Shown: piece after piece, positions 1 through 64,000 of the stretch
How the letters are laid out: each line of letters opens with the position of its first letter
Position numbering within the stretch: position 1 is the stretch's first letter
Assembly: GCF_902762735.1 (NCBI RefSeq)
Contig: NZ_CACWPP010000005.1
Location: 18,100 to 82,099, forward strand
Direction of reading: 5' to 3'
DNA from: an uncultured Ruminococcus sp.
GTDB taxonomy: Bacteria; Bacillota; Clostridia; Oscillospirales; Ruminococcaceae
DNA length: 64,000 bases
Notes under the pieces: model-generated
Databases searched by the model: none
The model's input: only the letters and a program-made list of their open reading frames with translations
Told to the model about the DNA's origin: nothing
Translations under genes and position numbers: made by a program

Positions 1-335
1 ACCCTGCCAAGGATTTCCGCCCGTCACCCGGAAAGATAAACACGATGTTCATACCCGGCGGATTTGGCGTGCGTGTGGACACGGCGGCTTATCCCGGATA
101 TGAGATACCGCCTTACTACGATTCGATGATAGGCAAGCTGATAGTACACGGCAAGACCCGCGAAGAAGCCATAGCTAAAATGAACTGGGCACTGGCTGAG
201 TTCATCGTTGACGGCGTTGCCACAAACGTTGATTTCCAGCTGAAACTCATACGCCGCCCAGAGTTCATTGACGGCAACTACGACAACGGTTTCCTCAACC
301 GCACGGATATACTTGCCGATGAAAGAGGTGAATAA
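1..335 (+). CDS. accC: Acetyl-CoA carboxylase biotin carboxylase subunit, C-terminal part (cut by window edge)
   Basis: The frame is open from base 3, so the gene begins outside the window; about 110 C-terminal residues are visible. They match the end of the biotin carboxylase ATP-grasp enzyme, which carboxylates biotin on BCCP with ATP and bicarbonate as the first step of malonyl-CoA synthesis. Recognisable pieces are the GGFGVRVDTAAYPG stretch, PPYYDSMIGKLIVHG, and the final helix with FIVDGVATNVDF. The stop TAA shares its last A with the ATG of accD (TAATG), which implies translational coupling. Neighbours accD, accA and acpP confirm the assignment. Confidence is high despite truncation. 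Confidence 0.93.
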   Translation, partial: PAKDFRPSPGKINTMFIPGGFGVRVDTAAYPGYEIPPYYDSMIGKLIVHGKTREEAIAKMNWALAEFIVDGVATNVDFQLKLIRRPEFIDGNYDNGFLNRTDILADERGE

Positions 336-1231
336 TGATGCAGTTCGATGAATTTTTTTCGGTCGTAAGGCAAAGACTGGGCAGTGACAAGGGCGATGAA
401 AGCTCTAAGAAAAAGACAGATATTCCCGCAGGACTGCTCTTCAAATGCCCGCGCTGCCGCAGTGTGACTTTCATCGAAGAGTTTGAGCGCAACGGCAAGG
501 TCTGCCCCAACTGCAACTACCACTCACGCCTGACTGCCCGCGAAAGGCTCAGGATAACTGCTGATGACGGCAGTTTCCGTGAGTTTGACAGAAAGATGAT
601 CTCAAAAAACCCCATAGACTTTCCAGGCTATGATGCAAAGCAGAAAGAACTGCGCGAAAAGACGGGGCTTAACGATGCGGTGCTGACGGGCAGGGCTAAG
701 ATACACCACGAAGATGTGGTGCTGATAGTGATGGACTCAAACTACATGATGGCTTCTATGGGAAGCGTGGTGGGCGAACGCATCACACGCGCCATAGAGT
801 ACGCCACCGAGAAAAAACTCCCTGTTGTGGCTTTTACTGCATCGGGCGGCGCACGCATGCAGGAAGGCATAGTTTCGCTGATGCAGATGGCTAAGACATC
901 GGGCGCTGTGGCAAGGCATAACGAAGCGGGCGGGCTGTACATATCTGTTATGACAGACCCCACCACAGGCGGCGTGACAGCCAGCTTTGCCTCGCTGGGC
1001 GACATAATTATCGCTGAGCCGAAAGTGCTTATAGGCTTTGCGGGCAGGCGCGTCATTGAGGGCACGATAAAGCAGAAGCTCCCCGATGATTTCCAGTCGG
1101 CAGAATTCATGCTTGAAAACGGCTTTGTGGATATGATAGTTGAGCGAAACAAGATGCGCCGCGTGCTGGCACACCTTATCAGACTTCACAGAATGCCTGA
1201 GATAAAGGAGGTCGGGAGCGATGATAAATGA
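335..1231 (+). CDS. accD: Acetyl-CoA carboxylase carboxyltransferase subunit beta
   Basis: 298 aa, normal length for AccD. The beta subunit pairs with AccA to move the carboxyl group from carboxybiotin to acetyl-CoA in the cytoplasm. A four-cysteine zinc finger (KCPRCRS ... VCPNCNY) sits near residues 37-60, followed by the crotonase-fold core with the FTASGGARMQEG oxyanion-loop segment and a GGVTASFA segment. Two consecutive ATGs are possible starts; the first overlaps the accC stop by one base. The 3' end overlaps accA by 11 bases and the accA ribosome binding site (AAAGGAGG) lies inside accD, so the two subunits are probably made in equal amounts. Confidence 0.96.
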   Translation: MMQFDEFFSVVRQRLGSDKGDESSKKKTDIPAGLLFKCPRCRSVTFIEEFERNGKVCPNCNYHSRLTARERLRITADDGSFREFDRKMISKNPIDFPGYDAKQKELREKTGLNDAVLTGRAKIHHEDVVLIVMDSNYMMASMGSVVGERITRAIEYATEKKLPVVAFTASGGARMQEGIVSLMQMAKTSGAVARHNEAGGLYISVMTDPTTGGVTASFASLGDIIIAEPKVLIGFAGRRVIEGTIKQKLPDDFQSAEFMLENGFVDMIVERNKMRRVLAHLIRLHRMPEIKEVGSDDK

Positions 1232-2081
1232 ACCACTTTCCGCCAGCCGCAGGCTGGATATAATCAGACACAAGGGCAGACCCACCGCCCTCGACTACAT
1301 ACCGATGATATTTGACGAGTTCTTTGAGCTTCACGGAGACAGGCTTTGCGGCGATGACAGGGCTATAATCGGCGGCGTGGCATCCTTTCACGGCACGCCT
1401 GTAACGGTCATCGCGGAGGTCAAGGGACGCGACCTGGAGGAAAATCAGCAGTGCAACTTCGGCATGCCACACCCTGAGGGCTACCGCAAGGCGCTGAGGC
1501 TCGCTAAGCAGGCTGAGAAGTTCCACAGACCCATCATATGCCTTGTGGACACTCCCGGTGCTTATCCCGGAGTAGAGGCTGAGAAGCGCGGTCAGGGCGA
1601 GGCTATCGCCCGCAATATAATGGAGTTTATGATGCTGAAAACGCCTGTTATCTCCATCATATTAGGCGAAGGCGGTTCGGGCGGTGCGCTGGCACTGGCG
1701 GTGTGCGATGAACTTGCTATGCTGGAAAACTCGCTTTACTCGGTAATATCGCCAAAGGGCTTTGCGAGCATTCTCTGGAAAGATGCTTCACGCGAGCGGG
1801 AAGCATGCGATATAATGAAGATAACCGCAGAAGATCTGGTGCGCTTAAAGGTCTGCGACCGCGTTATACCCGAAGCGGACGGCGGTGCGCACAACGATCC
1901 TCAGCTGACTGCTGAGAACATTTCTGCATATATTTCAGAAAGTCTGCAAAATTTACAAAGAAAATTTCAAAAAGGGCTTGACGAAATGCTAAATAGTCGT
2001 TATAATAAGTTTAGAGTTGTCGGAGACTTTGATGAGTTTCCGCATTCTGATACACAGCCGTCAGATAATGCGGCTGAATGA
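1221..2081 (+). CDS. accA: Acetyl-CoA carboxylase carboxyltransferase subunit alpha
   Basis: 286 aa, somewhat shorter than the roughly 315-residue E. coli AccA. Seen in sequence: a helical N-terminus, then the crotonase-type core with CLVDTPGAYPGVEAEKRGQG, a GEGGSGGALALA oxyanion-hole segment, and VISPKGFASILWKD. It forms the carboxyltransferase half of acetyl-CoA carboxylase with AccD. The start ATG is inside the end of accD and follows an AGGAGG-type site. The last 20 or so residues are acidic and low complexity. It is followed after 33 bases by acpP. Confidence 0.96.
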   Translation: MINEPLSASRRLDIIRHKGRPTALDYIPMIFDEFFELHGDRLCGDDRAIIGGVASFHGTPVTVIAEVKGRDLEENQQCNFGMPHPEGYRKALRLAKQAEKFHRPIICLVDTPGAYPGVEAEKRGQGEAIARNIMEFMMLKTPVISIILGEGGSGGALALAVCDELAMLENSLYSVISPKGFASILWKDASREREACDIMKITAEDLVRLKVCDRVIPEADGGAHNDPQLTAENISAYISESLQNLQRKFQKGLDEMLNSRYNKFRVVGDFDEFPHSDTQPSDNAAE

Positions 2082-2114
2082 ACCAGTTTGAGTATAGAAT
2101 GGAGGGAAATGAAC

Positions 2115-2348
2115 ATGGTATTTGACAAGATTCGTGAGATCATTGTTGAGCAGCTTGACGTTGACGAGGACAAGGTCACTACTGACGCTTCTATCACTGA
2201 AGATCTGGGTGCTGACTCTCTGGACGTTGTTGATCTGGTCATGAGCATCGAAGAGAGCTTTGATCTTGAAATTCCCGATGAAGAGGTTGAGAATATCAAG
2301 ACTGTTGGCGACATCGTTAAGTTCATCGAGGCTAAGACCGAGGACTGA
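2115..2348 (+). CDS. acpP: Acyl carrier protein
   Basis: 77 aa, acidic, normal ACP length. The GADSLD motif near residue 37 carries the serine that receives 4'-phosphopantetheine; helix I ([13 protein letters not shown]) and the [18 protein letters not shown] segment are typical. It carries growing acyl chains for fatty acid synthesis. An upstream in-frame ATG (2088) exists, but the ATG at 2115 has a GGAGGG ribosome binding site at 2101-2106 and gives the usual N-terminus, so it was chosen. It is the last gene before an intrinsic terminator, consistent with being the end of the acc operon. Confidence 0.95.
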
Positions 2349-2365
2349 TATGCTGTCAATTTACA

Positions 2366-2390
2366 AAAGTCCGCTTATGCGGGCTTTTTT
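2366..2390 (+). terminator. Rho-independent terminator of the acc-acpP operon
   Basis: A nine-pair stem AAAGTCCGC / GCGGGCTTT (one G-T pair) with a TTAT loop is followed by a T run, starting 17 bases after the acpP stop. Confidence 0.85.
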
Positions 2391-2394
2391 CTTT

Positions 2395-2546
2395 TATGAC
2401 TATCCCTTTAGCACACCAACTAAAAATGCGGTGAACAAAAGGATAATTGAGCGCCCCATATCTTTCCCCCGCCTGCGGCGGGGGAAAGATAAAGATATAG
2501 TTCTGTATAGCCGCTGTTTTTGTGGTGTGTCAGCGGGATAACCACA
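2395..2546 (+). mobile_element. MITE-like element family A, copy 1 (with central GC hairpin)
   Basis: The 24-bp ends are imperfect inverted repeats: 2395-2418 reads TATGACTATCCCTTTAGCAC ending ACCA, and the reverse complement of 2523-2546 has the same shape, sharing TATCCC and CACACCA. The middle holds a perfect hairpin (ATCTTTCCCCCGCC / GGCGGGGGAAAGAT). It encodes no protein. Related copies are at 8177-8293, 13871-14034 and 32896-32997, and a half copy is at 6976-7038. Non-autonomous transposition is inferred from the structure; no transposase is in the window. Confidence 0.75.
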
Positions 2547-2560
2547 TTTTCTTTTGGGTC

Positions 2561-2597
2561 AAAAAAGTGCGCAGACGTTTTTTCGTCTGCGCACTTT
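2561..2597 (-). terminator. Terminator of the GH95-GH26 operon
   Basis: A perfect 14-bp stem AAAGTGCGCAGACG / CGTCTGCGCACTTT with a six-base loop lies 4 bases beyond the GH26 stop codon. On the minus strand it runs into a T run. Confidence 0.9.
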
Positions 2598-2601
2598 ATG
2601 G

Positions 2602-4329
2602 TTATTCAGCCTTGCTTTCGTCTTTCTTTTCAGATTCAGCTTTTCCCTCTGCTTTTTTGACCTCTTCTGCCATCGTCATAAAGTCGGGCAGCTTGTCCAT
2701 AGTAACTGTCAGGTCGTTATTGTACATGGTGATGATGTCCTGCTCGTCATTATAAGCCTGAGACAGCCCGCCGTCCTCGCCTACGATGTAGCTTCCGCCC
2801 CACTGACCGATGTATGACCACATAGCATGCTCATCAGCCATATTCTGTATCAGCGGCATACTGTCGCACTCACTCATGGCGATGGGCTTGCCGCCCGAAA
2901 TGCTCTGCAAATACAGCAGTGTGCTTGCCTGTCCGCCCTTTCCGCCGCCGTAAACGTCAGCCGAAAGCACATCGCAGTATTCACCGCCAACGAACCAGTT
3001 GGCATTCTGTGCAGACCACACCCATATCAGGTTATGCAGACCGTGATACTCGGTCATGCGCTTGTACATGGTCTTCCAGAGCCATATGTAGGCATCGGCA
3101 TCTTTGCCCCACCAGTACAGCCCGTTGGAAGCCTCCTGCAAAGGCCGCCAAAGCACGGGCACACCTTCGTCCCTGAGCTTTTCCAGCTCGGCAGACACCT
3201 TGTCTATATCGCTCATAAGCTGTAAGCATTCGGCTGTTATGCCGCCGCTCTCAGCCATATTCTCCAGCGTTTCAATGTCAAGCGCCGCCACATCTTCTTT
3301 AGTGACAGCCTTTGTTATATCAAAATCAGAGTTCTCTGCATAGACGCTCTCGCTGTCATCGGGCTTGTTGGGCGAAGTCCAGTTCCACATATAACCTATT
3401 ATCGCCCCGCCCGCAGATCTGCTGAGCGCTTCATTGACCTCAGCCTGTGCCTGCTCGGTATGTTCACTGCCTGTGACGTACATCATGTCGCCAAGCCTTA
3501 TGGCGGGGGACTTGCCTGTTGTCTTGCGGATAAGCTCGCTCTCATAGCTTGTGCCTATCGTATCGTTCTGCGCAAGAAGTATCTTACTGCCGAAGCTGTC
3601 ACAGAGGTACTTGTACAGCGCTTTTGCGTTGTACTCGGCTTTTTTGTCGGAGAGACTGCCGCCTGCCGCAGTCAGTTTCAGCTTGCTTATCTCATCGCTC
3701 GCCGTCACCTGCACGCAGTCAATGTCCATACGCCCGCTGACGGGTATGAAAGCCAGCTTGTTCTCGCCCTTTTTCAGCTTTATGTTACGGAATGTACGCC
3801 CCTCGAACTTCTCGGTCTTATCCAGCGTGAACTCGCTTATCTTACTGCCGTTAAGACTGATGCCGCCCTCAGAAAGTTCATCAGCCGCCACTGTCAGTGT
3901 GATGTTATAATACTGCTCACCAGGCACTTCAAAGGTCACAGACCAGTCAGCTTCGTCACTGATGTTGGTAACATAGCCGTCACCCTTATATCCCTTGCGG
4001 TTCACAGCGCCTGTCGCACTGCCGCTGACGGTGCCTGCCTCAGCCTGATATACCTCATCAAACTTCTCGTATTTCAGTTCCGCAGGCTTTATCTTCACTT
4101 CGCTGAAAGTCTTGACCTCTTCTTTTGTCTCTTCTTCAACAGGCACAGGTGTCAGCGCTTCTTCCTCATTGGTCAGCGTGTCCTCAGCGTCTGTGACGAT
4201 GTCCTCATCAGCCGTCAGCACAGTCTGTTCCACCGAGACTTCCGTGTTCTCCTGTATCTCTTTGCCGCAGCCCGCAAGCCCTGCCGCAAGCACTGCCGCG
4301 ATGACAGCAGATATAAACCTCATTTTCAT
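2602..4329 (-). CDS. Surface lipoprotein beta-mannanase, GH26 with N-terminal CBM35-like module
   Basis: 575 aa. The signal peptide ends in a lipobox (LAGC, Cys21), so it should be a cell-surface lipoprotein. An acidic linker (about 22-90) is followed by a CBM35/CBM6-like beta-sandwich (about 93-211, beginning YQAEAGTVSG) and a GH26 TIM barrel (about 228-550). WRPLQE at 394-399 supplies the acid/base Glu399, and MSECD puts the likely nucleophile at Glu487; GH26 enzymes retain configuration and mostly cut beta-1,4-mannan. A charged Lys/Glu/Ser tail closes the protein. The ATG follows AGAGGA by 7 bases. It is the last gene of an operon with a GH95 enzyme, suggesting hemicellulose side-chain and backbone breakdown. 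Substrate is inferred from family; other GH26 activities exist. Confidence 0.88.
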   Translation of the reverse strand: MKMRFISAVIAAVLAAGLAGCGKEIQENTEVSVEQTVLTADEDIVTDAEDTLTNEEEALTPVPVEEETKEEVKTFSEVKIKPAELKYEKFDEVYQAEAGTVSGSATGAVNRKGYKGDGYVTNISDEADWSVTFEVPGEQYYNITLTVAADELSEGGISLNGSKISEFTLDKTEKFEGRTFRNIKLKKGENKLAFIPVSGRMDIDCVQVTASDEISKLKLTAAGGSLSDKKAEYNAKALYKYLCDSFGSKILLAQNDTIGTSYESELIRKTTGKSPAIRLGDMMYVTGSEHTEQAQAEVNEALSRSAGGAIIGYMWNWTSPNKPDDSESVYAENSDFDITKAVTKEDVAALDIETLENMAESGGITAECLQLMSDIDKVSAELEKLRDEGVPVLWRPLQEASNGLYWWGKDADAYIWLWKTMYKRMTEYHGLHNLIWVWSAQNANWFVGGEYCDVLSADVYGGGKGGQASTLLYLQSISGGKPIAMSECDSMPLIQNMADEHAMWSYIGQWGGSYIVGEDGGLSQAYNDEQDIITMYNNDLTVTMDKLPDFMTMAEEVKKAEGKAESEKKDESKAE

Positions 4330-4368
4330 TTTACTATCCTCTCTTCACCATCTTACACAAATACCCGC

Positions 4369-4575
4369 TCAGTCTTTACGAGCCTTTCTCAGCTTAAACA
4401 GCCTGACTGTCGTGTATGCCACCGCAGGCACACCCACAGCACAGACCGCCGCACACACCGCTTTAACGATGACAGGCAGTTCCACCGATGCCAAATTGCA
4501 CACATTCATCGTCAGCGCCGCAATACTTATGACCAGCAGACTGATGCTCCATATCTTTCTTAATTTTTCTTCCAT
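4369..4575 (-). CDS. Small two-helix membrane protein of unknown function
   Basis: 68 aa with two hydrophobic helices (about 10-28 and 33-58) and charged ends (MEEKLRKIW; LFKLRKARKD). No family recognised. It sits between the GH95 gene (19-base gap) and the GH26 gene (39-base gap) on the same strand, so it is probably co-transcribed and translated. A GAGATGAC-type ribosome binding site precedes the ATG. A hypothetical call is as far as the sequence goes. Confidence 0.6.
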   Translation of the reverse strand: MEEKLRKIWSISLLVISIAALTMNVCNLASVELPVIVKAVCAAVCAVGVPAVAYTTVRLFKLRKARKD

Positions 4576-4594
4576 AATGTCATCTCCTCTGTAT

Positions 4595-6868
4595 TTATGC
4601 GAAAACTATCTCAGCGCATTCGCCTGCGTTCATATTCAGTTCGATGCAGTCACCTGATGTTACATGATCTGCCGATACGCTCTTTATCTCACGCCCGTCA
4701 GGGATCACCAGCCTGCACTTTTCGCCTTTAAGGGACTTTATCACGCATTTCACGGGCTTGCCGTCAGCCCAGTCACAGTCTACCGCAAAGCCGCCCCGCG
4801 CTCTAAGACCTCTGAAATGACCGTTCTTCCAGTCGGGGCTTAATGCGGGCAGAAGTTCTATCTCGCCGCACTCGCTCTGCAAAAGGCTTTCCGCTATGCC
4901 TGCCGCCGCGCCGAAATTACCGTCTATCTGGAAAGGCGGGTGCATATCGAACAGATTGTCAGATGTGGAGTTTTCAAGCAGTGCCGCGATGTTCTCCTTT
5001 ACCTTGACGCCGTCATGCAGACGCGCCCAGTGGTTTATTATCCAAGCCCTCGACCAGCCTGTGTGACCGCCGCCGTGCGCCAGTCTGCGCTCGATGGTCG
5101 CCCGCGCCGCCGATGCGAGTTCGGGGGTCTTTCTGTATGAGATAATATCGGCAGGGTATAGTGCGAACAGCTGGCTTATATGCCTGTGACCCGGTTCAGC
5201 TTCGTCGTAGTCCTCAGCCCACTCCATTATCTGACCGTACTTGCCTATCTGCGGTTTCGGGAGTTTTTCACGCATACCTTTCAGCTTTTCTCTGTACCCG
5301 ACATCTATGCCCAGCACTTCGCCCGCTTCTATCACTGCTGTGAACAGTTCGTATATTATCTGGCTGTCCATAGAGGGTCCCATGCAGACAGAACCTTTCG
5401 CGCCGCTTGCCGTGATATAGGTGTTTTCAGGCGATACGGAGGGGCAGGTCACAAGCTGACCCTTGCCGTTGTCGATAAGGAAATCCACAAAGAACAGCGA
5501 TGCTTCTTTCAGCGTATCGTACTTCTCTGCAAGGAACTCTCTGTCGCGGCTGTAAAGCCAGTGTTCCCATATATGCGTACAAAGCCATGCCGCGCCTGTC
5601 ACCCACTGTGTACCAGGCATCCACAAGTCCTGCGGCGCAGTATCGCCCCAGATGTCTGTATTGTGGTGGCAGACAAAGCCGCCGCAGCCATACATCTCCC
5701 TTGCTGTTTCACGTCCGTTGGGGCGCATTCTCTCTATATGATCGAACAGGGGCATATGCAGGTCGCCCAGATCGGCGACTTCTGCCAGCCAGTAGTTCAT
5801 CTCGGTATTTATATTCACGGTAAATCGGCAGCCCCATGCAGGCCACATATCCTTGTTCCAGATGCCCTGCAAATTCAGCGGGAGCGTACCCTCGCGGCTG
5901 CCAGAGATCATAAGGTATCTGCCAAAGTCGAAATACAGGCTGACCAAGCCGTTGTCAACGCCGCCCTCTTTCACCGACTTCAATCTCTCATCGGTGGGCA
6001 GGCTGTCATTTTCGCCCTCATCAAAGACTATCTCCGTCCTGTCAAAATAACTGCGGTAGTCCTCAATATGTTCTTTCAGCAGTTCTTCAAAATCTTTCTC
6101 TGCCGCTGTGATAACGTCCAGTTCGGCAGACTTCTTATAATCGCTGACGCGGCAGCTTGTCTGCGCACCTATGAGTATGGTCACGCTGTCACAGCCCTCA
6201 GTGACGATGCTGCTGCCCCATCTGTGTACGCTGCCGCCCACACCGATGACACGCAGATACGCCGCGAAATTTATGCCTTCCCTGCCGCCGCAGCCGCCGT
6301 AGTAGAGTATATCGGTATCGTTCACGGGGCTGTTGTCATCAAAATAATCGTCCCTGCCGTCAAGGGTAAGTTTCAGCGAGATGCTTGCCGCCTTGTCTGC
6401 CGTGATGTTTATCGCCATCACCTGTGCAGGCTCGGAACATATCACCCGCCTTGTATAATTTACGCCTTTTATGGAATATTCCGCAGTGCAAACAGCGTTT
6501 TCAAGGTCAAGGCTCCTGCACTTGTATTCGCATTCGCTCTCAAGGTGGTGCTGTATCACAAGGTCGCCCAGAGGCATATAGTGCCGCTGATTTACGGGCG
6601 TACCGCAGAAAGCCTCCAGCACTATCTTTTCGGCTTCGGCTATCTTCTCTTCTTTAAGCAGCTGTCTTACCTTTTCAAGGTTCTCCCTAGCTGACGGATT
6701 GTTCCGCTTGCGCTGTCCGCCCGAAAATATCGAATCCTCGTTCAGCTGTATCTTCTCATAAAGCGGCTGACCGAAGCACATGCCGCCTATCCTGCCGTTA
6801 CCCACAGGAAGAGCCACGTTCCAGTCCTCCGCAGGGGCTTTGAACCATATTTTTCTGTTTCTCATCAT
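4595..6868 (-). CDS. GH95 family alpha-L-fucosidase (or alpha-L-galactosidase), cytoplasmic
   Basis: About 757 aa, usual GH95 length. The N-terminus RNRKIWFKAPAEDW...LPVGNGRIGG is the family hallmark. The catalytic (alpha/alpha)6 barrel includes VNINTEMNYW, whose asparagines correspond to those that activate water in the inverting mechanism, and HPPFQIDGNFG with the conserved Asp. No signal peptide is seen, so it probably acts on imported oligosaccharides such as fucosylated xyloglucan fragments. The frame stays open to 6982, but those residues are encoded by MITE sequence (6893-7038). The ATG at 6868 was chosen because the family N-terminus starts there; 6880 and 6865 are alternatives. It is the first gene of an operon ending with GH26. 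Confidence 0.85.
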   Translation of the reverse strand: MMRNRKIWFKAPAEDWNVALPVGNGRIGGMCFGQPLYEKIQLNEDSIFSGGQRKRNNPSARENLEKVRQLLKEEKIAEAEKIVLEAFCGTPVNQRHYMPLGDLVIQHHLESECEYKCRSLDLENAVCTAEYSIKGVNYTRRVICSEPAQVMAINITADKAASISLKLTLDGRDDYFDDNSPVNDTDILYYGGCGGREGINFAAYLRVIGVGGSVHRWGSSIVTEGCDSVTILIGAQTSCRVSDYKKSAELDVITAAEKDFEELLKEHIEDYRSYFDRTEIVFDEGENDSLPTDERLKSVKEGGVDNGLVSLYFDFGRYLMISGSREGTLPLNLQGIWNKDMWPAWGCRFTVNINTEMNYWLAEVADLGDLHMPLFDHIERMRPNGRETAREMYGCGGFVCHHNTDIWGDTAPQDLWMPGTQWVTGAAWLCTHIWEHWLYSRDREFLAEKYDTLKEASLFFVDFLIDNGKGQLVTCPSVSPENTYITASGAKGSVCMGPSMDSQIIYELFTAVIEAGEVLGIDVGYREKLKGMREKLPKPQIGKYGQIMEWAEDYDEAEPGHRHISQLFALYPADIISYRKTPELASAARATIERRLAHGGGHTGWSRAWIINHWARLHDGVKVKENIAALLENSTSDNLFDMHPPFQIDGNFGAAAGIAESLLQSECGEIELLPALSPDWKNGHFRGLRARGGFAVDCDWADGKPVKCVIKSLKGEKCRLVIPDGREIKSVSADHVTSGDCIELNMNAGECAEIVFA

Positions 6869-6892
6869 AAGCACCGCCATTCTTACACAAAC

Positions 6893-7038
6893 TCCCAATT
6901 TTGATATGTATTGCTGATGATACAAAATGGCTGTTCTTTCGTATTGTTCCCCTGCTTTCGGCGGGGGAACAATATACGCCAAGAACCTTAAATTCTGTAT
7001 AGCCGCTGTTTTTGTGGTGTGTCAGCGGGATAACCACA
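6893..7038. mobile_element. Fused MITE-like element: family B left part joined to family A right end
   Basis: 6893-6975 matches family B (TCCCAATTTTGATATGTATTG... and a GTTCCCC/GGGGGAAC hairpin). From about 6976 the sequence changes to the right third of family A and ends in the A terminal repeat (TGGTGTGTCAGCGGGATAACCACA shape, to 7038). The right end of B and left end of A are missing, so this is a recombinant or nested remnant. It lies in the 5' leader of the GH95 operon, between promoter and start codon, and would be transcribed. Confidence 0.7.
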
Positions 7039-7054
7039 AAGACATATATATTTT

Positions 7055-7083
7055 ATTATAGCATACTCGCGTTCAAAAATCAA
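7055..7083 (-). promoter_or_regulatory. Promoter of the GH95-GH26 operon
   Basis: On the minus strand, TTGATT and TATAAT are separated by exactly 17 bases. Transcription would begin near 7048 and run through the fused MITE, giving a leader of about 180 nt. Confidence 0.75.
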
Positions 7084-7119
7084 CAAAAAAAGACAAACTG
7101 CTCGAAAATCGACCCGAAC

Positions 7120-7155
7120 AAAAAAACACCCGTCGGAGTTTTCCCCGACGGGTGT
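7120..7155 (-). terminator. Orphan intrinsic terminator
   Basis: An 11-bp perfect stem ACACCCGTCGG / CCGACGGGTGT is followed on the minus strand by seven T. No intact gene ends just before it. Immediately upstream (7156-7210) one frame reads as a short C-terminal-like tail ending in TAA, so it may have belonged to a lost gene or to a small RNA. Confidence 0.75.
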
Positions 7156-7425
7156 GCCGCTTATGACCGTGCTTCTGCGGCAGCAGCTTTTCTGCCTGAC
7201 CTGCGCTAAATTACTTATAAGAAAGTATCCGTTTACATACACAGACCTTGTACCTTTACATATAACGACAAAAAATAACTATCAGCATCCTAGATCCTCA
7301 TATCATTGAACCCGAACCTATTCAAAAACCGAACCTGTTAAATATCTCAAAATGCAGGGGGTAGCGGAAAATCTTTTCAGCAGCGCGTGACGGGGCTTGC
7401 CCGCCTCAGCGCCGCTTATCAACTT
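7156..7425. other. Gene-free stretch; possible gene remnant or small RNA, with a GC palindrome
   Basis: No intact gene is supported. On the minus strand, 7165-7205 reads RRSGRKAAAAEARS and then TAA just before the terminator at 7120-7155, resembling the end of a decayed gene. The interval 7243-7350 is AT-rich with nothing recognised. Near 7380-7425 there is a GC-rich inverted-repeat patch (GCGTGACGGGGCTTGCCCGCC) similar to intergenic repeats at 38.4 kb and 63.6 kb. Assignment as small RNA or remnant is inference only. Confidence 0.25.
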
Positions 7426-7929
7426 TTACAGTTCGACTTCCAGAGTCACGGTGCTGTTGACCAGATCGAGGGCTGTCTGCAATCTTGCAAGTTCTTCACC
7501 TGCTTTTGCGTAGTCAGCCTTAGCCTGTTCTACATCATAGTTGGCGTAAGTATAGTCGATTATATTGCTGTAACTGCCTGAAGTACAGCGGCGCTTTGGC
7601 AGGACGTTCATCATGCCGTACAGCTTATTGCGCTTTGCACCCAGCTGTGGTATGTACACCAGCGCCTGGTCGATGGTCATACCGAAACCCGGTATCTCGG
7701 TGACAGTATTGAACACGTTGATGGCATGTTTCAGTTTGCGTATCTTCGCATCTATCTCGTCCAGCGCTTCACGAGTTTCTTCGTAGCTGTAATCGGGGCG
7801 CAGTTCTTCTATATCCTCGCCCACTGCGGCGTTGAATTCTTTGGAGTTTCTCTCCTTGTTGGCGATGGTGTTGAACTCTTCGTTGAGCTGTCTCAACAGC
7901 TTTGCAGCTTCTGCCGATGTGATCTTCAT
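7426..7929 (-). CDS. Coiled-coil protein resembling the DIP1984/DUF6847 family
   Basis: 167 aa, soluble and rich in charged helices. The plan (N-terminal helix with repeated Leu/Lys, a central INVFNTVTEI segment, then MTIDQALVYIPQLGAKRNKL, then a C-terminal helical hairpin) resembles small DIP1984-type proteins, whose function is unknown. The match is from memory of the architecture and is not certain. It has its own promoter (7973-8001) and an AGGAGAG ribosome binding site before the ATG. No operon partner is evident. Confidence 0.65.
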   Translation of the reverse strand: MKITSAEAAKLLRQLNEEFNTIANKERNSKEFNAAVGEDIEELRPDYSYEETREALDEIDAKIRKLKHAINVFNTVTEIPGFGMTIDQALVYIPQLGAKRNKLYGMMNVLPKRRCTSGSYSNIIDYTYANYDVEQAKADYAKAGEELARLQTALDLVNSTVTLEVEL

Positions 7930-7972
7930 TTAACATCTCTCCTTTCAAACTTTCGTCCCTTGCGATGTTTAA

Positions 7973-8001
7973 AGTATAGCACACCCGAACGCATTTTTCA
8001 A
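7973..8001 (-). promoter_or_regulatory. Promoter of the coiled-coil protein gene
   Basis: Minus-strand TTGAAA (7996-8001) and TATACT (7973-7978) are spaced 17 bases apart, 44 bases upstream of the start codon. Confidence 0.75.
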
Positions 8002-8130
8002 CTAATTTTTTCTGCGAACCACAGAAAGCAGCTTTCAGGAAATGCAGAGGTCAGCACAGTCATTACGTTGGCAGATCATGGCGGGGAAGAATACACAAAA
8101 ATACCGCTTCTGCGGATCTCATTTTCCTGC

Positions 8131-8162
8131 AAAAAAATTCGGGCAGCAGTCACCTGCCGCCC
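8131..8162 (-). terminator. Terminator of the pdxY-to-tautomerase run
   Basis: A nine-pair stem GGGCGGCAG / CTGCTGCCC is followed on the minus strand by GAATTTTTTT. A family A MITE (8177-8293) separates it from the tautomerase stop codon, so the element is probably within the 3' untranslated region. Confidence 0.8.
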
Positions 8163-8176
8163 GACTGATATTATAT

Positions 8177-8293
8177 TATGACTATCCCTTTAGCACACCA
8201 ACTAAAAATGCGATGAACCAAAAGATAACCGCCAACTGTATTCAAATCCCGATATAACATCGTTTATTTTGGTGTATCAGCGGAATAATCACA
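8177..8293 (+). mobile_element. MITE-like element family A, copy without GC hairpin
   Basis: Left end TATGACTATCCCTTTAGCAC..., right end ...GGTGTATCAGCGGAATAATCACA, forming the same imperfect inverted ends as copy 1. The middle shares ACTAAAAATGCG.TGAAC with copy 1, and GCCAACTGTATT...CCCGATATAACATCGTTTATTTTGG with the copy at 13871-14034, so these two belong to one subfamily. Confidence 0.72.
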
Positions 8294-8301
8294 TTATATT
8301 A

Positions 8302-8643
8302 TCAGAAATTTGCGCCGTTCCAGCCCCAGTCAGCTGTTTCGGCATAGCTGACATATATCCTAGACGGGCTGATACCCAATTCGTCGCCCAGTATCTCTGA
8401 TATTTTGCCTGTCAGCTTGTTTTTGGCGGAACTGTCAGCGCTTCCGTAGATGCTTACCTGCACCATAGCGGCAGGGTCGGCAGTACCCTTGAAATACAGC
8501 TTGAATTCAGGCTCGATGCCCACCATCAGCCAGCTTTCGGACTTACCCGGTATGGCAGTTATTGCCTGTCCCATAGCGGTCTTGATGACCTCTTCCTTTT
8601 CGGCAGCGACTGCAACGTTTGTCTTGATGTCAATGAATGGCAT
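8302..8643 (-). CDS. MIF/4-oxalocrotonate tautomerase-like protein
   Basis: 113 aa, the size of macrophage-migration-inhibitory-factor-type tautomerases. The mature N-terminus after Met removal is Pro (MPFIDIKTNV), the general base in this superfamily; SWLMVGIEPEF and the C-terminal RIYVSYAETADWGWNG also match MIF-like proteins. It probably interconverts keto and enol forms of an aryl-pyruvate or related acid; the natural substrate is unknown. AGGAGG precedes the ATG. It is the last gene of a minus-strand run beginning at pdxY and is next to a nitroreductase. Confidence 0.75.
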   Translation of the reverse strand: MPFIDIKTNVAVAAEKEEVIKTAMGQAITAIPGKSESWLMVGIEPEFKLYFKGTADPAAMVQVSIYGSADSSAKNKLTGKISEILGDELGISPSRIYVSYAETADWGWNGANF

Positions 8644-8689
8644 GGTTTATTCCTCCTTTATAATGACCCTCAGCGGGGTATTTTGTCTG

Positions 8690-9217
8690 TTATTTTATGT
8701 AGTAAACGTAATTTTCCTTGCGGGGCTTATCGGCGGGGTAGTCGCCCTTGATGTGACCTATAACGCAGTGGCCGATGCCCTCATAGTCGCCCTCTATGCC
8801 CAGTTCTTTGAGGATAGCTTTGCACTCATCAGTCTCAAACTCCTCTTTTGCGCGGTGTATCCAACAGCTTCCCAGCCCTTGGTCGTGAGCGGCAAGCATC
8901 AGATTGCCCATGACAAGGCTTCCGTCATAAATGTACGTGGGAGCGCTCTTGTCTGCCAGAACTATCAGCACTGCGGGTGCGCCGTAAAACGGGTCAAAAC
9001 TTTCGTCCTTGCCCATGAACTTTGCATTCATAACAGCCAGCTTATCCCTCAGCGCCTTGTTGGTAACGGCGATGATTATGGGCGACTGTCTGTTCATGCC
9101 TGTGGCGGCGTATGTACCCGCCTTGACTATCTCGGCTATCTGCTCATCAGTGGGCATCTCATCGGTGAAAGCCCTCACGCTTCGTCTTGTTACCATGTTT
9201 TCGATAACTTTGCTCAT
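8690..9217 (-). CDS. Nitroreductase family FMN oxidoreductase
   Basis: 175 aa, typical of the compact nitroreductase fold. The RRSVRAF motif near residue 11 and AATGMNRQS near 37 contact FMN; GSLVMGNLMLAAHDQGLGSCWIHR is the characteristic dimer-interface helix and loop. It likely uses NAD(P)H to reduce flavin-accessible substrates; which ones cannot be told from sequence. AAGGAGA lies upstream of the ATG, directly after a small intercistronic hairpin (9238-9253). Confidence 0.85.
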   Translation of the reverse strand: MSKVIENMVTRRSVRAFTDEMPTDEQIAEIVKAGTYAATGMNRQSPIIIAVTNKALRDKLAVMNAKFMGKDESFDPFYGAPAVLIVLADKSAPTYIYDGSLVMGNLMLAAHDQGLGSCWIHRAKEEFETDECKAILKELGIEGDYEGIGHCVIGHIKGDYPADKPRKENYVYYIK

Positions 9218-9237
9218 TATAAGTTCTCCTTTTTATC

Positions 9238-9253
9238 CCCGAAATATCGGGGG
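9238..9253. other. Intercistronic hairpin upstream of the nitroreductase start
   Basis: A six-pair stem CCCCGA / TCGGGG with AATA loop lies between the stop at 9259 and the nitroreductase ribosome binding site. The T run is on the plus-strand side, where no gene needs a terminator, so an mRNA processing or stability role on the minus-strand transcript is more likely than termination. Confidence 0.4.
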
Positions 9254-9258
9254 CTTTT

Positions 9259-10002
9259 TTATTCCGCGAACAGCTGTACCCTGCCGTTTCCGACTATGAC
9301 TGCCTCATTGTGCGGGCGGTTGAGAGCGAGGTTCGTGTTTATGACATATATCTTTGCGCCGCTCTCATTTCCGTCCCAGATCGCAGACATCTTCCCAACT
9401 TCAATGTGTGGATCTGATATATCTGTATCAGGCGCAAGTTCAGTTCCATAGCCTGCGGGGTCAAAACTTTCGTCTGTCTGATATTCCTCCAGAGGTATGA
9501 TATATTTCGCCCGCTCTTTGCCGAATTCTTCCCACTTTGCGCACTCTTCATCACTGCACTCAAAGCCTGCTGTGAAGAAGCCTGTACCCTGCATTATCGT
9601 GGGCACATAACCCATGCGGCAGTTTTTGGCGCTGTCGGGCAGTTCTTTCGGGAACCATTCGGGCAGAGTCGAAGTATGGCGCATCTCCACGTAGCTTCTT
9701 TCAAACGGGTAGCGCCAGCCGCCTGTTTTCGCCATAGACAGGAAAGGGAAGAGGTTCATCAGCCCCGCGACCAGAACGAAAATTATTATCCGCTTGGTAT
9801 TTTCCTGCCAGTCTGTGATGCCTTTTTTGCGCTTTGATCTCATCAGCAGCAGCCAGACGATCCCCAGCACTGCTATCGCATAGCCTGTGCTTGCACCAAA
9901 CAATATTATGAGAAGCACCGCAAGCATCATCACCACCGCGATGAACACTGTTTCAACGATATAACTTTTTGTCCCTTTTATGCTTTTGTTCTCTTCATTC
10001 AT
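9259..10002 (-). CDS. Membrane protein of unknown function with extracytoplasmic domain
   Basis: 247 aa. Hydrophobic helices lie at about 15-40, 42-55 and 75-95, followed by a roughly 150-residue soluble domain rich in acidic and aromatic residues (for example ECSDEECAKWEEFGKE and an ending with NTNLALNRPHNEAVIVGNGR). No family recognised. The 17-base gap to degV upstream and 41-base gap to the nitroreductase downstream suggest co-transcription. The GGGGAAAAAGAT stretch upstream serves as a modest ribosome binding site. Confidence 0.65.
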   Translation of the reverse strand: MNEENKSIKGTKSYIVETVFIAVVMMLAVLLIILFGASTGYAIAVLGIVWLLLMRSKRKKGITDWQENTKRIIIFVLVAGLMNLFPFLSMAKTGGWRYPFERSYVEMRHTSTLPEWFPKELPDSAKNCRMGYVPTIMQGTGFFTAGFECSDEECAKWEEFGKERAKYIIPLEEYQTDESFDPAGYGTELAPDTDISDPHIEVGKMSAIWDGNESGAKIYVINTNLALNRPHNEAVIVGNGRVQLFAE

Positions 10003-10019
10003 ATCTTTTTCCCCGCTGT

Positions 10020-10892
10020 TTACTTTTTCTGCGACTTGAATATAACGCCGACCACCTTAGGTCCTGCGTTAACTGCCACCTCAGAACCTATACGGTAGGT
10101 ATCAGCGGGAGGGTAGCCGACTTTCTTTGTCATAGCCTGCACCATTTCATCGCGCACAGCTTCATCACTGCCGTAAACTATGCAGTAGGGGGTCTTGGGT
10201 ATCTGTTCACCGACTGTCAGTTCGAGTATCTTCGGCACAAGCGCTTTGTCGCCGCGCACCTTTGACTCGGTGGTGATGCTGTTATGCTGTATGCGCGATA
10301 CAGGTCTGAGACCCATTATCTCGCCCACAAAAGCCGCCGCCGCAGGTATCCTGCCCGACTTTTTCGCATACTGTAACGAATACATGCCGAAGAATATCAC
10401 GCAGTTATTCACCCAGTCGCGGATAAAACTCTCTATCTCGCTGACAGATGCGCCTTTCTGCGCCTTTTTAGCGGCTTCCACCACAGCATAGCCGTAACCG
10501 CCCGTGTAGCCCTTGCCGTCTATGTTGATAATATTGAACTTGCCCTTAGCTTCGGGAATCTCCTCAAAAAACTGTTCTGCCGCCATTACAGCGTTATTGT
10601 AGGTGGAAGAACCCTTTGAATTTATGCTGACATATATGACATCGGTGTAACCCTGCTGATACAGCGCCTTGAAATGCTCGGTAAACTCATAGGCTGTTAT
10701 CTGCGAGGTAACGGGTATGCCGTCATACTCGTCCATCATCTTATAGAACTTTTCGTTGTCGAAATCTACACGGCTGGTGTAGCTGTTATCGCCCAGCGCC
10801 ACCTTGAACGATACCACATGTATATCGTACTTCTTTTCGTTCTCAGCAGATATATCACTTGCTGAGTCGGTCATTATCTTGATCTTTGACAT
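10020..10892 (-). CDS. DegV family fatty-acid-binding protein
   Basis: 290 aa, full-length DegV fold. The opening KIKIMTDSASDIS with the conserved TDS, VTSQITAYEF with TSQ, and the later GRIPAAAAFVGEIMGLRP and VYGSDEAVRDEM segments match the family. DegV/FakB proteins bind a fatty acid in a buried pocket, and some present it to the FakA kinase for phosphorylation and membrane lipid synthesis; no fakA is in this window. It starts one base after the stop of the preceding PH-like gene, so it is in the same operon. AGGAGGAAAA precedes the ATG. Confidence 0.88.
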   Translation of the reverse strand: MSKIKIMTDSASDISAENEKKYDIHVVSFKVALGDNSYTSRVDFDNEKFYKMMDEYDGIPVTSQITAYEFTEHFKALYQQGYTDVIYVSINSKGSSTYNNAVMAAEQFFEEIPEAKGKFNIINIDGKGYTGGYGYAVVEAAKKAQKGASVSEIESFIRDWVNNCVIFFGMYSLQYAKKSGRIPAAAAFVGEIMGLRPVSRIQHNSITTESKVRGDKALVPKILELTVGEQIPKTPYCIVYGSDEAVRDEMVQAMTKKVGYPPADTYRIGSEVAVNAGPKVVGVIFKSQKK

Positions 10893-10893
10893 C

Positions 10894-11385
10894 TTAGTTT
10901 TCCTCCTGAATATTCATTTTACTTTCTATATAACGCTTTAACTGCGAAAATTTGCTGTTATCAAACTGTACTTCAGCATACATGGGTAGGTCAATTTTGT
11001 CGTAGTTAACGGGTATAGCCGCTGAGAAACAAATTTCTTCGTTATCGTTCAAGATAAAATGTATCGTTTCTTCCCATTTTGTGCCGCCCCTTGTGATGAA
11101 ACAGCGCCTTGTCACTTTGATGTAACTTATTTCCCGATACATTATCGTCTTATTTTTCGGCAGAATGGTTCTGCTGAAAATGACCTTGTCATCTTTTGCA
11201 TCATAATTCCATATGGAATAATAAGATATGAATAATCCCGGTATGCTGATACATAACACGACTCCTGCAAGGCTGTAAAGATATGCAGACCACTCCCGGT
11301 CAGGAAGTAAGAATAATAATGACAATGCTGTCAGCAGAACAAACAGATATATCCACTTTGAAGTATGGTTAAATTCTGCTTTCAT
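10894..11385 (-). CDS. PH-like membrane protein, third copy of a tandem paralogue set
   Basis: 163 aa. Two transmembrane helices (about 12-28 and 33-55) are followed by a beta-rich domain resembling bacterial PH domains: WNYDAKDDKVIFSRTILPKNKTIMYREISYIKV, then a strand pair, then a C-terminal helix (FSQLKRYIESKM). The layout matches the next two genes, with the AFSRLK.FIE.K end reduced to FSQLKRYIESK, so it is the most diverged copy. Its start overlaps the previous stop by 4 bases (ATGA). No function is known; membrane-anchored PH-like proteins are usually assigned sensing or scaffolding roles only by inference. Confidence 0.65.
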   Translation of the reverse strand: MKAEFNHTSKWIYLFVLLTALSLLFLLPDREWSAYLYSLAGVVLCISIPGLFISYYSIWNYDAKDDKVIFSRTILPKNKTIMYREISYIKVTRRCFITRGGTKWEETIHFILNDNEEICFSAAIPVNYDKIDLPMYAEVQFDNSKFSQLKRYIESKMNIQEEN

Positions 11386-11879
11386 GCCATTTTGTCCTCG
11401 ATAAATGCTTTTAGCCTTGAAAAGGCGCTGTTCTCCGTCTGCTTTTGCAGATAATTCGGGTCTTTGAGTATCGCTTCAAAGTCTATATCCAGATTGCCGC
11501 CAAAAACATATTCCTTTTCACCATCACAATGAAAAGATATGACTTCCGCATAATGCCTGTTCACCCCGCCGCGACCGCGCATCTCCCGCAGCTCAGCATT
11601 TACCTCTATGCTTTTTATGATTTCATATGGTATAACTGTCTTTTTCAGCAGATAGCGGAATGTTACGGCGCGTTCATCGGCAGAAAAACTCGCCTTGCAT
11701 GTATACAGTATGACAAGCATTATGGCAAAGACCAGAATAGAGAACAGCATGCCGATCATGGTGTCATAGGTCAGCACAGCGATCATCAATGGAACGCCAA
11801 AGAATACCATTGTCCCCAAACAGCCCATGACCTGACCATCTTCCTTGCTTGCAAAATCGTGATTGTAGTTTTCTTTCAT
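11382..11879 (-). CDS. PH-like membrane protein, second copy of a tandem paralogue set
   Basis: 165 aa. Two close transmembrane helices (about 20-60) precede a domain reading FSADERAVTFRYLLKKTVIP, YEIIKSIEV, AEVISFHCDGEKEYVFGGN, and a helix ending AFSRLKAFIEDKM. It aligns along its length with the gene at 11881-12387, including TADD/SADE...AVTFR/G, IP...SI..I and A.SAFSRLK. The spacing to neighbours (1 base and a 4-base overlap) shows a single transcript. No recognised enzyme motif. Confidence 0.65.
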   Translation of the reverse strand: MKENYNHDFASKEDGQVMGCLGTMVFFGVPLMIAVLTYDTMIGMLFSILVFAIMLVILYTCKASFSADERAVTFRYLLKKTVIPYEIIKSIEVNAELREMRGRGGVNRHYAEVISFHCDGEKEYVFGGNLDIDFEAILKDPNYLQKQTENSAFSRLKAFIEDKMA

Positions 11880-11880
11880 C

Positions 11881-12387
11881 TCAGAGATACCTCTTGCTTT
11901 CGATGAAGTATTTCAGTCTTGAAAAGGCGCTGTTCGCCTTGTCCTCTGAGGTGACCCCCGTTGAACCCTGTATATATGTCAGGCTTTTGCGGGAGGGTTC
12001 TACCATTCCCGCAAAGGAATGATCGCCGTCCTCGCAGTGGAAAGTTATTATTTCTGCAACATATGAATATTCGCGTCTGTCACGGCGGTATGTTCTTTTT
12101 TCGGTTTGTATGTCGATGCTTCTTATTGAAGAATATGGTATTTTCTTTCTGAATACTCTGCCGAACGTGACTGCGTTATCATCTGCGGTAAATTCCGATG
12201 TCCAGAATGGGAACAGTGCGCAGTAAAACATGGCACCCAGACTTAATATCATGTACAGGTCAAGGTTTTTGCCCGTCCTGTCAGAGTAGATCTTTAAAAC
12301 ACATGCTATCGCAAGAAAAACGATGCACGCCACAAGCAGAAGAGCCTTATTTCTGCTTACGGTATCTTTTTTGTATTTTTCTTTCAT
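11881..12387 (-). CDS. PH-like membrane protein, first copy of a tandem paralogue set
   Basis: 168 aa. A short basic N-terminus is followed by two transmembrane helices (about 14-32 and 42-60), then FTADDNAVTFGRVFRKKIPY, SSIRSIDIQTEKR, AEIITFHCEDGDHSFAGM and the C-terminal NSAFSRLKYFIESKRYL. It is the first of three tandem paralogues lying between trmL and degV. GAAGGAGAAACAAA provides a strong ribosome binding site. Function unknown. Confidence 0.65.
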   Translation of the reverse strand: MKEKYKKDTVSRNKALLLVACIVFLAIACVLKIYSDRTGKNLDLYMILSLGAMFYCALFPFWTSEFTADDNAVTFGRVFRKKIPYSSIRSIDIQTEKRTYRRDRREYSYVAEIITFHCEDGDHSFAGMVEPSRKSLTYIQGSTGVTSEDKANSAFSRLKYFIESKRYL

Positions 12388-12408
12388 TTTGTTTCTCCTT
12401 CTGGTATG

Positions 12409-12981
12409 TCAGTCCCAGGTATATTTTGTCAGCTTTCCCTCTCTGCCGAGATCGGGGTAATCCCACTGACGCAGTACCTCATAGGTCGCTATCGCCACCG
12501 AATTTGAAAGGTTAAGGCTTCTCAGCGTGTTTCGCATGGGTATGCGCACGCATTCTTCGGGGTGTGCATACAGCAGTTCTTCGGGCAGACCCGCATCTTC
12601 TCTGCCGAAAACTATGTAAACGGGCTTGTCTTGGGGGTATACCGCATCTGAGTGTACTTTTCTGCCCTTTGTGGTGAAGAAATAGAACTCGCCCTCGTTC
12701 TTCGCAAAGAAGTCCTCCAAGTTATCATAATAGTATATATCCAGTTTATCCCAATAGTCAAGACCTGCGCGTTTCAGCTTTTTATCGTCTATCTCAAAGC
12801 CGAAAGGTCTTACCATGTGCAGTGCCGCGCCCGTTACGGCGCAGGTGCGGGAGATGTTGCCTGTGTTATGCGGTATGCGGGGTTCTACCAGCACAATGTT
12901 CAGCCTGTGTGCCCTTTTGGGGGAATTTTCGGGCGGCTGATGTTCCTGCGAAAGGGCATTTACGTTATCCTGCTTCATCAT
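12409..12981 (-). CDS. trmL: tRNA (cytidine(34)-2'-O)-methyltransferase
   Basis: 190 aa from the ATG at 12981. SPOUT-family motifs are all present: NIVLVEPRIPHNTGNISRTC (motif 1), VYIVFGREDAGLPEELL (motif 2) and RIPMRNTLRSLNLSNSVAIA (motif 3, knot). TrmL methylates the wobble 2'-O of tRNA-Leu with SAM. The frame is open back to 13023, but the ATG at 12981 overlaps the pdxY stop in an ATGA arrangement, pointing to translational coupling; an adjacent ATG at 12978 is also possible. Family length is about 155-165, and the extra N-terminal 25 residues are unremarkable. Confidence 0.88.
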   Translation of the reverse strand: MMKQDNVNALSQEHQPPENSPKRAHRLNIVLVEPRIPHNTGNISRTCAVTGAALHMVRPFGFEIDDKKLKRAGLDYWDKLDIYYYDNLEDFFAKNEGEFYFFTTKGRKVHSDAVYPQDKPVYIVFGREDAGLPEELLYAHPEECVRIPMRNTLRSLNLSNSVAIATYEVLRQWDYPDLGREGKLTKYTWD

Positions 12982-13838
12982 AGTATCGAATAATCGTCCA
13001 ACTGCTGGTAGCTTGTGAGCCACGGCAGCTGACCCTCCAGCATAAGGCCCTCAGTCCACGGCTGCTGATAGCTGTATGTTATCTTGACATTCAGTTCACT
13101 GAAAGCAGTCGCGCGGTTCATGGCTATGGGCAGGCTGTCGCCCTTTAACAGCGAACCTATCAGCACACTGGTGAAAATATCGCCCGTACCCGAATAGTGT
13201 GCGCCCCTTACATAGTCATTGCGTATCTTCCAGAAGCTGTTAGTAGCCTTGTCATAGCCGATGGTGTGCATGCCGCCGCCCGCCAGATTTACGCTGGTTA
13301 TAACGACGGTCTTAGCGCCCTGTTCGGAAAGCCTTACCAGCCACGACCTTGCATCGCTGCTGCCCAGCGGGTTAGCGGGGTAGTCCTCACCGAGAAGTAT
13401 TGCGGCTTCAGTGATATTCGGCGTGATTATATCTGCCACAGCAACCAATTCGCCCATGCGCTTGCAGAGTTCGCCCGTATATGTGGCATAGCTTTTGCCG
13501 TCATCACCCATCACAGGGTCAACGACTTTCAGCGCATCGGGGAAGGCAGAGAAAAATTCCAAACAATGGTCTATCTGCTCAGCCGAAGCGAGAAAACCGC
13601 TGTAAATGCAGTCAAAATGTGTGCCCATGCGCTTGTAGTGTTCAAGGGCGGGGTGTATGAAATCGGTGAGGTCACGAATAACGAACTCACTGTAACCCGT
13701 GTGGGCGCTCAGCACCGCCGTCGGTACAGGACAGACCTGCACCCCCATAGCGGAGAGTGTGGGGATTATAACTGTCAGCGAGCATCTGCCCAGCCCTGAC
13801 AGGTCTTGTATAGCGGCAACTCTTTTGCAGCCAATCAT
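12978..13838 (-). CDS. pdxY: Pyridoxamine/pyridoxal kinase
   Basis: 286 aa, ribokinase-like fold of PdxY-type kinases. Seen: VAAIQDLSGLGRCSLTVIIP at the N-terminus, VVDPVMGDDGKSYATYT in the metal/ATP region, DIITPNITEAAILLGE, and the anion-hole GTGD (HYSGTGDIFTS) whose Asp is the catalytic base. It phosphorylates vitamin B6 vitamers to give PLP precursors. AGAAGG precedes the ATG. A family A MITE lies 32 bases upstream, so the promoter must be inside or beyond it. It heads a run of same-strand genes extending to 8302. Confidence 0.87.
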   Translation of the reverse strand: MIGCKRVAAIQDLSGLGRCSLTVIIPTLSAMGVQVCPVPTAVLSAHTGYSEFVIRDLTDFIHPALEHYKRMGTHFDCIYSGFLASAEQIDHCLEFFSAFPDALKVVDPVMGDDGKSYATYTGELCKRMGELVAVADIITPNITEAAILLGEDYPANPLGSSDARSWLVRLSEQGAKTVVITSVNLAGGGMHTIGYDKATNSFWKIRNDYVRGAHYSGTGDIFTSVLIGSLLKGDSLPIAMNRATAFSELNVKITYSYQQPWTEGLMLEGQLPWLTSYQQLDDYSIL

Positions 13839-13870
13839 TTTACTTACCTTCTTTTATTTATATTTGTGAT

Positions 13871-14034
13871 TGTGGTTATCCCGCTGATACACCAAAATAA
13901 ACGATGTTATATCGGGAACCAAATACAGTTGGCGGTTATCTTTCCGCCGACTGCGTCGGGGGAAGATAACATCAACTCAGTTTTTCCTCATTGATAAAGG
14001 TATTTTGCAGTGGTGTGCTAAAGGGATAGTCATA
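13871..14034 (-). mobile_element. MITE-like element family A, inverted copy
   Basis: It begins TGTGGTTATCCCGCTGATACACCA and ends TGGTGTGCTAAAGGGATAGTCATA, the same ends as copy 1 in reverse orientation. Its AACGATGTTATATCGGG...ACAGTTGGCGGTTATC part matches the copy at 8177-8293. It also has a central imperfect GC hairpin (ATCTTTCCGCCGAC...GTCGGGGGAAGAT). It lies between the pdxY start and the lipid kinase stop. Confidence 0.73.
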
Positions 14035-14076
14035 TTTATATTCTGTCATGCCGTTCTTTACAGCGGCAGACGACCT

Positions 14077-15105
14077 TTATTCATCTTTATCGTCAGTATC
14101 ATCTGACAGCCCGTTAGCGTCCGCCTGCACTTTGAAGTATTCCTCAGCGCTTTGCTTCAGCAGTTTTTCGGCGGGGGCTTGCAGTCTGACGAATTCCTGC
14201 TCGGCGGTTATCTCGTTAAAGCCTATTTTCAGGCGTATCGCCTGTTTGAGGTTGACTATCTCAACCTCGTCATGCACGCCGCCCGACTCACCGTCCAGCG
14301 ACCATGCCAGCGGCTGTTTGCTCTTTATAGTAAGTCTGGAGGTCTTGAAAGTCACAAAATGCGGACCTGTCAGCTTATTTATGGCGGCATCTGCCAGTAT
14401 ACTGCTGAGTACTATGGGGTTGCCCGGTGTTCTTATAAGGCAGACCTCGAAAAGACCGTCATCATAGCAGACACCGTGCTGAATGAAATTCTTCATGCCA
14501 GCGATGGACTGCGAGTTTGAGATAAGACCCAGCGCAAAACTGCCCTCGATGGTCTCGCCGTCATGTTCGATGACGAGGTCATAGCCGCGTATCTCGTTAA
14601 GGCGGCGAAGGGCTTCCACCAGGTAAGCCGCGTGACCGAACTTATTTTTATACTCCTGCGGAGTTTCGTATGACACCGCCGTAAAAGCGCCGAAAGCCGC
14701 CACGTAGACGAAATTCGTATCGCCGTTGAACAGCCCGATGTCATAGTCAAAGAAAACGCCGTGTACGATGGCGTTGGCGCACTCAACGGGATTGCGGGGC
14801 AGTCCCAGTGACATAGCGACATCGTTGGTAGAACCTGCGGGTATATATCCCAGCGGGACTTTCTTATCAAGCCCTATCATGGCAGACACAGCCTCACTGA
14901 GAGTGCCGTCACCGCCGCTGGCTACCACGAGATCGTAACTGCCTGCTTCCTCATGCAGTTTTCGCCCGCCGTCACCTGCATATTGTGTGGGGTAAACGGT
15001 AACGTCATAACCCTCTTGGGTGAATATATCTATTATATTGAAAAGTTCGTTCTTTATCTGCCCTTTTCCCGCAAAAGGATTGAACACAAAAAGCAGTTTT
15101 TTCAT
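14077..15105 (-). CDS. Diacylglycerol/lipid kinase family protein
   Basis: 342 aa. The N-terminal catalytic domain shows FVFNPFAGKG, the nucleotide-binding VASGGDGTLSEAVSA (GGDGT near residue 66) and PAGSTNDVAMSLG; the C-terminal beta-rich half contains SLDGES. These are the marks of DgkB/YegS-type soluble lipid kinases that phosphorylate diacylglycerol or related lipids at the membrane. The last 30 residues are an acidic tail. It has its own promoter (15189-15217) and GGAGGG ribosome binding site. Lipid specificity cannot be set from sequence. Confidence 0.87.
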   Translation of the reverse strand: MKKLLFVFNPFAGKGQIKNELFNIIDIFTQEGYDVTVYPTQYAGDGGRKLHEEAGSYDLVVASGGDGTLSEAVSAMIGLDKKVPLGYIPAGSTNDVAMSLGLPRNPVECANAIVHGVFFDYDIGLFNGDTNFVYVAAFGAFTAVSYETPQEYKNKFGHAAYLVEALRRLNEIRGYDLVIEHDGETIEGSFALGLISNSQSIAGMKNFIQHGVCYDDGLFEVCLIRTPGNPIVLSSILADAAINKLTGPHFVTFKTSRLTIKSKQPLAWSLDGESGGVHDEVEIVNLKQAIRLKIGFNEITAEQEFVRLQAPAEKLLKQSAEEYFKVQADANGLSDDTDDKDE

Positions 15106-15188
15106 TATATCCCTCCATCTTGTAGAAGATCAAATGTTGAATGTGATGAAAATGTCGGCACATTTATTGTGCGGATATACCTATTTAA

Positions 15189-15217
15189 ATTTTAACACTA
15201 ACGCCATCTGTTGTCAA
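15189..15217 (-). promoter_or_regulatory. Promoter of the lipid kinase gene
   Basis: Minus-strand TTGACA (15212-15217) and TAAAAT (15189-15194) are 17 bases apart, about 84 bases upstream of the start codon. Confidence 0.78.
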
Positions 15218-15329
15218 GAGAATATCTGTTAATTACGCGGGTAATTTCCCCGACATGACTTTCACCGAATGCCTATATTTTTCACACAAATTTCACTGCC
15301 TGCTTTAGGTTGGTTTAAGTCAAGTGCGG

Positions 15330-15335
15330 TATACT
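15330..15335 (+). promoter_or_regulatory. Candidate -10 element for the beta-helix lipoprotein gene
   Basis: TATACT lies 33 bases upstream of the ATG at 15369. The -35 is weak: TTGGTT at 15310 is only 14 bases away, and TAGGTT at 15306 is 18 bases away. An activator-dependent promoter is possible. Confidence 0.35.
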
Positions 15336-15368
15336 TTAGTCAACATAAAGAAAGCGAGGTAAGACCTT

Positions 15369-16799
15369 ATGAAAAAGACTAATATTTACGCAGCTATGAT
15401 AGCAATTACAATGGTATTCTCTCTGGCATCATGCGCAGAGGTCGCAGTAAGCAGTGACAACACAGCAGAAACAACAGCACAGACCTCAGCATTCGTTTCC
15501 ACCGAAAACATTTCGGGCGAAAAGGCGGCGGCGGGCGAGACCGAGACTGCTGATGCGGAGATAAGATCGGCGGCGGGCGAGACCGAGACTGCTGATGGGG
15601 AGATAAGATCGGCAGTGACCGATGATGGTGACAGTCTTGATATAGTATCAGCGTCATTTGAGGGCAGCACAACGGGCATGCTTGACACGGCTGACATGTT
15701 CAGCGAAAGGGACCTTGAACAGACAGCAGATGTTTCTGAGGCTGAGTACATCACTGTCAGCAGTAATGACACCATAAGCATAACAGACGGCGGCGTTTAT
15801 GTGATAAGCGGATCGGCTGAAAACTGCACCATCAGGGTAGAGGCTGACAGTCAGGAGAAAGTTCAGCTGGTGCTGGACGGCGTTTCCATCACGAACGGGG
15901 ACTTCCCTGCGATATATGTTGTAAGTGCCGACAAGTGCTTTATCACCACAGCTGAGGGCAGCGAGAACAGCCTTTCGGTAACGGACAGCTTTACTGCTGA
16001 TGCTGACACCAACACTGATGCGGTCATATTCTCAAAGGACGACATAGTGCTGAACGGGCTAGGTGTGCTGAACATCTCATCGGCTTACGGCAACGGCATT
16101 TCGGGCAAGGACGATGTAAAGTTCACGGGCGGAAGCTGCAATATCACCTCAGCACTTGATGCTGTTGAAGCCAACGACTCGATACGGATTTGCGGCGGCA
16201 CGTTTGATATTGTTTCAAGTAAAGACGGTCTGCACAGCGAGAATGACGAGGACGACTCGCAGGGCTGCATCTACATAGCGGGCGGCACATTCTCGATAAA
16301 TGCAAAGAGCGATGCTGTACAGGCGACGACCATCGCGCAGATAGACGGCGGCAGTTTCGACATCACCGCAAGCGAAGGCATAGAGGCTACCTACGTGCAG
16401 ATAAATGACGGCACTATAAACATAACCGCATCTGATGACGGCATAAACGCCACAAGCAAAAGTACTGCATACGATGTTGCGATAGAGTTCAACGGCGGCT
16501 ATACCACGATCGTCATGGGACAGGGCGACACTGACGGAGTAGATGCCAACGGTTCGATAATAGTAAACGGCGGCACTATTGATGTTACGGCTCAGATGTC
16601 CTCATTCGACTATGACGGCACTGCCGAATTCAACGGCGGCACGATAATCGTCAACGGCGAAGAGGTAAGCGAGATTCCCGTTTCGATGATGGGCGGCGGC
16701 ATGGGCGGTCACGGCGGCATGATGGGCGGCGAGATGCAGGAAGGCATGCAGTTCGGCGGACGCGGCGGCAGACACAGCGAGATGTATTCGGTGACATAA
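15369..16799 (+). CDS. Surface lipoprotein with Cthe_2159-like beta-helix, carbohydrate-binding
   Basis: 476 aa. The lipobox is LASC (Cys22). A low-complexity linker contains two near-identical 14-residue units (AAGETETADAEIRS / AAGETETADGEIRS). The body (about 125-440) is made of short repeating turns such as GGTFDIVSSKDGLHSENDED and GGSFDITASEGIEA, rich in Asp, Asn and Gly, as in the calcium-binding right-handed beta-helix Cthe_2159 family that binds acidic plant polysaccharides. The C-terminus is Gly/Met/His-rich (MMGGGMGGHGG). CGAGG precedes the ATG. A polysaccharide adhesion role is inferred from the family; no catalytic motif is seen. Confidence 0.8.
   Translation: MKKTNIYAAMIAITMVFSLASCAEVAVSSDNTAETTAQTSAFVSTENISGEKAAAGETETADAEIRSAAGETETADGEIRSAVTDDGDSLDIVSASFEGSTTGMLDTADMFSERDLEQTADVSEAEYITVSSNDTISITDGGVYVISGSAENCTIRVEADSQEKVQLVLDGVSITNGDFPAIYVVSADKCFITTAEGSENSLSVTDSFTADADTNTDAVIFSKDDIVLNGLGVLNISSAYGNGISGKDDVKFTGGSCNITSALDAVEANDSIRICGGTFDIVSSKDGLHSENDEDDSQGCIYIAGGTFSINAKSDAVQATTIAQIDGGSFDITASEGIEATYVQINDGTINITASDDGINATSKSTAYDVAIEFNGGYTTIVMGQGDTDGVDANGSIIVNGGTIDVTAQMSSFDYDGTAEFNGGTIIVNGEEVSEIPVSMMGGGMGGHGGMMGGEMQEGMQFGGRGGRHSEMYSVT
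15527..15610 (+). repeat. Two tandem 42-bp repeats inside the lipoprotein linker
   Basis: 15527-15568 and 15569-15610 are identical except for one base (GATGCGGAG versus GATGGGGAG). The unit is 42 bp, so each adds 14 residues in frame to the linker between the lipid anchor and the beta-helix. Confidence 0.9.
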
Positions 16800-16836
16800 A
16801 TAAGATCTCAACAACAGGGTATAAATGAAGTAAGAT

Positions 16837-16876
16837 GCGCGGTCGGGAAGAGTATTTCCCGACCGCGCAGGTTTTT
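16837..16876 (+). terminator. Terminator of the beta-helix lipoprotein gene
   Basis: A 13-bp stem GCGCGGTCGGGAA / TTCCCGACCGCGC is followed by AGG and five T, 38 bases after the stop codon. Confidence 0.85.
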
Positions 16877-16891
16877 ATACGAAAAATGCAG

Positions 16892-16924
16892 AAAAAAGCC
16901 GCCCCGCAAAACTGCGGAACGGCT
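16892..16924 (-). terminator. Terminator of the NrdD-tail-like gene
   Basis: On the minus strand AGCCGTTCCGCA pairs with TGCGGGGCGGCT (12 pairs including two G-U), followed by TTTTT. It lies 34 bases after the stop at 16959. Confidence 0.85.
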
Positions 16925-16958
16925 CAAAGCAATAAAATCAAATTATTATATACGATCC

Positions 16959-17231
16959 TTAGCTGATGATACCATGCTTTACCCTGTCCTCGACCTCCTG
17001 ACGCTTAGCGTCATTGAAGCGGTCAAGCGTGCCTACAAGGTAGCCTGTTATCCTTCTTATCCTCTGGAAAGGTACTGCCGAGAAGTGATACTCAACATCT
17101 GCATAGTCACCGTCAAGAGAAATATCAATAGAGTCTATCGCCTTGCCCGGATAGAGGTCATGCGCCCTTGAAACATATGCCTGCTTCTCTTCCTCACTGA
17201 GGACACCGTTTTTAACATTTACACTTATCAT
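16959..17231 (-). CDS. Small stand-alone protein resembling the C-terminal region of anaerobic ribonucleotide reductase
   Basis: 90 aa. The second half reads QRIRRITGYLVGTLDRFNDA followed by KRQEVEDRVKHG, very like the C-terminal glycyl-radical-loop region of class III ribonucleotide reductase (RxxGYL...R(F/W)N..K..E..DRV.H). The first half (VLSEEEKQAYVSRAHDLYPGKAI) is unrelated to anything I recognise. No catalytic barrel or zinc-site cysteines are present, and no nrdG is nearby. A good promoter (17274-17302), a ribosome binding site (AAGAGGAA) and a terminator show that it is an independent gene. It may act as a glycyl radical spare part or regulator; this is inference. Confidence 0.6.
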   Translation of the reverse strand: MISVNVKNGVLSEEEKQAYVSRAHDLYPGKAIDSIDISLDGDYADVEYHFSAVPFQRIRRITGYLVGTLDRFNDAKRQEVEDRVKHGIIS

Positions 17232-17273
17232 AGTTAATTCCTCTTTTCTTCATTATATTGTACTGTGTATATT

Positions 17274-17302
17274 ATGATAGCACAAGATATAGTATTTGTC
17301 AA
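17274..17302 (-). promoter_or_regulatory. Promoter of the NrdD-tail-like gene
   Basis: Minus-strand TTGACA (17297-17302) and TATCAT (17274-17279) are 17 bases apart, about 43 bases before the start codon. Confidence 0.75.
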
Positions 17303-17472
17303 GCAAATTGGGAATTAATGTTGCACAATAACGCACTGTCTTTTTTGGAACACCTCACAAAGGGCGGTTAATATTTTACGATATTCCGCACTGCGGGGCT
17401 TACATCGGGTTCGTTAAAAATAAGACGATCTGAATATTCAAACAGTGTCAAAGCAGTTTTTCGGCTGACAGC

Positions 17473-17506
17473 AAAAGCACCCCCGAAATATCGGAGGTGC
17501 TTTTTT
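17473..17506 (-). terminator. Terminator at the end of the ten-gene transporter locus
   Basis: The hairpin AAGCACC.CCGA / TCGG.GGTGCTT with AATA loop has T runs on both sides (four T on the minus-strand side, six on the plus side). It lies 38 bases beyond the last permease stop codon. Confidence 0.65.
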
Positions 17507-17543
17507 GTGTGACCACTGCAAAACTCCGAAAAAGTTTTGCACG

Positions 17544-18593
17544 TTAGTTTGCAAGACCTGATTTCTCGATACCTTCGACGAAGTATCTCTGGAGAAATAC
17601 ATACATTACCAGTATAGGTGTTATTGACAGCAGACAGCCTGCTTCCAGCCAAACGATGATCTGACGAACAGATACCGACTGACCGTCGAACAACTGCTGT
17701 GTCAGGTTTGTATTCAGGTTCTTCAGCATCAGCGCAACTGTGTCGTTGTTGGTAAAGAATGAGCTGGATACATAGTAGTCGTTCCAGTACCACACGATGG
17801 AGAACAGGAATACTGTAAGGAAAGACTGTCTTGCGTTTGGTATCATTATCTTCACGTAGGTGTAGAGAGGTGAGCAGCCGTCAAGGTAAGCTGCATCTTC
17901 CAGTTCCTTAGGCAGTCCTCTGAAGAACTGACGGAATATGAAGATGAACAGACCTGCTCTGATACCGTTTGCGAACAGTGCGGGCAGATACATTGTCCAT
18001 GGGCTGTTTATCAGCGATGTGGACTTGCCCAGTGTGAATATCTTCGCTAAGAATGCGGGCTTGAAATAAGCAAACTGCATGTACAGCGGGATAGTTGTGA
18101 TCTGCGGCGGCACGATTATCATCATAATAACAACGCCGAACAGTAAATTCTTGCCCTTGAACTTAAATCTTGCGAAGCCGTAGCCTGTTATCGAGCAGGT
18201 AGCCACCTGTAAGATCGAAGCCACGAGGTTCAGGATTATGGTGTTTACCAGTGTCTTATCGAACTTCATAACGCCCCATGTCTGCTTTACGTTATCCATC
18301 GTAAAGCTCTTGGGTATCCAGATGATAGAGGGGTCATTCATCTGCTCACTGGGTCTGAACGCTGTTGAAAGCATAAAGATCAGCGGATAGAGGATTATGA
18401 AGCACAGACCGAACAGTATCAGAAATCTGAACACGGGCCATACAGCACCGATCACTCTCTGCCTTCTGTTATACTTGATCTGGTCGGGAGTGAGGAACTT
18501 TTCGAGACCGATCTCTTTCATGCGCTTCTGACGCGCTTTGACAGCCGCTTTACGTTCCTTTTCAAACTGCTTTTCTTCTTTTTTAGTCGCCAC
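17544..18593 (-). CDS. Carbohydrate ABC transporter permease, MalG-type (distal pair)
   Basis: 349 aa. A long charged N-terminal tail (about 50 residues, KKEEKQFEKERKAAVKARQK) precedes six transmembrane helices. The EAA coupling loop reads ELEDAAYLDGCSPLYTYVKI with MIPNA following, as in MalG/UgpE-type permeases of the CUT1 family that form a heterodimer with a MalF-type partner and contact the ATPase. Its partner is the gene 12 bases upstream (18606-19559). It ends the ten-gene locus. Substrate is unknown; the charged tail is longer than usual. Confidence 0.85.
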   Translation of the reverse strand: MATKKEEKQFEKERKAAVKARQKRMKEIGLEKFLTPDQIKYNRRQRVIGAVWPVFRFLILFGLCFIILYPLIFMLSTAFRPSEQMNDPSIIWIPKSFTMDNVKQTWGVMKFDKTLVNTIILNLVASILQVATCSITGYGFARFKFKGKNLLFGVVIMMIIVPPQITTIPLYMQFAYFKPAFLAKIFTLGKSTSLINSPWTMYLPALFANGIRAGLFIFIFRQFFRGLPKELEDAAYLDGCSPLYTYVKIMIPNARQSFLTVFLFSIVWYWNDYYVSSSFFTNNDTVALMLKNLNTNLTQQLFDGQSVSVRQIIVWLEAGCLLSITPILVMYVFLQRYFVEGIEKSGLAN

Positions 18594-18605
18594 TTCTATC
18601 CCCCC

Positions 18606-19559
18606 TTACTCAACTTCGTAGTAGATGACCTTATTCAGTATGGCAACGATGATCGCAAGGCAAACACCGATTATCGCGAAGTAAGCCCACGCCATAGCCG
18701 CTGAATATCCGTGATCCCAGTTGGTAGACTTGTTAAGAACTATGGTCATTACCTTGTTGCCAGGGTCAACGAAAGAGTCAACAACAGTATAAACAACGCT
18801 TGCGAGTATCATTGGGCTGATCGTAGGAAGTGTGATCTTCCAGAAGAATTCCCAAGATGTTGCGCCCTCCATCTGCGCCGCTTCTCTTGATGCGGGCGAG
18901 ATGCCCTGGAGAGCCGCCAGTATCAGAAGTATCTGTATACCAGAGTTCCACACCAAGTTGAAGATGTCGGTAGTCAGCGAATTGATGATGCTGGACAGCT
19001 TGTCACTGATGTTATAGATGCCCAAGAAATTCAGCAGCTGGTCAACGAGGTTAGCCTCGAACATGGTGCTGAACTGCTCGGAACCGCCCGAGTAGCCGCC
19101 TGTACTCATGTTGCCGTTGATGATGTCCATTACAGGACCCGTTGCGATGATAACAGGCAGGAAGAATACCGCTCTCGCGAAAGTTCTTCCCTTGAACTTC
19201 TGGTTAAGTACAAGTGCGATGAATATGGAGAATATGATTATCAGAGGAGTCCTCAGCGCGGTGTTTTTTAGCATATCCACCAGCGCCAGCGAATAGTCCT
19301 GATCCTTACGGAAGGCATTCACGTAGTTCTTCCAGCCGATGTACTTCATCTCCATGCCGCCAGGCTGTACTTTGGTCTCATTGAACGAGTAGATAAGCGA
19401 CTCGATCAGAGGGAATATGAAAAAGTAGATAGTGCCCAGCGCCCACAGTGCTATAAAGCCGTAGCCATAGAGACCCTTTCTTCTTTCATAGGAGAGTCTG
19501 TGCTTTTTCTCAGCCTTTGCAGGCGATGCGGCGGTAGTGTTCTTTTCGGTATCGCTCAT
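18606..19559 (-). CDS. Sugar ABC transporter permease, MalF-type (distal pair)
   Basis: 317 aa, about six transmembrane helices. The cytoplasmic EAA loop reads SREAAQMEGATSWEFFWKIT followed by LPTISP, typical of MalF/UgpA-type permeases. The loop at about 140-190 (GNMSTGGYSGGSEQFSTMFE) is long and would face outward. The ATG overlaps the DUF5696-like stop by one base (TAATG). It pairs with the following MalG-type permease, making this the second permease pair in one locus, transcribed after the accessory genes. Confidence 0.85.
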   Translation of the reverse strand: MSDTEKNTTAASPAKAEKKHRLSYERRKGLYGYGFIALWALGTIYFFIFPLIESLIYSFNETKVQPGGMEMKYIGWKNYVNAFRKDQDYSLALVDMLKNTALRTPLIIIFSIFIALVLNQKFKGRTFARAVFFLPVIIATGPVMDIINGNMSTGGYSGGSEQFSTMFEANLVDQLLNFLGIYNISDKLSSIINSLTTDIFNLVWNSGIQILLILAALQGISPASREAAQMEGATSWEFFWKITLPTISPMILASVVYTVVDSFVDPGNKVMTIVLNKSTNWDHGYSAAMAWAYFAIIGVCLAIIVAILNKVIYYEVE

Positions 19560-21940
19560 TATCTCAGACCTCCTTCAATACAATTTTCAATGCTGACGTT
19601 CCTGCCGTCAACAGAAGCTGTTGCTTCTTCCTTGTTAACGACCACGACAACGTCTTTCTGACCGTCCTTTGAATAAGTTGTGGTGAACTCTTTGCCGTCG
19701 GCGCTTACCTCATACTTGCTGATGGTGTAGTCGCCCAGACCGTTCAGCAGTTCGTTTTCAGCCTTGAACTGGTTAGCCGCAGCATCAGTCCAGCCCTTAT
19801 AGTTGGTATAATACAGCTTATTATAGTCTGTATCCTGCAGAACATCGCTGTCTGCATAAGTGAAATCGTAGTGTATCTGCGAGCCCGAAGCCAATGCCAG
19901 CATGAATGTCTCATCAGTATTGGAGCTCTTGTTGATAGCGCTTGAGGAATAAGGCACATAGCCGTGCAGCACCATCTGATAGAACGGAATATCGAAATCT
20001 GTCAGGTCAAATCCGCTGGACGATACGGGCACTCCTGTAACCGTAGAAACATAAGGCAGAACGTAAGCGTTAGCCTCATCAGCTATCAGTGAACCGATGG
20101 CTGACTGAGCTTTCTGATAGTTCTCCACCACAGTATTCATGGTCTTGTTTCTGGAGTAGGTATCCTTTCTGGTGTAATCGCCCACCAGTCTTGACGAGAA
20201 CATGCCGAAGCCTGCGTTCTTGATGCCCTTATCGCCGAAGCTCTCGGTTATCTCTTCAAAGGTATCCTGATACTTGCTGGGTGACAGCAGTGCAGGCGCA
20301 ACGCCCTTCTGTGCAACGCCGAAGGACAGACTGTAAGATGACTGTCTTGAATAAGCGTTGGAGATCCTTATGGCTGTACTGGTCAGTGTCCAGTAGCCCG
20401 CGCTGGACTTATTCATTGTGAAGTTGTTGAGCGACGGGTAAACGGTAACGCCTTCGGTGCCGATGAAGTCCATCATATCGCCCTTGCCGCCCAGTGTGCC
20501 CGAAGGCTTGAATCCTGTGGAGATATTGCCTTTGATAGCGGCATTTGTCCAGTCATTATAGTTTACAGTGAAGCCGTTCACGCCCTTGCCTTTCAGCTCT
20601 TCAACTATCTCGCCTGCCTGGTCGAAGCCTGTTATCTCAGTTTTCAGGTTGAAAGGCAGACCCAGTATCGAAGTTCTTTTCAGCACGCCGCCGTACATAT
20701 CGAGGTACAGCTGATTATTGGGTGCAGCCTGCTGTTTCAGACCCTTTTCGTTTATCAGATAATTTCTGTAAACCTCAGCACAGTCAGCGTAATTCACCAT
20801 ACCGCCGTCCTTTGAAGCGACGGGGTAGTAGTGTATGCCGAAGCGGTCGGTCTTGATGCCGTCTTTCTCGAAAACGTTCAGCTTATTGGCGCTGTCACCG
20901 CTCATAAAGAACGCATCTGACGAACGAGTTTCAAACTCGAAGTAGCAGTTGTTGTACACCTGCTTGTTTTGACCGCTGACCTGTGCCCTTGCGTACACGT
21001 TTGAATCGCCGTCAGTGACCACCGCAACTATGCCTGCGCTGCCGTATACCGTACTTATCACCGGCAGATAAGCCTGCTCGGTAACTCTCGGTGCGGTCAG
21101 GGGGACCATTGTGTAGTCTCTGCCGTATATCTGCTGTACGTAGTCGGGGTAGTTGCCCTTGCCGTTATTGTAGTTTATGACAGCGCCGCTGCCATCGGGG
21201 ATTATCATATAGCCCTCAGTGGGGTTGCCCTCGTAGTCTACCGAAGGAGTTGCCGCAAAATAGGGGCAAAGCTGTAACTTTGTGAGTATCTTGCCGTCAA
21301 CGGTCGAGATATTGTCCTCTTTTATCTCTGCGGTATCGACATAGACATAAAGGCTGTCCTCGCAGAGTTCATAGTGGACATCGAACTCAACGCCCTCTGA
21401 TTTATAGTCATAGTGTATGACCGCGCCTTTATCGTTGGTCTTCCACTTGACCTTTGCCTTGTTTGAGTAAACAGGTGCAGCGGACTCCGTCCTCTTCTCC
21501 TGTCTCAGGTCGCCGACTTTTATTGCGCAGCTGGAAGCGATCTGCTTTCTCAGTGCTGTTTTCATCATATCGCCCTTTTCAGGGTCTACGACAATATCAT
21601 CGGCAAATACATTGATAGGTGAAGTCCACCAGTACTTGTCTGTTTCTTTTACATAAAGACCGAGTCTTCCGTTCTCTTCGTCGCCGTAGAGAATGAATTT
21701 GTCGTTCTCGCTGAGCTTTTCTGCCATATCGGCAGCCTGCTCATTACTGATCTTATCGGGGAGCTTATCCTCATCATCGGAGGTAGCCGCATCATCAGAA
21801 ACAGTCTCTTCGACAGTTTCCTCGACCGCCGCAGTATCCTCTTCGGCATCTGCCGAAGTGACTGCCATAGAACCCAGAGGTGTCAGCATTGCAAGACACA
21901 AACCAAAGACAACAGCTTTTTTATAACTTTTGTTTGCCAT
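19559..21940 (-). CDS. Large secreted DUF5696-like protein
   Basis: 793 aa. A signal peptide (hydrophobic 8-30, ending SADA) is followed by an acidic linker and a large exported region. Conserved-looking parts include GRLGLYVKETDKYWWTSPIN, EGYMIIPDGSGAVINYNNGK, and in the C-terminal half a TIM-barrel-like segment (VNGFTVNYNDWTNAAIKGN; DIPFYQMVLHGYVPYSS). I recognise it as DUF5696, a family found beside ABC sugar transporters and with a glycosidase-like barrel, but no proven activity. No transmembrane anchor is evident at the C-terminus. It lies between the Yip1 gene and the second permease pair. Confidence 0.75.
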   Translation of the reverse strand: MANKSYKKAVVFGLCLAMLTPLGSMAVTSADAEEDTAAVEETVEETVSDDAATSDDEDKLPDKISNEQAADMAEKLSENDKFILYGDEENGRLGLYVKETDKYWWTSPINVFADDIVVDPEKGDMMKTALRKQIASSCAIKVGDLRQEKRTESAAPVYSNKAKVKWKTNDKGAVIHYDYKSEGVEFDVHYELCEDSLYVYVDTAEIKEDNISTVDGKILTKLQLCPYFAATPSVDYEGNPTEGYMIIPDGSGAVINYNNGKGNYPDYVQQIYGRDYTMVPLTAPRVTEQAYLPVISTVYGSAGIVAVVTDGDSNVYARAQVSGQNKQVYNNCYFEFETRSSDAFFMSGDSANKLNVFEKDGIKTDRFGIHYYPVASKDGGMVNYADCAEVYRNYLINEKGLKQQAAPNNQLYLDMYGGVLKRTSILGLPFNLKTEITGFDQAGEIVEELKGKGVNGFTVNYNDWTNAAIKGNISTGFKPSGTLGGKGDMMDFIGTEGVTVYPSLNNFTMNKSSAGYWTLTSTAIRISNAYSRQSSYSLSFGVAQKGVAPALLSPSKYQDTFEEITESFGDKGIKNAGFGMFSSRLVGDYTRKDTYSRNKTMNTVVENYQKAQSAIGSLIADEANAYVLPYVSTVTGVPVSSSGFDLTDFDIPFYQMVLHGYVPYSSSAINKSSNTDETFMLALASGSQIHYDFTYADSDVLQDTDYNKLYYTNYKGWTDAAANQFKAENELLNGLGDYTISKYEVSADGKEFTTTYSKDGQKDVVVVVNKEEATASVDGRNVSIENCIEGGLR

Positions 21941-21960
21941 TTTTACACCACCGTTTCTAA

Positions 21961-22590
21961 TTAGCCTCGGATCCTATATGCGATCTCAGTGTAGATCTGA
22001 TAAATGAATACATAGACCTGCTGGAACAGCGAAAGCAGAAGTATCGCCAAAAACAGTATCAGCAGCATCGCTACCAATGTCAGCACCATCGAAATGAGGG
22101 TCTTGCCGAACGAATACTGGTGGCACGCTCTCATCGCCTGTATCATCAGCACGATGGACCAGCCAAATCCCAGATAGGTCAGTGCAGTGATCCATATGGA
22201 CTCTTCCTGCACAAGGAAATTCGAGAATATTACTTTTATCAGTGTGCATACTATGTAAGGCACAAGTGAATAAGCGGAATATATGCTTATCTTCCTGAAA
22301 GTGCCTTCGCCTTCCAGCAGTGTGCATATCGACCAGTTGCCGACGCACCATGTAAAGTAGTATACCACCGACTGGACTATCAGCGGAACAACATTGAAGA
22401 TCTTGACATAATTGTTGTTGAACTGGAAGCCTGTCAGCTGTCTGTCAGCCACCATCGCAACGAACAGGAAGAATACGATTATCAGGGAGATCTTCACCGA
22501 GCCCTGTTTCTTCCATCTGAGATCCTCAAATCCTTCAACAGGATGGAAGATACAATGTTTCAGCCAGCCTACGGGTGTAAATTCATACAT
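21961..22590 (-). CDS. Yip1 family membrane protein
   Basis: 209 aa with five hydrophobic helices. The N-terminal IFHPVEGFEDLRWKK sequence is the typical start of bacterial Yip1-domain proteins, and the last helix pair carries many Leu/Ile. Yip1 proteins have no defined bacterial biochemistry. The gene starts 3 bases from the NHL-TPR gene stop and is followed at 20 bases by the DUF5696-like gene, so it belongs to the same transcript. Confidence 0.75.
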   Translation of the reverse strand: MYEFTPVGWLKHCIFHPVEGFEDLRWKKQGSVKISLIIVFFLFVAMVADRQLTGFQFNNNYVKIFNVVPLIVQSVVYYFTWCVGNWSICTLLEGEGTFRKISIYSAYSLVPYIVCTLIKVIFSNFLVQEESIWITALTYLGFGWSIVLMIQAMRACHQYSFGKTLISMVLTLVAMLLILFLAILLLSLFQQVYVFIYQIYTEIAYRIRG

Positions 22591-22593
22591 AGT

Positions 22594-24198
22594 TTATCTT
22601 CCCCCCCTATTTCTTGACTTTTTGCCGTACAGTCTGCCCTTGAGCAGGTACTTGCCTTTCTTATGCATCTTTGACAGCACGAACAGGAACACGATGATGA
22701 CTGCCAGCACGATTATGATGAGAGTGAAGTTCTCTCTCAGGAACTCTTCTCTTGCGTACTTGAACGCTCTGTCGTAGTCGTCCTGATCGTAAGCGGTCTT
22801 AAAGTAATCCAGCGCCTTGCTGTACTCGCCCTCATTCAGGGCTGCCTTGCCAAGACCGATATACGCCATCGGGTAGCCGCCGTCTCTTGCGATAACGTTC
22901 TGCCAGATGGGTTTTGCTTCGGAATATCTGCCCTGGTCGTAAAGTTCAACAGCCTCGTGCATCAGCGCACCGAATGTTGTTTCGGAATAGATGGTAACAT
23001 CGTTCTTTGAACCGTCTATTACGTAGATATTGTTGTTATAAGCCTCAACTGCATTGGGGTTTGAGAAACTTCCTCGCTGGTCGTTGGTAGAGTTCTTTGT
23101 ACCGAAGATGCAGAGGAGTCTTGCATTTCTGTCATACTGGAAAACTCGTCCCGTTGAGAAGTCCAGCACGTTTATCAGACCGTTATCAGCCACGCAGATG
23201 TCGGTCAGTCTGGTAGAGTAGGTCTGGTTCTGGGTCGGGTCGTACTCGGAAGCCATATCACCGAACTTATACTCATTGCCCGCTGAGTTATCCCAGATAT
23301 TATAGCCTGCGGGGTTCAGCTTCTTTACCGCGTCCGTGGTGGTGTTAGCCGCTTCGGTAACGGTATAGATGAAGCCGCCTTCGTCGATGTCGAAGTTTGC
23401 ATACTCAACAGGAACGTTTCTTGTCATACCCGAGATCTGCTCGTTCGACGCGAACTTTCTCCAGAGTTTCTGTGCGATAACAGCAGCTGTTACCTCAACG
23501 CGGTTAGCGCCGTAGTAGCCCTGGAACTTGCCTGAACGGTTGAACTGCACCGCACCCTGGTTTACAGAGGTACAAACTGCATACACGTTCTCGGCAAAGT
23601 CTGCAACGACTTTAGAGGGGTTGAATGTCTCGACCGTGTACAGGTCGGTATCAGGTCTTGTATACTCCTGCACCATTTCCAGTTCGTGGTCATTTTTGAC
23701 AGCCGCTTTCACGACTCTTGAATTCTCATAATCTGCGATGTAGATGTAAAGGGGCTTGTCGTCATACAGGCTTCTCTTCACATACACGCCTGAAGGGGAA
23801 GCGAAGCGGCTTCCGTCGGACAGTTCTGCGTAAGCGCCGACGAGTTCCAGCTTATCGTTCAGTCTGAGGATACGGTTGTTATCGGTATCCGCTATCCAGA
23901 ACTCCTTCTCATCGGGGTCGAAGTACATATCCTTGGGGTTTGAGAGCCTTGCCGATGCATTCTCGCCCATAAACAGCGGGTCGGCAGGGTCTGAGAGCCT
24001 GCTCAGTCCCATATCGTAGCCTGTAACTGTCTTGTCGATACGGTATGCGTTCTGCGAGGGTATCGAGTCGTTCCAGGTATCGTAGATGTAGGACTTGTAA
24101 GGCTCAGCTGCGAAGGCTTCCAGCGTCATCGACACAGCGGCGACTGCTGCCAGTCCTGCGCAGAGAATTTTCTTAAAAGAATTTTTTATTCTCAACAC
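22594..24198 (-). CDS. Exported NHL-repeat and TPR protein with C-terminal transmembrane anchor
   Basis: 534 aa. A signal peptide (to about residue 30, AFA) leads into an NHL-type beta-propeller (about 75-410); repeats such as SNPKDMYFDPDEKEFWIADT DNNRI, ASPSGVYV, and DICVADNGLINVLD are visible. Two TPR-like helical hairpins follow (about 415-485, AVELYDQGRYSEAKPIW; LGKAALNEGEYSKALDYF), then one transmembrane helix (about 492-512) and a basic cytoplasmic tail. This places propeller and TPRs outside and a tail inside. The start is GTG with AAAGGTG seven bases upstream. It could be a sensor or an assembly scaffold for the neighbouring transporters (inference). Confidence 0.8.
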   Translation of the reverse strand: MLRIKNSFKKILCAGLAAVAAVSMTLEAFAAEPYKSYIYDTWNDSIPSQNAYRIDKTVTGYDMGLSRLSDPADPLFMGENASARLSNPKDMYFDPDEKEFWIADTDNNRILRLNDKLELVGAYAELSDGSRFASPSGVYVKRSLYDDKPLYIYIADYENSRVVKAAVKNDHELEMVQEYTRPDTDLYTVETFNPSKVVADFAENVYAVCTSVNQGAVQFNRSGKFQGYYGANRVEVTAAVIAQKLWRKFASNEQISGMTRNVPVEYANFDIDEGGFIYTVTEAANTTTDAVKKLNPAGYNIWDNSAGNEYKFGDMASEYDPTQNQTYSTRLTDICVADNGLINVLDFSTGRVFQYDRNARLLCIFGTKNSTNDQRGSFSNPNAVEAYNNNIYVIDGSKNDVTIYSETTFGALMHEAVELYDQGRYSEAKPIWQNVIARDGGYPMAYIGLGKAALNEGEYSKALDYFKTAYDQDDYDRAFKYAREEFLRENFTLIIIVLAVIIVFLFVLSKMHKKGKYLLKGRLYGKKSRNRGGR

Positions 24199-24242
24199 TA
24201 CTTATCACCTTTTTCCTTTTCATGTCTCATGTCGGATACTTA

Positions 24243-25142
24243 TTAATCCTTCATACCGGAATTTGCCATTGTCTCCATAACGTTGCCCTGAGCGATCAGG
24301 AATACCAGCAGCGGAGGAATGAGCAGTACAACGCTCGATGCGAAGGTAACGCCCTGACGGGCAAGGCCTGCCGCAGAGATCTGCTGTACGACAGTAGGTA
24401 GTGTTTTGAGTTCTTCGGAGTATGTCAGTGCGCCGCCCTGCATGTTCCATGCGCCCTGGAATGCGAATATCACCAGTGTCATAAGAGCGGGCTTGGAGTT
24501 GGGGACGATTATCTGCCAGCATATCCTGAAAAGGCTCGCACCATCGACTTTTGCAGCCTCTACCATAGCATCGTGTATGGTAGACATGGACTGTCTCATA
24601 AGGTACAGACCGATCGAAGTGGAGATGCTGGGGAGTATCAGTGCCCAGTAGGTATCTATCATGTGCAGCTTAGCCATTACCATGAACTGCATGATCCATG
24701 TAGCGTTGGATGCGAACAGCAGTGCAAGCACGATGATCTGGTTGATGATCTTATCACCCGGGAACCTGCACTTAGCCAGTACGAATGCCGCACAGCAGCA
24801 CACGAAGAGGTTCGCAGCGCAGATAACGATGGTGATGAAGAAGCTGTTGAAGATATATCTTGACAGCGGCACCTGCCATGAGTTCGCCGCAACTCTGAAC
24901 ATATCCGAGAAGTTTCTGCCTGTCGGGTTTATAACATACAGTTTCGGCGGGAACACGAAAAGTTCCTCAACAGGCTTCAGCGACTGTATCACCGAATAGT
25001 ACAGCGGGAATACCATGAATGCACCCAGAAGCACTAAGAATATGAAAATGCACACATCGCCTGCACGGGAGCCGTTGATAGGCTTCTTGTTGGCAGACAC
25101 TTTGAGCTTTTCGATAGACTGCTTTTTTCTTCTTCTAGCCAT
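24243..25142 (-). CDS. Carbohydrate ABC transporter permease, MalG-type (proximal pair)
   Basis: 299 aa, six transmembrane helices. The EAA loop reads HDAMVEAAKVDGASLFRICW then IIVPNSKPALM, as in CUT1 MalG-type permeases. The N-terminus is basic (RRRKKQSIEKLK). It directly follows its MalF-type partner (18-base gap) and the solute-binding protein. AAGGGGGGAATAT precedes the ATG. Substrate unknown; context suggests an oligosaccharide. Confidence 0.87.
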   Translation of the reverse strand: MARRRKKQSIEKLKVSANKKPINGSRAGDVCIFIFLVLLGAFMVFPLYYSVIQSLKPVEELFVFPPKLYVINPTGRNFSDMFRVAANSWQVPLSRYIFNSFFITIVICAANLFVCCCAAFVLAKCRFPGDKIINQIIVLALLFASNATWIMQFMVMAKLHMIDTYWALILPSISTSIGLYLMRQSMSTIHDAMVEAAKVDGASLFRICWQIIVPNSKPALMTLVIFAFQGAWNMQGGALTYSEELKTLPTVVQQISAAGLARQGVTFASSVVLLIPPLLVFLIAQGNVMETMANSGMKD

Positions 25143-25160
25143 TTGAAATATTCCCCCCTT

Positions 25161-26096
25161 TTAATCAAGATACTTGCCAAGTATCCAGTTGACACCTTTA
25201 TTGGCAAGGAGCATCGCAGCGAACAGCACGAAGCATATCGCAGACGAGTAGCCCATCTCATAACGCACCCAGCCGTAGTCGGTAGCGTGGTTCATTATGG
25301 TATGTGCTGCGTAATCGGTGGAAGGCAGACCAACGAGGTTCTGACCTACCATGCCGACTGTGAACGAAGTTGAGATCTGCATAACGGCAGCGAACAGCAG
25401 CTGGGGTCCCATCGAGGGGATAGTGATCTTGAAAAGTTCCTGCCATCTGTTCTTGATGCCTTCGATAGCACCAGCCTCGTACATCGACTTGTCGATATTC
25501 TGGAAGCCTGCACGTATCGCAAGGAAGCCTGCGCCCATCGACATCCACAGCTGCACGATGATAACGACTGTCAGTATGTACTTGGTATCGGTTATCCACT
25601 GTGCAGGGGATTTGAGTATGCCCAGATCCATCAGCACAGCGTTAAGGTAGCCGTAGGAGTCGCCCGAAAGTATCAGCTGCCATGTGACATATACCGATGT
25701 GGTCATCGAAGGTGCATAGAATACGAATGTGAAGAATGTTTTCAGGAATGCGTTCATCTCATTTATCAGCCACGCTATCAGGAAGCTGAGAACGTAGGAG
25801 AACGGACCTGTGAAGATCGCGAATATCAGGGTATTTCTGACTGCGATCAGGAATACGTCGTCGTTTACGAACAGTGTGTAGAAGTTTGACAGACCTACCC
25901 ATTTGGGCATCTGTATCATGTTGAAGTTGGTAAAGCCCATAGGCAGGGACATTACAACGGGTACTACCGTGAAGATGATAAAGAAGACCATGAAAGGAAT
26001 GAGCATGAAGTAGCAGCCCTTATTCGCTTTCATCATGTGCCAGGTATAAGCCCATCTGCCCTGTTTATTCATAGGACCTTGTGATTTTTTAGCCAT
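25161..26096 (-). CDS. Sugar ABC transporter permease, MalF-type (proximal pair)
   Basis: 311 aa, six transmembrane helices starting after a basic N-terminus (MAKKSQGPMNKQGRW). The EAA loop is KSMYEAGAIEGIKNRWQELF followed by KITIPSMGP, matching MalF/UgpA-type permeases. It lies between the solute-binding protein (17-base gap) and the MalG-type gene. AAAGGAGAGTG precedes the ATG. Confidence 0.87.
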   Translation of the reverse strand: MAKKSQGPMNKQGRWAYTWHMMKANKGCYFMLIPFMVFFIIFTVVPVVMSLPMGFTNFNMIQMPKWVGLSNFYTLFVNDDVFLIAVRNTLIFAIFTGPFSYVLSFLIAWLINEMNAFLKTFFTFVFYAPSMTTSVYVTWQLILSGDSYGYLNAVLMDLGILKSPAQWITDTKYILTVVIIVQLWMSMGAGFLAIRAGFQNIDKSMYEAGAIEGIKNRWQELFKITIPSMGPQLLFAAVMQISTSFTVGMVGQNLVGLPSTDYAAHTIMNHATDYGWVRYEMGYSSAICFVLFAAMLLANKGVNWILGKYLD

Positions 26097-26113
26097 AACA
26101 CACTCTCCTTTCC

Positions 26114-29053
26114 TTAGTCTAATCCGAGGTCTTCACGCTTACGTGTGATCTCGTCGTTGATGTCCTTATTGTACCAGAACAGGGTATCTCTTGCATTCTC
26201 GCTGTCGTTTACAACGCTTCTGAATGCGTTCATTACGTTTCTTGTTACGCCGTAAGAAGCGGGGATTATCGGTATCTCTACCTGTGCATTCATCTGATCC
26301 AGCAGCAGGTCGGCTTCCTTCGTTGTCCATGAAAGACCTCTCAGAGCCTCCTGGTTAGCGGTGGAGTAACGACCCATAGGACCGAGTACAGATTCGATGT
26401 TATTGCCGTACTTCATCTGTGTATCAGCACTTGTGAACCACTTGATGAAGTCCCATGCAGCCTGATGGTCGGGTGCTTTCTTGAATATAACGCAGCACTG
26501 ACCCTCTGAGTTTGCGGCGTGGTTGAGGTTGCCGTTCTCATCAAAAGTACCCGGAACTGCCCTGAACGACCAGCAGCCCTTTATTTCGGGAGCGGCAGCA
26601 GTCAGCTGGTTGTAGAACGAGTAGTCGTTGACCAGCACGGGCATATCGCCCTGTCTGAAACGAGTGAATGCGTCATAAGTCTGTTCAAAGCTGTATGTGG
26701 TATAGAACTTTGTCCAGGTATCGAAAGCGTTGATAGCTTCCTGAGTATCGAAAGTAGTTTTCTTCTGGTCGGCAGTGTAGTAGTTGAGACCCTGCTGAAG
26801 CACCATCATAGCGAAGGTGTTGCCGTTCTCGGTAACAGCCGATACCATTGTAACGCCCGCACTTGCGGTAGCGGGAAGTCTGAGACCGACTTCGAGGTAA
26901 TTTCTCTGGAGAGTAGGCAGGCAGTTGATTATCCTGTCCCACGATACCAGGTCATATTCGGGGTCTATGCCGTACTCTGCGAGTATATCCGATCTGTAAA
27001 ACAGCATTGGGAAGTTCTGTGTGCAGGGCAGGCCGTAAACGCCGCCGTCGTAGGTATACAGGGTCATTATATTGGGTGCGAACCTCTGTATGGTCTCCTC
27101 ATAATCGGGGAACTGAGTGATGTCCACCAGCGTATCTCTTACCGCCAGCTGGATCGGGTAGTCGCCGCCCAGGAAGAGCGCCATATCGGGACCTTTGCCC
27201 GAGAATGTAGCCTCAGTGATACCGCCCTGTACCAGTTTGAGGTTGATCTTGGAATTTGCAGTCGCATTATAGTCGCTGTCTATCAGTTCCTTGATAACTA
27301 CGGCGTTATCGCGTCCGAGAGTTATCCAGCACTCCTGTGCGGCAGCATCTTCATCGTTTGAAAGCGAGTTGTAATCCTCAAAGAACGAGCCGATGAAGGA
27401 CTGGAAACCATGTCCCACAGTACCGAAGAAAGAGGTGTCGCATTCAGAGAACGAAGTGTCATCCGAGCAAAGCTCTATCTTATCCACCTCAAGGGGCTGC
27501 ATTCTGTAAGTATTTATAAAGGTCGAAACCGCAGTAATGTTATCCTTGATCTGTCCCATCATTTCAGGGATTATATCAGGCTTCTTCACACATTTGTCAA
27601 GTACGATCGCCATTTTTTCCAGCGTTTCAGCCTCTGTTCCGCCTGAGCCTGAAAGACGCTCGATCTCTTTTTTCTCCTGTCTGAGCAGCTTTGCGTTATA
27701 CTCAAAGTCGCCGAGAATATCGGGGATAGCAACATCTATCATATAGTTGTTGTACTCATCGGGAGAAGGACCTGTGATCTGTCTGATCTGGCGGTAGTAG
27801 CTGTTGATGTCGAAAACAACATCGTCCAGCTCGCCCATGATCTCGCCGATCTCACCCGGCACTGCTTCGAGAGTCAGTGTATTGGTGCCTGCCTCAAAGA
27901 AGAACAGCATGGGGTTGCCTGCCTTATTGGAGGGTGATACAACGCTCCAGTCGGTGTCGTAGTAGAACTTGATCTGCTCCGACTCCTTATTCGGCACTTC
28001 GCCGTTTATGTACAGTCTTCTGTTGGAGTACATGCCTCGCATCTGATCCTGTCTGCCGAAGATGCCTATTTTATAGTAGCCTGCCTGAGGAACGTTGAAT
28101 TCCCATGTGACAGACTGTGTTGACTGGTTCCAGTTATTGCCGCCGCCTATGGTATTATACCTTGTTTTGGTGGGGCTGTAACCCTTGGAGCTGGAAGTCA
28201 TGTAAGAAGTCTTATCCGATGTGGGGTAGAGCGTTCTCGATGACTTAAAGTTTGCAGTTTCGCCCTCAAGTGTTATCATCTGCCCTTTCAGCTGTGAAAC
28301 ATCGTTTGCAGAAGGGGAGTCATACTCCTTAGGCTCTTTATAATTGTATACCTTGATGTCGCCCAGCACGAACTGTGCCTTATCCGAATCGAGGGTCAGC
28401 ACATGTTTGCCCTCAGTCATAAAGAACTGCAAAGGCTCATTATACAGACCGTCAACATCGGCTATGGGCTTATCCATCTGCCACGTCGGGAACTCTACCT
28501 GTCCCGGGCGCATATCGTTGCCCTTAGCGTCCTCGCCTATATCGCCGTCGTTGACCCATACCTTATCAAGTGTGATACGCTGAGCCGTGCCGTAGGGGCT
28601 TTCACCGTCTATCAGCAGCGAGAACTCAATATCATTGGTAGTGCCGGGCAGTGCGTAGTAGGACATTTTCAGGTTATATCTGCCGTCCTGAGGGATATTC
28701 ACCTCATACGATACAGAGCCTTGCTGGTTTGCCCAGTACAGCACATCATCGACACCCTCAAAGCTGGTATCAGTACCCAGAACAAGTTCAGAGCTGACCG
28801 AGTCAGGTATATAATCCGAGCCTTTTATAACTATCTCGTCGATATTCGGTCTTGCAGTATCCGCATACTTCTCAAGATATTTGCTGTAAGAAGTCTGTCG
28901 TATGCTGTCAGTACCTGTCAGCGAATCCGAGCTGTCGTTCTGGGTGTCCAGAGAGTTGTCTTTGTCTGCAAAAGCCGTCGGAACAAAACAGCTGACACTC
29001 AGACTGAGTGCAACAGCAGAGCAGACAACACGCCTAAACATTGTGTTTTTCAC
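26114..29053 (-). CDS. Giant extracellular solute-binding protein with two N-terminal carbohydrate-binding-like modules
   Basis: 979 aa from the GTG at 29053, which has AAAGGGTGG eight bases upstream; the frame also opens at 29065 but without a spaced site. The signal peptide ends ...FVPTAFA. Two beta-sandwich modules like CBM6/35 follow (about 60-245, VLYWANQQGSVSYEVNIP; about 260-430, TLEGETANF ... WEFNVPQAGYYKIGIFG), then a helical spacer (about 430-545) and a periplasmic-binding-protein type 1 domain (about 590-979, DMALFLGGDYPIQLAVR; GVYGLPCTQNFPMLFYRSD; EGQCCVIFKKAPDHQAAWDF). Ordinary sugar-binding proteins are 400-450 aa, so the fusion is unusual. There is no clear lipobox. It is followed by its permease pair. 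Confidence 0.83.
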   Translation of the reverse strand: MKNTMFRRVVCSAVALSLSVSCFVPTAFADKDNSLDTQNDSSDSLTGTDSIRQTSYSKYLEKYADTARPNIDEIVIKGSDYIPDSVSSELVLGTDTSFEGVDDVLYWANQQGSVSYEVNIPQDGRYNLKMSYYALPGTTNDIEFSLLIDGESPYGTAQRITLDKVWVNDGDIGEDAKGNDMRPGQVEFPTWQMDKPIADVDGLYNEPLQFFMTEGKHVLTLDSDKAQFVLGDIKVYNYKEPKEYDSPSANDVSQLKGQMITLEGETANFKSSRTLYPTSDKTSYMTSSSKGYSPTKTRYNTIGGGNNWNQSTQSVTWEFNVPQAGYYKIGIFGRQDQMRGMYSNRRLYINGEVPNKESEQIKFYYDTDWSVVSPSNKAGNPMLFFFEAGTNTLTLEAVPGEIGEIMGELDDVVFDINSYYRQIRQITGPSPDEYNNYMIDVAIPDILGDFEYNAKLLRQEKKEIERLSGSGGTEAETLEKMAIVLDKCVKKPDIIPEMMGQIKDNITAVSTFINTYRMQPLEVDKIELCSDDTSFSECDTSFFGTVGHGFQSFIGSFFEDYNSLSNDEDAAAQECWITLGRDNAVVIKELIDSDYNATANSKINLKLVQGGITEATFSGKGPDMALFLGGDYPIQLAVRDTLVDITQFPDYEETIQRFAPNIMTLYTYDGGVYGLPCTQNFPMLFYRSDILAEYGIDPEYDLVSWDRIINCLPTLQRNYLEVGLRLPATASAGVTMVSAVTENGNTFAMMVLQQGLNYYTADQKKTTFDTQEAINAFDTWTKFYTTYSFEQTYDAFTRFRQGDMPVLVNDYSFYNQLTAAAPEIKGCWSFRAVPGTFDENGNLNHAANSEGQCCVIFKKAPDHQAAWDFIKWFTSADTQMKYGNNIESVLGPMGRYSTANQEALRGLSWTTKEADLLLDQMNAQVEIPIIPASYGVTRNVMNAFRSVVNDSENARDTLFWYNKDINDEITRKREDLGLD

Positions 29054-29172
29054 TATTGAATCCACCCTTTCTCAAAATGTAGTGTGTGTAAAAAGCCTGA
29101 GATCCTCACTGCTTTTCCGACCGCTCGTGTGTCACAAAAGTATTAGATCCCATTTATCTCAAGCCCTGAGGC

Positions 29173-30120
29173 TCAACGATCCTGATCTTCGGAGGGGAAC
29201 AGCACTATGCTGCCCCTTTCCTTATCAAGCTCCACCTTGACCTTGCCGCCGCCCTTTATGCCCAGCGACTGCATATATTCTTTCGGAAGCTGCAATCTGC
29301 CCGATCTGTCCAGCACTGCCAGCTCTTCATGGGTGGCTTCCTCTTTCGAGATGACCTCGCCCATCTCATTCAGATCCTCTGCGTAAGAACGCTTCCTTAT
29401 TATTTCCGAGCTTGTGCGCCCGTCCCTTATGGCAACTACCCTGTCTATATGGTCAGCCAGCTTCAGGTCATGGGTGACTATCACCACCGTCACGCCCTCG
29501 CTCTTATTCAGCTCCTTAAAAATATCCAGTATCATCGCCGATGTTTTCGTATCCACCGAACCCGTAGGTTCGTCTGCAAGCAGCAGCTTTGGGTCATTCG
29601 CCATAGCTATCGCTATCGCCACCCTTTGCTGTTCGCCGCCCGACATCTGGTCGAGCCTGCTGTTTTTCCGCTTTTCAAGACCCACCTTTTTCAGCAGTTC
29701 CAGCGCCCTTGCGCGTCTGCCTTTTCTGCCTTTGAGGATCATCGGCAGTTCCACATTCTGCACTGCCGTAAGGTAAGGCACGAGGTTGCGCGCATTGTTC
29801 TGCCACACAAAGCCGACAGTATCGCGCTTATATTCCATATAGTCCTTGTCTGTGAATTTCAGCATATCTTTGCCGTCTATCACCAGACTGCCCGCCGACG
29901 GTCTGTCAAGGCCGCCCAGCATGTTCAGCAGCGTTGATTTGCCGCTGCCCGAGTTCCCGACTATCGCCATAAGCTCGCCCCGTTTTACATCAAGGTCAAG
30001 CCCCTGGAGTGCCACAGCCTCCACATCAGAAGTTTTGTAAATTTTCACCAGGTTCTCACAGCGTATCATGTATTCATCATTGGCAGGCTTTACAATAGTA
30101 TCAGCATCAGTTTCAGCCAA
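29173..30120 (-). CDS. LolD/MacB-type ABC ATPase with C-terminal SpoVT-AbrB-like domain
   Basis: 315 aa. Walker A GNSGSGKST, signature MSGGEQQR, Walker B LLLADEPTG and switch THD are all present, and the VELPMILKG insert is typical of LolD/MacB-type ATPases rather than MalK-type. Residues about 265-310 add a swapped-hairpin-like segment, LAVLDRSGRLQLPKEYMQSL followed by GIKGGGKVKVE, that resembles AbrB/MazE DNA-binding or dimerisation domains. The TTG start overlaps the upstream ATPase by 8 bases; an ATG at codon 18 is an alternative. A 119-base gap separates it from the solute-binding protein. No FtsX/MacB permease is near, so it may energise the MalFG-type pairs. Confidence 0.83.
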   Translation of the reverse strand: MAETDADTIVKPANDEYMIRCENLVKIYKTSDVEAVALQGLDLDVKRGELMAIVGNSGSGKSTLLNMLGGLDRPSAGSLVIDGKDMLKFTDKDYMEYKRDTVGFVWQNNARNLVPYLTAVQNVELPMILKGRKGRRARALELLKKVGLEKRKNSRLDQMSGGEQQRVAIAIAMANDPKLLLADEPTGSVDTKTSAMILDIFKELNKSEGVTVVIVTHDLKLADHIDRVVAIRDGRTSSEIIRKRSYAEDLNEMGEVISKEEATHEELAVLDRSGRLQLPKEYMQSLGIKGGGKVKVELDKERGSIVLFPSEDQDR

Positions 30121-30790
30121 CTATCTCACCGTCCTCCAGTGTGTAGACCTTGTCCGCAACGTCCATCATGCTTGGATCGTGGGTGGTCATTATGATAGTC
30201 ATGTTCTGCTTCGCCACAAGCTCTTTAAACAGCTTGACGATATGCAGAGCGGTGTTCGTATCAAGTTCGGCGGTAGGTTCATCAGCAAAGATGAGTCTCG
30301 GTTCGTGCGCTATCGCCCTTGCGATGGCTACGCGCTGCTGTTCACCGCCCGACATCTCGCTTGGACGGTGGGTCATGCGCTTGTCAAGTCCCACAGCCGC
30401 CAGACATTCCCTTGTGCGTTCATCGCGTTTGTCGTAGGGGTACTTTGCCAGTCTCAGCCCGAAGCTGACGTTCTCAAAGGCGGACATACCCGACATCAGC
30501 GCCACCGACTGGAACACGAATGCCATATCGTGTCTGCGCAGATCATCCCGCACACCCTCGGACAGTTTTGTAATATCCTTTCCGTCGAACAGCACTTTGC
30601 CCTTTGTAGGGCGGTCAAGAGCGCCGAGGATATTTATAAGAGTGGTCTTGCCGCTGCCCGAACGGCCTCGCAGGACAGTCAGCCTGCCTTTTTCGATCTC
30701 GATATTAACATTTTTCAATGCGGAAACCACGCTGCCGTCACCTATCTTAAAGTCACGGTACAGCCCTTCCGTTCTGAGTATCACGTCCAC
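30113..30790 (-). CDS. LolD/MacB-type ABC ATPase
   Basis: 225 aa from the GTG at 30790, which has GGGAGGGTG six bases upstream and gives the usual LolD length; the frame extends to 30883 without support. Walker A GRSGSGKTT, signature MSGGEQQR, Walker B LIFADEPTAELD and switch TTHD are intact, so it should bind and hydrolyse ATP. It is the first gene of the ten-gene locus and overlaps the second ATPase by 8 bases, suggesting a heterodimer. Sequence type is that of lipoprotein or peptide exporters, not sugar importers. Confidence 0.87.
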   Translation of the reverse strand: MDVILRTEGLYRDFKIGDGSVVSALKNVNIEIEKGRLTVLRGRSGSGKTTLINILGALDRPTKGKVLFDGKDITKLSEGVRDDLRRHDMAFVFQSVALMSGMSAFENVSFGLRLAKYPYDKRDERTRECLAAVGLDKRMTHRPSEMSGGEQQRVAIARAIAHEPRLIFADEPTAELDTNTALHIVKLFKELVAKQNMTIIMTTHDPSMMDVADKVYTLEDGEIVG

Positions 30791-30849
30791 TGGGATCACC
30801 CTCCCTACTGTGCGCAAACCTGCTTCGGCGCTAACATTTTGTGCAATTT

Positions 30850-30896
30850 TCACATCTTGTGATATATTAAATATACCGAACACAACATGCTGTGTT
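30850..30896. promoter_or_regulatory. Cluster of three inverted repeats in the leader of the ten-gene locus
   Basis: TCACATCTTGTGA (30850-30862, five-base arms), GATATATTAAATATACC (30861-30877) and AACACAACATGCTGTGTT (30879-30896, 16 of 18 bases symmetric) follow each other about 90-135 bases downstream of the promoter. They could be repressor operators or RNA hairpins; no regulator gene is adjacent. Confidence 0.4.
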
Positions 30897-30991
30897 TGCT
30901 GTACAAAATGTTCAAAAAGTCAATTCGTTTAAAGTGTATTTTGCTTGAAATTTTATCAAAAATACCCAAATTGGCATAATATCTATCATTC

Positions 30992-31020
30992 ATTATAACA
31001 ATTTACCGTCAATTTGTCAA
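30992..31020 (-). promoter_or_regulatory. Consensus promoter of the ten-gene transporter locus
   Basis: Minus-strand TTGACA (31015-31020) and TATAAT (30992-30997) are separated by 17 bases, a perfect sigma-A-type consensus. The 5' leader to the first GTG is about 195 nt. The region 31030-31290 upstream is very AT-rich and holds nothing else that I recognise. Confidence 0.85.
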
Positions 31021-31290
31021 GCGGTAAAAACGCCTTGAAATATCATAATTTTGGCATTTTTCACAACTTTGTTTGTACCGCACAATTCGGTCAGATGAAT
31101 TTTGTGCATTTAAACGAAAATTCAAGGTAATTTTCGTCAGGTTTAACGATTACATATTTTCAATTCACAATTATTTTTCAGAAGATATTGTGTAAAATCA
31201 CAATAAATTTTCATACGTCATTATATACAGCTTATCCCCCTTCTTAACTATGAATAATCAATAAAAGAGCAATTAACTTATCCCCCCCTG

Positions 31291-31326
31291 AAAAAGGCAG
31301 CACCACGCACAAGTGATGCTGCCTTT
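31291..31326 (-). terminator. Terminator of the DUF3592 operon
   Basis: On the minus strand AAGGCAGCATCAC pairs with GTGGTGCTGCCTT (one G-U) around a six-base loop, followed by a T run; it lies 28 bases past the stop at 31354. Confidence 0.85.
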
Positions 31327-31353
31327 TCGATATTCGTCTTATGATATGTACCG

Positions 31354-31899
31354 TTACAGTGTCACCAGCGCGACACCTCCGACTATGACGATAACGCCCA
31401 GCACTATCAGTATAGCGCCGTTATTGCGCGACTTCCTCTCGTCCGAGTCGTCAGCTTCTTCGGCGGCTTCTTCCTCAGCCTCTTCAGCCAGATAGTATTC
31501 ATCGGGCTTTTTGGGGTCGTACTTGATCTTTATGGTATCACCTTTTTCATAGCCGTCATCGGGGATAGTCTGTGTATACTCCCTGCCGTCTGCGGTATAG
31601 CTTATCGTCCATTCGGTGAACTCCCTCTCGCCTGTGCCGTTAAAATCGGGCAGAGTGGTCTTCTGCTGACTGACAAGCAAGGCAGTGCCCTCAACGTAGG
31701 TATCTGCTTCAATGACAGTTTCAGTGCCCAGTGTCGGCATAAAGCTGTAACCTCTCATAACTTTTATGCCGATATAGATTATCAGCAAGCCCGTCACGAT
31801 AAGCACTATGCCAAACACTCCGCCCGCGCCGCTGAACAGCCCGTCAAAAGCGTTTTTCTCTTCATCTGCCGCAAGTGACAGCAGTTTTGTAATTTCCAT
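31354..31899 (-). CDS. DUF3592-like membrane protein
   Basis: 181 aa. A transmembrane helix (about 28-50), an outside or lumenal domain with the pattern YTADGREYTQTIP...GDTIKIKYDPKKPDEYYL, an acidic stretch (EEAEEEAAEEADDSDE) and a final transmembrane helix (about 160-180) fit the DUF3592 plan. Function unknown. It is one base from the preceding gene and last in a three-gene operon (32763 to 31354). Confidence 0.7.
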   Translation of the reverse strand: MEITKLLSLAADEEKNAFDGLFSGAGGVFGIVLIVTGLLIIYIGIKVMRGYSFMPTLGTETVIEADTYVEGTALLVSQQKTTLPDFNGTGEREFTEWTISYTADGREYTQTIPDDGYEKGDTIKIKYDPKKPDEYYLAEEAEEEAAEEADDSDERKSRNNGAILIVLGVIVIVGGVALVTL

Positions 31900-31900
31900 T

Positions 31901-32398
31901 TTATTGCTCCTTTAAAAGAGGATTTTCATAACCATGCTTCACGTAATTGTCGTTCAGTATGGTTATCAGTTTCGGACTTTTTATGCCGAAATGCAGTTTT
32001 ATCGGCACTTCCGAACCGTTGCGGTATATCAGCAGAGTTTCTTTGAACCGACCACCCTGCGCATATTCATAGCTTACGCTGTCAGCAGGTTCAAAAGAGG
32101 CTTCTTTAAGCCCTATCTTCGGCATTCCCTGCGGTGTGATGTAAGTCGGTATCAGCGGAAGCATCGTGAAGGCAAAAACACAGAAAGCCGCATACAGCGT
32201 CACAGAGATATTACCGCCAATAAAACTGCATGTTACACCAACGAGCAGAAAAAACTCCCCCAAAATGTCGTACAGGCTGAAAACCACAGCCTTTTTCTCC
32301 GTTTTTTTCATCAGCAGTATCAGCCGCACATCAACAACTATCATGGGCACAGCCATGACCCACAGCACAACGGCAAAGACGATCTCAAGCGTTTTCAT
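31901..32398 (-). CDS. Membrane protein of unknown function
   Basis: 165 aa, three hydrophobic helices (about 5-29, 42-60, 65-88) followed by a soluble C-terminal half (EASFEPADSVSYEYAQGGRF; IKLHFGIKSPKLITILNDNY). No family recognised. It overlaps the upstream gene by 4 bases (ATGA type) and is one base from the DUF3592-like gene. Confidence 0.65.
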   Translation of the reverse strand: MKTLEIVFAVVLWVMAVPMIVVDVRLILLMKKTEKKAVVFSLYDILGEFFLLVGVTCSFIGGNISVTLYAAFCVFAFTMLPLIPTYITPQGMPKIGLKEASFEPADSVSYEYAQGGRFKETLLIYRNGSEVPIKLHFGIKSPKLITILNDNYVKHGYENPLLKEQ

Positions 32399-32763
32399 TG
32401 AAGTTCCCTCACATAAGCCAGTTCAAGGTCGCCGTCAACAAAGCCGAAGCCCACTGCGCGGAAGTTTTTCAGCATCTCAGCAAACTTGCCCTTTTCGAGG
32501 TAAGTCTTGACCATCTCGCGCACATCTTCGTGTATCTCTTCCCAGCCGCATTCTTTCTCCCAGTAATACAGGTCTTCACCTGTCGAATAGACCTCAAAGC
32601 AAGCCCATTCATCGTCCTGCGGGTCAAAGCGGTCGGAAGCTATCAGCTGTATGGTCCAGCCGTTGTCCTCCTCTTCGTAGATATTGAAGTTTACAGCCTG
32701 CGCATCGGCAGGCAGGGCATTTTCAAGTTTTTCATCGAGCCATGCGGCAAATTCTTCGTACAT
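32395..32763 (-). CDS. Conserved soluble acidic protein of unknown function
   Basis: 122 aa from the ATG at 32763, preceded by AAAGGAG with 8-base spacing. The frame runs on to 32922, but those 53 codons are MITE family B sequence and are rejected. The protein is acidic and aromatic-rich (MYEEFAAWLDEKLENALP; FDPQDDEWACFEVYSTGEDL; WEEIHEDVREMVKTYL), resembling small immunity-type or housekeeping unknowns, but no family is certain. It is the first gene of the operon with the two downstream membrane proteins. Confidence 0.7.
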   Translation of the reverse strand: MYEEFAAWLDEKLENALPADAQAVNFNIYEEEDNGWTIQLIASDRFDPQDDEWACFEVYSTGEDLYYWEKECGWEEIHEDVREMVKTYLEKGKFAEMLKNFRAVGFGFVDGDLELAYVRELQ

Positions 32764-32780
32764 CTGTGTTCTCCTTTTAC

Positions 32781-32878
32781 TCCTAATTTTGATGTGTATT
32801 GCTGATGATACAAAATGGCTGTTCTTTCGTATTGTTCCCCCGCCGCAGGCGGGGGAACAATACACAACCAAATTGGGA
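32781..32878. mobile_element. MITE-like element family B, complete copy
   Basis: 98 bp. The ends TCCTAATTTTGATGTGTATTG and, reversed, TCCCAATTTGGTTGTGTATTG are imperfect inverted repeats. The core has a strong hairpin GTATTGTTCCCCCGCC / GGCGGGGGAACAATAC. Nearly identical copies are at 60831-60928 and (left part) 6893-6975. Confidence 0.75.
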
Positions 32879-32895
32879 TTCCTTTTACAAATTAT

Positions 32896-32997
32896 TGTGG
32901 TTATCCCGCTGACACACCACAAGAACAGCGGCTATACAACGCTCAATCATCCTTTTGTTCACCGCATTTTAGTTGGTGTGCTAAAGGGATAGTCATA
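32896..32997 (-). mobile_element. MITE-like element family A, short copy beside a family B element
   Basis: 102 bp from TGTGGTTATCCCGCTGACAC... to ...GGTGTGCTAAAGGGATAGTCATA. It lacks the central GC hairpin of copy 1 but shares GAACAGCGGCTATAC.A...GCTCAAT.ATCCTTTTGTTCACCGCAT with it. It is 17 bp from a complete family B element in one intergenic region. Confidence 0.75.
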
Positions 32998-33001
32998 TAA
33001 A

Positions 33002-33439
33002 TTATTCATCGCGGGGTATCCTGTATCTTTCACTGTTCAGTTTACTGACATATGATCTCGGTGCAAGTACCACATAATGATCCTCAAACTCCCTGACAAT
33101 CACAGCGCCCGCAAGCCATGCACAATATCTGTTGACATAAACGTATTCCACCCCGCCATCGACCTCATGCTTTGCCTTTTTATACAGCGGGTGAACGAGG
33201 AATACCCTGTCAAGATCGACCTTACAGCCGTTTACCTTTTTTACTGAAAATTCGCTTTTTTCAGCCTGACTGCCGCAAATCAGCGCCATCGGGAAAACAT
33301 AAAAGCAAATTGCGGGTATCAAGAAAAACAGAAAGCGTCCATCAACAGACTTGTCATTTATAACAAACACCGCCCCCACCATAAAAGCCAACACTCCTAT
33401 CAGAGAGAAATGTATAAGGTATCTTTTAAACGCTGTCAT
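33002..33439 (-). CDS. Membrane protein of unknown function
   Basis: 145 aa from the ATG at 33439, which follows AAAGGAG at 9 bases; an ATG 21 bases upstream lacks a good site. Two transmembrane helices (about 9-28 and 38-55) precede a soluble domain (VKKVNGCKVDLDRVFLVHPL; AWLAGAVIVREFEDHYVVLA). No family recognised. Its stop lies 5 bp from a family A MITE end. Confidence 0.6.
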   Translation of the reverse strand: MTAFKRYLIHFSLIGVLAFMVGAVFVINDKSVDGRFLFFLIPAICFYVFPMALICGSQAEKSEFSVKKVNGCKVDLDRVFLVHPLYKKAKHEVDGGVEYVYVNRYCAWLAGAVIVREFEDHYVVLAPRSYVSKLNSERYRIPRDE

Positions 33440-33495
33440 CTCATATTGCTCCTTTTGCATATCGCCGATATGTCAGTGCGGCGGATTTTTCTTTC

Positions 33496-33541
33496 TCCCA
33501 TTTTTGATGTGTATTGCTGATGATACAAAACCAAATTGGGA
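33496..33541. mobile_element. MITE-like family B, internally deleted remnant
   Basis: 46 bp: both family B ends are present (TCCCATTTTTGATGTGTATTG and ACCAAATTGGGA), but the central hairpin is missing. The join falls at a short ACAAAA/ACACAA similarity, suggesting slippage-type loss. Confidence 0.65.
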
Positions 33542-33679
33542 TCTTTCTTTCAGGTTTATTATACCATATAAAGGCAGATTTTGCAAGGGGGGCAAAAGCC
33601 GATAATGACCGCCGCAAAAGATGACTGCACCCGCTGTTTTTTCATGCGCGAAATATCCGTGAATTCTTTTGTTTAAGGA

Positions 33680-33708
33680 TTGACATTGAGGGGATATTGT
33701 TGTATAAT
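33680..33708 (+). promoter_or_regulatory. tpiA: Consensus promoter of tpiA
   Basis: TTGACA (33680-33685) and TATAAT (33703-33708) with 17-base spacing match sigma-A consensus exactly, as expected for a highly expressed glycolytic gene. The leader is about 88 nt. Confidence 0.9.
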
Positions 33709-33802
33709 TAACAATGTAGGTCAATATCTAACGGCGCGGCATGCTGACGTTCGGCGTTTGTGTGAAAAGTGTCCGTATCATTACTTAAAAGGAGTTTTTA
33801 AC

Positions 33803-34579
33803 ATGAAGAAGTCTGTAAGAAAAGCTATCATCGCAGGTAACTGGAAGATGAACAAGACCCGTCCCGAAGCTAAGGAACTGCTGGAAGCTATCAAGCCTCT
33901 CGTAGCTAATGCTGAGGGCAATGTTGAAGTCATTGCCTGCGTACCTTTCACCAACCTTGAAACTGCTGTAAACACCACCGCAGGTTCTAACATTAAGGTA
34001 GGCGCTGAGAACGTTCACTTCGAGAAGAGCGGCGCTTTCACAGGTGAGATCTCTGCTGACATGCTGGTAGAGCTGGGCGTTGAGTACGTTGTTATCGGTC
34101 ACAGCGAGAGAAGACAGTATTTCGGTGAGACTGATGAGACTGTAAACAAGAGAACTAAGGCTGCACTTGCCGCAGGTCTTAAGCCTATCGTTTGCGTTGG
34201 CGAACTGCTGTGGGAGCGTGAGTGCAACATCACTGAGGAAGTTATCGCTCGTCAGATAAAGCTGGATCTGTATGACGTTTCCGCTGAGGACGTTAAGAAG
34301 ACCGTTATCGCTTATGAGCCTGTATGGGCTATCGGCACAGGCAAGACCGCTACCGCAGATCAGGCTGAGGAAGTTTGCGCTTTCATCAGAGCAACTCTGG
34401 CTAAGATATATGATGAAGCTACCGCACAGGCTGTTACCATTCAGTACGGCGGTTCCATGAACGCAGGCAACGCTGCTGAACTGCTCTCTAAGGAGAACGT
34501 TGATGGCGGTCTGATAGGCGGCGCTTCCCTGAAGGCTGCTGACTTCAACACCATCGTACAGGCAGCTGTAAACGGCTGA
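33803..34579 (+). CDS. tpiA: Triosephosphate isomerase
   Basis: 258 aa, normal length. The ATG at 33803 follows AAAGGAG; the open frame upstream to 33680 is leader DNA. Catalytic residues are visible: NWKMNK near residue 12 (Lys), VIGHSERR (His), and AYEPVWAIGTGKTA (Glu plus loop 6). It interconverts dihydroxyacetone phosphate and glyceraldehyde 3-phosphate. It heads a glycolytic cluster that continues with gpmA and gpmI, with two unrelated small genes in between. Confidence 0.97.
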   Translation: MKKSVRKAIIAGNWKMNKTRPEAKELLEAIKPLVANAEGNVEVIACVPFTNLETAVNTTAGSNIKVGAENVHFEKSGAFTGEISADMLVELGVEYVVIGHSERRQYFGETDETVNKRTKAALAAGLKPIVCVGELLWERECNITEEVIARQIKLDLYDVSAEDVKKTVIAYEPVWAIGTGKTATADQAEEVCAFIRATLAKIYDEATAQAVTIQYGGSMNAGNAAELLSKENVDGGLIGGASLKAADFNTIVQAAVNG

Positions 34580-34597
34580 TATAATATAGTATAAAAC

Positions 34598-34649
34598 CAT
34601 ATGCCGCTGACGGGGGACGGGGAAAGTCCCCCGAAAGTCACGGCATGTG
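34598..34649 (+). other. Long hairpin downstream of tpiA
   Basis: CATATGCCG-C-TGAC pairs with GTCA-CGGCATGTG, and inside it GGGGAC pairs with GTCCCC. There is no following T run, so an mRNA-end stabiliser or processing site is more likely than a classic terminator. Confidence 0.5.
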
Positions 34650-34703
34650 AGAGAAAGGCAAATATCTTTTGGGGAAATCTTATCCTAAGGATAGTGATGC
34701 TGA

Positions 34704-35204
34704 ATGAAGAGAAGTACACTGCTCAGACGACTGATGATATTATCCATCGTGTTTGAGGAGATATATTTCCTGCTGATAACGATAATCTACATTTTCAGAC
34801 CCGCCTTTTATTCAAAGGCGCTGATCTCGGTATTCGACCTTAATAGCGAGATACCGCCCAACAGCCCCGACACCGCGCTGGTGATAACACTCTACGGCGG
34901 CGTGGTGCTGTATTTCATACTCTGGTTCATTATGAAATTACTTATGGACACCGACTCAGACCCGCTGTTTATGGGCGTGGTGACATTTCTGGTGTTGCCT
35001 GTCAGTCAGGTGGTCTACACCTATATGTATGACAAAGCCATGTTCAACACAGCGCTCAAAGGTCCCAAAGGTATTGATGTTTTAAATTTCAATACAACAA
35101 ATTTCATGGTGATGAAGTACTGCGGCTGGGCAAATATCGCGGCTTTCATCTTTTTGATGATGGCTTACGCGGTCGCAAGACAAAAACATGTTGACCTCGC
35201 ATGA
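34704..35204 (+). CDS. Four-helix membrane protein of unknown function
   Basis: 166 aa with hydrophobic helices at about 9-31, 58-80, 88-110 and 138-158; short polar loops, basic N-terminus (MKRSTLLRR). No family recognised. It follows tpiA by about 125 bases in the same direction and precedes a lipoprotein gene, and may be co-transcribed. AAGGA lies 12 bases before the ATG, a rather long spacing. Confidence 0.6.
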   Translation: MKRSTLLRRLMILSIVFEEIYFLLITIIYIFRPAFYSKALISVFDLNSEIPPNSPDTALVITLYGGVVLYFILWFIMKLLMDTDSDPLFMGVVTFLVLPVSQVVYTYMYDKAMFNTALKGPKGIDVLNFNTTNFMVMKYCGWANIAAFIFLMMAYAVARQKHVDLA

Positions 35205-35254
35205 GTGCGGCATATAAACAGATAGAGATATAAAAATAAGATGGAGAATGCAAA

Positions 35255-35764
35255 ATGAAAAAAACTATACTTTTTATGACGGCGGCTTGTCTGATGGCGC
35301 TGACCGCCTGCGGAAATGTCGAAAGCAAGACCCCCGCAAAGGCTGACCTTGACGGTGTTACCCTCTGGTATCGCAGTGACTGTTCACCCTACGGTTACGG
35401 ACAGGAGTTATCAAACCCCGATGCTGTCGCGCGGGCTGACGAGTTCATCAGAACAATGGCTGAAAGCGGTTCGGGCAAAGATAAAGCCATCGAAGCGCAG
35501 AACGACAAGGTGGGCGACTGGTTCGACATAAAACTGTCTGACGGCAGGGAAGTCCATGAAAACCAAGGTGTCTTCACCATCGAAGGCATGTACTACACAT
35601 GGGACGATGTCGATAAATACGACCCCGATTTCAGGGCAGACTTCAAAAAAGCCCTTGCCCCCGATACAAAACGACTTATGAAAGAAGAGTGGGATCAGGC
35701 TGACGATGCTTACCGCGCTGTCAACCCCGACCCCGATACGCTGGACATCACTGCATTTGAGTGA
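35255..35764 (+). CDS. Small lipoprotein of unknown function
   Basis: 169 aa. The lipobox LTAC (Cys19) follows a clear signal peptide, so it is membrane-anchored outside. The body is acidic and Asp-rich (VTLWYRSDCSPYGYGQEL; WFDIKLSDGREVHENQGVF; PDPDTLDITAFE) without any recognised domain. GGAG is 8 bases before the ATG. It lies between a membrane protein gene and gpmA. Confidence 0.7.
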   Translation: MKKTILFMTAACLMALTACGNVESKTPAKADLDGVTLWYRSDCSPYGYGQELSNPDAVARADEFIRTMAESGSGKDKAIEAQNDKVGDWFDIKLSDGREVHENQGVFTIEGMYYTWDDVDKYDPDFRADFKKALAPDTKRLMKEEWDQADDAYRAVNPDPDTLDITAFE

Positions 35765-35832
35765 GTTCGGCAGAATAATAAAATCTTATTTGGTTTCGGT
35801 AATAGATGCCAACGGCATTTGTTATAAATAAG

Positions 35833-35868
35833 TATGCCGCTGCCCTTCATGCGCGGGTATGGGGCATA
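35833..35868 (+). other. Leader hairpin upstream of gpmA
   Basis: TATGCC pairs with GGCATA and an inner CCC/GGG pairs above it; the ATGCCGCTG sequence is shared with the hairpin after tpiA. An extended -10-like TGTTATAAA lies just upstream (about 35820-35828). Confidence 0.4.
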
Positions 35869-35887
35869 AACGAAAGGACAATTTAAT

Positions 35888-36637
35888 ATGAGCATGAAAC
35901 TGGTACTTATCCGTCACGGCGAAAGCGAGTGGAACAAGGAGAACAAGTTCACAGGCTGGACAGATGTTGAGTTGAGCGAGGCAGGTGTGGAGGAAGCTAA
36001 GAAAGCAGGCAAGGTGCTGAAAGATGCAGGCTTTGATTTCGATATATGCTATACCTCTTACCTCAAAAGGGCTATCCATACGCTCAATAATGTGCTGGCT
36101 GAGATGGACAGGGAATGGCTGCCTGTGGTGAAGAGCTGGAAGCTCAATGAAAGACACTACGGTGCGCTCCAGGGTCTTAACAAGAGCGAAACTGCCGCTA
36201 AATACGGCGAAGAGCAGGTAAAGATCTGGAGAAGATCATTCGACATACCTCCGATGGCTCTGACTGAGGACGACGAGAGAAATCCGAAGAAAGACCCCAA
36301 GTACCGCGAAGCTGACCCCGCAGAGCTTCCTTTGCAGGAGAGCCTTAAAGATACTATCGCAAGAGCTGTGCCCTACTTTGAAGAGGTGATAAAGCCTCAG
36401 ATAAAGGCGGGAAAGCGCGTGGTCATAGCCGCTCACGGCAACAGCCTGAGAGCGCTGGTAAAGTACTTCGATGGTCTGAGCGACGAGGAGATAGTTAGTG
36501 TCAACATACCAACAGCTGTCCCGCTGGTGTATGAATTTGATGACGACCTCAACGTGATAGGCAAAGAGTATCTGTGCGACCCCGATGAACTGGCTGCTAA
36601 AATGAACAGCGTGGCAAATCAGGGTAAGGCAAAGTAA
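35888..36637 (+). CDS. gpmA: 2,3-bisphosphoglycerate-dependent phosphoglycerate mutase
   Basis: 249 aa, full-length dPGM. The phosphohistidine motif IRHGESEWN (His10), the [11 protein letters not shown] segment, and the second catalytic His in [16 protein letters not shown] are intact. It moves phosphate between C3 and C2 of glycerate in glycolysis. GAAAGGACA precedes the ATG. The next gene is the unrelated cofactor-independent enzyme gpmI, so the strain has both types side by side. Confidence 0.95.
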
Positions 36638-36641
36638 CGGT

Positions 36642-36697
36642 TTCGGCTGAAAATTCAAGCCGAATGGCTGTCGGGTGTCCCCCCGCTGACGCGGGGG
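36642..36697 (+). other. Two leader hairpins upstream of gpmI
   Basis: TTCGGCT/AGCCGAA (36642-36664) and CCCCCGC-TGAC-GCGGGGG (36680-36697) are adjacent. Neither is followed by a T run, and the second resembles the CGCTGAC-containing hairpin after tpiA. Confidence 0.5.
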
Positions 36698-36745
36698 CGC
36701 TTGGCAGATAGATCGGCAATATATACATGAAAGGACGTTTTTAAC

Positions 36746-38320
36746 ATGTCTAACAAAAAGGTCATACTCGTAGTAATGGACGGCGTGGGCATCTCCGTTA
36801 CAGGTCTGGGTGACGCTGTCACTGAGGCTAACACCCCCACACTGGACAGACTGAGAAAAGTCTGTCCCTACACCACCCTTAAAGCTCACGGCAGTGCAGT
36901 AGGTCTGCCTACCGATGACGATATGGGTAACTCTGAGGTAGGTCACAACGCACTGGGCTGCGGTCAGATCTACTCGCAGGGCGCTAAGCTGGTAAATGAG
37001 TCCATCGAAAGCGGCAAGATGTTCGAGTCCGCTACATGGAAGGAACTGCTGGAGAACGCTAAGGCTAATGGCGGCACTCTGCACTTCATCGGTCTGCTGT
37101 CTGACGGCAACGTTCACTCAAACATCTCTCACCTCAAGAAAATGATAGCTAAGGCTAAAGAGCAGGGCGCGTCTAAGGTAAGAGTACATGTTCTGCTGGA
37201 CGGCAGAGATGTTCCCGCAACAAGCGCTCCTCTCTATATCGAGGATCTGGAAAAGTGCATGGCTTCACTGAATGACAGCACTTTCGATGCTAAGATCGCT
37301 TCGGGCGGCGGCAGAATGAAAGTCACTATGGACAGATACCAGGCTGACTGGGATATGGTCAAGCTGGGCTGGGAAACTCACGTAAAGGGCGAAGGCAGAC
37401 AGTTCGCAAACGCACTGGAAGCTGTTGAAACACTGAGAAACGAAACAGGCGCTATCGACCAGGATCTTCCTGCATTCGTTATCGCTGAGAACGGTGAGCC
37501 TGTGGGCAAGATCGTTGACGGTGACAGCGTTATCCTCTTCAATTTCAGAGGTGACAGAGCTATCGAGCTTTCAATGGCATTCGATGCAGGCGATGACTTC
37601 ACTTACTTCGACAGAGGCGTTAAGCCTGATGTCAAGTACGCAGGCATGCTGGAATATGACGGCGACCTCCACATTCCAAGCAAGTATCTTGTAAACCCTC
37701 CCGAGATCAAGGAGACCATGTCCGAGATACTCGACAAGGCAGGTCTGAAGTCCTACGCAGTTTCCGAAACTCAGAAGTATGGTCACGTAACCTATTTCTG
37801 GAACGGCAACAGATCCGAGAAGTTCGCTTCGGAAGAGTGGAAGGAGATACCTTCTGACAAAGTTTCCTTCGATCAGCGCCCCTGGATGAAGTCCGCTGAG
37901 ATAACCGATGACCTCATCGAAGCTATCAAGTCCGAGAAGTTCGACTTTATCAGATGCAACTACCCTAACGGCGATATGGTCGGTCACACAGGTTCGATGG
38001 ACGCTACTATCATCGGCGTTGAGTCTGTTGATCTGGGTCTGACAAGACTGCTGAAAGTCGCTGAGGAATACGGCTATACCGTTCTCATCACCGCAGATCA
38101 CGGCAACGCTGACGAGATGCTGGAGAAGAACAAGAAGGGCGAGATCACTGTCAGAACAGCACACTCGCTGAACCGTGTACCTTTCTACATCGTAAGCAAG
38201 GATAAGTACGAGATAAAGGATGCTGACAGCACCAAGTACGGTCTTGCAAACGTTGCTCCTACTGTCCTGAAAATACTGGGCATCGAAGCACCTGCAAGCT
38301 GGGAAGAGTCGATGATATAA
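36746..38320 (+). CDS. gpmI: 2,3-bisphosphoglycerate-independent phosphoglycerate mutase
   Basis: 524 aa, alkaline-phosphatase fold with inserted transferase domain. Metal ligands VVMDGVGI near residue 10, the catalytic Ser in DDMGNSEVGHNALG, LLSDGNVHSN, and the C-terminal ITADHGNAD plus RTAHSLNRVP are present. It interconverts 3- and 2-phosphoglycerate without a bisphosphate cofactor, using manganese. GAAAGGACG precedes the ATG. A terminator follows about 50 bases after the stop. Confidence 0.96.
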   Translation: MSNKKVILVVMDGVGISVTGLGDAVTEANTPTLDRLRKVCPYTTLKAHGSAVGLPTDDDMGNSEVGHNALGCGQIYSQGAKLVNESIESGKMFESATWKELLENAKANGGTLHFIGLLSDGNVHSNISHLKKMIAKAKEQGASKVRVHVLLDGRDVPATSAPLYIEDLEKCMASLNDSTFDAKIASGGGRMKVTMDRYQADWDMVKLGWETHVKGEGRQFANALEAVETLRNETGAIDQDLPAFVIAENGEPVGKIVDGDSVILFNFRGDRAIELSMAFDAGDDFTYFDRGVKPDVKYAGMLEYDGDLHIPSKYLVNPPEIKETMSEILDKAGLKSYAVSETQKYGHVTYFWNGNRSEKFASEEWKEIPSDKVSFDQRPWMKSAEITDDLIEAIKSEKFDFIRCNYPNGDMVGHTGSMDATIIGVESVDLGLTRLLKVAEEYGYTVLITADHGNADEMLEKNKKGEITVRTAHSLNRVPFYIVSKDKYEIKDADSTKYGLANVAPTVLKILGIEAPASWEESMI

Positions 38321-38325
38321 TTCTG

Positions 38326-38350
38326 AATTCATAATTCATAATTCATAATT
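38326..38350 (+). repeat. AATTCAT heptamer run
   Basis: Three and a half tandem copies of AATTCAT follow the gpmI stop and end ATTATTGACATG, nearly the same flank as at 63.4 and 63.9 kb (ATTATTGGCATG). Confidence 0.7.
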
Positions 38351-38370
38351 ATTGACATGAACGATAGAAG

Positions 38371-38400
38371 AGCGCTCACTTAAAAAGTGGGCGCTTTTTT
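38371..38400 (+). terminator. Terminator of the glycolytic cluster
   Basis: AGCGCTCACTT pairs with AAGTGGGCGCT and is followed by five T, 50 bases after the gpmI stop. Confidence 0.85.
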
Positions 38401-38611
38401 GTACTTATTAGCTGGAAATGCCAGAGTGTCAGAGCGGCGGGGCAAGCCCGCCGCCAGAGGGCTTGCGGGGAACGCGACAAACAAAACTATTTGGGCGAAC
38501 AAAGAGACAGACGAAAAAAGCATAAGAAATGCACCACAGCAAGACGGTGAGAAAATACGGTGGGAGAAAAACGGCGGGGGCAAGCCCCTGCCCTACAATA
38601 ATAGCGGCAAA
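38401..38611. repeat. Gene-free GC-rich dispersed repeat region
   Basis: This stretch contains short palindromes GGGGCAAGCCC (near 38441) and GGGGGCAAGCCCC (near 38577) and the text GGGCTTGCGGGGA.CGCGA followed by TTGGGCGAACAA, which recurs at 63.6-63.7 kb. Open frames here are accidental. No gene is supported. Confidence 0.5.
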
Positions 38612-38642
38612 ATAAAAAAGACCGCACCAAAGGTACGGTCTT
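38612..38642 (-). terminator. Terminator of the ribosomal protein supercluster
   Basis: On the minus strand AAGACCGTACC pairs with GGTGCGGTCTT (one G-U), followed by a T run; it lies 16 bases beyond the rplQ stop. Confidence 0.9.
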
Positions 38643-38658
38643 AAAAATCAGTAGTTTA

Positions 38659-39000
38659 TTAAACCAGCTGGATAATAGCCATCTCAGCAGCATCACCGCG
38701 GCGAGGTCCGATCTTAACGATCTTGGTGTAGCCGCCCTTGCGCTCAGCATAGCTAGGAGCTATCTCGTCGAACAGCTTCTTAGCAACAGCTTCCTTAGTT
38801 ACATAAGAAAGTACCTGTCTCTTAGAATGCAGGTCGCCTGCCTTGCCGAGAGTTATCATCTTCTCGGCCATAGCAGCAACTTCCTTAGCTCTAGTTACAG
38901 TGGTTTCAATCTTACCGTTTTCCAGAAGGAAAGTAACCATAGCTCTCAGCATAGCCTTTCTCTGGTCACTGGTCCTTCCCAGCTTTCTTGTGCCTGGCAT
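38659..39000 (-). CDS. rplQ: 50S ribosomal protein L17 (bL17)
   Basis: 113 aa, normal length; opens [20 protein letters not shown] and ends with [14 protein letters not shown], as expected. It binds 23S rRNA near the exit-tunnel side. It is the last gene of the alpha part of the supercluster, 18 bases after rpoA, and is followed by a strong terminator. GGAGTGAAAATCT precedes the ATG. Confidence 0.96.
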
Positions 39001-39018
39001 AGATTTTCACTCCTTACA

Positions 39019-39978
39019 TTAATTATCTTCCTCAGAATTGAGCTCATAGCCCAGTGAATGAAGCTTCTCTTTTACCTCGTCGAAGGACTTCTTGCCGAGG
39101 TTACGGACCTTCATCATCTCTTCTGCTGACTTTTCGATCAAATCGTTGACTGTGTTTATGCCTGCGCGCTTCAGACAGTTGAATGAACGCACGGATAAGT
39201 CAAGTTCCTCAATGGTCATCTCCAGAACCTTAGCCTGGCTCTGGTCGTCCTTCTCAACCATTATCTCCACAACGTTAGCCTCTTCGGAGAGGTCAACGAA
39301 AGGATTAAGATGCTCGTTGAGGAGTTTGGCTGCCATTGAAACAGCTTCCTTAGCGGAGATCGTACCATCAGTCCAGACCTCCAGTGTGAGCTTGTCAAAA
39401 TCGGTAATGTGACCTACACGGGTGTTGTCAACAGTGTAGTTTACCTTGAGTACCGGCGAATAGATACTGTCAACGGCGATTATGCCGATGGGTGCATTCT
39501 GCATAAGGGACTTGTTCTTCTCAGCAGAAACATAGCCTCTGCCTCTGTCGATAGTAATCTCCATATACAGTTTAGCACCAGCGCCCAGTGTTGCAATATG
39601 CATGTCGGGAACAAGAATATCTACCTCAGAATCAGCCTTGATGTCGCCTGCGGTAACAACGCATTCGCCTTCAGCTTCAATGTAGATAGTCTTGGGACCC
39701 TCACCGTAAAGCTTTGCAGTCAGACCCTTCAGGTTAAGGATTATCTCAGTAACGTCCTCCTTAACACCGGGGATCGTTGAGAGTTCGTGGTGTACGCCGT
39801 CTATCTTTACAGATGTAACAGCCACACCGGGTAAAGAGGAGAGCAGTACGCGTCTCAGACTGTTGCCGAGAGTTATACCATAGCCGCGCTCCAGAGGCTC
39901 GAGAATAAACTTGCCGTATGTTCCGTTGCCTTTGAGCTCAGGCGTTTCGATCTTTGGCTTTTCTATCTTTTCAAGCAT
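39019..39978 (-). CDS. rpoA: DNA-directed RNA polymerase subunit alpha
   Basis: 319 aa from the ATG at 39978, preceded by AGGAGGGTTATTA; a GTG/ATG frame extension to 39999 is rejected. The N-terminal dimerisation domain ([21 protein letters not shown]) and C-terminal DNA/activator-binding domain ([37 protein letters not shown]) are complete. Alpha starts RNA polymerase assembly and contacts promoter UP elements. Typical position between rpsD and rplQ. A 118-base gap to rpsD contains a perfect 8-bp hairpin. Confidence 0.97.
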
Positions 39979-40053
39979 TAATAACCCTCCTGTTTTCAAA
40001 CATGATTTGTATTGTGTCCGAATCTAACTAAATAATTCCAAGTATCCCGATAG

Positions 40054-40075
40054 GCTGTACCCTTGCAGGTACAGC
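40054..40075. other. Intercistronic hairpin between rpsD and rpoA
   Basis: GCTGTACC / GGTACAGC is a perfect 8-bp stem with a six-base loop, located just after the rpsD stop. There is no T run, so partial termination is unlikely; it could be an S4 or processing site. Confidence 0.5.
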
Positions 40076-40096
40076 ACACCGAGAACCTTAAACGGA

Positions 40097-40693
40097 TTAC
40101 TTAGAATACAGCTCTACGATCAGGTGCTCCTCGATCTCGTAATCGAGGTCTTCCTTAACAGGCATACGAACTACCTTTGCAGTCTGGTTCTCCTTGTCCA
40201 TATCGAGCCAAGTAGGAACAACTCTGCCGGCAGTAGTTTCGATGATCTGCTTGAACTTGGGGCTCTTCTTGCTGTTCTCCTTCAGGGAGATAACGTCGCC
40301 TGCCTTCACTCTGTATGAAGGAATGTCAACTCTCTTGCCGTTAACAAGGAAGTGACCGTGAACGACCAGCTGTCTAGCCTCACGTCTGGTCATGGAAAGA
40401 CCCATTCTGAAAACAACGCTGTCCAGTCTGGATTCCAGTATAGTCAGCAGGTTAGTACCAGCCTGACCTTCCATCTTCTGAGCGATCTCAAAATAGTGAT
40501 GGAACTGCTTCTCCAGTACGCCGTAGATAAATCTCAGCTTCTGCTTTTCCTTCAGCTGAAGTCCGTACTCGGATACCTTCTTGCGCTTGTTAGCGTTAGG
40601 GTCACGCTTGGTTTCCTTAGCCACGCCCATAACCATTGGGCTGATGCCGAGATACTTGCATCTCTTGAGTATTGGTTCTCTGTTTACTGCCAT
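40097..40693 (-). CDS. rpsD: 30S ribosomal protein S4 (uS4)
   Basis: 198 aa. The S4 RNA-binding domain (RLDSVVFRMGLSMTRREARQ; VNGKRVDIPSYRVKAGD) is clear. The N-terminus has one Cys only (RCKYLG), so this is the zinc-free form. S4 nucleates 30S assembly and often represses its own operon. A 102-base gap upstream (40694-40795) with partial inverted repeats (CGGGT...ACCCG) separates it from rpsK. Confidence 0.96.
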   Translation of the reverse strand: MAVNREPILKRCKYLGISPMVMGVAKETKRDPNANKRKKVSEYGLQLKEKQKLRFIYGVLEKQFHHYFEIAQKMEGQAGTNLLTILESRLDSVVFRMGLSMTRREARQLVVHGHFLVNGKRVDIPSYRVKAGDVISLKENSKKSPKFKQIIETTAGRVVPTWLDMDKENQTAKVVRMPVKEDLDYEIEEHLIVELYSK

Positions 40694-40795
40694 TTTTAAT
40701 GACCTCCGTTTTCAATGTTGTATCGGGTCTCAAGTCTTACGCGCTATGCTGCTTTACCCGACTTTGAGTCAAACTGTAACTCAATTCGTATGTTA

Positions 40796-41194
40796 TTACA
40801 CTCTTCTTCTCTTTGGGGGACGGCAACCGTTGTGAGGGATAGGAGTAACGTCCTTGATAAGTCTTACTTCCAGTTCCTCAGACTGAAGCGCTCTTATAGC
40901 AGCTTCTCTGCCTGCGCCAGGTCCCTTTACGAATACCTCTACGACTTTCAGACCATGCTCCTTAGCGGCTCTTGCAGCAGTCTCTGCGGCAGTCTGAGCT
41001 GCGAAAGGTGTGGACTTCTTGGAACCTCTGAAACCGAGTCCGCCTGCGGATGCCCAAGAAATCGCGTTGCCCTGCATGTCAGTGATGGTAACGATTGTGT
41101 TGTTGAATGTGGACTGGATATGAACCTGTCCCTGTTCAATGTTCTTTCTTTCACGACGGCGACGTACAGTCGTCTTCTTCTTAGCCTGAGCCAT
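40796..41194 (-). CDS. rpsK: 30S ribosomal protein S11 (uS11)
   Basis: 132 aa. Basic N-terminus ([13 protein letters not shown]), core [20 protein letters not shown] and the C-terminal [18 protein letters not shown] are diagnostic. It helps form the platform and the mRNA exit region of the 30S subunit. It starts 15 bases after the rpsM stop; AAGGGAGGGTATGA serves as ribosome binding site. Confidence 0.97.
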
Positions 41195-41209
41195 GCTTCA
41201 TACCCTCCC

Positions 41210-41578
41210 TTACTTCTTCTTGTTAGCGATGGTCTTAACAGGACCCTTACGAGTTCTGGCGTTCGTCTTGGTTCTCTGACCTCTAACGGGCAGACCCTTT
41301 CTGTGACGAAGGCCTCTGTAACAACCGATCTCTGTCAGTCTCTTGATGTTCAGAGCAACTGTTCTTCTCAGGTCGCCCTCAACAGTCAGGTTGTGATCTA
41401 TATACTCACGAAGCTTTGAAACATCATCCTCAGACATGTCCTTAACTCTTACATCAGGATCAACGCCTGTTTCCTTGATGATCTTTGTAGCAGTCTTCTG
41501 ACCAATGCCGTAAACGTAGGTAAGAGCGACTTCGATCCTCTTATCTCTGGGCAGGTCTATACCAGCAATACGAGCCAT
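41210..41578 (-). CDS. rpsM: 30S ribosomal protein S13 (uS13)
   Basis: 122 aa. Recognised by [20 protein letters not shown], the helix-hairpin-helix [11 protein letters not shown], and the basic tail [19 protein letters not shown]. It sits in the 30S head and contacts tRNA and L5. AGGTGCAGCTAAATA precedes the ATG; rpmJ lies 29 bases upstream. Confidence 0.97.
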
Positions 41579-41607
41579 TATTTAGCTGCACCTCCATTAT
41601 TGGTTTG

Positions 41608-41721
41608 TTAGCCCTGACGCTGCTTGTGCTTAGGATTCTGGCAGATAACCATGATCTTGCCCTTCCTCTTGATGATCTTGCACTTTTCGCAGATAGGCTT
41701 AACTGAAGGTCTTACTTTCAT
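41608..41721 (-). CDS. rpmJ: 50S ribosomal protein L36 (bL36), zinc form
   Basis: 37 aa, read by eye because it is very short. It starts [20 protein letters not shown] and ends with [12 protein letters not shown]. Cys11, Cys14, Cys27 and His32 form the C+ zinc site. AAGGAGGTATTTCA precedes the ATG. It lies between infA and rpsM, the standard position. Confidence 0.96.
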
Positions 41722-41796
41722 TGAAATACCTCCTTCGATTATCCGGGCTTTTCAGCCCTCAACGTATAAGGGAAAGCCTTGTTGCAACCGCTTGCT

Positions 41797-42015
41797 TTAC
41801 TTAGCTCTCCAGGTTATTCTTCCCTTTGTCAAGTCATAAGGCGACATCTCGACTGTGACCTTATCACCGGGCACGATACGAATGTAGTTCATACGCAGCT
41901 TACCCGAAATATGAGCAAGAATTTTATGACCGTTTGTAAGTTCAACAGTGAATGTTGCGTTAGGCAGTGCCTCCACAACTGTACCCTCGACTTCAAGTAC
42001 ATCTTCTTTCGACAT
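41797..42015 (-). CDS. infA: Translation initiation factor IF-1
   Basis: 72 aa, S1/OB fold. Clear motifs: [39 protein letters not shown] and [15 protein letters not shown]. It binds the 30S A site and assists IF-2 and IF-3. Its ATG overlaps the KOW-gene stop by one base (TAATG). Confidence 0.97.
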
Positions 42016-42308
42016 TAAAAAACCTCCCCACTCAAAGGTCTTGTCTGCTGTTCATCAGTATGGGTCATGTACTGATTTATCAGCCGTCTTAACTTCTTGT
42101 TTGTCAGTTCGCCGGTATAAACAGGCGCGTTCGCAGGTGAAATGTGCTTCATGCTCTTTTTCTTGGGACTTTCAGCCTTTCTGTGCCGTCCGTCTGCCAG
42201 ATACACGAAGCCGCCGCCGACTCTCACTGCAACATAGAGCGAGTCTTTCTCACGGCCTGCCAGCGCCCATACCAATGAACCGACCTGTATACCACCGTCT
42301 GTCATCAC
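42015..42308 (-). CDS. KOW-domain RNA-binding protein (L14e-like)
   Basis: 97 aa. The N-terminal half ([40 protein letters not shown]) is a KOW fold related to eukaryotic L14e/L6e, a protein often found between map and infA in Clostridia. An RNA or ribosome-linked role is likely but unproven. It overlaps map by 4 bases (ATGA type) and infA by one base. Confidence 0.8.
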
Positions 42309-43051
42309 AGTTTGCTGAGTATCACACAGCCGTCCTGTGTTACAGCGATCGCATGCTCAAAATGTGCGGACCACTTGCCGTCCTGTGTTTTTACAGTCCA
42401 GCCGTTGGGCAGTACCTTGATCGCTGCTGTTCCCATGTTTATCATGGGTTCGATGCAGATGACCATGCCTGCCTGGAGCCTTACTCCATGACCTGCCCTG
42501 CCGTAGTTTGGAACTTCGGGGTCTTCATGGAGATCCCTGCCCAGTCCGTGACCGCAGTATTCTCTGACGACTGAGAAGCCTCTGTCCTCGTTATACTTCT
42601 GTATTGCCGCACCGATGTCGCCCAACCTTACACCCGGCTTGACCATTTTGATAGCCTCGTAAAGACTTTCTTCGGTGGAATCAAGAAGTGCCTGTACGTC
42701 GTCTGAGATCTTGCCGCAGGCAAAAGTTTTGCAGGAGTCACCGTGATAGCCGTCAACAAAAGCGCCCGTATCAACGGATACTATGTCGCCCTCCAGTATC
42801 TTCCTGTTGTCGGGTATACCGTGAATGACCTCGTCATTGACGGATATGCAGGCAGCAGCGGGAAATCCGCCGTAGCCTTTAAATCCCGGCTTAGCGCCGT
42901 GTGAAAGAATATATCTCTCAACAACCTTATCAAGCTCATGGGTCGTCATACCCGGCCTGAGCGCCTCACCTGCTGCTTGCAGCGCCCCGGCGGTTATCTG
43001 ACCCGCCTTGCGCAGCTTTTCTATTTCCTTATTGGATTTGATACATATCAT
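42305..43051 (-). CDS. map: Methionine aminopeptidase, type I
   Basis: 248 aa. Metal ligands are visible: Asp in SVDTGAFVDGYHGDSC (two Asp), His in YCGHGLGRDLHEDPEVPN, Glu in VICIEPM and Glu in AHFEHAIAVT. It removes initiator Met from nascent chains. Typical position after adk. The region before the ATG (AAAGCGTAATTATTAA) has a weak ribosome binding site, so reinitiation after adk (27-base gap) may help. Confidence 0.95.
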   Translation of the reverse strand: MICIKSNKEIEKLRKAGQITAGALQAAGEALRPGMTTHELDKVVERYILSHGAKPGFKGYGGFPAAACISVNDEVIHGIPDNRKILEGDIVSVDTGAFVDGYHGDSCKTFACGKISDDVQALLDSTEESLYEAIKMVKPGVRLGDIGAAIQKYNEDRGFSVVREYCGHGLGRDLHEDPEVPNYGRAGHGVRLQAGMVICIEPMINMGTAAIKVLPNGWTVKTQDGKWSAHFEHAIAVTQDGCVILSKL

Positions 43052-43078
43052 TTAATAATTACGCTTTCTATATAAATA

Positions 43079-43714
43079 TCAAGCCTTGAGAGCAGCCATT
43101 ACTGCTGCGGAAGTCTCCTCAACAGTCTCGCGACCCTTTACGGAGGTCAGCTTGCCCTGCTTCTCATAGTAGCCTTTAAGAGGCTGGGTGGTCTTATGAT
43201 ATGTTTCCAGTCTGCTCTTTACAGTTGCAGGCTCGTCGTCCTTGCGGATAACGAGGGGCTTGCCGCAGACATCGCAAACGCCTTCTACCTTAGATGGCTT
43301 GAAATCCACATGGTAGGTAGCGCCGCAGTCGAGGCAAACTCTTCTGCCCGAAAGCCTCTTCTGGATAGTGTCATCAGCGACATCTATCTCAATGACCTTG
43401 TCGATCTGAACGCCCATAGCGTCCAGTGCTTCAGCCTGAGGAACAGATCTGGGAAAACCGTCGAGAATGAAGCCATTCTGTGCATCAGGCTCAGCGATCC
43501 TGTCCTTCAGTATACCGATAACGATGTCATCAGAAACAAGTGCGCCTGCGTCCATAGCTGCCTTAGCCTTCAGACCGTACTCTGTGCCTGCCTTAACAGC
43601 CGCTCTGAGCATATTGCCTGTGGAAATGGTAGGAATATTCAGCTCCTTGCAGATGACCTCTGCCTGTGTGCCCTTGCCTGCACCGGGAGCGCCCAAAAGA
43701 ATGATATTGTTCAT
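43079..43714 (-). CDS. adk: Adenylate kinase with zinc lid
   Basis: 211 aa. P-loop [12 protein letters not shown] near the N-terminus, [14 protein letters not shown], and a LID domain with four Cys (CLDCGATYH ... [10 protein letters not shown]) typical of Gram-positive zinc-binding adenylate kinases. It balances ATP, ADP and AMP. It sits between secY and map. AAGGGGTAAGACTT precedes the ATG. Confidence 0.97.
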
Positions 43715-43744
43715 AAGTCTTACCCCTTTCCCGATCGGAATTGA

Positions 43745-45055
43745 TTATTTCAGGAAGCCCGAGTGATGACGCATCATCATCTGAGATTCCATAGTTCTTG
43801 CAGTTTCAAGCGCAACGCTTACTACGATGAGTATAGATGTACCGCCCATAGCGATATTCAGCTTTGTGATAACAGTGAATATGATAGGGAAGATAGCGAT
43901 AACACCCAGGAACACCGCGCCGACCAGAGTGATCTTACCGAGGATCTTCTGGAAGTAGTCGCTGGTGGGCTTACCCGGTCTGATGCCCGGTACGCCGCCG
44001 TTATTCTGTCTCAGGTTATTAGCGATCTCGATCGGGTTATAGGACATACTTACGTAGAAGTAGTTGAACGCGATGATGAGAACGAAGTAGAGACAAGCGT
44101 AGAATGGGTGAGTATACTCAAACCAGTGGAGCAGTCCTGCATAGAATGTGCCCGACTTAGGCTCACCTGTGAACAGCTTGAGCGTCTGAGGTATCGACAT
44201 AAAGCTCATCGCGAAGATGATGGGGAGAACGCCGCTCATCGCGATCTTGATCGGGATGTAAGTGTTCTGACCGCCGTACTGCTTTCTGCCGACTACGCGC
44301 TTTGCATACTGTATCGGTATTCTTCTTTCTGCGTTGTTCATAAAGATAATGAACGCGATCATCAGGATGAATACCACGATGATGATAGGAACGAGTATCA
44401 TGTTTTTAGCCTCGCCTGTCTTCATCAGCTCGAACAGTCCGAGGACAGCCTCAGGACCTCTTGCGATGATACCTGCGAAGAGCAGCATCGAAACGCCGTT
44501 GCCTATACCGTTTTCATTTATCCTGTCGCCCAGCCATATAGTCAGCGAAGCGCCTGCCACGAAGCAGAGGATAATGATGACTTCTGTGAAATATCTCTCA
44601 AAGGTGTGACCTGTGTACTGAACTACCTGAAGTCCGTCTACGTTCATCAGTGTTCTGTAATAAGCCCAGCCCTGGAACAGCGCGATACCGAGTGCTGTAT
44701 ACTTGGTTATCTTGTTCAGGGTCTTTCTGCCTTCCATGCCTTCTTTGGAGAGTCTCTCCAGCGGAGGCAGTGCATATGTCAGCAGCTGAATGATGATCTG
44801 CGCGTTGATGTAAGGACCAACTGACAGCGCCATCAGTGTTGCCTTTGAGAAGTTACCGCCCGAAAGGACGTTCAGGTAACTGAAAAAGTCACCTGAATTT
44901 TTGCTGCCCTCGAACCATGTTTCCAGTGCAGCAGAGTCAAGATAGGGCACAGGAACTGCGCCGCCTATCCTGTAAATAACGATGATGAAAAATGTAAATA
45001 GAAGCTTTCTTCTTAATTCCGGGACCTTCCAGGCATTACGAAATGTCTCTATCAC
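43745..45055 (-). CDS. secY: Protein translocase subunit SecY
   Basis: 436 aa with ten transmembrane helices. The N-terminal FRNAWKVPELRRKLLFTFFI, the plug region GGNFSKATLMALSVGPYINA and cytoplasmic loops with RRIPIQYAKRVVGRKQYGGQ are diagnostic. It forms the membrane channel with SecE and SecG. It overlaps or abuts rplO with only 2 bases between. Confidence 0.97.
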   Translation of the reverse strand: MIETFRNAWKVPELRRKLLFTFFIIVIYRIGGAVPVPYLDSAALETWFEGSKNSGDFFSYLNVLSGGNFSKATLMALSVGPYINAQIIIQLLTYALPPLERLSKEGMEGRKTLNKITKYTALGIALFQGWAYYRTLMNVDGLQVVQYTGHTFERYFTEVIIILCFVAGASLTIWLGDRINENGIGNGVSMLLFAGIIARGPEAVLGLFELMKTGEAKNMILVPIIIVVFILMIAFIIFMNNAERRIPIQYAKRVVGRKQYGGQNTYIPIKIAMSGVLPIIFAMSFMSIPQTLKLFTGEPKSGTFYAGLLHWFEYTHPFYACLYFVLIIAFNYFYVSMSYNPIEIANNLRQNNGGVPGIRPGKPTSDYFQKILGKITLVGAVFLGVIAIFPIIFTVITKLNIAMGGTSILIVVSVALETARTMESQMMMRHHSGFLK

Positions 45056-45057
45056 AA

Positions 45058-45498
45058 TTACATCACCTCAGCCTTCCCGCCTGCCTTTTCGATTTTCTCC
45101 TTAGCTGCTGCTGAGAACTTAGCAGCCTTGACGGTAAGGTTTTTGGTGAGTTCTCCGTTGCCGAGAACCTTTACTCCATCCAGTTCCTTCTTGATGATGC
45201 CAGCTGCCTTCAGAACTTCAGTATCAACTACTGTGCCCTCAACAAACTGTTCAAGATCGGATACGTTGATAACCGCATATTTAGTTGCGAATATATTGTT
45301 GAATCCACGCTTAGGAATTCTTCTTGCAAGAGCGGTCTGACCACCCTCGAAGCCGGGTCTGATGCTGCCGCCGGATCTTGCCTTCTGGCCCTTGTGACCC
45401 TTGCCCGCAGTCTTACCGTTTCCTGAACCGTGACCTCTGCCCACGCGCTTAACGTCTCTTACAGCGCCGGGATTAGGTGATAATTCGTGAAGCTTCAT
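45058..45498 (-). CDS. rplO: 50S ribosomal protein L15 (uL15)
   Basis: 146 aa. The glycine/lysine-rich N-terminus ([20 protein letters not shown]) and the C-terminal fold with [19 protein letters not shown] are typical. It binds 23S rRNA late in 50S assembly. AGGGAGGTGCGACAAC lies before the ATG; rpmD is 18 bases upstream. Confidence 0.97.
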
Positions 45499-45516
45499 GT
45501 TGTCGCACCTCCCTGC

Positions 45517-45696
45517 TTACGCTTCGGTTACTTTAATAAGGTGGGATACCAGCTTGATCTTGCCCTGTGTGCTTGCGTTGTCGGGCTGCTCGGTCGTATC
45601 CCCGATTTTTCTCAGACCAAGAGAATTTGCAGTGGCGATCTGCTTCTCGCTTCTGCCGCTCAGGCTCTTGATCAGCTGAATTTTCAGGTTTGCCAT
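45517..45696 (-). CDS. rpmD: 50S ribosomal protein L30 (uL30)
   Basis: 59 aa, short bacterial form, read by eye. It starts MANLKIQLIKSLSGRSEKQI and continues LGLRKIGDTTEQPDN, with IKLVSHLIKVTEA at the end. AAGGAGGATAAACAGT precedes the ATG. Located between rpsE and rplO as in most Firmicutes. Confidence 0.95.
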   Translation of the reverse strand: MANLKIQLIKSLSGRSEKQIATANSLGLRKIGDTTEQPDNASTQGKIKLVSHLIKVTEA

Positions 45697-45710
45697 ACTG
45701 TTTATCCTCC

Positions 45711-46214
45711 TTATTCAAATATTTCCTTAACAGTCTTGCCTCTCAGTTCAGCGATCGCATCAGCGCTTCTTACGCTGGTCAGACCGTTGATGGTAGCTCT
45801 TACTGCGTTGTAAGGATTGTTAGAGCGAAGCGACTTTGCTCTTATATCTCTTATGCCGGCTGCTTCAACCACTGCTCTCACAGTGCCGCCTGCGATGATA
45901 CCTGTACCGGGTGCGGCGGGCTTGAGGAGAACCTCACCTGCGCCGAACTTGCCTACGATCTCGTGGGGGATAGTTGTACCCTTGAGAGATATTCTGACCA
46001 GGTTCTTCTTAGCGTCCTGAATAGCCTTTCTTATAGCGTCGGGAACTTCGCCCGACTTGCCGATGCCGAAGCCAACGATGCCGTTGCCGTCGCCTACTAC
46101 TACAAGTGCGGAGAACTTCATTATACGGCCGCCCTTAACAGTCTTGGATACTCTGTTTATTGCTACGACCTTTTCCTGCAGCTCTTCGATCTTTGAAGCA
46201 TCTATTAAAGCCAT
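45711..46214 (-). CDS. rpsE: 30S ribosomal protein S5 (uS5)
   Basis: 167 aa. The N-terminal dsRNA-binding-like domain ([40 protein letters not shown]) and the C-terminal domain with [20 protein letters not shown] are normal. It guards translational fidelity in the 30S. AGAGGAGGAAAAACA before the ATG. Confidence 0.97.
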
Positions 46215-46231
46215 TGTTTTTCCTCCTCTTC

Positions 46232-46591
46232 TTAGAACTTAAGTCCGCCTTCACGGGCACCGTCTGCAAGTTCCTGCACACGGCCGTGATAGAGGAAACC
46301 GCCTCTGTCGAATACGACGTTCTCGATTCCCTTTGCCTTTGCAGCTTCTGCGATCATCTCGCCGACCTTGCGTGCGCCTTCCTTGTTGCCGCCGTTGCCC
46401 TCAAAGCCCTTTGACATTGAAGAAGCGGAAGCCAGTGTTACGCCGTTAACATCGTCGATGATCTGTGCATATATATGCTTAGAGGAGCGGAATACGTTGA
46501 GGCGGGGGCATTCGGGAGTTCCGCTGATCTTGTTGCGGATCCTCTGATGTCTCTTGATTCTTGCCTTAGCTCTGTCAAGCTTTTTAACCAT
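46232..46591 (-). CDS. rplR: 50S ribosomal protein L18 (uL18)
   Basis: 119 aa. Basic start ([20 protein letters not shown]) and the conserved [17 protein letters not shown] and [20 protein letters not shown] segments. It brings 5S rRNA to the 50S with L5. AAGGAGAGAATCACT precedes the ATG. Confidence 0.97.
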
Positions 46592-46609
46592 AGTGATTCT
46601 CTCCTTTTA

Positions 46610-47161
46610 TTACTTCTTGGCGCCCTTGCCTGCCTTACCTTCCTTGCGGATAACGTACTCGCCTTCATAGCGGATACCTTTACCCTTATAAGGCTCGGGG
46701 GGACGCTTCTCGCGGATCTCACAAGCAAACTGACCTACTTCCTGCTTGTCGCAGCCCGATACTACGATGTGGTTAGGATCGGGTACTTCGATCTTGATAG
46801 TGTCAGTCTCCTCAAAGATCACCTGATGAGAATAACCCAGATTCATTACAAGGTTCTTGCCCTGCTTCTGCGCTCTGTAACCAACACCAACGATCTCGAG
46901 CTTCTTGGAGAAACCATTGGAAACACCCTCAACCATGTTGTTTACGAGTGTTCTTGTCAGACCGTGAAGCGACTTGTGCAGCTTATCCTCGGAAGGACGA
47001 GCAACAGTGACAACGCCGCCCTCGCTCTTGATTATCATATCCTTATGGAATGTTTTTGTAAGTGTGCCCTTAGGACCTTTAACTGTAACAACGTTGCCGT
47101 CAGCAATTGTTACTTCTACACCAGCAGGAACACTAATAGGCTTTAAACCGATTCTTGACAT
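46610..47161 (-). CDS. rplF: 50S ribosomal protein L6 (uL6)
   Basis: 183 aa. Two alpha/beta domains: [20 protein letters not shown] with VKGPKGTL, and a second with [17 protein letters not shown]; the basic tail [20 protein letters not shown] is the 23S-binding hallmark. AGGAGGACTAAGAT precedes the ATG. Confidence 0.97.
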
Positions 47162-47174
47162 ATCTTAGTCCTCC

Positions 47175-47573
47175 TTACCAGATGAATGCAAGGACCTCGC
47201 CGCCGACATTCAGCTCTCTCGCCTTCTTGTCGGTGATAACGCCCTTGGAAGTGGATACGATAGCGATACCCATACCCTTGATAACCTTAGGCATATCCTC
47301 GCAGCTTGCGTAGATCCTCAGACCGGGCTTGGAAACTCTTCTCAGCCCTGTTATCACGGAGTTTCTGTTCTCATCGTACTTCAGTGTGATCCTGATGATA
47401 CCCTGCTTACCGTCCTCTATAACGGTGAAGTTCTTTACATAGCCCTCATCAACGAGGATCTGTGTGATGGACTTCTTCATGTTAGATGCAGGTACATCGA
47501 CAGTCGCATGCTTAGCTGTGCTAGCATTGCGTATTCTTGTTAACAGATCTGCAATAGTATCTGTAATCTGCAT
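47175..47573 (-). CDS. rpsH: 30S ribosomal protein S8 (uS8)
   Basis: 132 aa. Recognised by [18 protein letters not shown] at the start and the C-terminal [20 protein letters not shown] motif that binds 16S helix 21. S8 is the classic spc-operon repressor in E. coli; no matching target is obvious here. AAGGAGGTAGGCACAA precedes the ATG. Confidence 0.97.
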
Positions 47574-47591
47574 TTGTGCCTACCTCCTTAC

Positions 47592-47777
47592 TTACCAACT
47601 TGCCTTCTTAACGCCGGGGATCTGACCGTCATGTGCCAGCTCTCTGAAGCAGATACGGCATACGCCGAACTTTCTCAGATATGCGTGGGGTCTGCCGCAG
47701 ATCTTGCATCTGTTATAAGCACGAGTGGAATACTTAGGAGCAGCCTGCTGCTTATTTATCATAGCCTTCTTTGCCAT
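47592..47777 (-). CDS. rpsN: 30S ribosomal protein S14 type Z (uS14)
   Basis: 61 aa, the short zinc-binding form. [20 protein letters not shown] supplies the four Cys ligands, followed by [33 protein letters not shown] precedes the ATG. Position between rplE and rpsH is standard. Confidence 0.97.
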
Positions 47778-47794
47778 TTAACGTATCCTCCTCA

Positions 47795-48340
47795 TTACTT
47801 CTCAGCAAAGGGTGCGCCCATCAGTCTGAGCAGCTCCTTGCCTTCTTCATCGGTCTTTGCGGTAGTGATAAAGTTTATATCCATACCTCTTACCTTGTCG
47901 ATCTTATCGTACTCGATCTCAGGGAAGATCAGCTGCTCTTTCAGACCGGTAGAGTAGTTGCCTCTGCCATCGAATGAGTTGGGGTTGATGCCTCTGAAAT
48001 CTCTTACGCGGGGGAATGCTACGTTGAAAAGTCTGTCAACGAATTCATACATCTTATCCGCTCTCAGTGTTACCTTGACACCGATTATCTGTCCATCTCT
48101 CAGCTTGAAGTTTGCAACGCTCTTCTTAGCCTTGCAAACGATAGGCTTCTGACCGGTTATTGCAGCCAGATCGGTCATTATAGCGTCGATGACCTTCTTG
48201 TTATCCTTATCAGCACCGCAGCCGACGTTGATAACTACCTTATCGAGCTTAGGGATCTGCATTACGTTAGCGTAGCCGAATTTCTTCATCAGTTCAGGAG
48301 CTACTGTGCTAACATACTGTTCTTTAAGTCTTGCACCCAT
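47795..48340 (-). CDS. rplE: 50S ribosomal protein L5 (uL5)
   Basis: 181 aa. [40 protein letters not shown] and the C-terminal [20 protein letters not shown] match L5, which binds 5S rRNA and forms an inter-subunit bridge. AGGAGGAGTTAAACT before the ATG. Confidence 0.97.
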
Positions 48341-48355
48341 AGTTTAACTCCTCCT

Positions 48356-48679
48356 TTAGAATTCTTCGCCGCAGCCATCGTTCTTGCAAACTCTGACCTT
48401 TGTTCCATCTTCCAGGAACTTATGAGCTACTCTGGTAGGCTTGCCGCACTTAGGGCAAACAGCCATTACCTTTGATGCATACATTGCAGCCTCAGCATCA
48501 ACGATGCCGCCCTGCTGCTGTGCGCTTCTGGGCTTAACGTGCTTTCTTGCAACGTTCAGACCCTCAACGATCACCTTACCCTCCTTGGGGGATACTGCCA
48601 GGACCTTGCCCTGCTTGCCCTTGTCCTTACCGGACAGGATAACGACGGTGTCGCCGGTCTTTACATGTACCTTATTCAT
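48356..48679 (-). CDS. rplX: 50S ribosomal protein L24 (uL24)
   Basis: 107 aa. KOW domain at the N-terminus ([20 protein letters not shown]) and [20 protein letters not shown]. The C-terminal half has two CxxC pairs ([23 protein letters not shown]), a possible extra zinc ribbon that many L24 proteins keep only in part. It starts 50S assembly. Confidence 0.96.
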
Positions 48680-48695
48680 TTCAACGACACCTCCA

Positions 48696-49064
48696 TTACA
48701 GAACTTCCGGAGCCAGTGACAGGATCTTCATGTAATCCTTGTCTCTCAGTTCCTTTGCCACAGGTCCAAAGATACGAGTACCTCTGGGGTTCTTATCTTC
48801 CTTGATTATTACAGCTGCGTTCTCATCGAAACGGATATATGTGCCATCCGCTCTTCTGAGACCCTTTGCCGAACGAACGATGACAGCCTTTACTACATCG
48901 CCCTTCTTAACAACTCCGCCTGGTGTTGCTTTCTTAACAGAACAAACTACAACGTCACCGATGTTAGCATACTTTCTTCTCGTACCGCCGAGAACACGGA
49001 TGCACATAAGCTCCTTAGCACCGGAGTTATCTGCAACCTTCAGGTAAGTCTGCATCTGTACCAT
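48696..49064 (-). CDS. rplN: 50S ribosomal protein L14 (uL14)
   Basis: 122 aa. Highly conserved: [39 protein letters not shown] and the C-terminal [20 protein letters not shown]. It contacts L19 and the 30S at bridge B8. AAAGGAGGAGCGCTTCA lies before the ATG. Confidence 0.97.
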
Positions 49065-49103
49065 TGAAGCGCTCCTCCTTTCAAAACTAGGACTCAGTTA
49101 CCG

Positions 49104-49129
49104 CGGCAGGAGCGTTTTCCGCTCTGCCG
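49104..49129. other. Hairpin between rpsQ and rplN
   Basis: CGGCA(G)GAGCG pairs with CGCTCTGCCG around TTTTC, in an 88-base gap at the S10/spc boundary. No T run follows, so a processing or regulatory site is more likely than termination. Confidence 0.5.
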
Positions 49130-49152
49130 AGGAACTTCGCACTCATTAATAA

Positions 49153-49410
49153 TTACTTAGCCTTTTCGATGATGTTGACAAGTCTCCATCTCTTATCCTT
49201 AGAAAGAGGTCTTGTCTCCATTACCTTTACTGTATCGCCGATGCTGCACTCGTTGTTCTCATCGTGTGCCTTGAGCTTTACAGTCTTCTTGATGATCTTC
49301 TTGTACAGAGGGTGCTGAACGTTATCCTTGATAGCTACGACGATAGTCTTGTCCATCTTGTTGGAAACAACAGTGCCAACTCTGGTCTTTCTCAGATTTC
49401 TTTCGCTCAC
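49153..49410 (-). CDS. rpsQ: 30S ribosomal protein S17 (uS17)
   Basis: 85 aa, OB fold. [20 protein letters not shown] and [20 protein letters not shown] are diagnostic. It binds the 5' domain of 16S rRNA. AGGAGGAGGATCACT precedes the ATG. Confidence 0.97.
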
Positions 49411-49428
49411 AGTGATCCTCCTCCTTTA

Positions 49429-49626
49429 TTACTGAGCTTCGGACTCATGCTTACGAATGAATGTCTTAACACGAGCGATATCCTTCTTCACAGCCTGAAG
49501 TCTCTTGGGATTTTCAAGCTGGTTCACAGCATGCTGGAAGCGAAGGTTGAACAGCTCTTCCTTCAGCTCTGCGAGCTTGGTGTTCAGCTCGTCTGCGGTC
49601 ATTTCCTTGATCTCATTTGCCTTCAT
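49429..49626 (-). CDS. rpmC: 50S ribosomal protein L29 (uL29)
   Basis: 65 aa helical hairpin: [20 protein letters not shown] and [20 protein letters not shown] are typical. It lies beside the exit tunnel. Its start overlaps the rplP stop by one base. Confidence 0.96.
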
Positions 49627-50048
49627 TACTGCTCACCACCCGTTTCTTTAACTACAAACTTGCACTTGATTGGGAGCTTGTGCATAGCAAGACGCATAGC
49701 CTCTCTAGCAGTCTCCTCAGGTACGCCTGCGATCTCGAACATTACTCTGCCCGGCTTAACAACGGCTACCCAGTACTCAGGTGCGCCCTTACCTTTACCC
49801 ATTCGGGTACCCAGGGGCTTTCTGGTAGCGGGCTTATCGGGGAACAGCTTTATCCAAACCTGACCGCCTCTCTTGATGTATCTTGTCATCGCGATACGGG
49901 CAGCCTCTATCTGGTTTGAAGTGATCCATGCGGGCTCAAGAGCCTGAAGACCGAAATCACCGTAGCTTACCTTATTACCTCTCAGCGCCTTACCGGTCAT
50001 ACGACCTCTGTGCTGTTTTCTGAACTTAACTCTCTTTGGAAGCAGCAT
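49626..50048 (-). CDS. rplP: 50S ribosomal protein L16 (uL16)
   Basis: 140 aa. [20 protein letters not shown] and the [20 protein letters not shown] segment mark L16, which contacts the A-site tRNA elbow. Its ATG overlaps the rpsC stop by one base (TAATG). Confidence 0.97.
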
Positions 50049-50866
50049 TATACGTTACCTCCTTCTCTTTTCATAGAACGAGCCTTGTTGAAGTCTCTGC
50101 GATTATCCTTAGATCTGTCATCTCTGCGGGGTCTGCGCTTCTTGTCGTTCTTATCCGAAACGTCACGTCTGTCGCTTGCAGCGATCTCGCCCTTCAGAAC
50201 TTCGCCTCTGTATATCCATACCTTGATGCCCAGACGACCGTAGGTTGTGTGAGCCTCAGCTGTACCGTAGTCGATGTCAGCTCTGATGGTCTGCAGCGGG
50301 ATAGTACCCTCGTGGTAGCTCTCGCTTCTTGCGATCTCAGCGCCCGCAAGTCTGCCGGATACCTTAACTTTGATACCCTTAGCGCCCAGCTTCATAGCTC
50401 TGCCGATGGACTGCTTCATAGCTCTTCTGAAAGAAATTCTGTCCTCCAGATCGTGAGCGATCTTCTCAGCGACCAGCTGTGCATTGATGTCAGGGTTCTT
50501 GACCTCAACGATATTGATAGCTACGCTCTTGCCGATCTTCTTCTCAATAGCAGCGCGGAGCTTCTCGATCTCTGCACCGCCCTTGCCGATAACCAGACCC
50601 GGCTTTGCGCAGTAGATGTGTATTTTTACCTTCTGAGCGCCGTCCTTACCGGTAAAACGCTCGATCTCAACCTTGGGAACGCCTGCGTAAACGCACTTGT
50701 CAGCGGGGTTCTTGGATCTTCTGTTGAGGTCCTTCATAATGTCCTTACGGATGTTGTAGTCCTCAACCAGAGTGTCGCCGAAAGTGCTCTTATCTGCAAA
50801 CCAGCGGGAATCCCAATTCTTTATCACACCGACTCTGAGTCCGTGTGGATTTACTTTCTGGCCCAT
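50048..50866 (-). CDS. rpsC: 30S ribosomal protein S3 (uS3)
   Basis: 272 aa. [20 protein letters not shown], the KH domain ([20 protein letters not shown]) and the C-terminal domain with [13 protein letters not shown]. The last 50 residues are a very basic extension ([20 protein letters not shown]), longer than in E. coli. It guides mRNA entry on the 30S. Confidence 0.97.
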
Positions 50867-50886
50867 AGTTTACCTCCTCTTTCAGC

Positions 50887-51222
50887 TTAATCCTTTTCCT
50901 TGAGAACAACTGTGATATGAGATGTTCTCTTCAGAATTCTATATGCTCTGCCCTGCGCTCTTGGCATGATCCTCTTCATAATAGGGCCGGGGCAAACGTA
51001 GCACTCTGCAACATAGAGGTTGTTCTTATCCATGTTGTGATTGTTCTCAGCGTTTGCAGCAGCCGACTTGAGGAGCTTCTCCAGATACTCGCTGGCAGCC
51101 TTTGGTGTATTCTTGACAGTTGCCATTGCAACCTCGTAATCCTTACCTCTGATAAGATCAAGGACGATCTGTACCTTACGAGGAGCAATTCTAGCTGTTC
51201 TCAGTATAGCTTTTGCTTCCAT
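50887..51222 (-). CDS. rplV: 50S ribosomal protein L22 (uL22)
   Basis: 111 aa. [20 protein letters not shown] and the hairpin tip segment with [20 protein letters not shown] line the exit tunnel. AAGGAGGATCAGAC precedes the ATG. Confidence 0.97.
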
Positions 51223-51238
51223 GTCTGATCCTCCTTAT

Positions 51239-51523
51239 TTACTTCTTACCGTTGTTCGAGGTCTTTGAACCTGCGTGGCCCTTGTAAGTCCTTGTGGGAG
51301 CGAACTCACCCAGCTTGTGACCTACCATATCCTCTGTTACGTACACAGGCACATGCTTTCTGCCGTCGTGTACTGCGAATGTATGACCTACGAAGTCAGG
51401 GAAGATCGTGGAAGCTCTGCTCCAGGTCTTGAGGACCTTCTTCTCACCTGCTTCGTTCATAGCGATCACTCTTTTATAAAGAGCCTCCTGAACGTAAGGA
51501 CCCTTCTTAACACTTCTGCCCAT
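51239..51523 (-). CDS. rpsS: 30S ribosomal protein S19 (uS19)
   Basis: 94 aa. [40 protein letters not shown] and [16 protein letters not shown] are diagnostic. It forms a head complex with S13. AAAGGAGGACGATGACTA lies before the ATG. Confidence 0.97.
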
Positions 51524-51545
51524 TAGTCATCGTCCTCCTTTCAGG

Positions 51546-52379
51546 TTACTTGCCGTTTCTGCGCTTTACGATAAACTTATCGGAACGAGCGTGCTTAGCT
51601 CTGGTCTTGTAACCCAGAGTAGGCTTACCCCAAGGAGAAACAGGGGAAGGTCTGCCGACAGGCGACTTACCTTCACCACCACCGTGCGGGTGATCGCAGG
51701 GGTTCATTACGGAACCTCTTACGGTAGGTCTCCAGCCCATGTGACGCTTTCTGCCTGCCTTACCGATGTTTACGTTTGCGTGGTCGATGTTGCCTACCTG
51801 GCCGATAGTAGCCATGCAGTTAACAGAGATCTTCCTCATTTCGCCCGAGGGAAGTCTTACCAGTGCGTAAGCGCCTTCTCTGCCCATCAGCTGAGCCATG
51901 TTGCCTGCGGAACGAACCAGCTGTGCGCCCTTGCCGGGATACAGCTCAATGTTGTGGATGAAAGTACCAACAGGGATATCTGCCAGTGCCAGAGCGTTGC
52001 CGGGCTTGATGTCAGCGCCTGCGCCTGCTCTGATAACATCGCCAACAGCAAGACCGTTAGGTGCGATGATGTATCTCTTCTCGCCGTCCTCGTACTCAAC
52101 CAGTGCGATGAAAGCGGATCTGTTAGGATCGTACTCGATGGTCTGAACAGTAGCGTTCATGTCGAGCTTGTTCCTCTTGAAATCTATTACACGGTATTTT
52201 CTTCTTACTCCGCCGCCTCTGTGACGAACGGTGATCCTACCGTAGCTGTTTCTTCCCGAATTCTTCTTCAGAGGTTCGAGAAGGGACTTGCAAGGCTCAA
52301 CCTTAGACAGACCCGAATAGTCGATGACAGTCATGCCTCTTCTACCGGGAGTCGTGGGCTTGTAAGTCTTTATTGCCAT
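51546..52379 (-). CDS. rplB: 50S ribosomal protein L2 (uL2)
   Basis: 277 aa, full length. [20 protein letters not shown], the SH3-like core, and the catalytic-centre loop [20 protein letters not shown] with its conserved His. It supports peptidyl transfer and subunit joining. AAGGAGTTGAATTAAA precedes the ATG. An unusual 244-base gap separates it from rplW. Confidence 0.97.
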
Positions 52380-52623
52380 TTTAATTCAACTCCTTAAAAT
52401 ATGGTTTTGCGAAAAGGTCAAAGCATAAAGCCAAGTGCCCTTCCATACCTACGCCCTGCGGTGATGTGAACAAACGGTCCTCGCCGCCTCGCAGAGCCTT
52501 TCCGCGCTTTTCTCGGTCATATCGAAGTCACGCGGAGAATGCGGAACTTTTCCGCACCTCTTTTACGAGGGGCATCTCAAAGTTTTCCCAACGGGTTCTC
52601 ACCCGAAGTTCAAATCTTTGAAA
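52380..52623. other. 244-nt structured spacer inside the S10 operon (rplW-rplB)
   Basis: No gene is supported in this gap, while all other gaps in the S10 part are -1 to 22 bases. It contains hairpins CGGGT/ACCCG (52592-52605), TGCGGAA/TTCCGCA (52540-52556, perfect 7 bp, 3-base loop) and CCTC/GAGG, plus GC-rich text near 52480-52510. No T run suggests termination. It may be a ribosomal-protein binding or RNA processing region. Confidence 0.5.
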
Positions 52624-52914
52624 TTAGTACATACCGTCGAAGAATTCGATGGTCTTCTCGCCCTCAAGAGTAACGATAGCCTTTTTCCAGTCAGGGCGGA
52701 AACCTGTGTATCTGCCCATTCTCTTCTCCTTGCCCTTAACGCTGATGGTGTTTACCTTAGCGACCTTGACATCGAAGATCTCTTCGACAGCCTTAGCGAT
52801 CTCTATCTTGTTAGCGTCCTTAGCAACTTTGAAGGTGTACTTGTTATCAGCGAGTCTGTCCATAGAGTCCTCGGTGATTATAGGCTTTATGATAATATCG
52901 TGAGCGTTTTTCAT
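52624..52914 (-). CDS. rplW: 50S ribosomal protein L23 (uL23)
   Basis: 96 aa. [40 protein letters not shown] and [20 protein letters not shown] are typical. It is the docking site for trigger factor and SRP at the exit tunnel. Its start overlaps the rplD stop by one base. Confidence 0.97.
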
Positions 52915-53537
52915 TAAGCGTATACCTCCTCGATCTTCTTTACAGCCTCCGAAGAAACAACGAACTTGTCGTAGTTCAGAATATCGTAAACATTCAGAGT
53001 GTTTACGGTAGCTGTCTTGACACCGGGAATGTTTGCAGCGCTCTTAACTACCTTTGTATCAACATCAGCAGTTACGATGAGAGCCTTGCCCTCTGCGCCG
53101 ATAGCCTTGAGCATATCTACCATAACTTTGGTCTTATACTCTTTGGTCTCGATCTCGTTTACAACGATCAGGTTGGAGTCGATGACCTTAGTGGAAAGTG
53201 CAGACTTCATAGCGAGTCTTCTTTCCTTCTTATTCAGCGAATAGCTGTAATCTCTGGGCTTAGGACCAAGAGCGATACCGCCGTGTACCCACTGAGGAGC
53301 TCTGATGGAGCCCTGTCTTGCGTGACCGGTACCCTTCTGTCTCCAAGGCTTTCTGCCGCCGCCTCTTACCTCTGTTCTGGTGAGAGTGGACTGTGTGCCC
53401 TGTCTCTGGTTAGCCAGATAATTAACTACCATAGCGTGCATAAGCGCTTTGTGAGGCTTGATGCCGAATACTGCATCATTCAGCTCAGTGTCAGCTACCT
53501 TGTTGCCTGTCATATCAACTACTGCGATCTGTGACAT
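52914..53537 (-). CDS. rplD: 50S ribosomal protein L4 (uL4)
   Basis: 207 aa from the ATG at 53537, preceded by AAGGAGGAGTTAAT; six more upstream codons are open but part of the ribosome binding site. [20 protein letters not shown] and the loop [20 protein letters not shown] that reaches into the tunnel are present. In E. coli L4 represses its own S10 operon by attenuation, relevant to the leader at 54.6-55.1 kb. Confidence 0.97.
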
Positions 53538-53554
53538 ATTAACTCCTCCTTCCA

Positions 53555-54193
53555 CTAAGCCTTCTTCTTAACGCTGTCGCAAATGGTCACTGTTCCGTTC
53601 TTAGGACCGGGGATAGCGCCCTTGATAGCGATAAGATTATTTTCTCCGTCTACCTTAACGACCGTCAGATTCTGTACAGTTACCTTAACGTTACCGTACT
53701 GACCAGGCATCTTCTTGCCCTTGTAGATCCTGGAAGGATCGGAGCAAGCGCCGTAGGAACCTGCATGTCTGTGTACAGGGCCTGTACCGTGAGTTTCCTT
53801 GAGTCTGTGGCCGTTGTAGCGCTTGATAGTGCCGCTGAAGCCGTGACCCTTGCTGGTGCCGCTGACATCAACAACGTCGCCCTCAGCGAATACTTCTGCC
53901 TTTACAATGTCGCCAACGTTCACGTTTGCTGCATCAGCCAGCTTGAACTCTTTCAGAGTTCTCTTCATTGCAACGTCAGCCTTTTTGAAGTGACCCTGGA
54001 GAGGCTTGTTCACTCTCTTGGCTCTGATCTCGCCATAGCCCAGCTGTACAGCCTCATAACCGTCGTGCTCGACAGTCTTTTTCTGAACAACTACGCAGGG
54101 ACCTGCTTCAACAACTGTTACAGGAACAACTTTTCCTGTCTCATCGAAGATCTGTGTCATACCGATCTTCTTACCGATGATTCCCTTCTGCAT
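53555..54193 (-). CDS. rplC: 50S ribosomal protein L3 (uL3)
   Basis: 212 aa. [20 protein letters not shown], the loop [20 protein letters not shown], and [20 protein letters not shown] with Gln after it (the methylated Gln region in E. coli). It starts 50S assembly. AAGGAGGAAAAATC precedes the ATG. A 96-base gap follows rpsJ. Confidence 0.97.
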
Positions 54194-54289
54194 GATTTTT
54201 CCTCCTTATGGTTATTGGTCGGAACTTTCCGACATGACCTAACGTTGACCTCGTTTTTTGAGACCCGCAAATTCGGTCTCATTTGGAGA

Positions 54290-54604
54290 TTACTTGACCT
54301 CCATAACGATGTTTACGCCGGCGGGAAGTTCAAGATTCTCAAGAGCGGTAACAGTTTCCTTGGTAGGTCTTATTACGTCTATAAGTCTCTTGTGAGTTCT
54401 CAGCTCAAACTGCTCACGGCTGTCCTTGTACTTGTGAACAGCTCTCAGTATCGTTACTACCTCTTTGTTGGTAGGCAGCGGGATAGGTCCTGAAACCTGT
54501 GCGCCTGAACGCTTTACCGCCTCAACGATCTTTGTAGCCGCGCTGTCAACAACAGCATGCTCATAGCCCTTGATCTTGATCCTCATCTTCTCATTGACTG
54601 CCAC
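54290..54604 (-). CDS. rpsJ: 30S ribosomal protein S10 (uS10)
   Basis: 104 aa from a GTG at 54604, which has AAGGAGGCG six bases upstream; the longer frame to 54745 runs through leader hairpins and is rejected. [40 protein letters not shown] and [18 protein letters not shown] are diagnostic. It is the first gene of the supercluster and follows a leader of about 455 nt with an attenuator-like terminator. Confidence 0.96.
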
Positions 54605-54651
54605 TTGAATCGCCTCCTTACAGCAATATAAAAATTGTTTTAGGGGCAAGG

Positions 54652-54756
54652 TACCGACGCCACATTGGGTAAGCATCGGTATAAGTCCGGAAGCCTCAGT
54701 CAATTGCACAAACGATCGACTGTTTTCCCTCAATCGCTTATGCAATTGACAGGCTT
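54652..54756 (-). promoter_or_regulatory. Structured part of the S10 leader next to rpsJ
   Basis: 54691-54756 folds into a long helix on the minus-strand RNA: AAGCCT/AGGCTT, then TCAATTGCATAAGCGATTGA against TCGATCGTTTGTGCAATTGA, 20 continuous pairs including G-U, with a loop GGGAAAACAG. 54652-54681 is a second stem, TACCGATGC / GCGTCGGTA. The perfect pairing with compensating wobbles suggests a functional RNA, possibly a ribosomal-protein leader. Confidence 0.7.
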
Positions 54757-54832
54757 GCAGGACTATCTGTTCTACCGACTGAAATTTAGAAATTTCAATC
54801 TACACTCTTCCGTGTGTTTCTCGCCCTCTCAA

Positions 54833-54867
54833 TAAAAAATCCCGAACACCGCCTAGCGGTCTCCGAG
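54833..54867 (-). terminator. Attenuator-like intrinsic terminator in the S10 leader
   Basis: On the minus strand CTCGGAGACCGC pairs with GCGGTGTTCGGG (one mismatch, two G-U) around TAG and runs into ATTTTTT. It is about 195 nt downstream of the S10 promoter and 229 nt upstream of rpsJ, so transcripts must read through it. No other gene needs it. Confidence 0.7.
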
Positions 54868-55066
54868 CTGAGAAGTAAAGCACGCAGTTACGCATTATGC
54901 CAAAGAACGCAGGATAACCCCACATCTTTCGCAAGAAACATAACACAAACAGTGCTTGGTATTACAGCCGCCCGGTTTAAAATCGGACATACTCCGCGGA
55001 AATTACCTGACATACCGCCAGCAACCTTCCGTTTCATCGCATATCTATTGCAGTCGTGCAAGTATT

Positions 55067-55095
55067 ATTATACACTATCTCTCCCGATTTTGCAA
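55067..55095 (-). promoter_or_regulatory. Promoter of the S10-spc-alpha supercluster
   Basis: Minus-strand TTGCAA (55090-55095) and TATAAT (55067-55072) are 17 bases apart. Transcription would begin near 55060. It is the only strong promoter seen upstream of rpsJ; between here and rpsJ no gene is supported. Confidence 0.8.
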
Positions 55096-55236
55096 GGGTT
55101 TTCGGAAATTTATCCGTCTGAGTTACGTAGAATTTTCAGCTTCCGTTTTACCTTTTTTTGTTTAGTATGTACAATTCTCTCTATTCACTGCATATATCAA
55201 GATGTCCTGCCCGACATCTTTCATTTTCTCGCAAAC

Positions 55237-55264
55237 AGTCCCGCCGACTTCTGCCGACGGGACT
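55237..55264 (-). terminator. Hairpin at the end of the XRE-membrane regulator gene
   Basis: AGTCCCGTCGGC pairs with GTCGGCGGGACT around AGAA, 20 bases after the stop at 55284. Only three T follow (GTTTGCG), so it is a weak terminator by rule. Confidence 0.5.
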
Positions 55265-55283
55265 ATACTATTATAATAGCATC

Positions 55284-55877
55284 TCACACCAGTTCCATCA
55301 CCAGTCTGACAATGCAGATGATACCGCTGACCGCACTGATGCCCGCCGCTGTCAGCAGACCGTTTCTGATGGAACGGCGGTTTTTCTGCTCCTTCTCTTT
55401 CTCGATGTCATCGAGCGTTTCGCCGTTCACGAAAGCCAGTATCTCCCGCTGAGTCTGAATATCGTTATCAGCCTTTATCGTTTCAAAACGATGGAAGGAA
55501 AGGAAAGTCAGCACCGCCAGACCGCCTGCCAGCACCGCACCGATGACCCTGCCGACTTCACCGCAGTTCTCGAATATCGCTGTCGTCAGCATCATGGCGA
55601 CAAGCCCCAGCACCCCGCACCATTGTGCAGTTTTCAGCGTTTTTGCGTCTTTTTCATTTACCGTCTTTTTCATAGTTTCTACATCTCCTTTGATAAGTTC
55701 GTCAAGGCTCACCCCGAACAAGCCGCTGAGTATCAGCAGGCTGTGAACATCGGGATAGCATTTTTCGTTCTCCCAGTTTGAGACTGTCTGTCTGCTGACG
55801 TAAGCCTTCTCAGCCAGCATCTCCTGTGACCACCCCTTTTCAGTCCTCAGTTTTCTGATAGTCTTACACAGTTCCAT
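55284..55877 (-). CDS. XRE-type regulator with C-terminal membrane helices
   Basis: 197 aa from the ATG at 55877, preceded by GGGGG seven bases upstream; the open frame to 55973 overlaps the promoter and is rejected. Residues 5-60 are an HTH of the XRE/Cro family (IRKLRTEKGWSQEMLAEKAY; VSRQTVSNWENEKCYPDVHS). Then come an acidic linker, transmembrane helices (about 85-100, 108-130) and one at the very end (about 170-195). Such membrane-tethered repressors often sense envelope or peptide signals; the target here is unknown. Confidence 0.82.
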   Translation of the reverse strand: MELCKTIRKLRTEKGWSQEMLAEKAYVSRQTVSNWENEKCYPDVHSLLILSGLFGVSLDELIKGDVETMKKTVNEKDAKTLKTAQWCGVLGLVAMMLTTAIFENCGEVGRVIGAVLAGGLAVLTFLSFHRFETIKADNDIQTQREILAFVNGETLDDIEKEKEQKNRRSIRNGLLTAAGISAVSGIICIVRLVMELV

Positions 55878-55944
55878 AAGGATGCCCCCTTTCTTTTGTG
55901 TGAACTCATCATAGCACACTACGCCGAAAATTTCCACCAAAACC

Positions 55945-55973
55945 ATTTTACAACCGTGGAAAATCGTTGTCAA
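55945..55973 (-). promoter_or_regulatory. Promoter of the XRE-membrane regulator
   Basis: Minus-strand TTGACA (55968-55973) and TAAAAT (55945-55950), 17-base spacing, about 68 bases upstream of the ATG. Confidence 0.78.
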
Positions 55974-56055
55974 ATCTCTTTGACACGCCCTGTCTGCGCG
56001 GTTTTACAGACTTTCCGCATGATACTATCATACCCCATACCGCATATTTTGTCAA

Positions 56056-56089
56056 CAAAAAAATCCGCCGCACCCGCAGGTACGGCGGA
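56056..56089 (-). terminator. Terminator of nifJ/por
   Basis: TCCGCCGTACC pairs with GGTGCGGCGGA (one G-U), followed on the minus strand by seven T. It is 21 bases past the stop codon. Confidence 0.9.
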
Positions 56090-56109
56090 AATTTATCTCA
56101 CTTTAAGGA

Positions 56110-59100
56110 TCACTTCTCCTCAGTGTTGTACAGCTTAGCATATCTCAGCAGATAGTCATATCTATCCTTTGCATTCTGCTCAGCCTTAGAGAACAGCTTC
56201 TCAGCTCTCTCAGGATTCTGTCTAGCCAGAGCGTTGTAACGAACTTCGCCCATGATGAACTCTCTGTAATCAGCAGAAGGAGCCTTGGAATCCAGAATGA
56301 ACGGGTTCTTGCCTGCTTCTTTCAGACGAGGATCATATCTGTACAGATGCCAGTAACCAGCCTGAACAGCCTTCTTCTCCTCAGTCTGAGCCAGCTTCAT
56401 GCCGCCCTTGATACCATGGTTGATGCAAGGTGCATAACCGATGATGATGGAAGGACCGTGATAGCTCTCAGCCTCGCTGATAGCCTTCAGGCACTGGTTC
56501 ATGTCTGCGCCCATCGCAACGTGTGCAACGTAAACGTAGCCATAGCTCATAGCTATACCAGCCAGATCCTTCTTCTTAACTTCCTTACCAGCCGCAGCGA
56601 ACTGTGCGATAGCACCGGTAGGAGTAGACTTGGAGGACTGTCCGCCTGTGTTGGAGTAAACCTCAGTATCGAATACGAAGATGTTAACGTCCTCGCCCGA
56701 TGCCAGTACGTGGTCAACGCCCGAGAAGCCTATATCATAAGCCCAGCCGTCGCCGCCGAATATCCACATGGACTTCTTAGCCAGATAATCTGCGTCCTTC
56801 AGGATCTCGTCAGCAGCCGCGCTCTTGGACTTCTTCAGTGCAGCGATCAGTTCAGCGGTAGCAGCCTTGTTAGCAGCACCGTCATCAACTGTGCCGAGGT
56901 AAGCCTCAGCAGCTTCCTTAACGCCAGCAGCCTTAGTAGTCTTGCTCAGCTCCAGAACCTTAGCGATAGTTCTGTTTCTGATGGTGGACTGTGCCAGGAA
57001 CATACCGTAACCGTACTCAGCGTTATCCTCGAACAGGGAGTTAGCCCAAGCAGGACCCTTGCCTTCCTTGTTGGTGGTGTAAGGAGTAGAAGGTGCAGAA
57101 CCGCCCCAGATGGACGAGCAGCCTGTTGCGTTAGCGATGTACATTCTGTCGCCGAACAGCTGAGTTATCAGCTTAGCATAAGGAGTCTCGCCGCAGCCTG
57201 CGCAAGCGCCCGAGAATTCCAGCAGAGGCTGCTTGAACTGCGAGCCCTTAACTGTGGTCTCCTTGAACTTCTCGTGTACCTCAGGCTTATCAGCCAGAGT
57301 AAGAGCATAGTTGAATACTTCCTGCTCAGCCAGCTGGCTCTCCAGAGGCATCATGTTCAGAGCCTTGTTGCCCTTCTTGCCCGGGCATACGTTTACGCAG
57401 GAACCGCAGCCTGTGCAGTCCAGTGCAGACATAGTCATAACGAAGTTGTAACCAGCCATGCCATTTACAGGAACAGCCTTCTCCTTAGCAAGCGCAGGAG
57501 CTTTAGCCAGCTCATCATCAGTCATTATAACAGGTCTGATGACAGCGTGAGGACATACGTAGGAGCAGAAGTTACACTGTATGCAGTTCTCACCGTTCCA
57601 AGCAGGAACATCAACTGCGATACCTCTCTTCTCGAATGCAGCAGAACCCTGTGGGAATACGCCGTCAGCCATATCCTTGAATGTGGATACAGGCAGTGAG
57701 TTACCCTCCTGAGCGTTGCAAGGTATCTGGATATTGTTAACGAAGTCGCGCAGAGTCTTGTTCTTCTCCTGCTTCTCGGTAACCTTAGGCATACCCATCT
57801 CGGTATCCTTAGCATTCTTCCAGCTTTCAGGTACCTTTACCTCAACTACCTGCTGGTAGCCTGCGTCGATAGCATCGTGGTTCATCTTAACGATAGCTTC
57901 GCCCTTCTTGGAGTAAGAAGCAGTTGCAGCGTCCTTCATGTACTTGATAGCGTCTTCCATAGGAATGATGCCTGACAGTTTGAAGAATGCAGACTGGAGT
58001 ACAGTGTTGATCCTGTTGCCCAGACCGATCTCCTTACCGATCTTAACGCCGTTGATGGTGTAGAACTTGATGTTGTTCTGAGCGATATATCTCTTTACCT
58101 GACCAGGCAGATGCTTTTCGAGATCAGCCTCGTCCCACTGGCAGTTGAGCAGGAATGTTCCGCCCGGCTTGATGTCGTTAACGATGTTGTACTTGTTGAT
58201 GTACGACTCGTTGTGACATGCTACGAAGTCAGCCTGATTGATGAGGTAGGTGGACTTGATAGGAGTTTTACCAAATCTCAGGTGGGAAACGGTAACGCCG
58301 CCCGACTTCTTGGAGTCATATGCGAAGTATGCCTGTGCGAACAGGTCGGTGTGGTCGCCTATGATCTTGATGGAGTTCTTGTTAGCACCAACAGTACCGT
58401 CAGCACCAAGACCCCAGAACTTACATGCAGTTGTGCCTGCGGGTGCAGAGTCCAGCTTGCCCTCGGTCTCCAGTGACAGGTTGGTAACATCATCTACGAT
58501 GCCCAGAGTGAAGCGAGGCTTGTAGTTCTCCTTCCAGCTTGCGTTCCAGTAAACAGCCTTGATCTGGTCGGGTGTGGTATCCTTTGAACCCAGACCGTAT
58601 CTGCCGCTTGCAACAGGTATATCGTGGAACTGAGTGCCCTTCAGTGCAGCAACAACGTCAAGATACAGAGGCTCGCCCAGAGAACCGGGTTCCTTTGTTC
58701 TGTCAAGAACAGTGATCTGCTCAGCAGTTGCAGGTATAGCAGCAACCAGTCTGTCAGCTGCGAAAGGTCTGTACAGTCTAACCTTAACGAGGCCCAGCTT
58801 TGTGCCCTCGTTAGCGTTCAGGTAGTCGATGGTCTCTTCGATAGTATCGCATACAGAACCCATAGCGATGATTACATGGTCAGCATCCTCAGCGCCGTAG
58901 TAGTTGAACAGCTTGTAATCAGTGCCTATCTTAGCATTTACCTTGTTCATGTAGTCCTCAACGATGCCGGGAACTGCATCATAGTAAGGATTGCATGCTT
59001 CTCTTGCCTGGAAGAAGATGTCAGGGTTCTGAGCAGTACCCTTCAGTACAGGATGCTCAGGATTCAGTGCGTTCTTTCTGAATTCCTCGATCTTCTCGAA

Positions 59101-59688
59101 GTTGGTCATCTCTCTTACATCTTCAATATCCCATGTCTCGATCTTCTGGATCTCGTGAGAAGTACGGAAGCCGTCGAAGAAGTGCAGGAAAGGAACTCTG
59201 CTCTCGATGGTGGACAGGTGAGCAACAGTACCCAGGTCCATAACTTCCTGTACGTTGGAAGAGCAAAGCATAGCGAAACCTGTCTGACGACATGCGTAAA
59301 TATCAGAGTGGTCGCCGAAGATGTTCAGTGCGTGCGAAGCTACGCATCTTGCAGAAACGTGGATAACGCAGGGCAGCAGCTCGCCGGCGATCTTGTACAT
59401 ATTAGGGATCATCAGCAGCAGACCCTGAGAAGCGGTGTAGGTGGTGGTCAGCGCACCTGCACTCAGCGAACCGTGAACTGTACCGGAAGCACCTGCCTCC
59501 GACTGCATCTCAGCAACCTTTACAGGTGTGCCGAACAGGTTCTTCTGACCCTTTGCAGACCACTGGTCTGTTACCTCTGCCATTACAGAGGAAGGGGTGA
59601 TTGGGTAGATAGCAGCGACTTCTGTGAAGGGATAGGAAGCCCAGGCAGCAGCGTTGTTACCGTCCATGGTTTTCATTTTTCTTGCCAT
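56110..59688 (-). CDS. nifJ: Pyruvate:ferredoxin (flavodoxin) oxidoreductase, single-chain
   Basis: 1192 aa, the single-chain dimer type. N-terminal pyruvate domain (AAAWASYPFTEVAAIYPITP), gamma domain near 430-630, a 2x[4Fe-4S] ferredoxin domain (CIQCNFCSYVCPHA; CTGCGSCVNVCPGKKG), a third cluster site (GACAGCGETPYAKL), and the TPP pocket (GDGWAYDIGFSGVDHVLASG; DTEVYSNTGGQSSKSTPTGA). It makes acetyl-CoA, CO2 and reduced ferredoxin from pyruvate, the key step of fermentative energy metabolism. AAGGATG lies before the ATG. It has its own promoter. Confidence 0.97.
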   Translation of the reverse strand: MARKMKTMDGNNAAAWASYPFTEVAAIYPITPSSVMAEVTDQWSAKGQKNLFGTPVKVAEMQSEAGASGTVHGSLSAGALTTTYTASQGLLLMIPNMYKIAGELLPCVIHVSARCVASHALNIFGDHSDIYACRQTGFAMLCSSNVQEVMDLGTVAHLSTIESRVPFLHFFDGFRTSHEIQKIETWDIEDVREMTNFEKIEEFRKNALNPEHPVLKGTAQNPDIFFQAREACNPYYDAVPGIVEDYMNKVNAKIGTDYKLFNYYGAEDADHVIIAMGSVCDTIEETIDYLNANEGTKLGLVKVRLYRPFAADRLVAAIPATAEQITVLDRTKEPGSLGEPLYLDVVAALKGTQFHDIPVASGRYGLGSKDTTPDQIKAVYWNASWKENYKPRFTLGIVDDVTNLSLETEGKLDSAPAGTTACKFWGLGADGTVGANKNSIKIIGDHTDLFAQAYFAYDSKKSGGVTVSHLRFGKTPIKSTYLINQADFVACHNESYINKYNIVNDIKPGGTFLLNCQWDEADLEKHLPGQVKRYIAQNNIKFYTINGVKIGKEIGLGNRINTVLQSAFFKLSGIIPMEDAIKYMKDAATASYSKKGEAIVKMNHDAIDAGYQQVVEVKVPESWKNAKDTEMGMPKVTEKQEKNKTLRDFVNNIQIPCNAQEGNSLPVSTFKDMADGVFPQGSAAFEKRGIAVDVPAWNGENCIQCNFCSYVCPHAVIRPVIMTDDELAKAPALAKEKAVPVNGMAGYNFVMTMSALDCTGCGSCVNVCPGKKGNKALNMMPLESQLAEQEVFNYALTLADKPEVHEKFKETTVKGSQFKQPLLEFSGACAGCGETPYAKLITQLFGDRMYIANATGCSSIWGGSAPSTPYTTNKEGKGPAWANSLFEDNAEYGYGMFLAQSTIRNRTIAKVLELSKTTKAAGVKEAAEAYLGTVDDGAANKAATAELIAALKKSKSAAADEILKDADYLAKKSMWIFGGDGWAYDIGFSGVDHVLASGEDVNIFVFDTEVYSNTGGQSSKSTPTGAIAQFAAAGKEVKKKDLAGIAMSYGYVYVAHVAMGADMNQCLKAISEAESYHGPSIIIGYAPCINHGIKGGMKLAQTEEKKAVQAGYWHLYRYDPRLKEAGKNPFILDSKAPSADYREFIMGEVRYNALARQNPERAEKLFSKAEQNAKDRYDYLLRYAKLYNTEEK

Positions 59689-59849
59689 TTAAACGATCAT
59701 CCTTTCTACGGGCGGTCTTGCCCGACATCATTTGAGAAACGAACTCTCAAAGCTCGGCGGGAAAGTTAGCAAAAAGAAACTTATGAACTACAAATTTCTT
59801 AGCCATATTTTAGCCATTTTTACCAAACAGTACCCGCTTTAACTCTTAT

Positions 59850-59878
59850 AGTATACCACTTTTTTTTTAGTTTGTAAA
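59850..59878 (-). promoter_or_regulatory. Promoter of nifJ/por
   Basis: Minus-strand TTTACA (59873-59878) and TATACT (59850-59855), 17-base spacing with an A-tract inside, giving a leader of about 155 nt. Confidence 0.75.
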
Positions 59879-59941
59879 GAGCTTTTTCCGTTTTTTTTAC
59901 TGTATAGGGCACTTTTTTAGCATATATTTTTGTGTAAAATA

Positions 59942-59957
59942 GTTAGTGTACACTAAC
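59942..59957. promoter_or_regulatory. Perfect 16-bp palindrome upstream of nifJ
   Basis: GTTAGTGTACACTAAC reads the same on both strands and lies 64-79 bases upstream of the nifJ -35, between nifJ and the small XRE gene. Its core is close to the TAATGTA..TACATTA palindrome at 60326-60341, so one protein may bind both sites. Confidence 0.5.
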
Positions 59958-60027
59958 CTAACATATCTATTTATACTTCACAGCGCAATAAATGGTAAGA
60001 AAATATCCCCGCTCAGCGAACGGGGAA

Positions 60028-60243
60028 CTATCTTCTTGGTTCAGGCACATCAGTCAGCCCGACAATATAATCAATGCTCACGCCATAGTACTTCGCCAGC
60101 GTTATGACCCGATGGAGCGGTATCTCTCTTATACCTTTTTCATATTCGCTGTAAACCTGCTGGGTAGTCTGCAACATCTCAGCGACCTCACGCTGTTTCA
60201 GGTCATGGTCTTCTCTCAGGTCACGCAGTCTGCGGTAGTACAT
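60028..60243 (-). CDS. Small XRE-family DNA-binding protein
   Basis: 71 aa, a bare HTH: RRLRDLREDHDLKQREVAEM followed by LQTTQQVYSEYEKGIREIPL and YGVSIDYIVGLTD. Such proteins act as Cro/CI-like repressors. GAGAGGATAGCCGCC precedes the ATG. An extended -10 (TGTTATAAT, 60274-60282 on the minus strand) faces a divergent consensus promoter with nested palindromes, suggesting control of the genes at 60391-60829. It is located upstream of nifJ in the same direction. Confidence 0.85.
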   Translation of the reverse strand: MYYRRLRDLREDHDLKQREVAEMLQTTQQVYSEYEKGIREIPLHRVITLAKYYGVSIDYIVGLTDVPEPRR

Positions 60244-60273
60244 GGCGGCTATCCTCTCTGTGCTTTTTGAAAA

Positions 60274-60282
60274 TATTATAAC
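60274..60282 (-). promoter_or_regulatory. Extended -10 promoter for the small XRE gene
   Basis: Minus-strand TGTTATAAT (TGn TATAAT), no clear -35, about 31 bases before the start codon. Confidence 0.5.
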
Positions 60283-60300
60283 ACTTTTTCACAAAAACAC

Positions 60301-60329
60301 TTGACTTTACATGATATTTCGTGTATAAT
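60301..60329 (+). promoter_or_regulatory. Consensus promoter of the small membrane-protein genes
   Basis: TTGACT (60301-60306) and TATAAT (60324-60329) with 17-base spacing, directed away from the XRE gene. Confidence 0.85.
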
Positions 60330-60351
60330 GTAGATACATTAAATATCATGT
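60309..60351. promoter_or_regulatory. Nested palindromic operator over the promoter
   Basis: Outer arms ACATGATATTT (60309-60319) and AAATATCATGT (60341-60351) are perfect complements; inner arms TAATGTA (60326-60332) and TACATTA (60335-60341) also are. They cover the spacer, the -10 and the start site, so binding would block transcription. The adjacent XRE protein is the obvious candidate repressor (inference). Confidence 0.65.
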
Positions 60352-60390
60352 ATCAGCACCATACTATTTTTTCAGGGGGGTGATATTATT

Positions 60391-60522
60391 ATGGTTGTTA
60401 TTTTTTTCAGCGCTGAATTTATTTGTGCAATAATATTATTGATTTTGCTTATTATTGGAAATGTCGCTGCTGCGCTCGGAACTATCATGTCAGTTTTGTC
60501 GTGGATCATAGCAATCGGATAA
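60391..60522 (+). CDS. Tiny hydrophobic membrane peptide
   Basis: 43 aa, read by eye: it starts MVVIFFSAEFICAIILLILL and ends SVLSWIIAIG. Almost wholly hydrophobic with two possible helices and only one charged residue (Glu9). GGGGGGTGAT precedes the ATG at a good distance. It is under the palindrome-controlled promoter. It may be complete, or the first part of a gene broken by a frameshift, because another hydrophobic frame opens at its end. No family recognised. Confidence 0.55.
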   Translation: MVVIFFSAEFICAIILLILLIIGNVAAALGTIMSVLSWIIAIG

Positions 60523-60829
60523 CATCATCGCAACATTAGATAGCGGCACAGCGATTATAAGCGGGCTGTCTTATATAGCACGGTCGGTTCCGATCATTTT
60601 GCTTTCCAATCATTTAATTGCAGAACTTGGAGTTTGGAAAGAACCTACCGGTATTATTAGTTCTATTTTTTCAGGCATAGGCTTTATTCTTTTGGGCTGT
60701 CTGTTTTTTGGAATATCTTTAGGTTCGATGACACTAAGCAGTTATTTGCATGAATTATCAAGAGACAGTATAGGCGGAGTATTATTTTCTTGTATACTTT
60801 CAATTGCACTATTGGTCTTTATTTTTTAG
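60512..60829 (+). pseudogene. Hydrophobic frame following the tiny peptide, probable frameshifted gene part
   Basis: About 105 codons are open from 60512 to the stop at 60829, overlapping the peptide gene by 11 bases in another frame. There is no ATG near its beginning; a TTG occurs at 60599. The product contains four hydrophobic segments (SGLSYIARSVPIILL; GIISSIFSGIGFILLGCLFF; GGVLFSCILSIALLVFIF). Joined to the 43-aa frame it would make a multi-helix membrane protein of about 147 aa. A single indel, a sequencing error or programmed shifting could explain it. A family B MITE begins two bases after the stop. Confidence 0.45.
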
Positions 60830-60830
60830 C

Positions 60831-60928
60831 TCCCAATTTTGACGTGTATTGCTGATGATACAAAATGGCTGTTCTTTCGTATTGTTCCCCCGCCTTCGGC
60901 GGGGGAACAATACACAACCAAATTGGGA
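60831..60928. mobile_element. MITE-like element family B, complete copy
   Basis: 98 bp, TCCCAATTTTGACGTGTATTG...CACAACCAAATTGGGA, with the GTATTGTTCCCCCGCC / GGCGGGGGAACAATAC hairpin. It differs from the copy at 32781-32878 by only a few bases and sits directly after the stop of the broken membrane gene. Confidence 0.75.
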
Positions 60929-60950
60929 TTTTTTAATTATCATGCTAATA

Positions 60951-60982
60951 AAAAACAATCCCCCCGCCGACGCGAGGGGATA
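60951..60982 (-). terminator. Terminator of the GH74 gene
   Basis: ATCCCCTCGC pairs imperfectly with GGCGGGGGGAT, followed on the minus strand by TGTTTTTTA; about 45 bases past the stop at 61027. Confidence 0.75.
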
Positions 60983-60996
60983 TTCTTATACCCAAA

Positions 60997-61030
60997 AATT
61001 ATGAATTATGAATTATAAATTATGAATTAT
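60997..61030. repeat. AATTCAT-type heptamer run at the GH74 stop
   Basis: ATGAATT units in tandem (reverse of AATTCAT) cover the end of the GH74 gene; the stop codon TAA itself lies in the run, suggesting the repeat has expanded to the edge of the gene. Confidence 0.65.
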
Positions 61031-63321
61031 CTTACATCTCCGCGGATTATGCCGCGTCCGTTGGTGCTTATGTACACCCTGCCGAAGTGCTTCGGGTCGC
61101 CTGAGATCACGCTGTTTACGTTGCCCCACTTGTGCGCATCGTCGTTTATGCGCTTCCATGTTGCGCCCTTGTCCTGCGACATGTATACGCCAAAGCCTTT
61201 CTCGTCTGCCTGCCCCAGCATGTAGATGGTCATGTAGTCACCGTCTTTTTCAGCCTTGCCGAAACCTATCGCCTTGCAGTCCTGCAAGCCCTGCGACATG
61301 TTGCCCAGTTCGCCCGTTTCGGTGTCCAGCAGGAAAAGTCCGCTTCCAATGTTTATCCACAGGTCGCCCTCCACATCGGGACAAGCCTGCATGTAGAAAC
61401 TCGATACCAGCAGGGTAGTCAGTTTCTCCCACGACCTGCCCTTGTCACGGCTGATGAACACATCGCCGTCAAATGCCGCGTAGAATTTGTCGGGGTTGAC
61501 CTTGTCGGTCTCTATCTGCGCCGCTGACGGCACGCCTTCGCACATCGTCCAGCTTGCGCCGAAGTCATCACTGACGAACACGCCTGCGCCCGCAACGCCT
61601 GCCGCATAGAGAATGGTCTTGCCGTCCGCTGACAGCTTGACGCTCCCGCCGCCCGCTTTCTTCACACCCTCAGGCAGAGTTTCCACCTCTTCCCAAGTGT
61701 CAGCCGCATCGGTGGAATAGTATATAGTACCGCTTCCCTCATCGGTCGCGCGTACAACTATATTATAGTCAAGCGCCGCACAGTCTATATCGGTAGACTT
61801 GAAATCGCCGAAATGTTCTTTCGGCGCAACATTCGCGTCCTGATGTTTGAAACCGTATATATCGCCCATTATCGAATAGAGGTCGGGCGCGTTCTCATCA
61901 TTCGGCATCGGCGAAACAAAGTCAAATATCGCCGTTTCCTCAATGCCCATCGCCCGCACTTCAATGTTGACAGGTTCGCTGTTAACCTTAGTCAGATTTG
62001 TCGTGCCGTAAATAGTCGCGCCTGTGCCGTACATTATCTCGTCCGCATTGAAAGGGTTTATCGCCACGCCCGTCATCCACCAGCCCGGTTTCAGCTGATC
62101 CTGCCAGTCAAGCCATTCCGCAGATGAAATGTCCATCACGTAGTTGTCCACCCTGTTTTTATCCTCGTCACGGTACCATATGCTTCCCCAGCTTTCACCA
62201 CCGTCAAAGCTGACGAACACATTGTCCACTATCGCCCAAAGGTCAAGGGTGGTGCATACTATCATGTTCGGGTCGTTCGGGTTGACCGATATGCCGTTGT
62301 ACCCGCAGGTCAGCCCCGTTTCGGGAGTTATCTCCTTCCACTCGCCCGTTGCGATGTTGTACTTCTGTATCGCACCGTCCATCGCACCGTTCGGTCCTAT
62401 CTTCATCGACCAAGAAGTATACAGATACCCGTCAGCCGACACCTCGCCCTGACAGGGTTTCAGCTTTTGTTTGTCACCCTCAGCAGTTATCGCATCGGGA
62501 TTTTCGATGTCTGTCCATGTCTGCCCGCCGTCGTCAGAACGATAGATGTAGTTTCCGCTTGTCGCCGCCGCGCCCACAAATATAGTCTGCGTAGCCTTGC
62601 CCGCTTCACCGCTCGACTTGTCAAACGCCACAAAAGTAAGCCCCTGACTGTACCCGTCCTCAGTATAGCCGCCTTTGGTCGGGAAACTTTCCACCTGCGC
62701 CCATGTCCTGCCATAGTCCTCAGACTTCCATAACCCGTCAGCGCGCGAGCCGAAATATAATATCGAATTGTCGTTGGGGTCTACCTGTAACCTCTCGCCC
62801 GCACCTCTGCCGACTTCGTTGCCGCCGCACCCGAAAGGAAGTTCAAAAATGCCCCAGTTCTCGCCGTAGTCCTCTGAATAGAATATAGCACCGGGCGAAT
62901 TTGAATAAGTGCCTGCCGCAAGATAAACTCTGTTTGGTTCAACAGGGTCGGTGGCTATGCTTTCGATGCCCATGTAGTTCCAGTCATCACCGCCGATAAA
63001 ATCAGTGATGCAGTCCCATCTGTTAGTCTCCTTGTTCAGTCTGTACGCGCCGCCGATGTCGGTACGGCAGTAGACAAGACCCTCTTCTGTGGGATTGTAG
63101 ATTATATTCGGCACAAAGCCGCCGCCCACGATCTCCACGTTAGACCATTCCCAGCCTGTATCGACGGGCTGAGCGTTATAGAACTCTGTTTTATCAGCCA
63201 TAACATTCTCCTCCGCCTTGCTGTCAGCGGATTTTTCCTTGCTTTTATCGGCACAGCCCGCCATGATGCCCATAAAGAGGACAGCCGCACAGACGGCCGC
63301 AGTGACCTTTTTACCTCTCAT
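61027..63321 (-). CDS. GH74-family surface lipoprotein (xyloglucanase-like), possible catalytic Asp to Asn change
   Basis: 764 aa. Signal peptide with lipobox MAGC (Cys23), polar linker, then two seven-bladed propellers typical of GH74. GGGFVPNIIYNPTEEGLVYC and RTDIGGAYR give the first conserved Asp (Asp88). Blade motifs such as YSEDYGENWGIFE, RSDDGGQTWTDIE, SRDKGRSWEKL and SQDKGATWKRI repeat. The second conserved region, usually IDPF before YGTGATIYG, reads AINPFNADEIMYGTGATIYG, so the likely general acid is Asn422. If so, hydrolysis would be impaired and the protein could serve as a xyloglucan-binding lipoprotein. Strong promoter upstream. AGGTAATTCA is a modest ribosome binding site. Confidence 0.85.
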   Translation of the reverse strand: MRGKKVTAAVCAAVLFMGIMAGCADKSKEKSADSKAEENVMADKTEFYNAQPVDTGWEWSNVEIVGGGFVPNIIYNPTEEGLVYCRTDIGGAYRLNKETNRWDCITDFIGGDDWNYMGIESIATDPVEPNRVYLAAGTYSNSPGAIFYSEDYGENWGIFELPFGCGGNEVGRGAGERLQVDPNDNSILYFGSRADGLWKSEDYGRTWAQVESFPTKGGYTEDGYSQGLTFVAFDKSSGEAGKATQTIFVGAAATSGNYIYRSDDGGQTWTDIENPDAITAEGDKQKLKPCQGEVSADGYLYTSWSMKIGPNGAMDGAIQKYNIATGEWKEITPETGLTCGYNGISVNPNDPNMIVCTTLDLWAIVDNVFVSFDGGESWGSIWYRDEDKNRVDNYVMDISSAEWLDWQDQLKPGWWMTGVAINPFNADEIMYGTGATIYGTTNLTKVNSEPVNIEVRAMGIEETAIFDFVSPMPNDENAPDLYSIMGDIYGFKHQDANVAPKEHFGDFKSTDIDCAALDYNIVVRATDEGSGTIYYSTDAADTWEEVETLPEGVKKAGGGSVKLSADGKTILYAAGVAGAGVFVSDDFGASWTMCEGVPSAAQIETDKVNPDKFYAAFDGDVFISRDKGRSWEKLTTLLVSSFYMQACPDVEGDLWINIGSGLFLLDTETGELGNMSQGLQDCKAIGFGKAEKDGDYMTIYMLGQADEKGFGVYMSQDKGATWKRINDDAHKWGNVNSVISGDPKHFGRVYISTNGRGIIRGDVR

Positions 63322-63361
63322 TGAATTACCTCACTTTCACCGAACTATAAACATCACCCAC

Positions 63362-63390
63362 ATTATACTATATTTTCGCCAGCAAGTCAA
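63362..63390 (-). promoter_or_regulatory. Promoter of the GH74 gene
   Basis: Minus-strand TTGACT (63385-63390) and TATAAT (63362-63367), 17-base spacing, about 41 bases upstream of the start. Confidence 0.82.
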
Positions 63391-64000
63391 TAATTCATAA
63401 TTCATAATTCATAATTCATAATTATTGGCATGCATTGGAGAATGCCGTTTCGTCAATTCATAATTCATAATTCATAATGCATAATTAGTTTCATAATTCA
63501 TAATTCATAATGCATAATTAGTTGGCATGCATTGGAGAATGCTGTGCCGCCAACAAAGCATAGCAAAAACGCAAAGCAAAGCGCGAACCAAAGCGCGCGG
63601 TCAAGCCTCGCGCCAGCAGGCTTGCGGGGAGCGCGAGGGGCAGAGCCTCTCGCATTGGGGAAGCAGTCCACAAGCGGCACAGAGAATTAGTTGGGCGAAC
63701 AATTCTCCCGACGGAAAGAGGGAAAATCCATAAACCAAACGCGGGCAATTCGCAAAGAAAAGAGCGTGCGCCATTCTTTAGCTATGCGCTATCGCTGTGC
63801 GGGTGACGAATTGCCCGCGTGGTATCAGCCGAACAGCGATAGCGTTTTCGGCGGGTGGTCAGCACTCCCATGTGCAGGAACATCAGTAATGCCGTTTCGT
63901 CAATTCATAATTCATAATTCATAATTCATAATTATTGGCATGCATTGGAGAATGCCGTTTCGTCAATTCATAATTCATAATTCATAATGCATAATTAGTT
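63391..64000. repeat. Gene-free repeat region with a 99-bp exact duplication 510 bp apart
   Basis: 63392-63490 is identical to 63902-64000 (AATTCAT runs, then ATTATTGGCATGCATTGGAG...GCCGTTTCGTC, then more AATTCAT and AATGCATAATTAGTT). A further partial copy is at 63491-63540. Between them (63541-63900) lies a GC-rich stretch with palindromes related to the 38.4-kb repeat (CAGGCTTGCGGGGAGCGCGA; TTGGGCGAACAA). No open frame here is convincing. The second copy is cut by the window end, so this may be the first unit of a tandem array. Confidence 0.75.

Follow-up and report, generated by a model that had tools for sequence, protein, structure and literature searches.

Within the window, that is, the whole stretch of 64,000 nucleotides analysed here, one operon of an uncultured Ruminococcus sp. 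begins with two ABC ATPases of the LolD/MacB type and continues with four permeases of the sugar-importer type, which raises the question of which motor drives which channel. Our analysis suggests that the sugar permeases are probably not powered by the two ATPases, and that the latter most likely energise an exporter whose channel is encoded elsewhere in the genome.

Organization of the locus

The region 17544-30790 holds ten genes, all on the minus strand, with gaps that are small or overlapping. Upstream of them, on the same strand, lies a sigma-70 promoter (TTGACA-17-TATAAT, 30992..31020) that agrees with the consensus at 12 of 12 positions and has a TG before its -10 element. The ORFs, the small gaps and the promoter confirm the ten-gene locus of the sequence-only reading, and the operon is probably expressed as one transcript. 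A minus-strand hairpin with a short T-tract (TTTTGCT), located 3' of the last gene at ~17473..17500, was read by eye and is absent from the terminator-prediction list; it is the probable terminator of the operon. The Rfam scan returned an S10 leader as its sole match, outside the operon.

The ATPases, referred to as A (225 amino acids, 30113..30790) and B (315 amino acids, 29173..30120), have LolD as their best NCBIfam model, at 211 and 226 bits, below the model cut-off of 308, and LolD and MacB chains are among their best PDB matches. ATPase-A (gene 10 by coordinate) starts at 30790, in agreement with the sequence-only reading, with a GTG preceded by the ribosome-binding site GGAGGGTG; the longest-ORF start, at 30883, is not the one used. 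ATPase-B carries a C-terminal MazE/AbrB-like stretch (PF04014, residues 271-310).

The eight-gene core, a probable importer

Genes 3-10, counted from the promoter, form a core consisting of a giant solute-binding protein (SBP; 983 amino acids, 26114..29065), the permeases F1 (MalF type, 25161..26096) and G1 (MalG type, 24243..25142), an NHL propeller-TPR protein (22594..24198), a Yip1-family membrane protein (21961..22590), a DUF5696 protein with a signal-like N-terminus (19559..21940), and the permeases F2 (MalF type, 18606..19559) and G2 (MalG type, 17544..18593). F1 and G1 have an EAA motif, and the tails of G1 (SGMKD) and G2 (KSGLAN) are MalG-like; by eye, the NHL-TPR protein has a signal-like N-terminus and a C-terminal transmembrane (TM) segment. 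Pfam identifies every member except F2, which has no Pfam match at E 0.001 and is assigned by UgpA/MalF-type NCBIfam matches; F1, G1 and G2 are likewise matched by NCBIfam.

Of 152 annotated loci across the phylum, 103 contain the complete set of eight core genes, with order and common strand unchanged, the 152 having all been fetched via similarity to operon genes and many of them being partial; since order and strand are kept in so many loci, the arrangement is not due to chance. The earlier mention of similar clusters in other Firmicutes is thereby supported. DUF5696 itself scores above the cut-off in 55 of 148 genomes of the family. A paralogue of the core in the same genome belongs to an arabinan cluster and has as neighbours three GH43 genes, an arabinofuranosidase, an L-arabinose isomerase, an AraC-type regulator and a MalK-type ATPase with the OB and TOBE domains of MalK; in this paralogous operon and 13 further loci the NHL-TPR protein is fused to Yip1. 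Of 101 ORFs detected after G2, 65 were run against Pfam, and among the 25 of 69 families listed for them GH95 appears in at least 10, GH26 in at least 5 and an SBP in at least 6-7. The glycosidase genes nearby suggest that oligosaccharides are imported, and of the surface machine envisaged earlier, the capture and import of glycan at the cell surface are supported. Our literature search gave no paper on DUF5696, none describing the role of the cluster and none on the operon in R. bicirculans, in line with the earlier statement that no function had been described. We regard the core as a candidate general glycan importer in Gram-positive gut and rumen bacteria.

The SBP has a signal peptide, with no lipobox seen, and matches SBP_bac_8 at 84.5 bits in Pfam, so that the operon encodes an SBP with a sugar-binding fold. 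Its predicted model comprises beta-sandwiches at residues ~60-250 and 260-402, a helical spacer (404-521) and a MalE-like fold (~526-983), the last with ordinary MalE-like PDB matches. The mixed gene set that had been described (LolD-type ATPases, four MalF/MalG permeases, Yip1, DUF5696, NHL/TPR and the 983-residue SBP) therefore stands, with the exception that the two carbohydrate-binding-like modules are weaker than stated: the predicted model does contain two beta-sandwiches, but the single CBM35 match falls under the Pfam cut-off (26.3 versus 28 bits).

The predicted model of the DUF5696 protein, a beta-sandwich and a TIM barrel, resembles GH129 enzymes (ZgGH129, 5opq; NagBb, 5wzq/5wzn) with a Foldseek E value of 1.7e-25, TM scores of 0.67 by target and 0.57 by query, most of the length covered and 10-13% identity. 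A GH129 glycosidase fold is thus predicted for the protein, yet at E 0.001 Pfam assigns it to DUF5696 alone. Residue D588 is conserved in 94% of 133 sequences. The best PDB profile match, 25 residues of a designed repeat protein at E 1.3e-4, is held to be spurious.

Permease docking features and MalK-type ATPases

In 45 loci the A/B pair immediately precedes the SBP (46 were scored as bearing it, but L115 owns a separate cassette), and 83 core loci are pair-less, 11 of them with less than 1.5 kb upstream of the SBP, where absence of the pair cannot be judged. These counts are not independent, because several loci share a genome (L054/L127, L044/L134, L053/L135, L096/L187 and L047/L164).

Operons without the pair retain all four permeases, and the EAA loops of pair-bearing and pair-less loci differ no more than the remaining sequence. 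In a comparison, uncorrected for kinship, of 44 pair-bearing loci (including L085, which is outside the 46 and has its SBP split over two ORFs) with 51 pair-less loci, 48 of which are one clade, the strict EAA pattern was found in 44/44 and 50/51 F1 sequences, 44/44 and 49/51 F2 sequences, 34/44 and 47/51 G1 sequences, and 0/44 and 1/51 G2 sequences, the G2 loop being EDAAYLDGC. The MalG-type tail pattern is kept in G1 of all 44 pair-bearing and all 51 pair-less loci; for G2, a shorter tail pattern occurs in 127/128 and a stricter one in 26/44 and 18/51. Passages of a study on B. subtilis describe MsmX as a multitask ATPase energising CUT1/MalFGK-type importers, AraNPQ among others, and report that loss of the MalG-type tail of AraQ impairs MsmX-dependent uptake (PMC5730181).

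The genome contains four MalK-type ATPase genes, one of them that of the paralogous arabinan operon. Had pair-bearing genomes lacked MsmX, LolD-type motors for the permeases would have gained support, but the result went the opposite way: a MalK-type match at E 1e-50 is present in 35 of 35 genomes, at 425 bits or more in 34, the best match in G049 (75% complete) reaching 217 bits with 46% identity. Taken together, the retention of the permeases in pair-less operons, the unchanged EAA loops and tails and the MalK-type matches argue for an MsmX-type ATPase as the motor of the permeases. On the sequence-only reading, a MalK/MsmX-type ATPase elsewhere that was proven to drive both permease pairs would speak against a single system; genes for ATPases of this type are present in the genome, and their products may drive these permeases.

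The FtsX permease and its adaptor

The earlier statement that a MacB/FtsX permease is missing holds for the window but fails for the genome, in which an FtsX permease gene lies on another contig (G000:C152:507-3464). The permeases of this kind have ~920-1000 amino acids and two FtsX stretches. No ABC ATPase ORF was found on contig C152, nor was an HlyD-like adaptor, the contig offering 506 bases upstream of FtsX; in pair-bearing genomes, 13 of the 14 FtsX loci that were fetched (L206-L218, not L205) have such an adaptor as neighbour.

Each of the 10 regions retrieved from other families has an FtsX gene next to ATPase-B or A (Pfam having been run on 4), mostly together with an adaptor, and the PF04014 stretch of ATPase-B was seen with the same sequence in cassette homologues. 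FtsX is present in 14 of 14 pair-bearing genomes versus 0 of 3 without the pair, and in 24 of 24 family genomes with ATPase-B versus 1 of 124 without it. In 50 mostly other genomes, representing the 50 of 80 loci used in the second co-occurrence set, the presence of ATPase-B and that of FtsX agree in 49. G093 has FtsX without ATPase-B and G611 has ATPase-B without FtsX. These co-occurrence counts ignore kinship, and the sets overlap (G617 has the coordinates of G099; G569 and G570 already belong to the 14-versus-3 set).

FtsX lies within 20 kb of the pair in only 2 of 15 family genomes and 5 of 24 genomes of the second set, and 8 of 10 unlinked FtsX loci are without an ABC ATPase ORF on the fetched stretch. 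ATPase-B gives one match per positive genome. Fifteen family genomes combine it with full-length DUF5696, and in 14 of these it neighbours the importer; of the 9 family genomes with ATPase-B but no full-length DUF5696, 7 have the pair next to FtsX. The adjacency in other families, the co-occurrence and the ATPase-less unlinked FtsX loci lead us to regard FtsX as the probable partner of A and B.

Discussion

The explanation that we favour, and consider probable, is that a single transcript carries an MsmX-powered oligosaccharide importer together with the parted ATPases of a MacAB/YknXYZ-like exporter. The importer half resembles CUT1/MsmX-dependent systems in its MalF/MalG permeases, EAA loops and MalG-type tail and in having its MalK/MsmX ATPase genes outside the operon; it is unlike them in its two permease pairs, in an SBP that lacks a lipobox and has extra beta-sandwiches, and in its NHL-TPR-TM, Yip1 and DUF5696 partners. 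On the exporter side, A and B belong to the ATPase sequence family of LolCDE/MacAB, and the FtsX model has a weak LolC match (E 2.4e-5); the sub-cut-off LolD scores and the presence of two different ATPases set the system apart. MacB combines ATPase and permease in one chain. The B. subtilis YknWXYZ system, as passages of PMC4887032 present it, has a LolD/MacB-type ATPase and a Yip1-family protein, YknW, which modulates assembly, and is further comparable in that its permease of the FtsX/MacB type is a separate protein and its adaptor HlyD-like, the probable counterparts being the FtsX encoded elsewhere and, in relatives, the adaptor next to it; here, the ATPases are two and distinct, B having a MazE-like tail, the ATPase genes are parted from the permease, and the permease is of the large, double-FtsX kind. 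By analogy with YknW, Yip1 was considered as a mark of the exporter and, in that simple form, rejected, as it is part of the importer core and also occurs at core loci in genomes for which ATPase-B and this FtsX were not found (e.g., L042, L043 and L048).

The model of the sequence-only reading, in which an A/B heterodimer is the dedicated motor of both MalFG-type pairs, would account for the place of A and B at the operon head in 45 loci and for the lack of a MalK-type gene in the operon, as well as for the MalK-like Q-loop region of some ATPase-A members. We consider it very unlikely, since FtsX accompanies the pair and shares its absence, other-family homologues sit with FtsX, genomes contain MalK-type ATPases, and the importer is kept where the pair is gone (by three losses, on the simplest reading) with permease coupling loops and MalG-type tails unchanged; the claim that LolD-type ATPases power the sugar permeases is accordingly not supported. 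The Q-loop was also dropped as evidence for a sugar permease, because other pair-bearing members have FALRL or LSLRL in place of FGLRL, and the cassette member L117 has FSLRL. Were A and B instead to power the FtsX exporter and also one sugar permease pair or both, in the way that MsmX works for several importers, it would be understandable that the single ATPase-B of a genome is nearly always found with FtsX and yet so often stands beside the importer. However, the same persistence of importer, loops and tails without A/B speaks against sharing, and no ABC ATPase is known to serve both FtsX-type and MalFG-type permeases, which makes this arrangement unlikely.

Several observations run against our preferred reading: service to FtsX only predicts that the pair should stay beside FtsX, whereas in 45 loci it precedes the SBP, and part of the clade does have the MalK-like FGLRL. 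The lack of an adaptor gene on C152, the discordant genomes G093 and G611, the origin of most pair-less loci from one clade, and the EAA pattern that fits hardly any G2 loop and misses some of G1 also weigh against it. That the ATPases are mere passengers of the importer operon, with no functional link to glycan uptake, would fit the self-contained cassette that the exporter genes form in other lineages, as well as R. bicirculans, in which the neighbouring adaptor-FtsX pair has promoter-like sites and is preceded by a terminator-like site; it is nevertheless highly improbable, given that the A/B-importer linkage is retained across deep branches of the core tree and the location of FtsX varies. 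A further and more doubtful extension of our reading, which we entertain tentatively, is that importer and MacAB-like exporter are coupled into a single machine for glycan acquisition, in which A/B, adaptor and FtsX act on or through the same surface complex (for instance through mechanical loading or release of the giant SBP and the GH129-like protein); the ATPase genes would then be locked to the importer as both work together, and A/B might also power a sugar permease pair.

In the importer-plus-exporter arrangement that we favour, the giant secreted SBP would use its beta-sandwiches and its MalE-like domain to catch plant-cell-wall oligosaccharide, the DUF5696 protein, exported and GH129-like, may trim or hold the glycan outside, and NHL-TPR-TM and Yip1 could be a membrane scaffold holding the non-lipidated outer parts at the permeases. 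The products would enter through two MalFG-type channels, both presumably energised by a shared MsmX/MalK-type ATPase from elsewhere. A and B would be the heteromeric ATPase pair of the exporter and would pair as proteins with FtsX, encoded elsewhere, as is the HlyD-like adaptor in relatives; the place of their genes as the first two of the importer operon may tie the supply of exporter motor to glycan uptake.

An eight-gene core that is widespread in the phylum, yet for which we found no described function in the literature, probably illustrates how exporter ATPase genes can part from their permease and come under an importer promoter, and partners read off the operon alone would here probably give the wrong motor.

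Operon architecture and the conserved core

Ten genes lie on the minus strand of the window (G000:C5:18100-82099) between a perfect sigma-70 promoter (12/12; 31020-30992, minus strand) and a downstream hairpin recognized by eye (about 17500-17473, minus strand), bearing out the sequence-only reading that ten same-strand genes follow a consensus promoter. Their order is ATPase-A, ATPase-B, a giant solute-binding protein (SBP), the MalF- and MalG-type permeases F1 and G1, an NHL-TPR-TM protein, a Yip1 protein, a DUF5696 protein and a second permease pair, F2 and G2; the promoter, the gaps and the hairpin suggest a single transcript. Walker A, signature and Walker B motifs appear, by eye, intact in both ATPases. 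Judged by F1, the nearest named relatives are R. bicirculans 80/3 (89% identity) and MAGs of Ruminococcus, followed by R. flavefaciens and R. callidus, which probably places the window's genome in or close to Ruminococcus and in the phylum Bacillota. The window also holds a Cthe_2159-type carbohydrate-binding protein gene (PF14262, 266 bits; 15369-16799), convergent with the operon, and an ordinary S10-Clostridia ribosomal leader (Rfam RF03136; 54965-55045).

The eight genes from SBP to G2 form a core that was complete, in this order and on one strand, in 103 of 152 annotated loci (60 DUF5696-anchored loci from other genomes, 80 F1-anchored loci, the window, a paralogue and ten ATPase-B regions), with 12 further loci carrying seven core genes and no separate Yip1; because loci were retrieved through their resemblance to genes of the operon, and certain genomes recur among them, the counts speak to gene order and not to frequency. 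Where both neighbors were recognized, they lay at most 600 bases apart in 126/129 (SBP-F1), 134/134 (F1-G1), 111/112 (NHL-Yip1), 130/131 (DUF5696-F2) and 127/128 (F2-G2) loci. As to frequency, DUF5696 exceeded the cutoff in 55 of 148 genomes of the family and had a match at an E value of 1e-60 in 41 of 398 genomes of the phylum. NHL-TPR-TM and Yip1 are two proteins in 112 loci and a single protein in 14, a fusion which argues that they act together.

The giant SBP begins with a signal peptide that ends in AFA and shows no lipobox by pattern, and among 132 homologues 9 fit a loose lipobox pattern; the predicted SBP model (pLDDT, 86.7) comprises two beta-sandwiches, a helical spacer and a MalE-like domain. 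The DUF5696 structure, predicted from 62 sequences (pLDDT, 87.7), found its best matches in GH129 structures, namely, ZgGH129 (5opq; E value, 1.7e-25; TM score by target, 0.67) and NagBb (5wzq; E value, 3.2e-20; TM score, 0.74), and the sequence profile matches ZgGH129 weakly (E value, 0.13). The predicted fold is thus GH129-like. D588 and D249 are conserved in 94% and 97% of 133 homologues, respectively. Our literature search found no paper on DUF5696 and, judged from the listings, nothing apparently relevant on the gene cluster.

A second core, with NHL and Yip1 fused, occupies C1:14997-26194 in the window's genome (G000), and an arabinan-type cluster surrounds it (G000:C1:9877-33030; loci L033/L034). 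This cluster also holds a second SBP and its own 391-aa ATPase with MalK OB and TOBE domains, and Pfam identified three GH43 genes, an alpha-L-arabinofuranosidase, L-arabinose isomerase and an AraC-type regulator in the flanks. Behind G2 in other core loci (101 open reading frames [ORFs] found, 65 scanned with Pfam), the 25 of 69 families listed include GH95 (10), SBP_bac_1 (7), SBP_bac_8 (6), GH26 (5), GDPD (5) and GH31 (2), with GH36, GH2, GH30, GH130, GH5 and a phosphorylase once each. The paralogue's arabinan genes and the genes after G2 point to oligosaccharides of plant cell walls as the most likely cargo of the core, the substrate varying between loci. No glycosidase gene was seen among the ten neighbors of the window's operon that were scanned.

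The ATPase pair and a proposed FtsX exporter

Homologues of ATPase-B (51 to 60% identity) occur in 11 of the 398 phylum genomes, all 11 from other families, and regions around the gene were fetched for 10. Seven regions (L111, L112, L114, L115, L118-L120) show, in this order, ATPase-A, a 337- to 376-aa adaptor, a 938- to 974-aa FtsX permease and ATPase-B; L117 has the row adaptor-FtsX-A-B; and L113 (FtsX-B) and L116 (adaptor-FtsX [two ORFs]-B) lie near contig ends, with ATPase-A not seen there. Pfam found FtsX with HlyD-type or biotin-lipoyl domains in all four cassette rows scanned (L111, L114, L115 and L117). The window's ATPase-B (29173-30120) ends in a MazE/AbrB-like stretch (PF04014, 26.1 bits), seen by eye also in cassette ATPase-B, and to our knowledge not a usual feature of ABC ATPases.

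With an alignment of four cassette FtsX proteins as the query, FtsX was found at an E value of 1e-10 in 14/14 pair-bearing genomes first tested and in 0/3 without the pair. Among the 148 family genomes, ATPase-B (E value, 1e-63) is present in 24 and FtsX (E value, 1e-50) in 25, including all 24 (Fisher P = 9e-27, kinship ignored); G093 alone has an FtsX of this type (G093:C27:18752-21604) without a detected ATPase-B. A second collection of 50 genomes fetched via F1, which shares at least one genome (G617) with the first, has ATPase-B in 25 genomes and FtsX in 24; the two disagree in G611 alone. Each positive genome in either collection gave one ATPase-B match.

In this family, the genes for permease and motor often stand apart. 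The FtsX gene of the window's genome (G000:C152:507-3464; 985 aa, two FtsX stretches) has no adaptor gene visible in the 506 bases upstream (L205:1-506); this stretch is repeat-rich by eye, possibly an insertion or assembly end. An adaptor gene adjoins FtsX in 13/13 other such loci fetched (L206-L218). Ten of these are not beside the importer (L206-L208, L210-L215 and L218), and no ABC ATPase ORF was found on the fetched stretch in eight of them (L206-L208, L210, L211 and L213-L215); L212 has a 544-aa ABC ATPase ORF on the opposite strand and L218 one of 1033 aa. In 7/9 ATPase-B-positive family genomes without full-length DUF5696, FtsX and ATPase-B are 0.7 to 0.8 kb apart, leaving room for ATPase-A. 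In the 15 with both ATPase-B and full-length DUF5696, the two share a contig in 14, and in 2 FtsX is no more than 20 kb from ATPase-B, as it is in 5/24 genomes of the F1-fetched set. Adaptor-FtsX directly follows G2 in R. bicirculans (L217) and G065 (L216), and one GH26 gene intervenes in G044 (L209); the R. bicirculans stretch between importer genes and adaptor-FtsX contains a terminator-like hairpin as well as promoter-like sites, so that a single transcript is not implied.

Sugar permeases with and without the pair

The sequence-only reading had proposed the pair as the motor of the sugar permeases, and the pair does stand directly upstream of SBP in 45 core loci, with 83 lacking it (11 of these unjudged, their flanks being short). 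A midpoint-rooted tree built from the four permeases covered 95 loci, of which 44 have the pair and 51 lack it, and parsimony gave four changes of pair presence. Of the pair-less loci, 48 fall into a single clade that is nested among pair-bearing loci, L091 and L128 each stand alone, with some nodes nearby weakly supported, and L039, arabinan type, lies outside. This pattern is most simply explained by one gain and three losses. Neither ATPase-B nor FtsX was found in the genomes of L091 (G103) and L128 (G575), an absence made less sure by the 88% completeness of G103 and by the nature of G575, a MAG of 1.5 Mb.

The EAA coupling loops showed no raised divergence between pair-bearing and pair-less loci (mean JS, loop/rest: F1, 0.124/0.138, P = 0.28 for lower; G1, 0.099/0.169, P = 0.017; F2, 0.079/0.184, P = 1e-4; G2, 0.070/0.179, P = 2e-4), which is an absence of change and no proof, as the loops are conserved anyway and the pair-less loci are mostly one clade. 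According to PMC5730181, MsmX-dependent arabinotriose uptake in B. subtilis is impaired when AraQ loses the last four residues of its MalG-type tail or when an EAA-loop aspartate is changed to alanine (AraP D213 and, less so, AraQ D180). G1 keeps the MalG-type tail in 44/44 pair-bearing and 51/51 pair-less loci; G2 has the shorter [STAG]G[VIML] tail in 127/128, with a stricter pattern in 26/44 and 18/51, respectively. A MalK-type match at an E value of 1e-50 was found in 35/35 genomes searched (at least 425 bits in 34), with four matches in the window's genome. Since FtsX tracks the pair, and permease loops and G1 tails are unchanged without it, sugar permeases with LolD motors are unlikely.

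Proposed mechanism

Beyond the observed anatomy, conservation, co-occurrence and shared absence, we infer the mechanism as follows: (i) the SBP would bind glycan fragments outside the cell, which the GH129-like DUF5696 protein may trim or hold; (ii) an NHL-TPR-TM/Yip1 scaffold would hold the SBP and DUF5696 parts at the membrane, a role suggested for Yip1 by analogy with YknW, said in PMC4887032 to modulate assembly of YknXYZ; (iii) F1/G1 and F2/G2, powered by the MalK-type multitask ATPase MsmX, would take up two products or two size classes; and (iv) ATPase-A and ATPase-B would serve the separate FtsX exporter. The importer would be a new variant of the MsmX-dependent CUT1 system and the exporter a variant of MacAB/YknXYZ, and the pair at the head of the operon would link the supply of motors for the exporter to the uptake of glycans.
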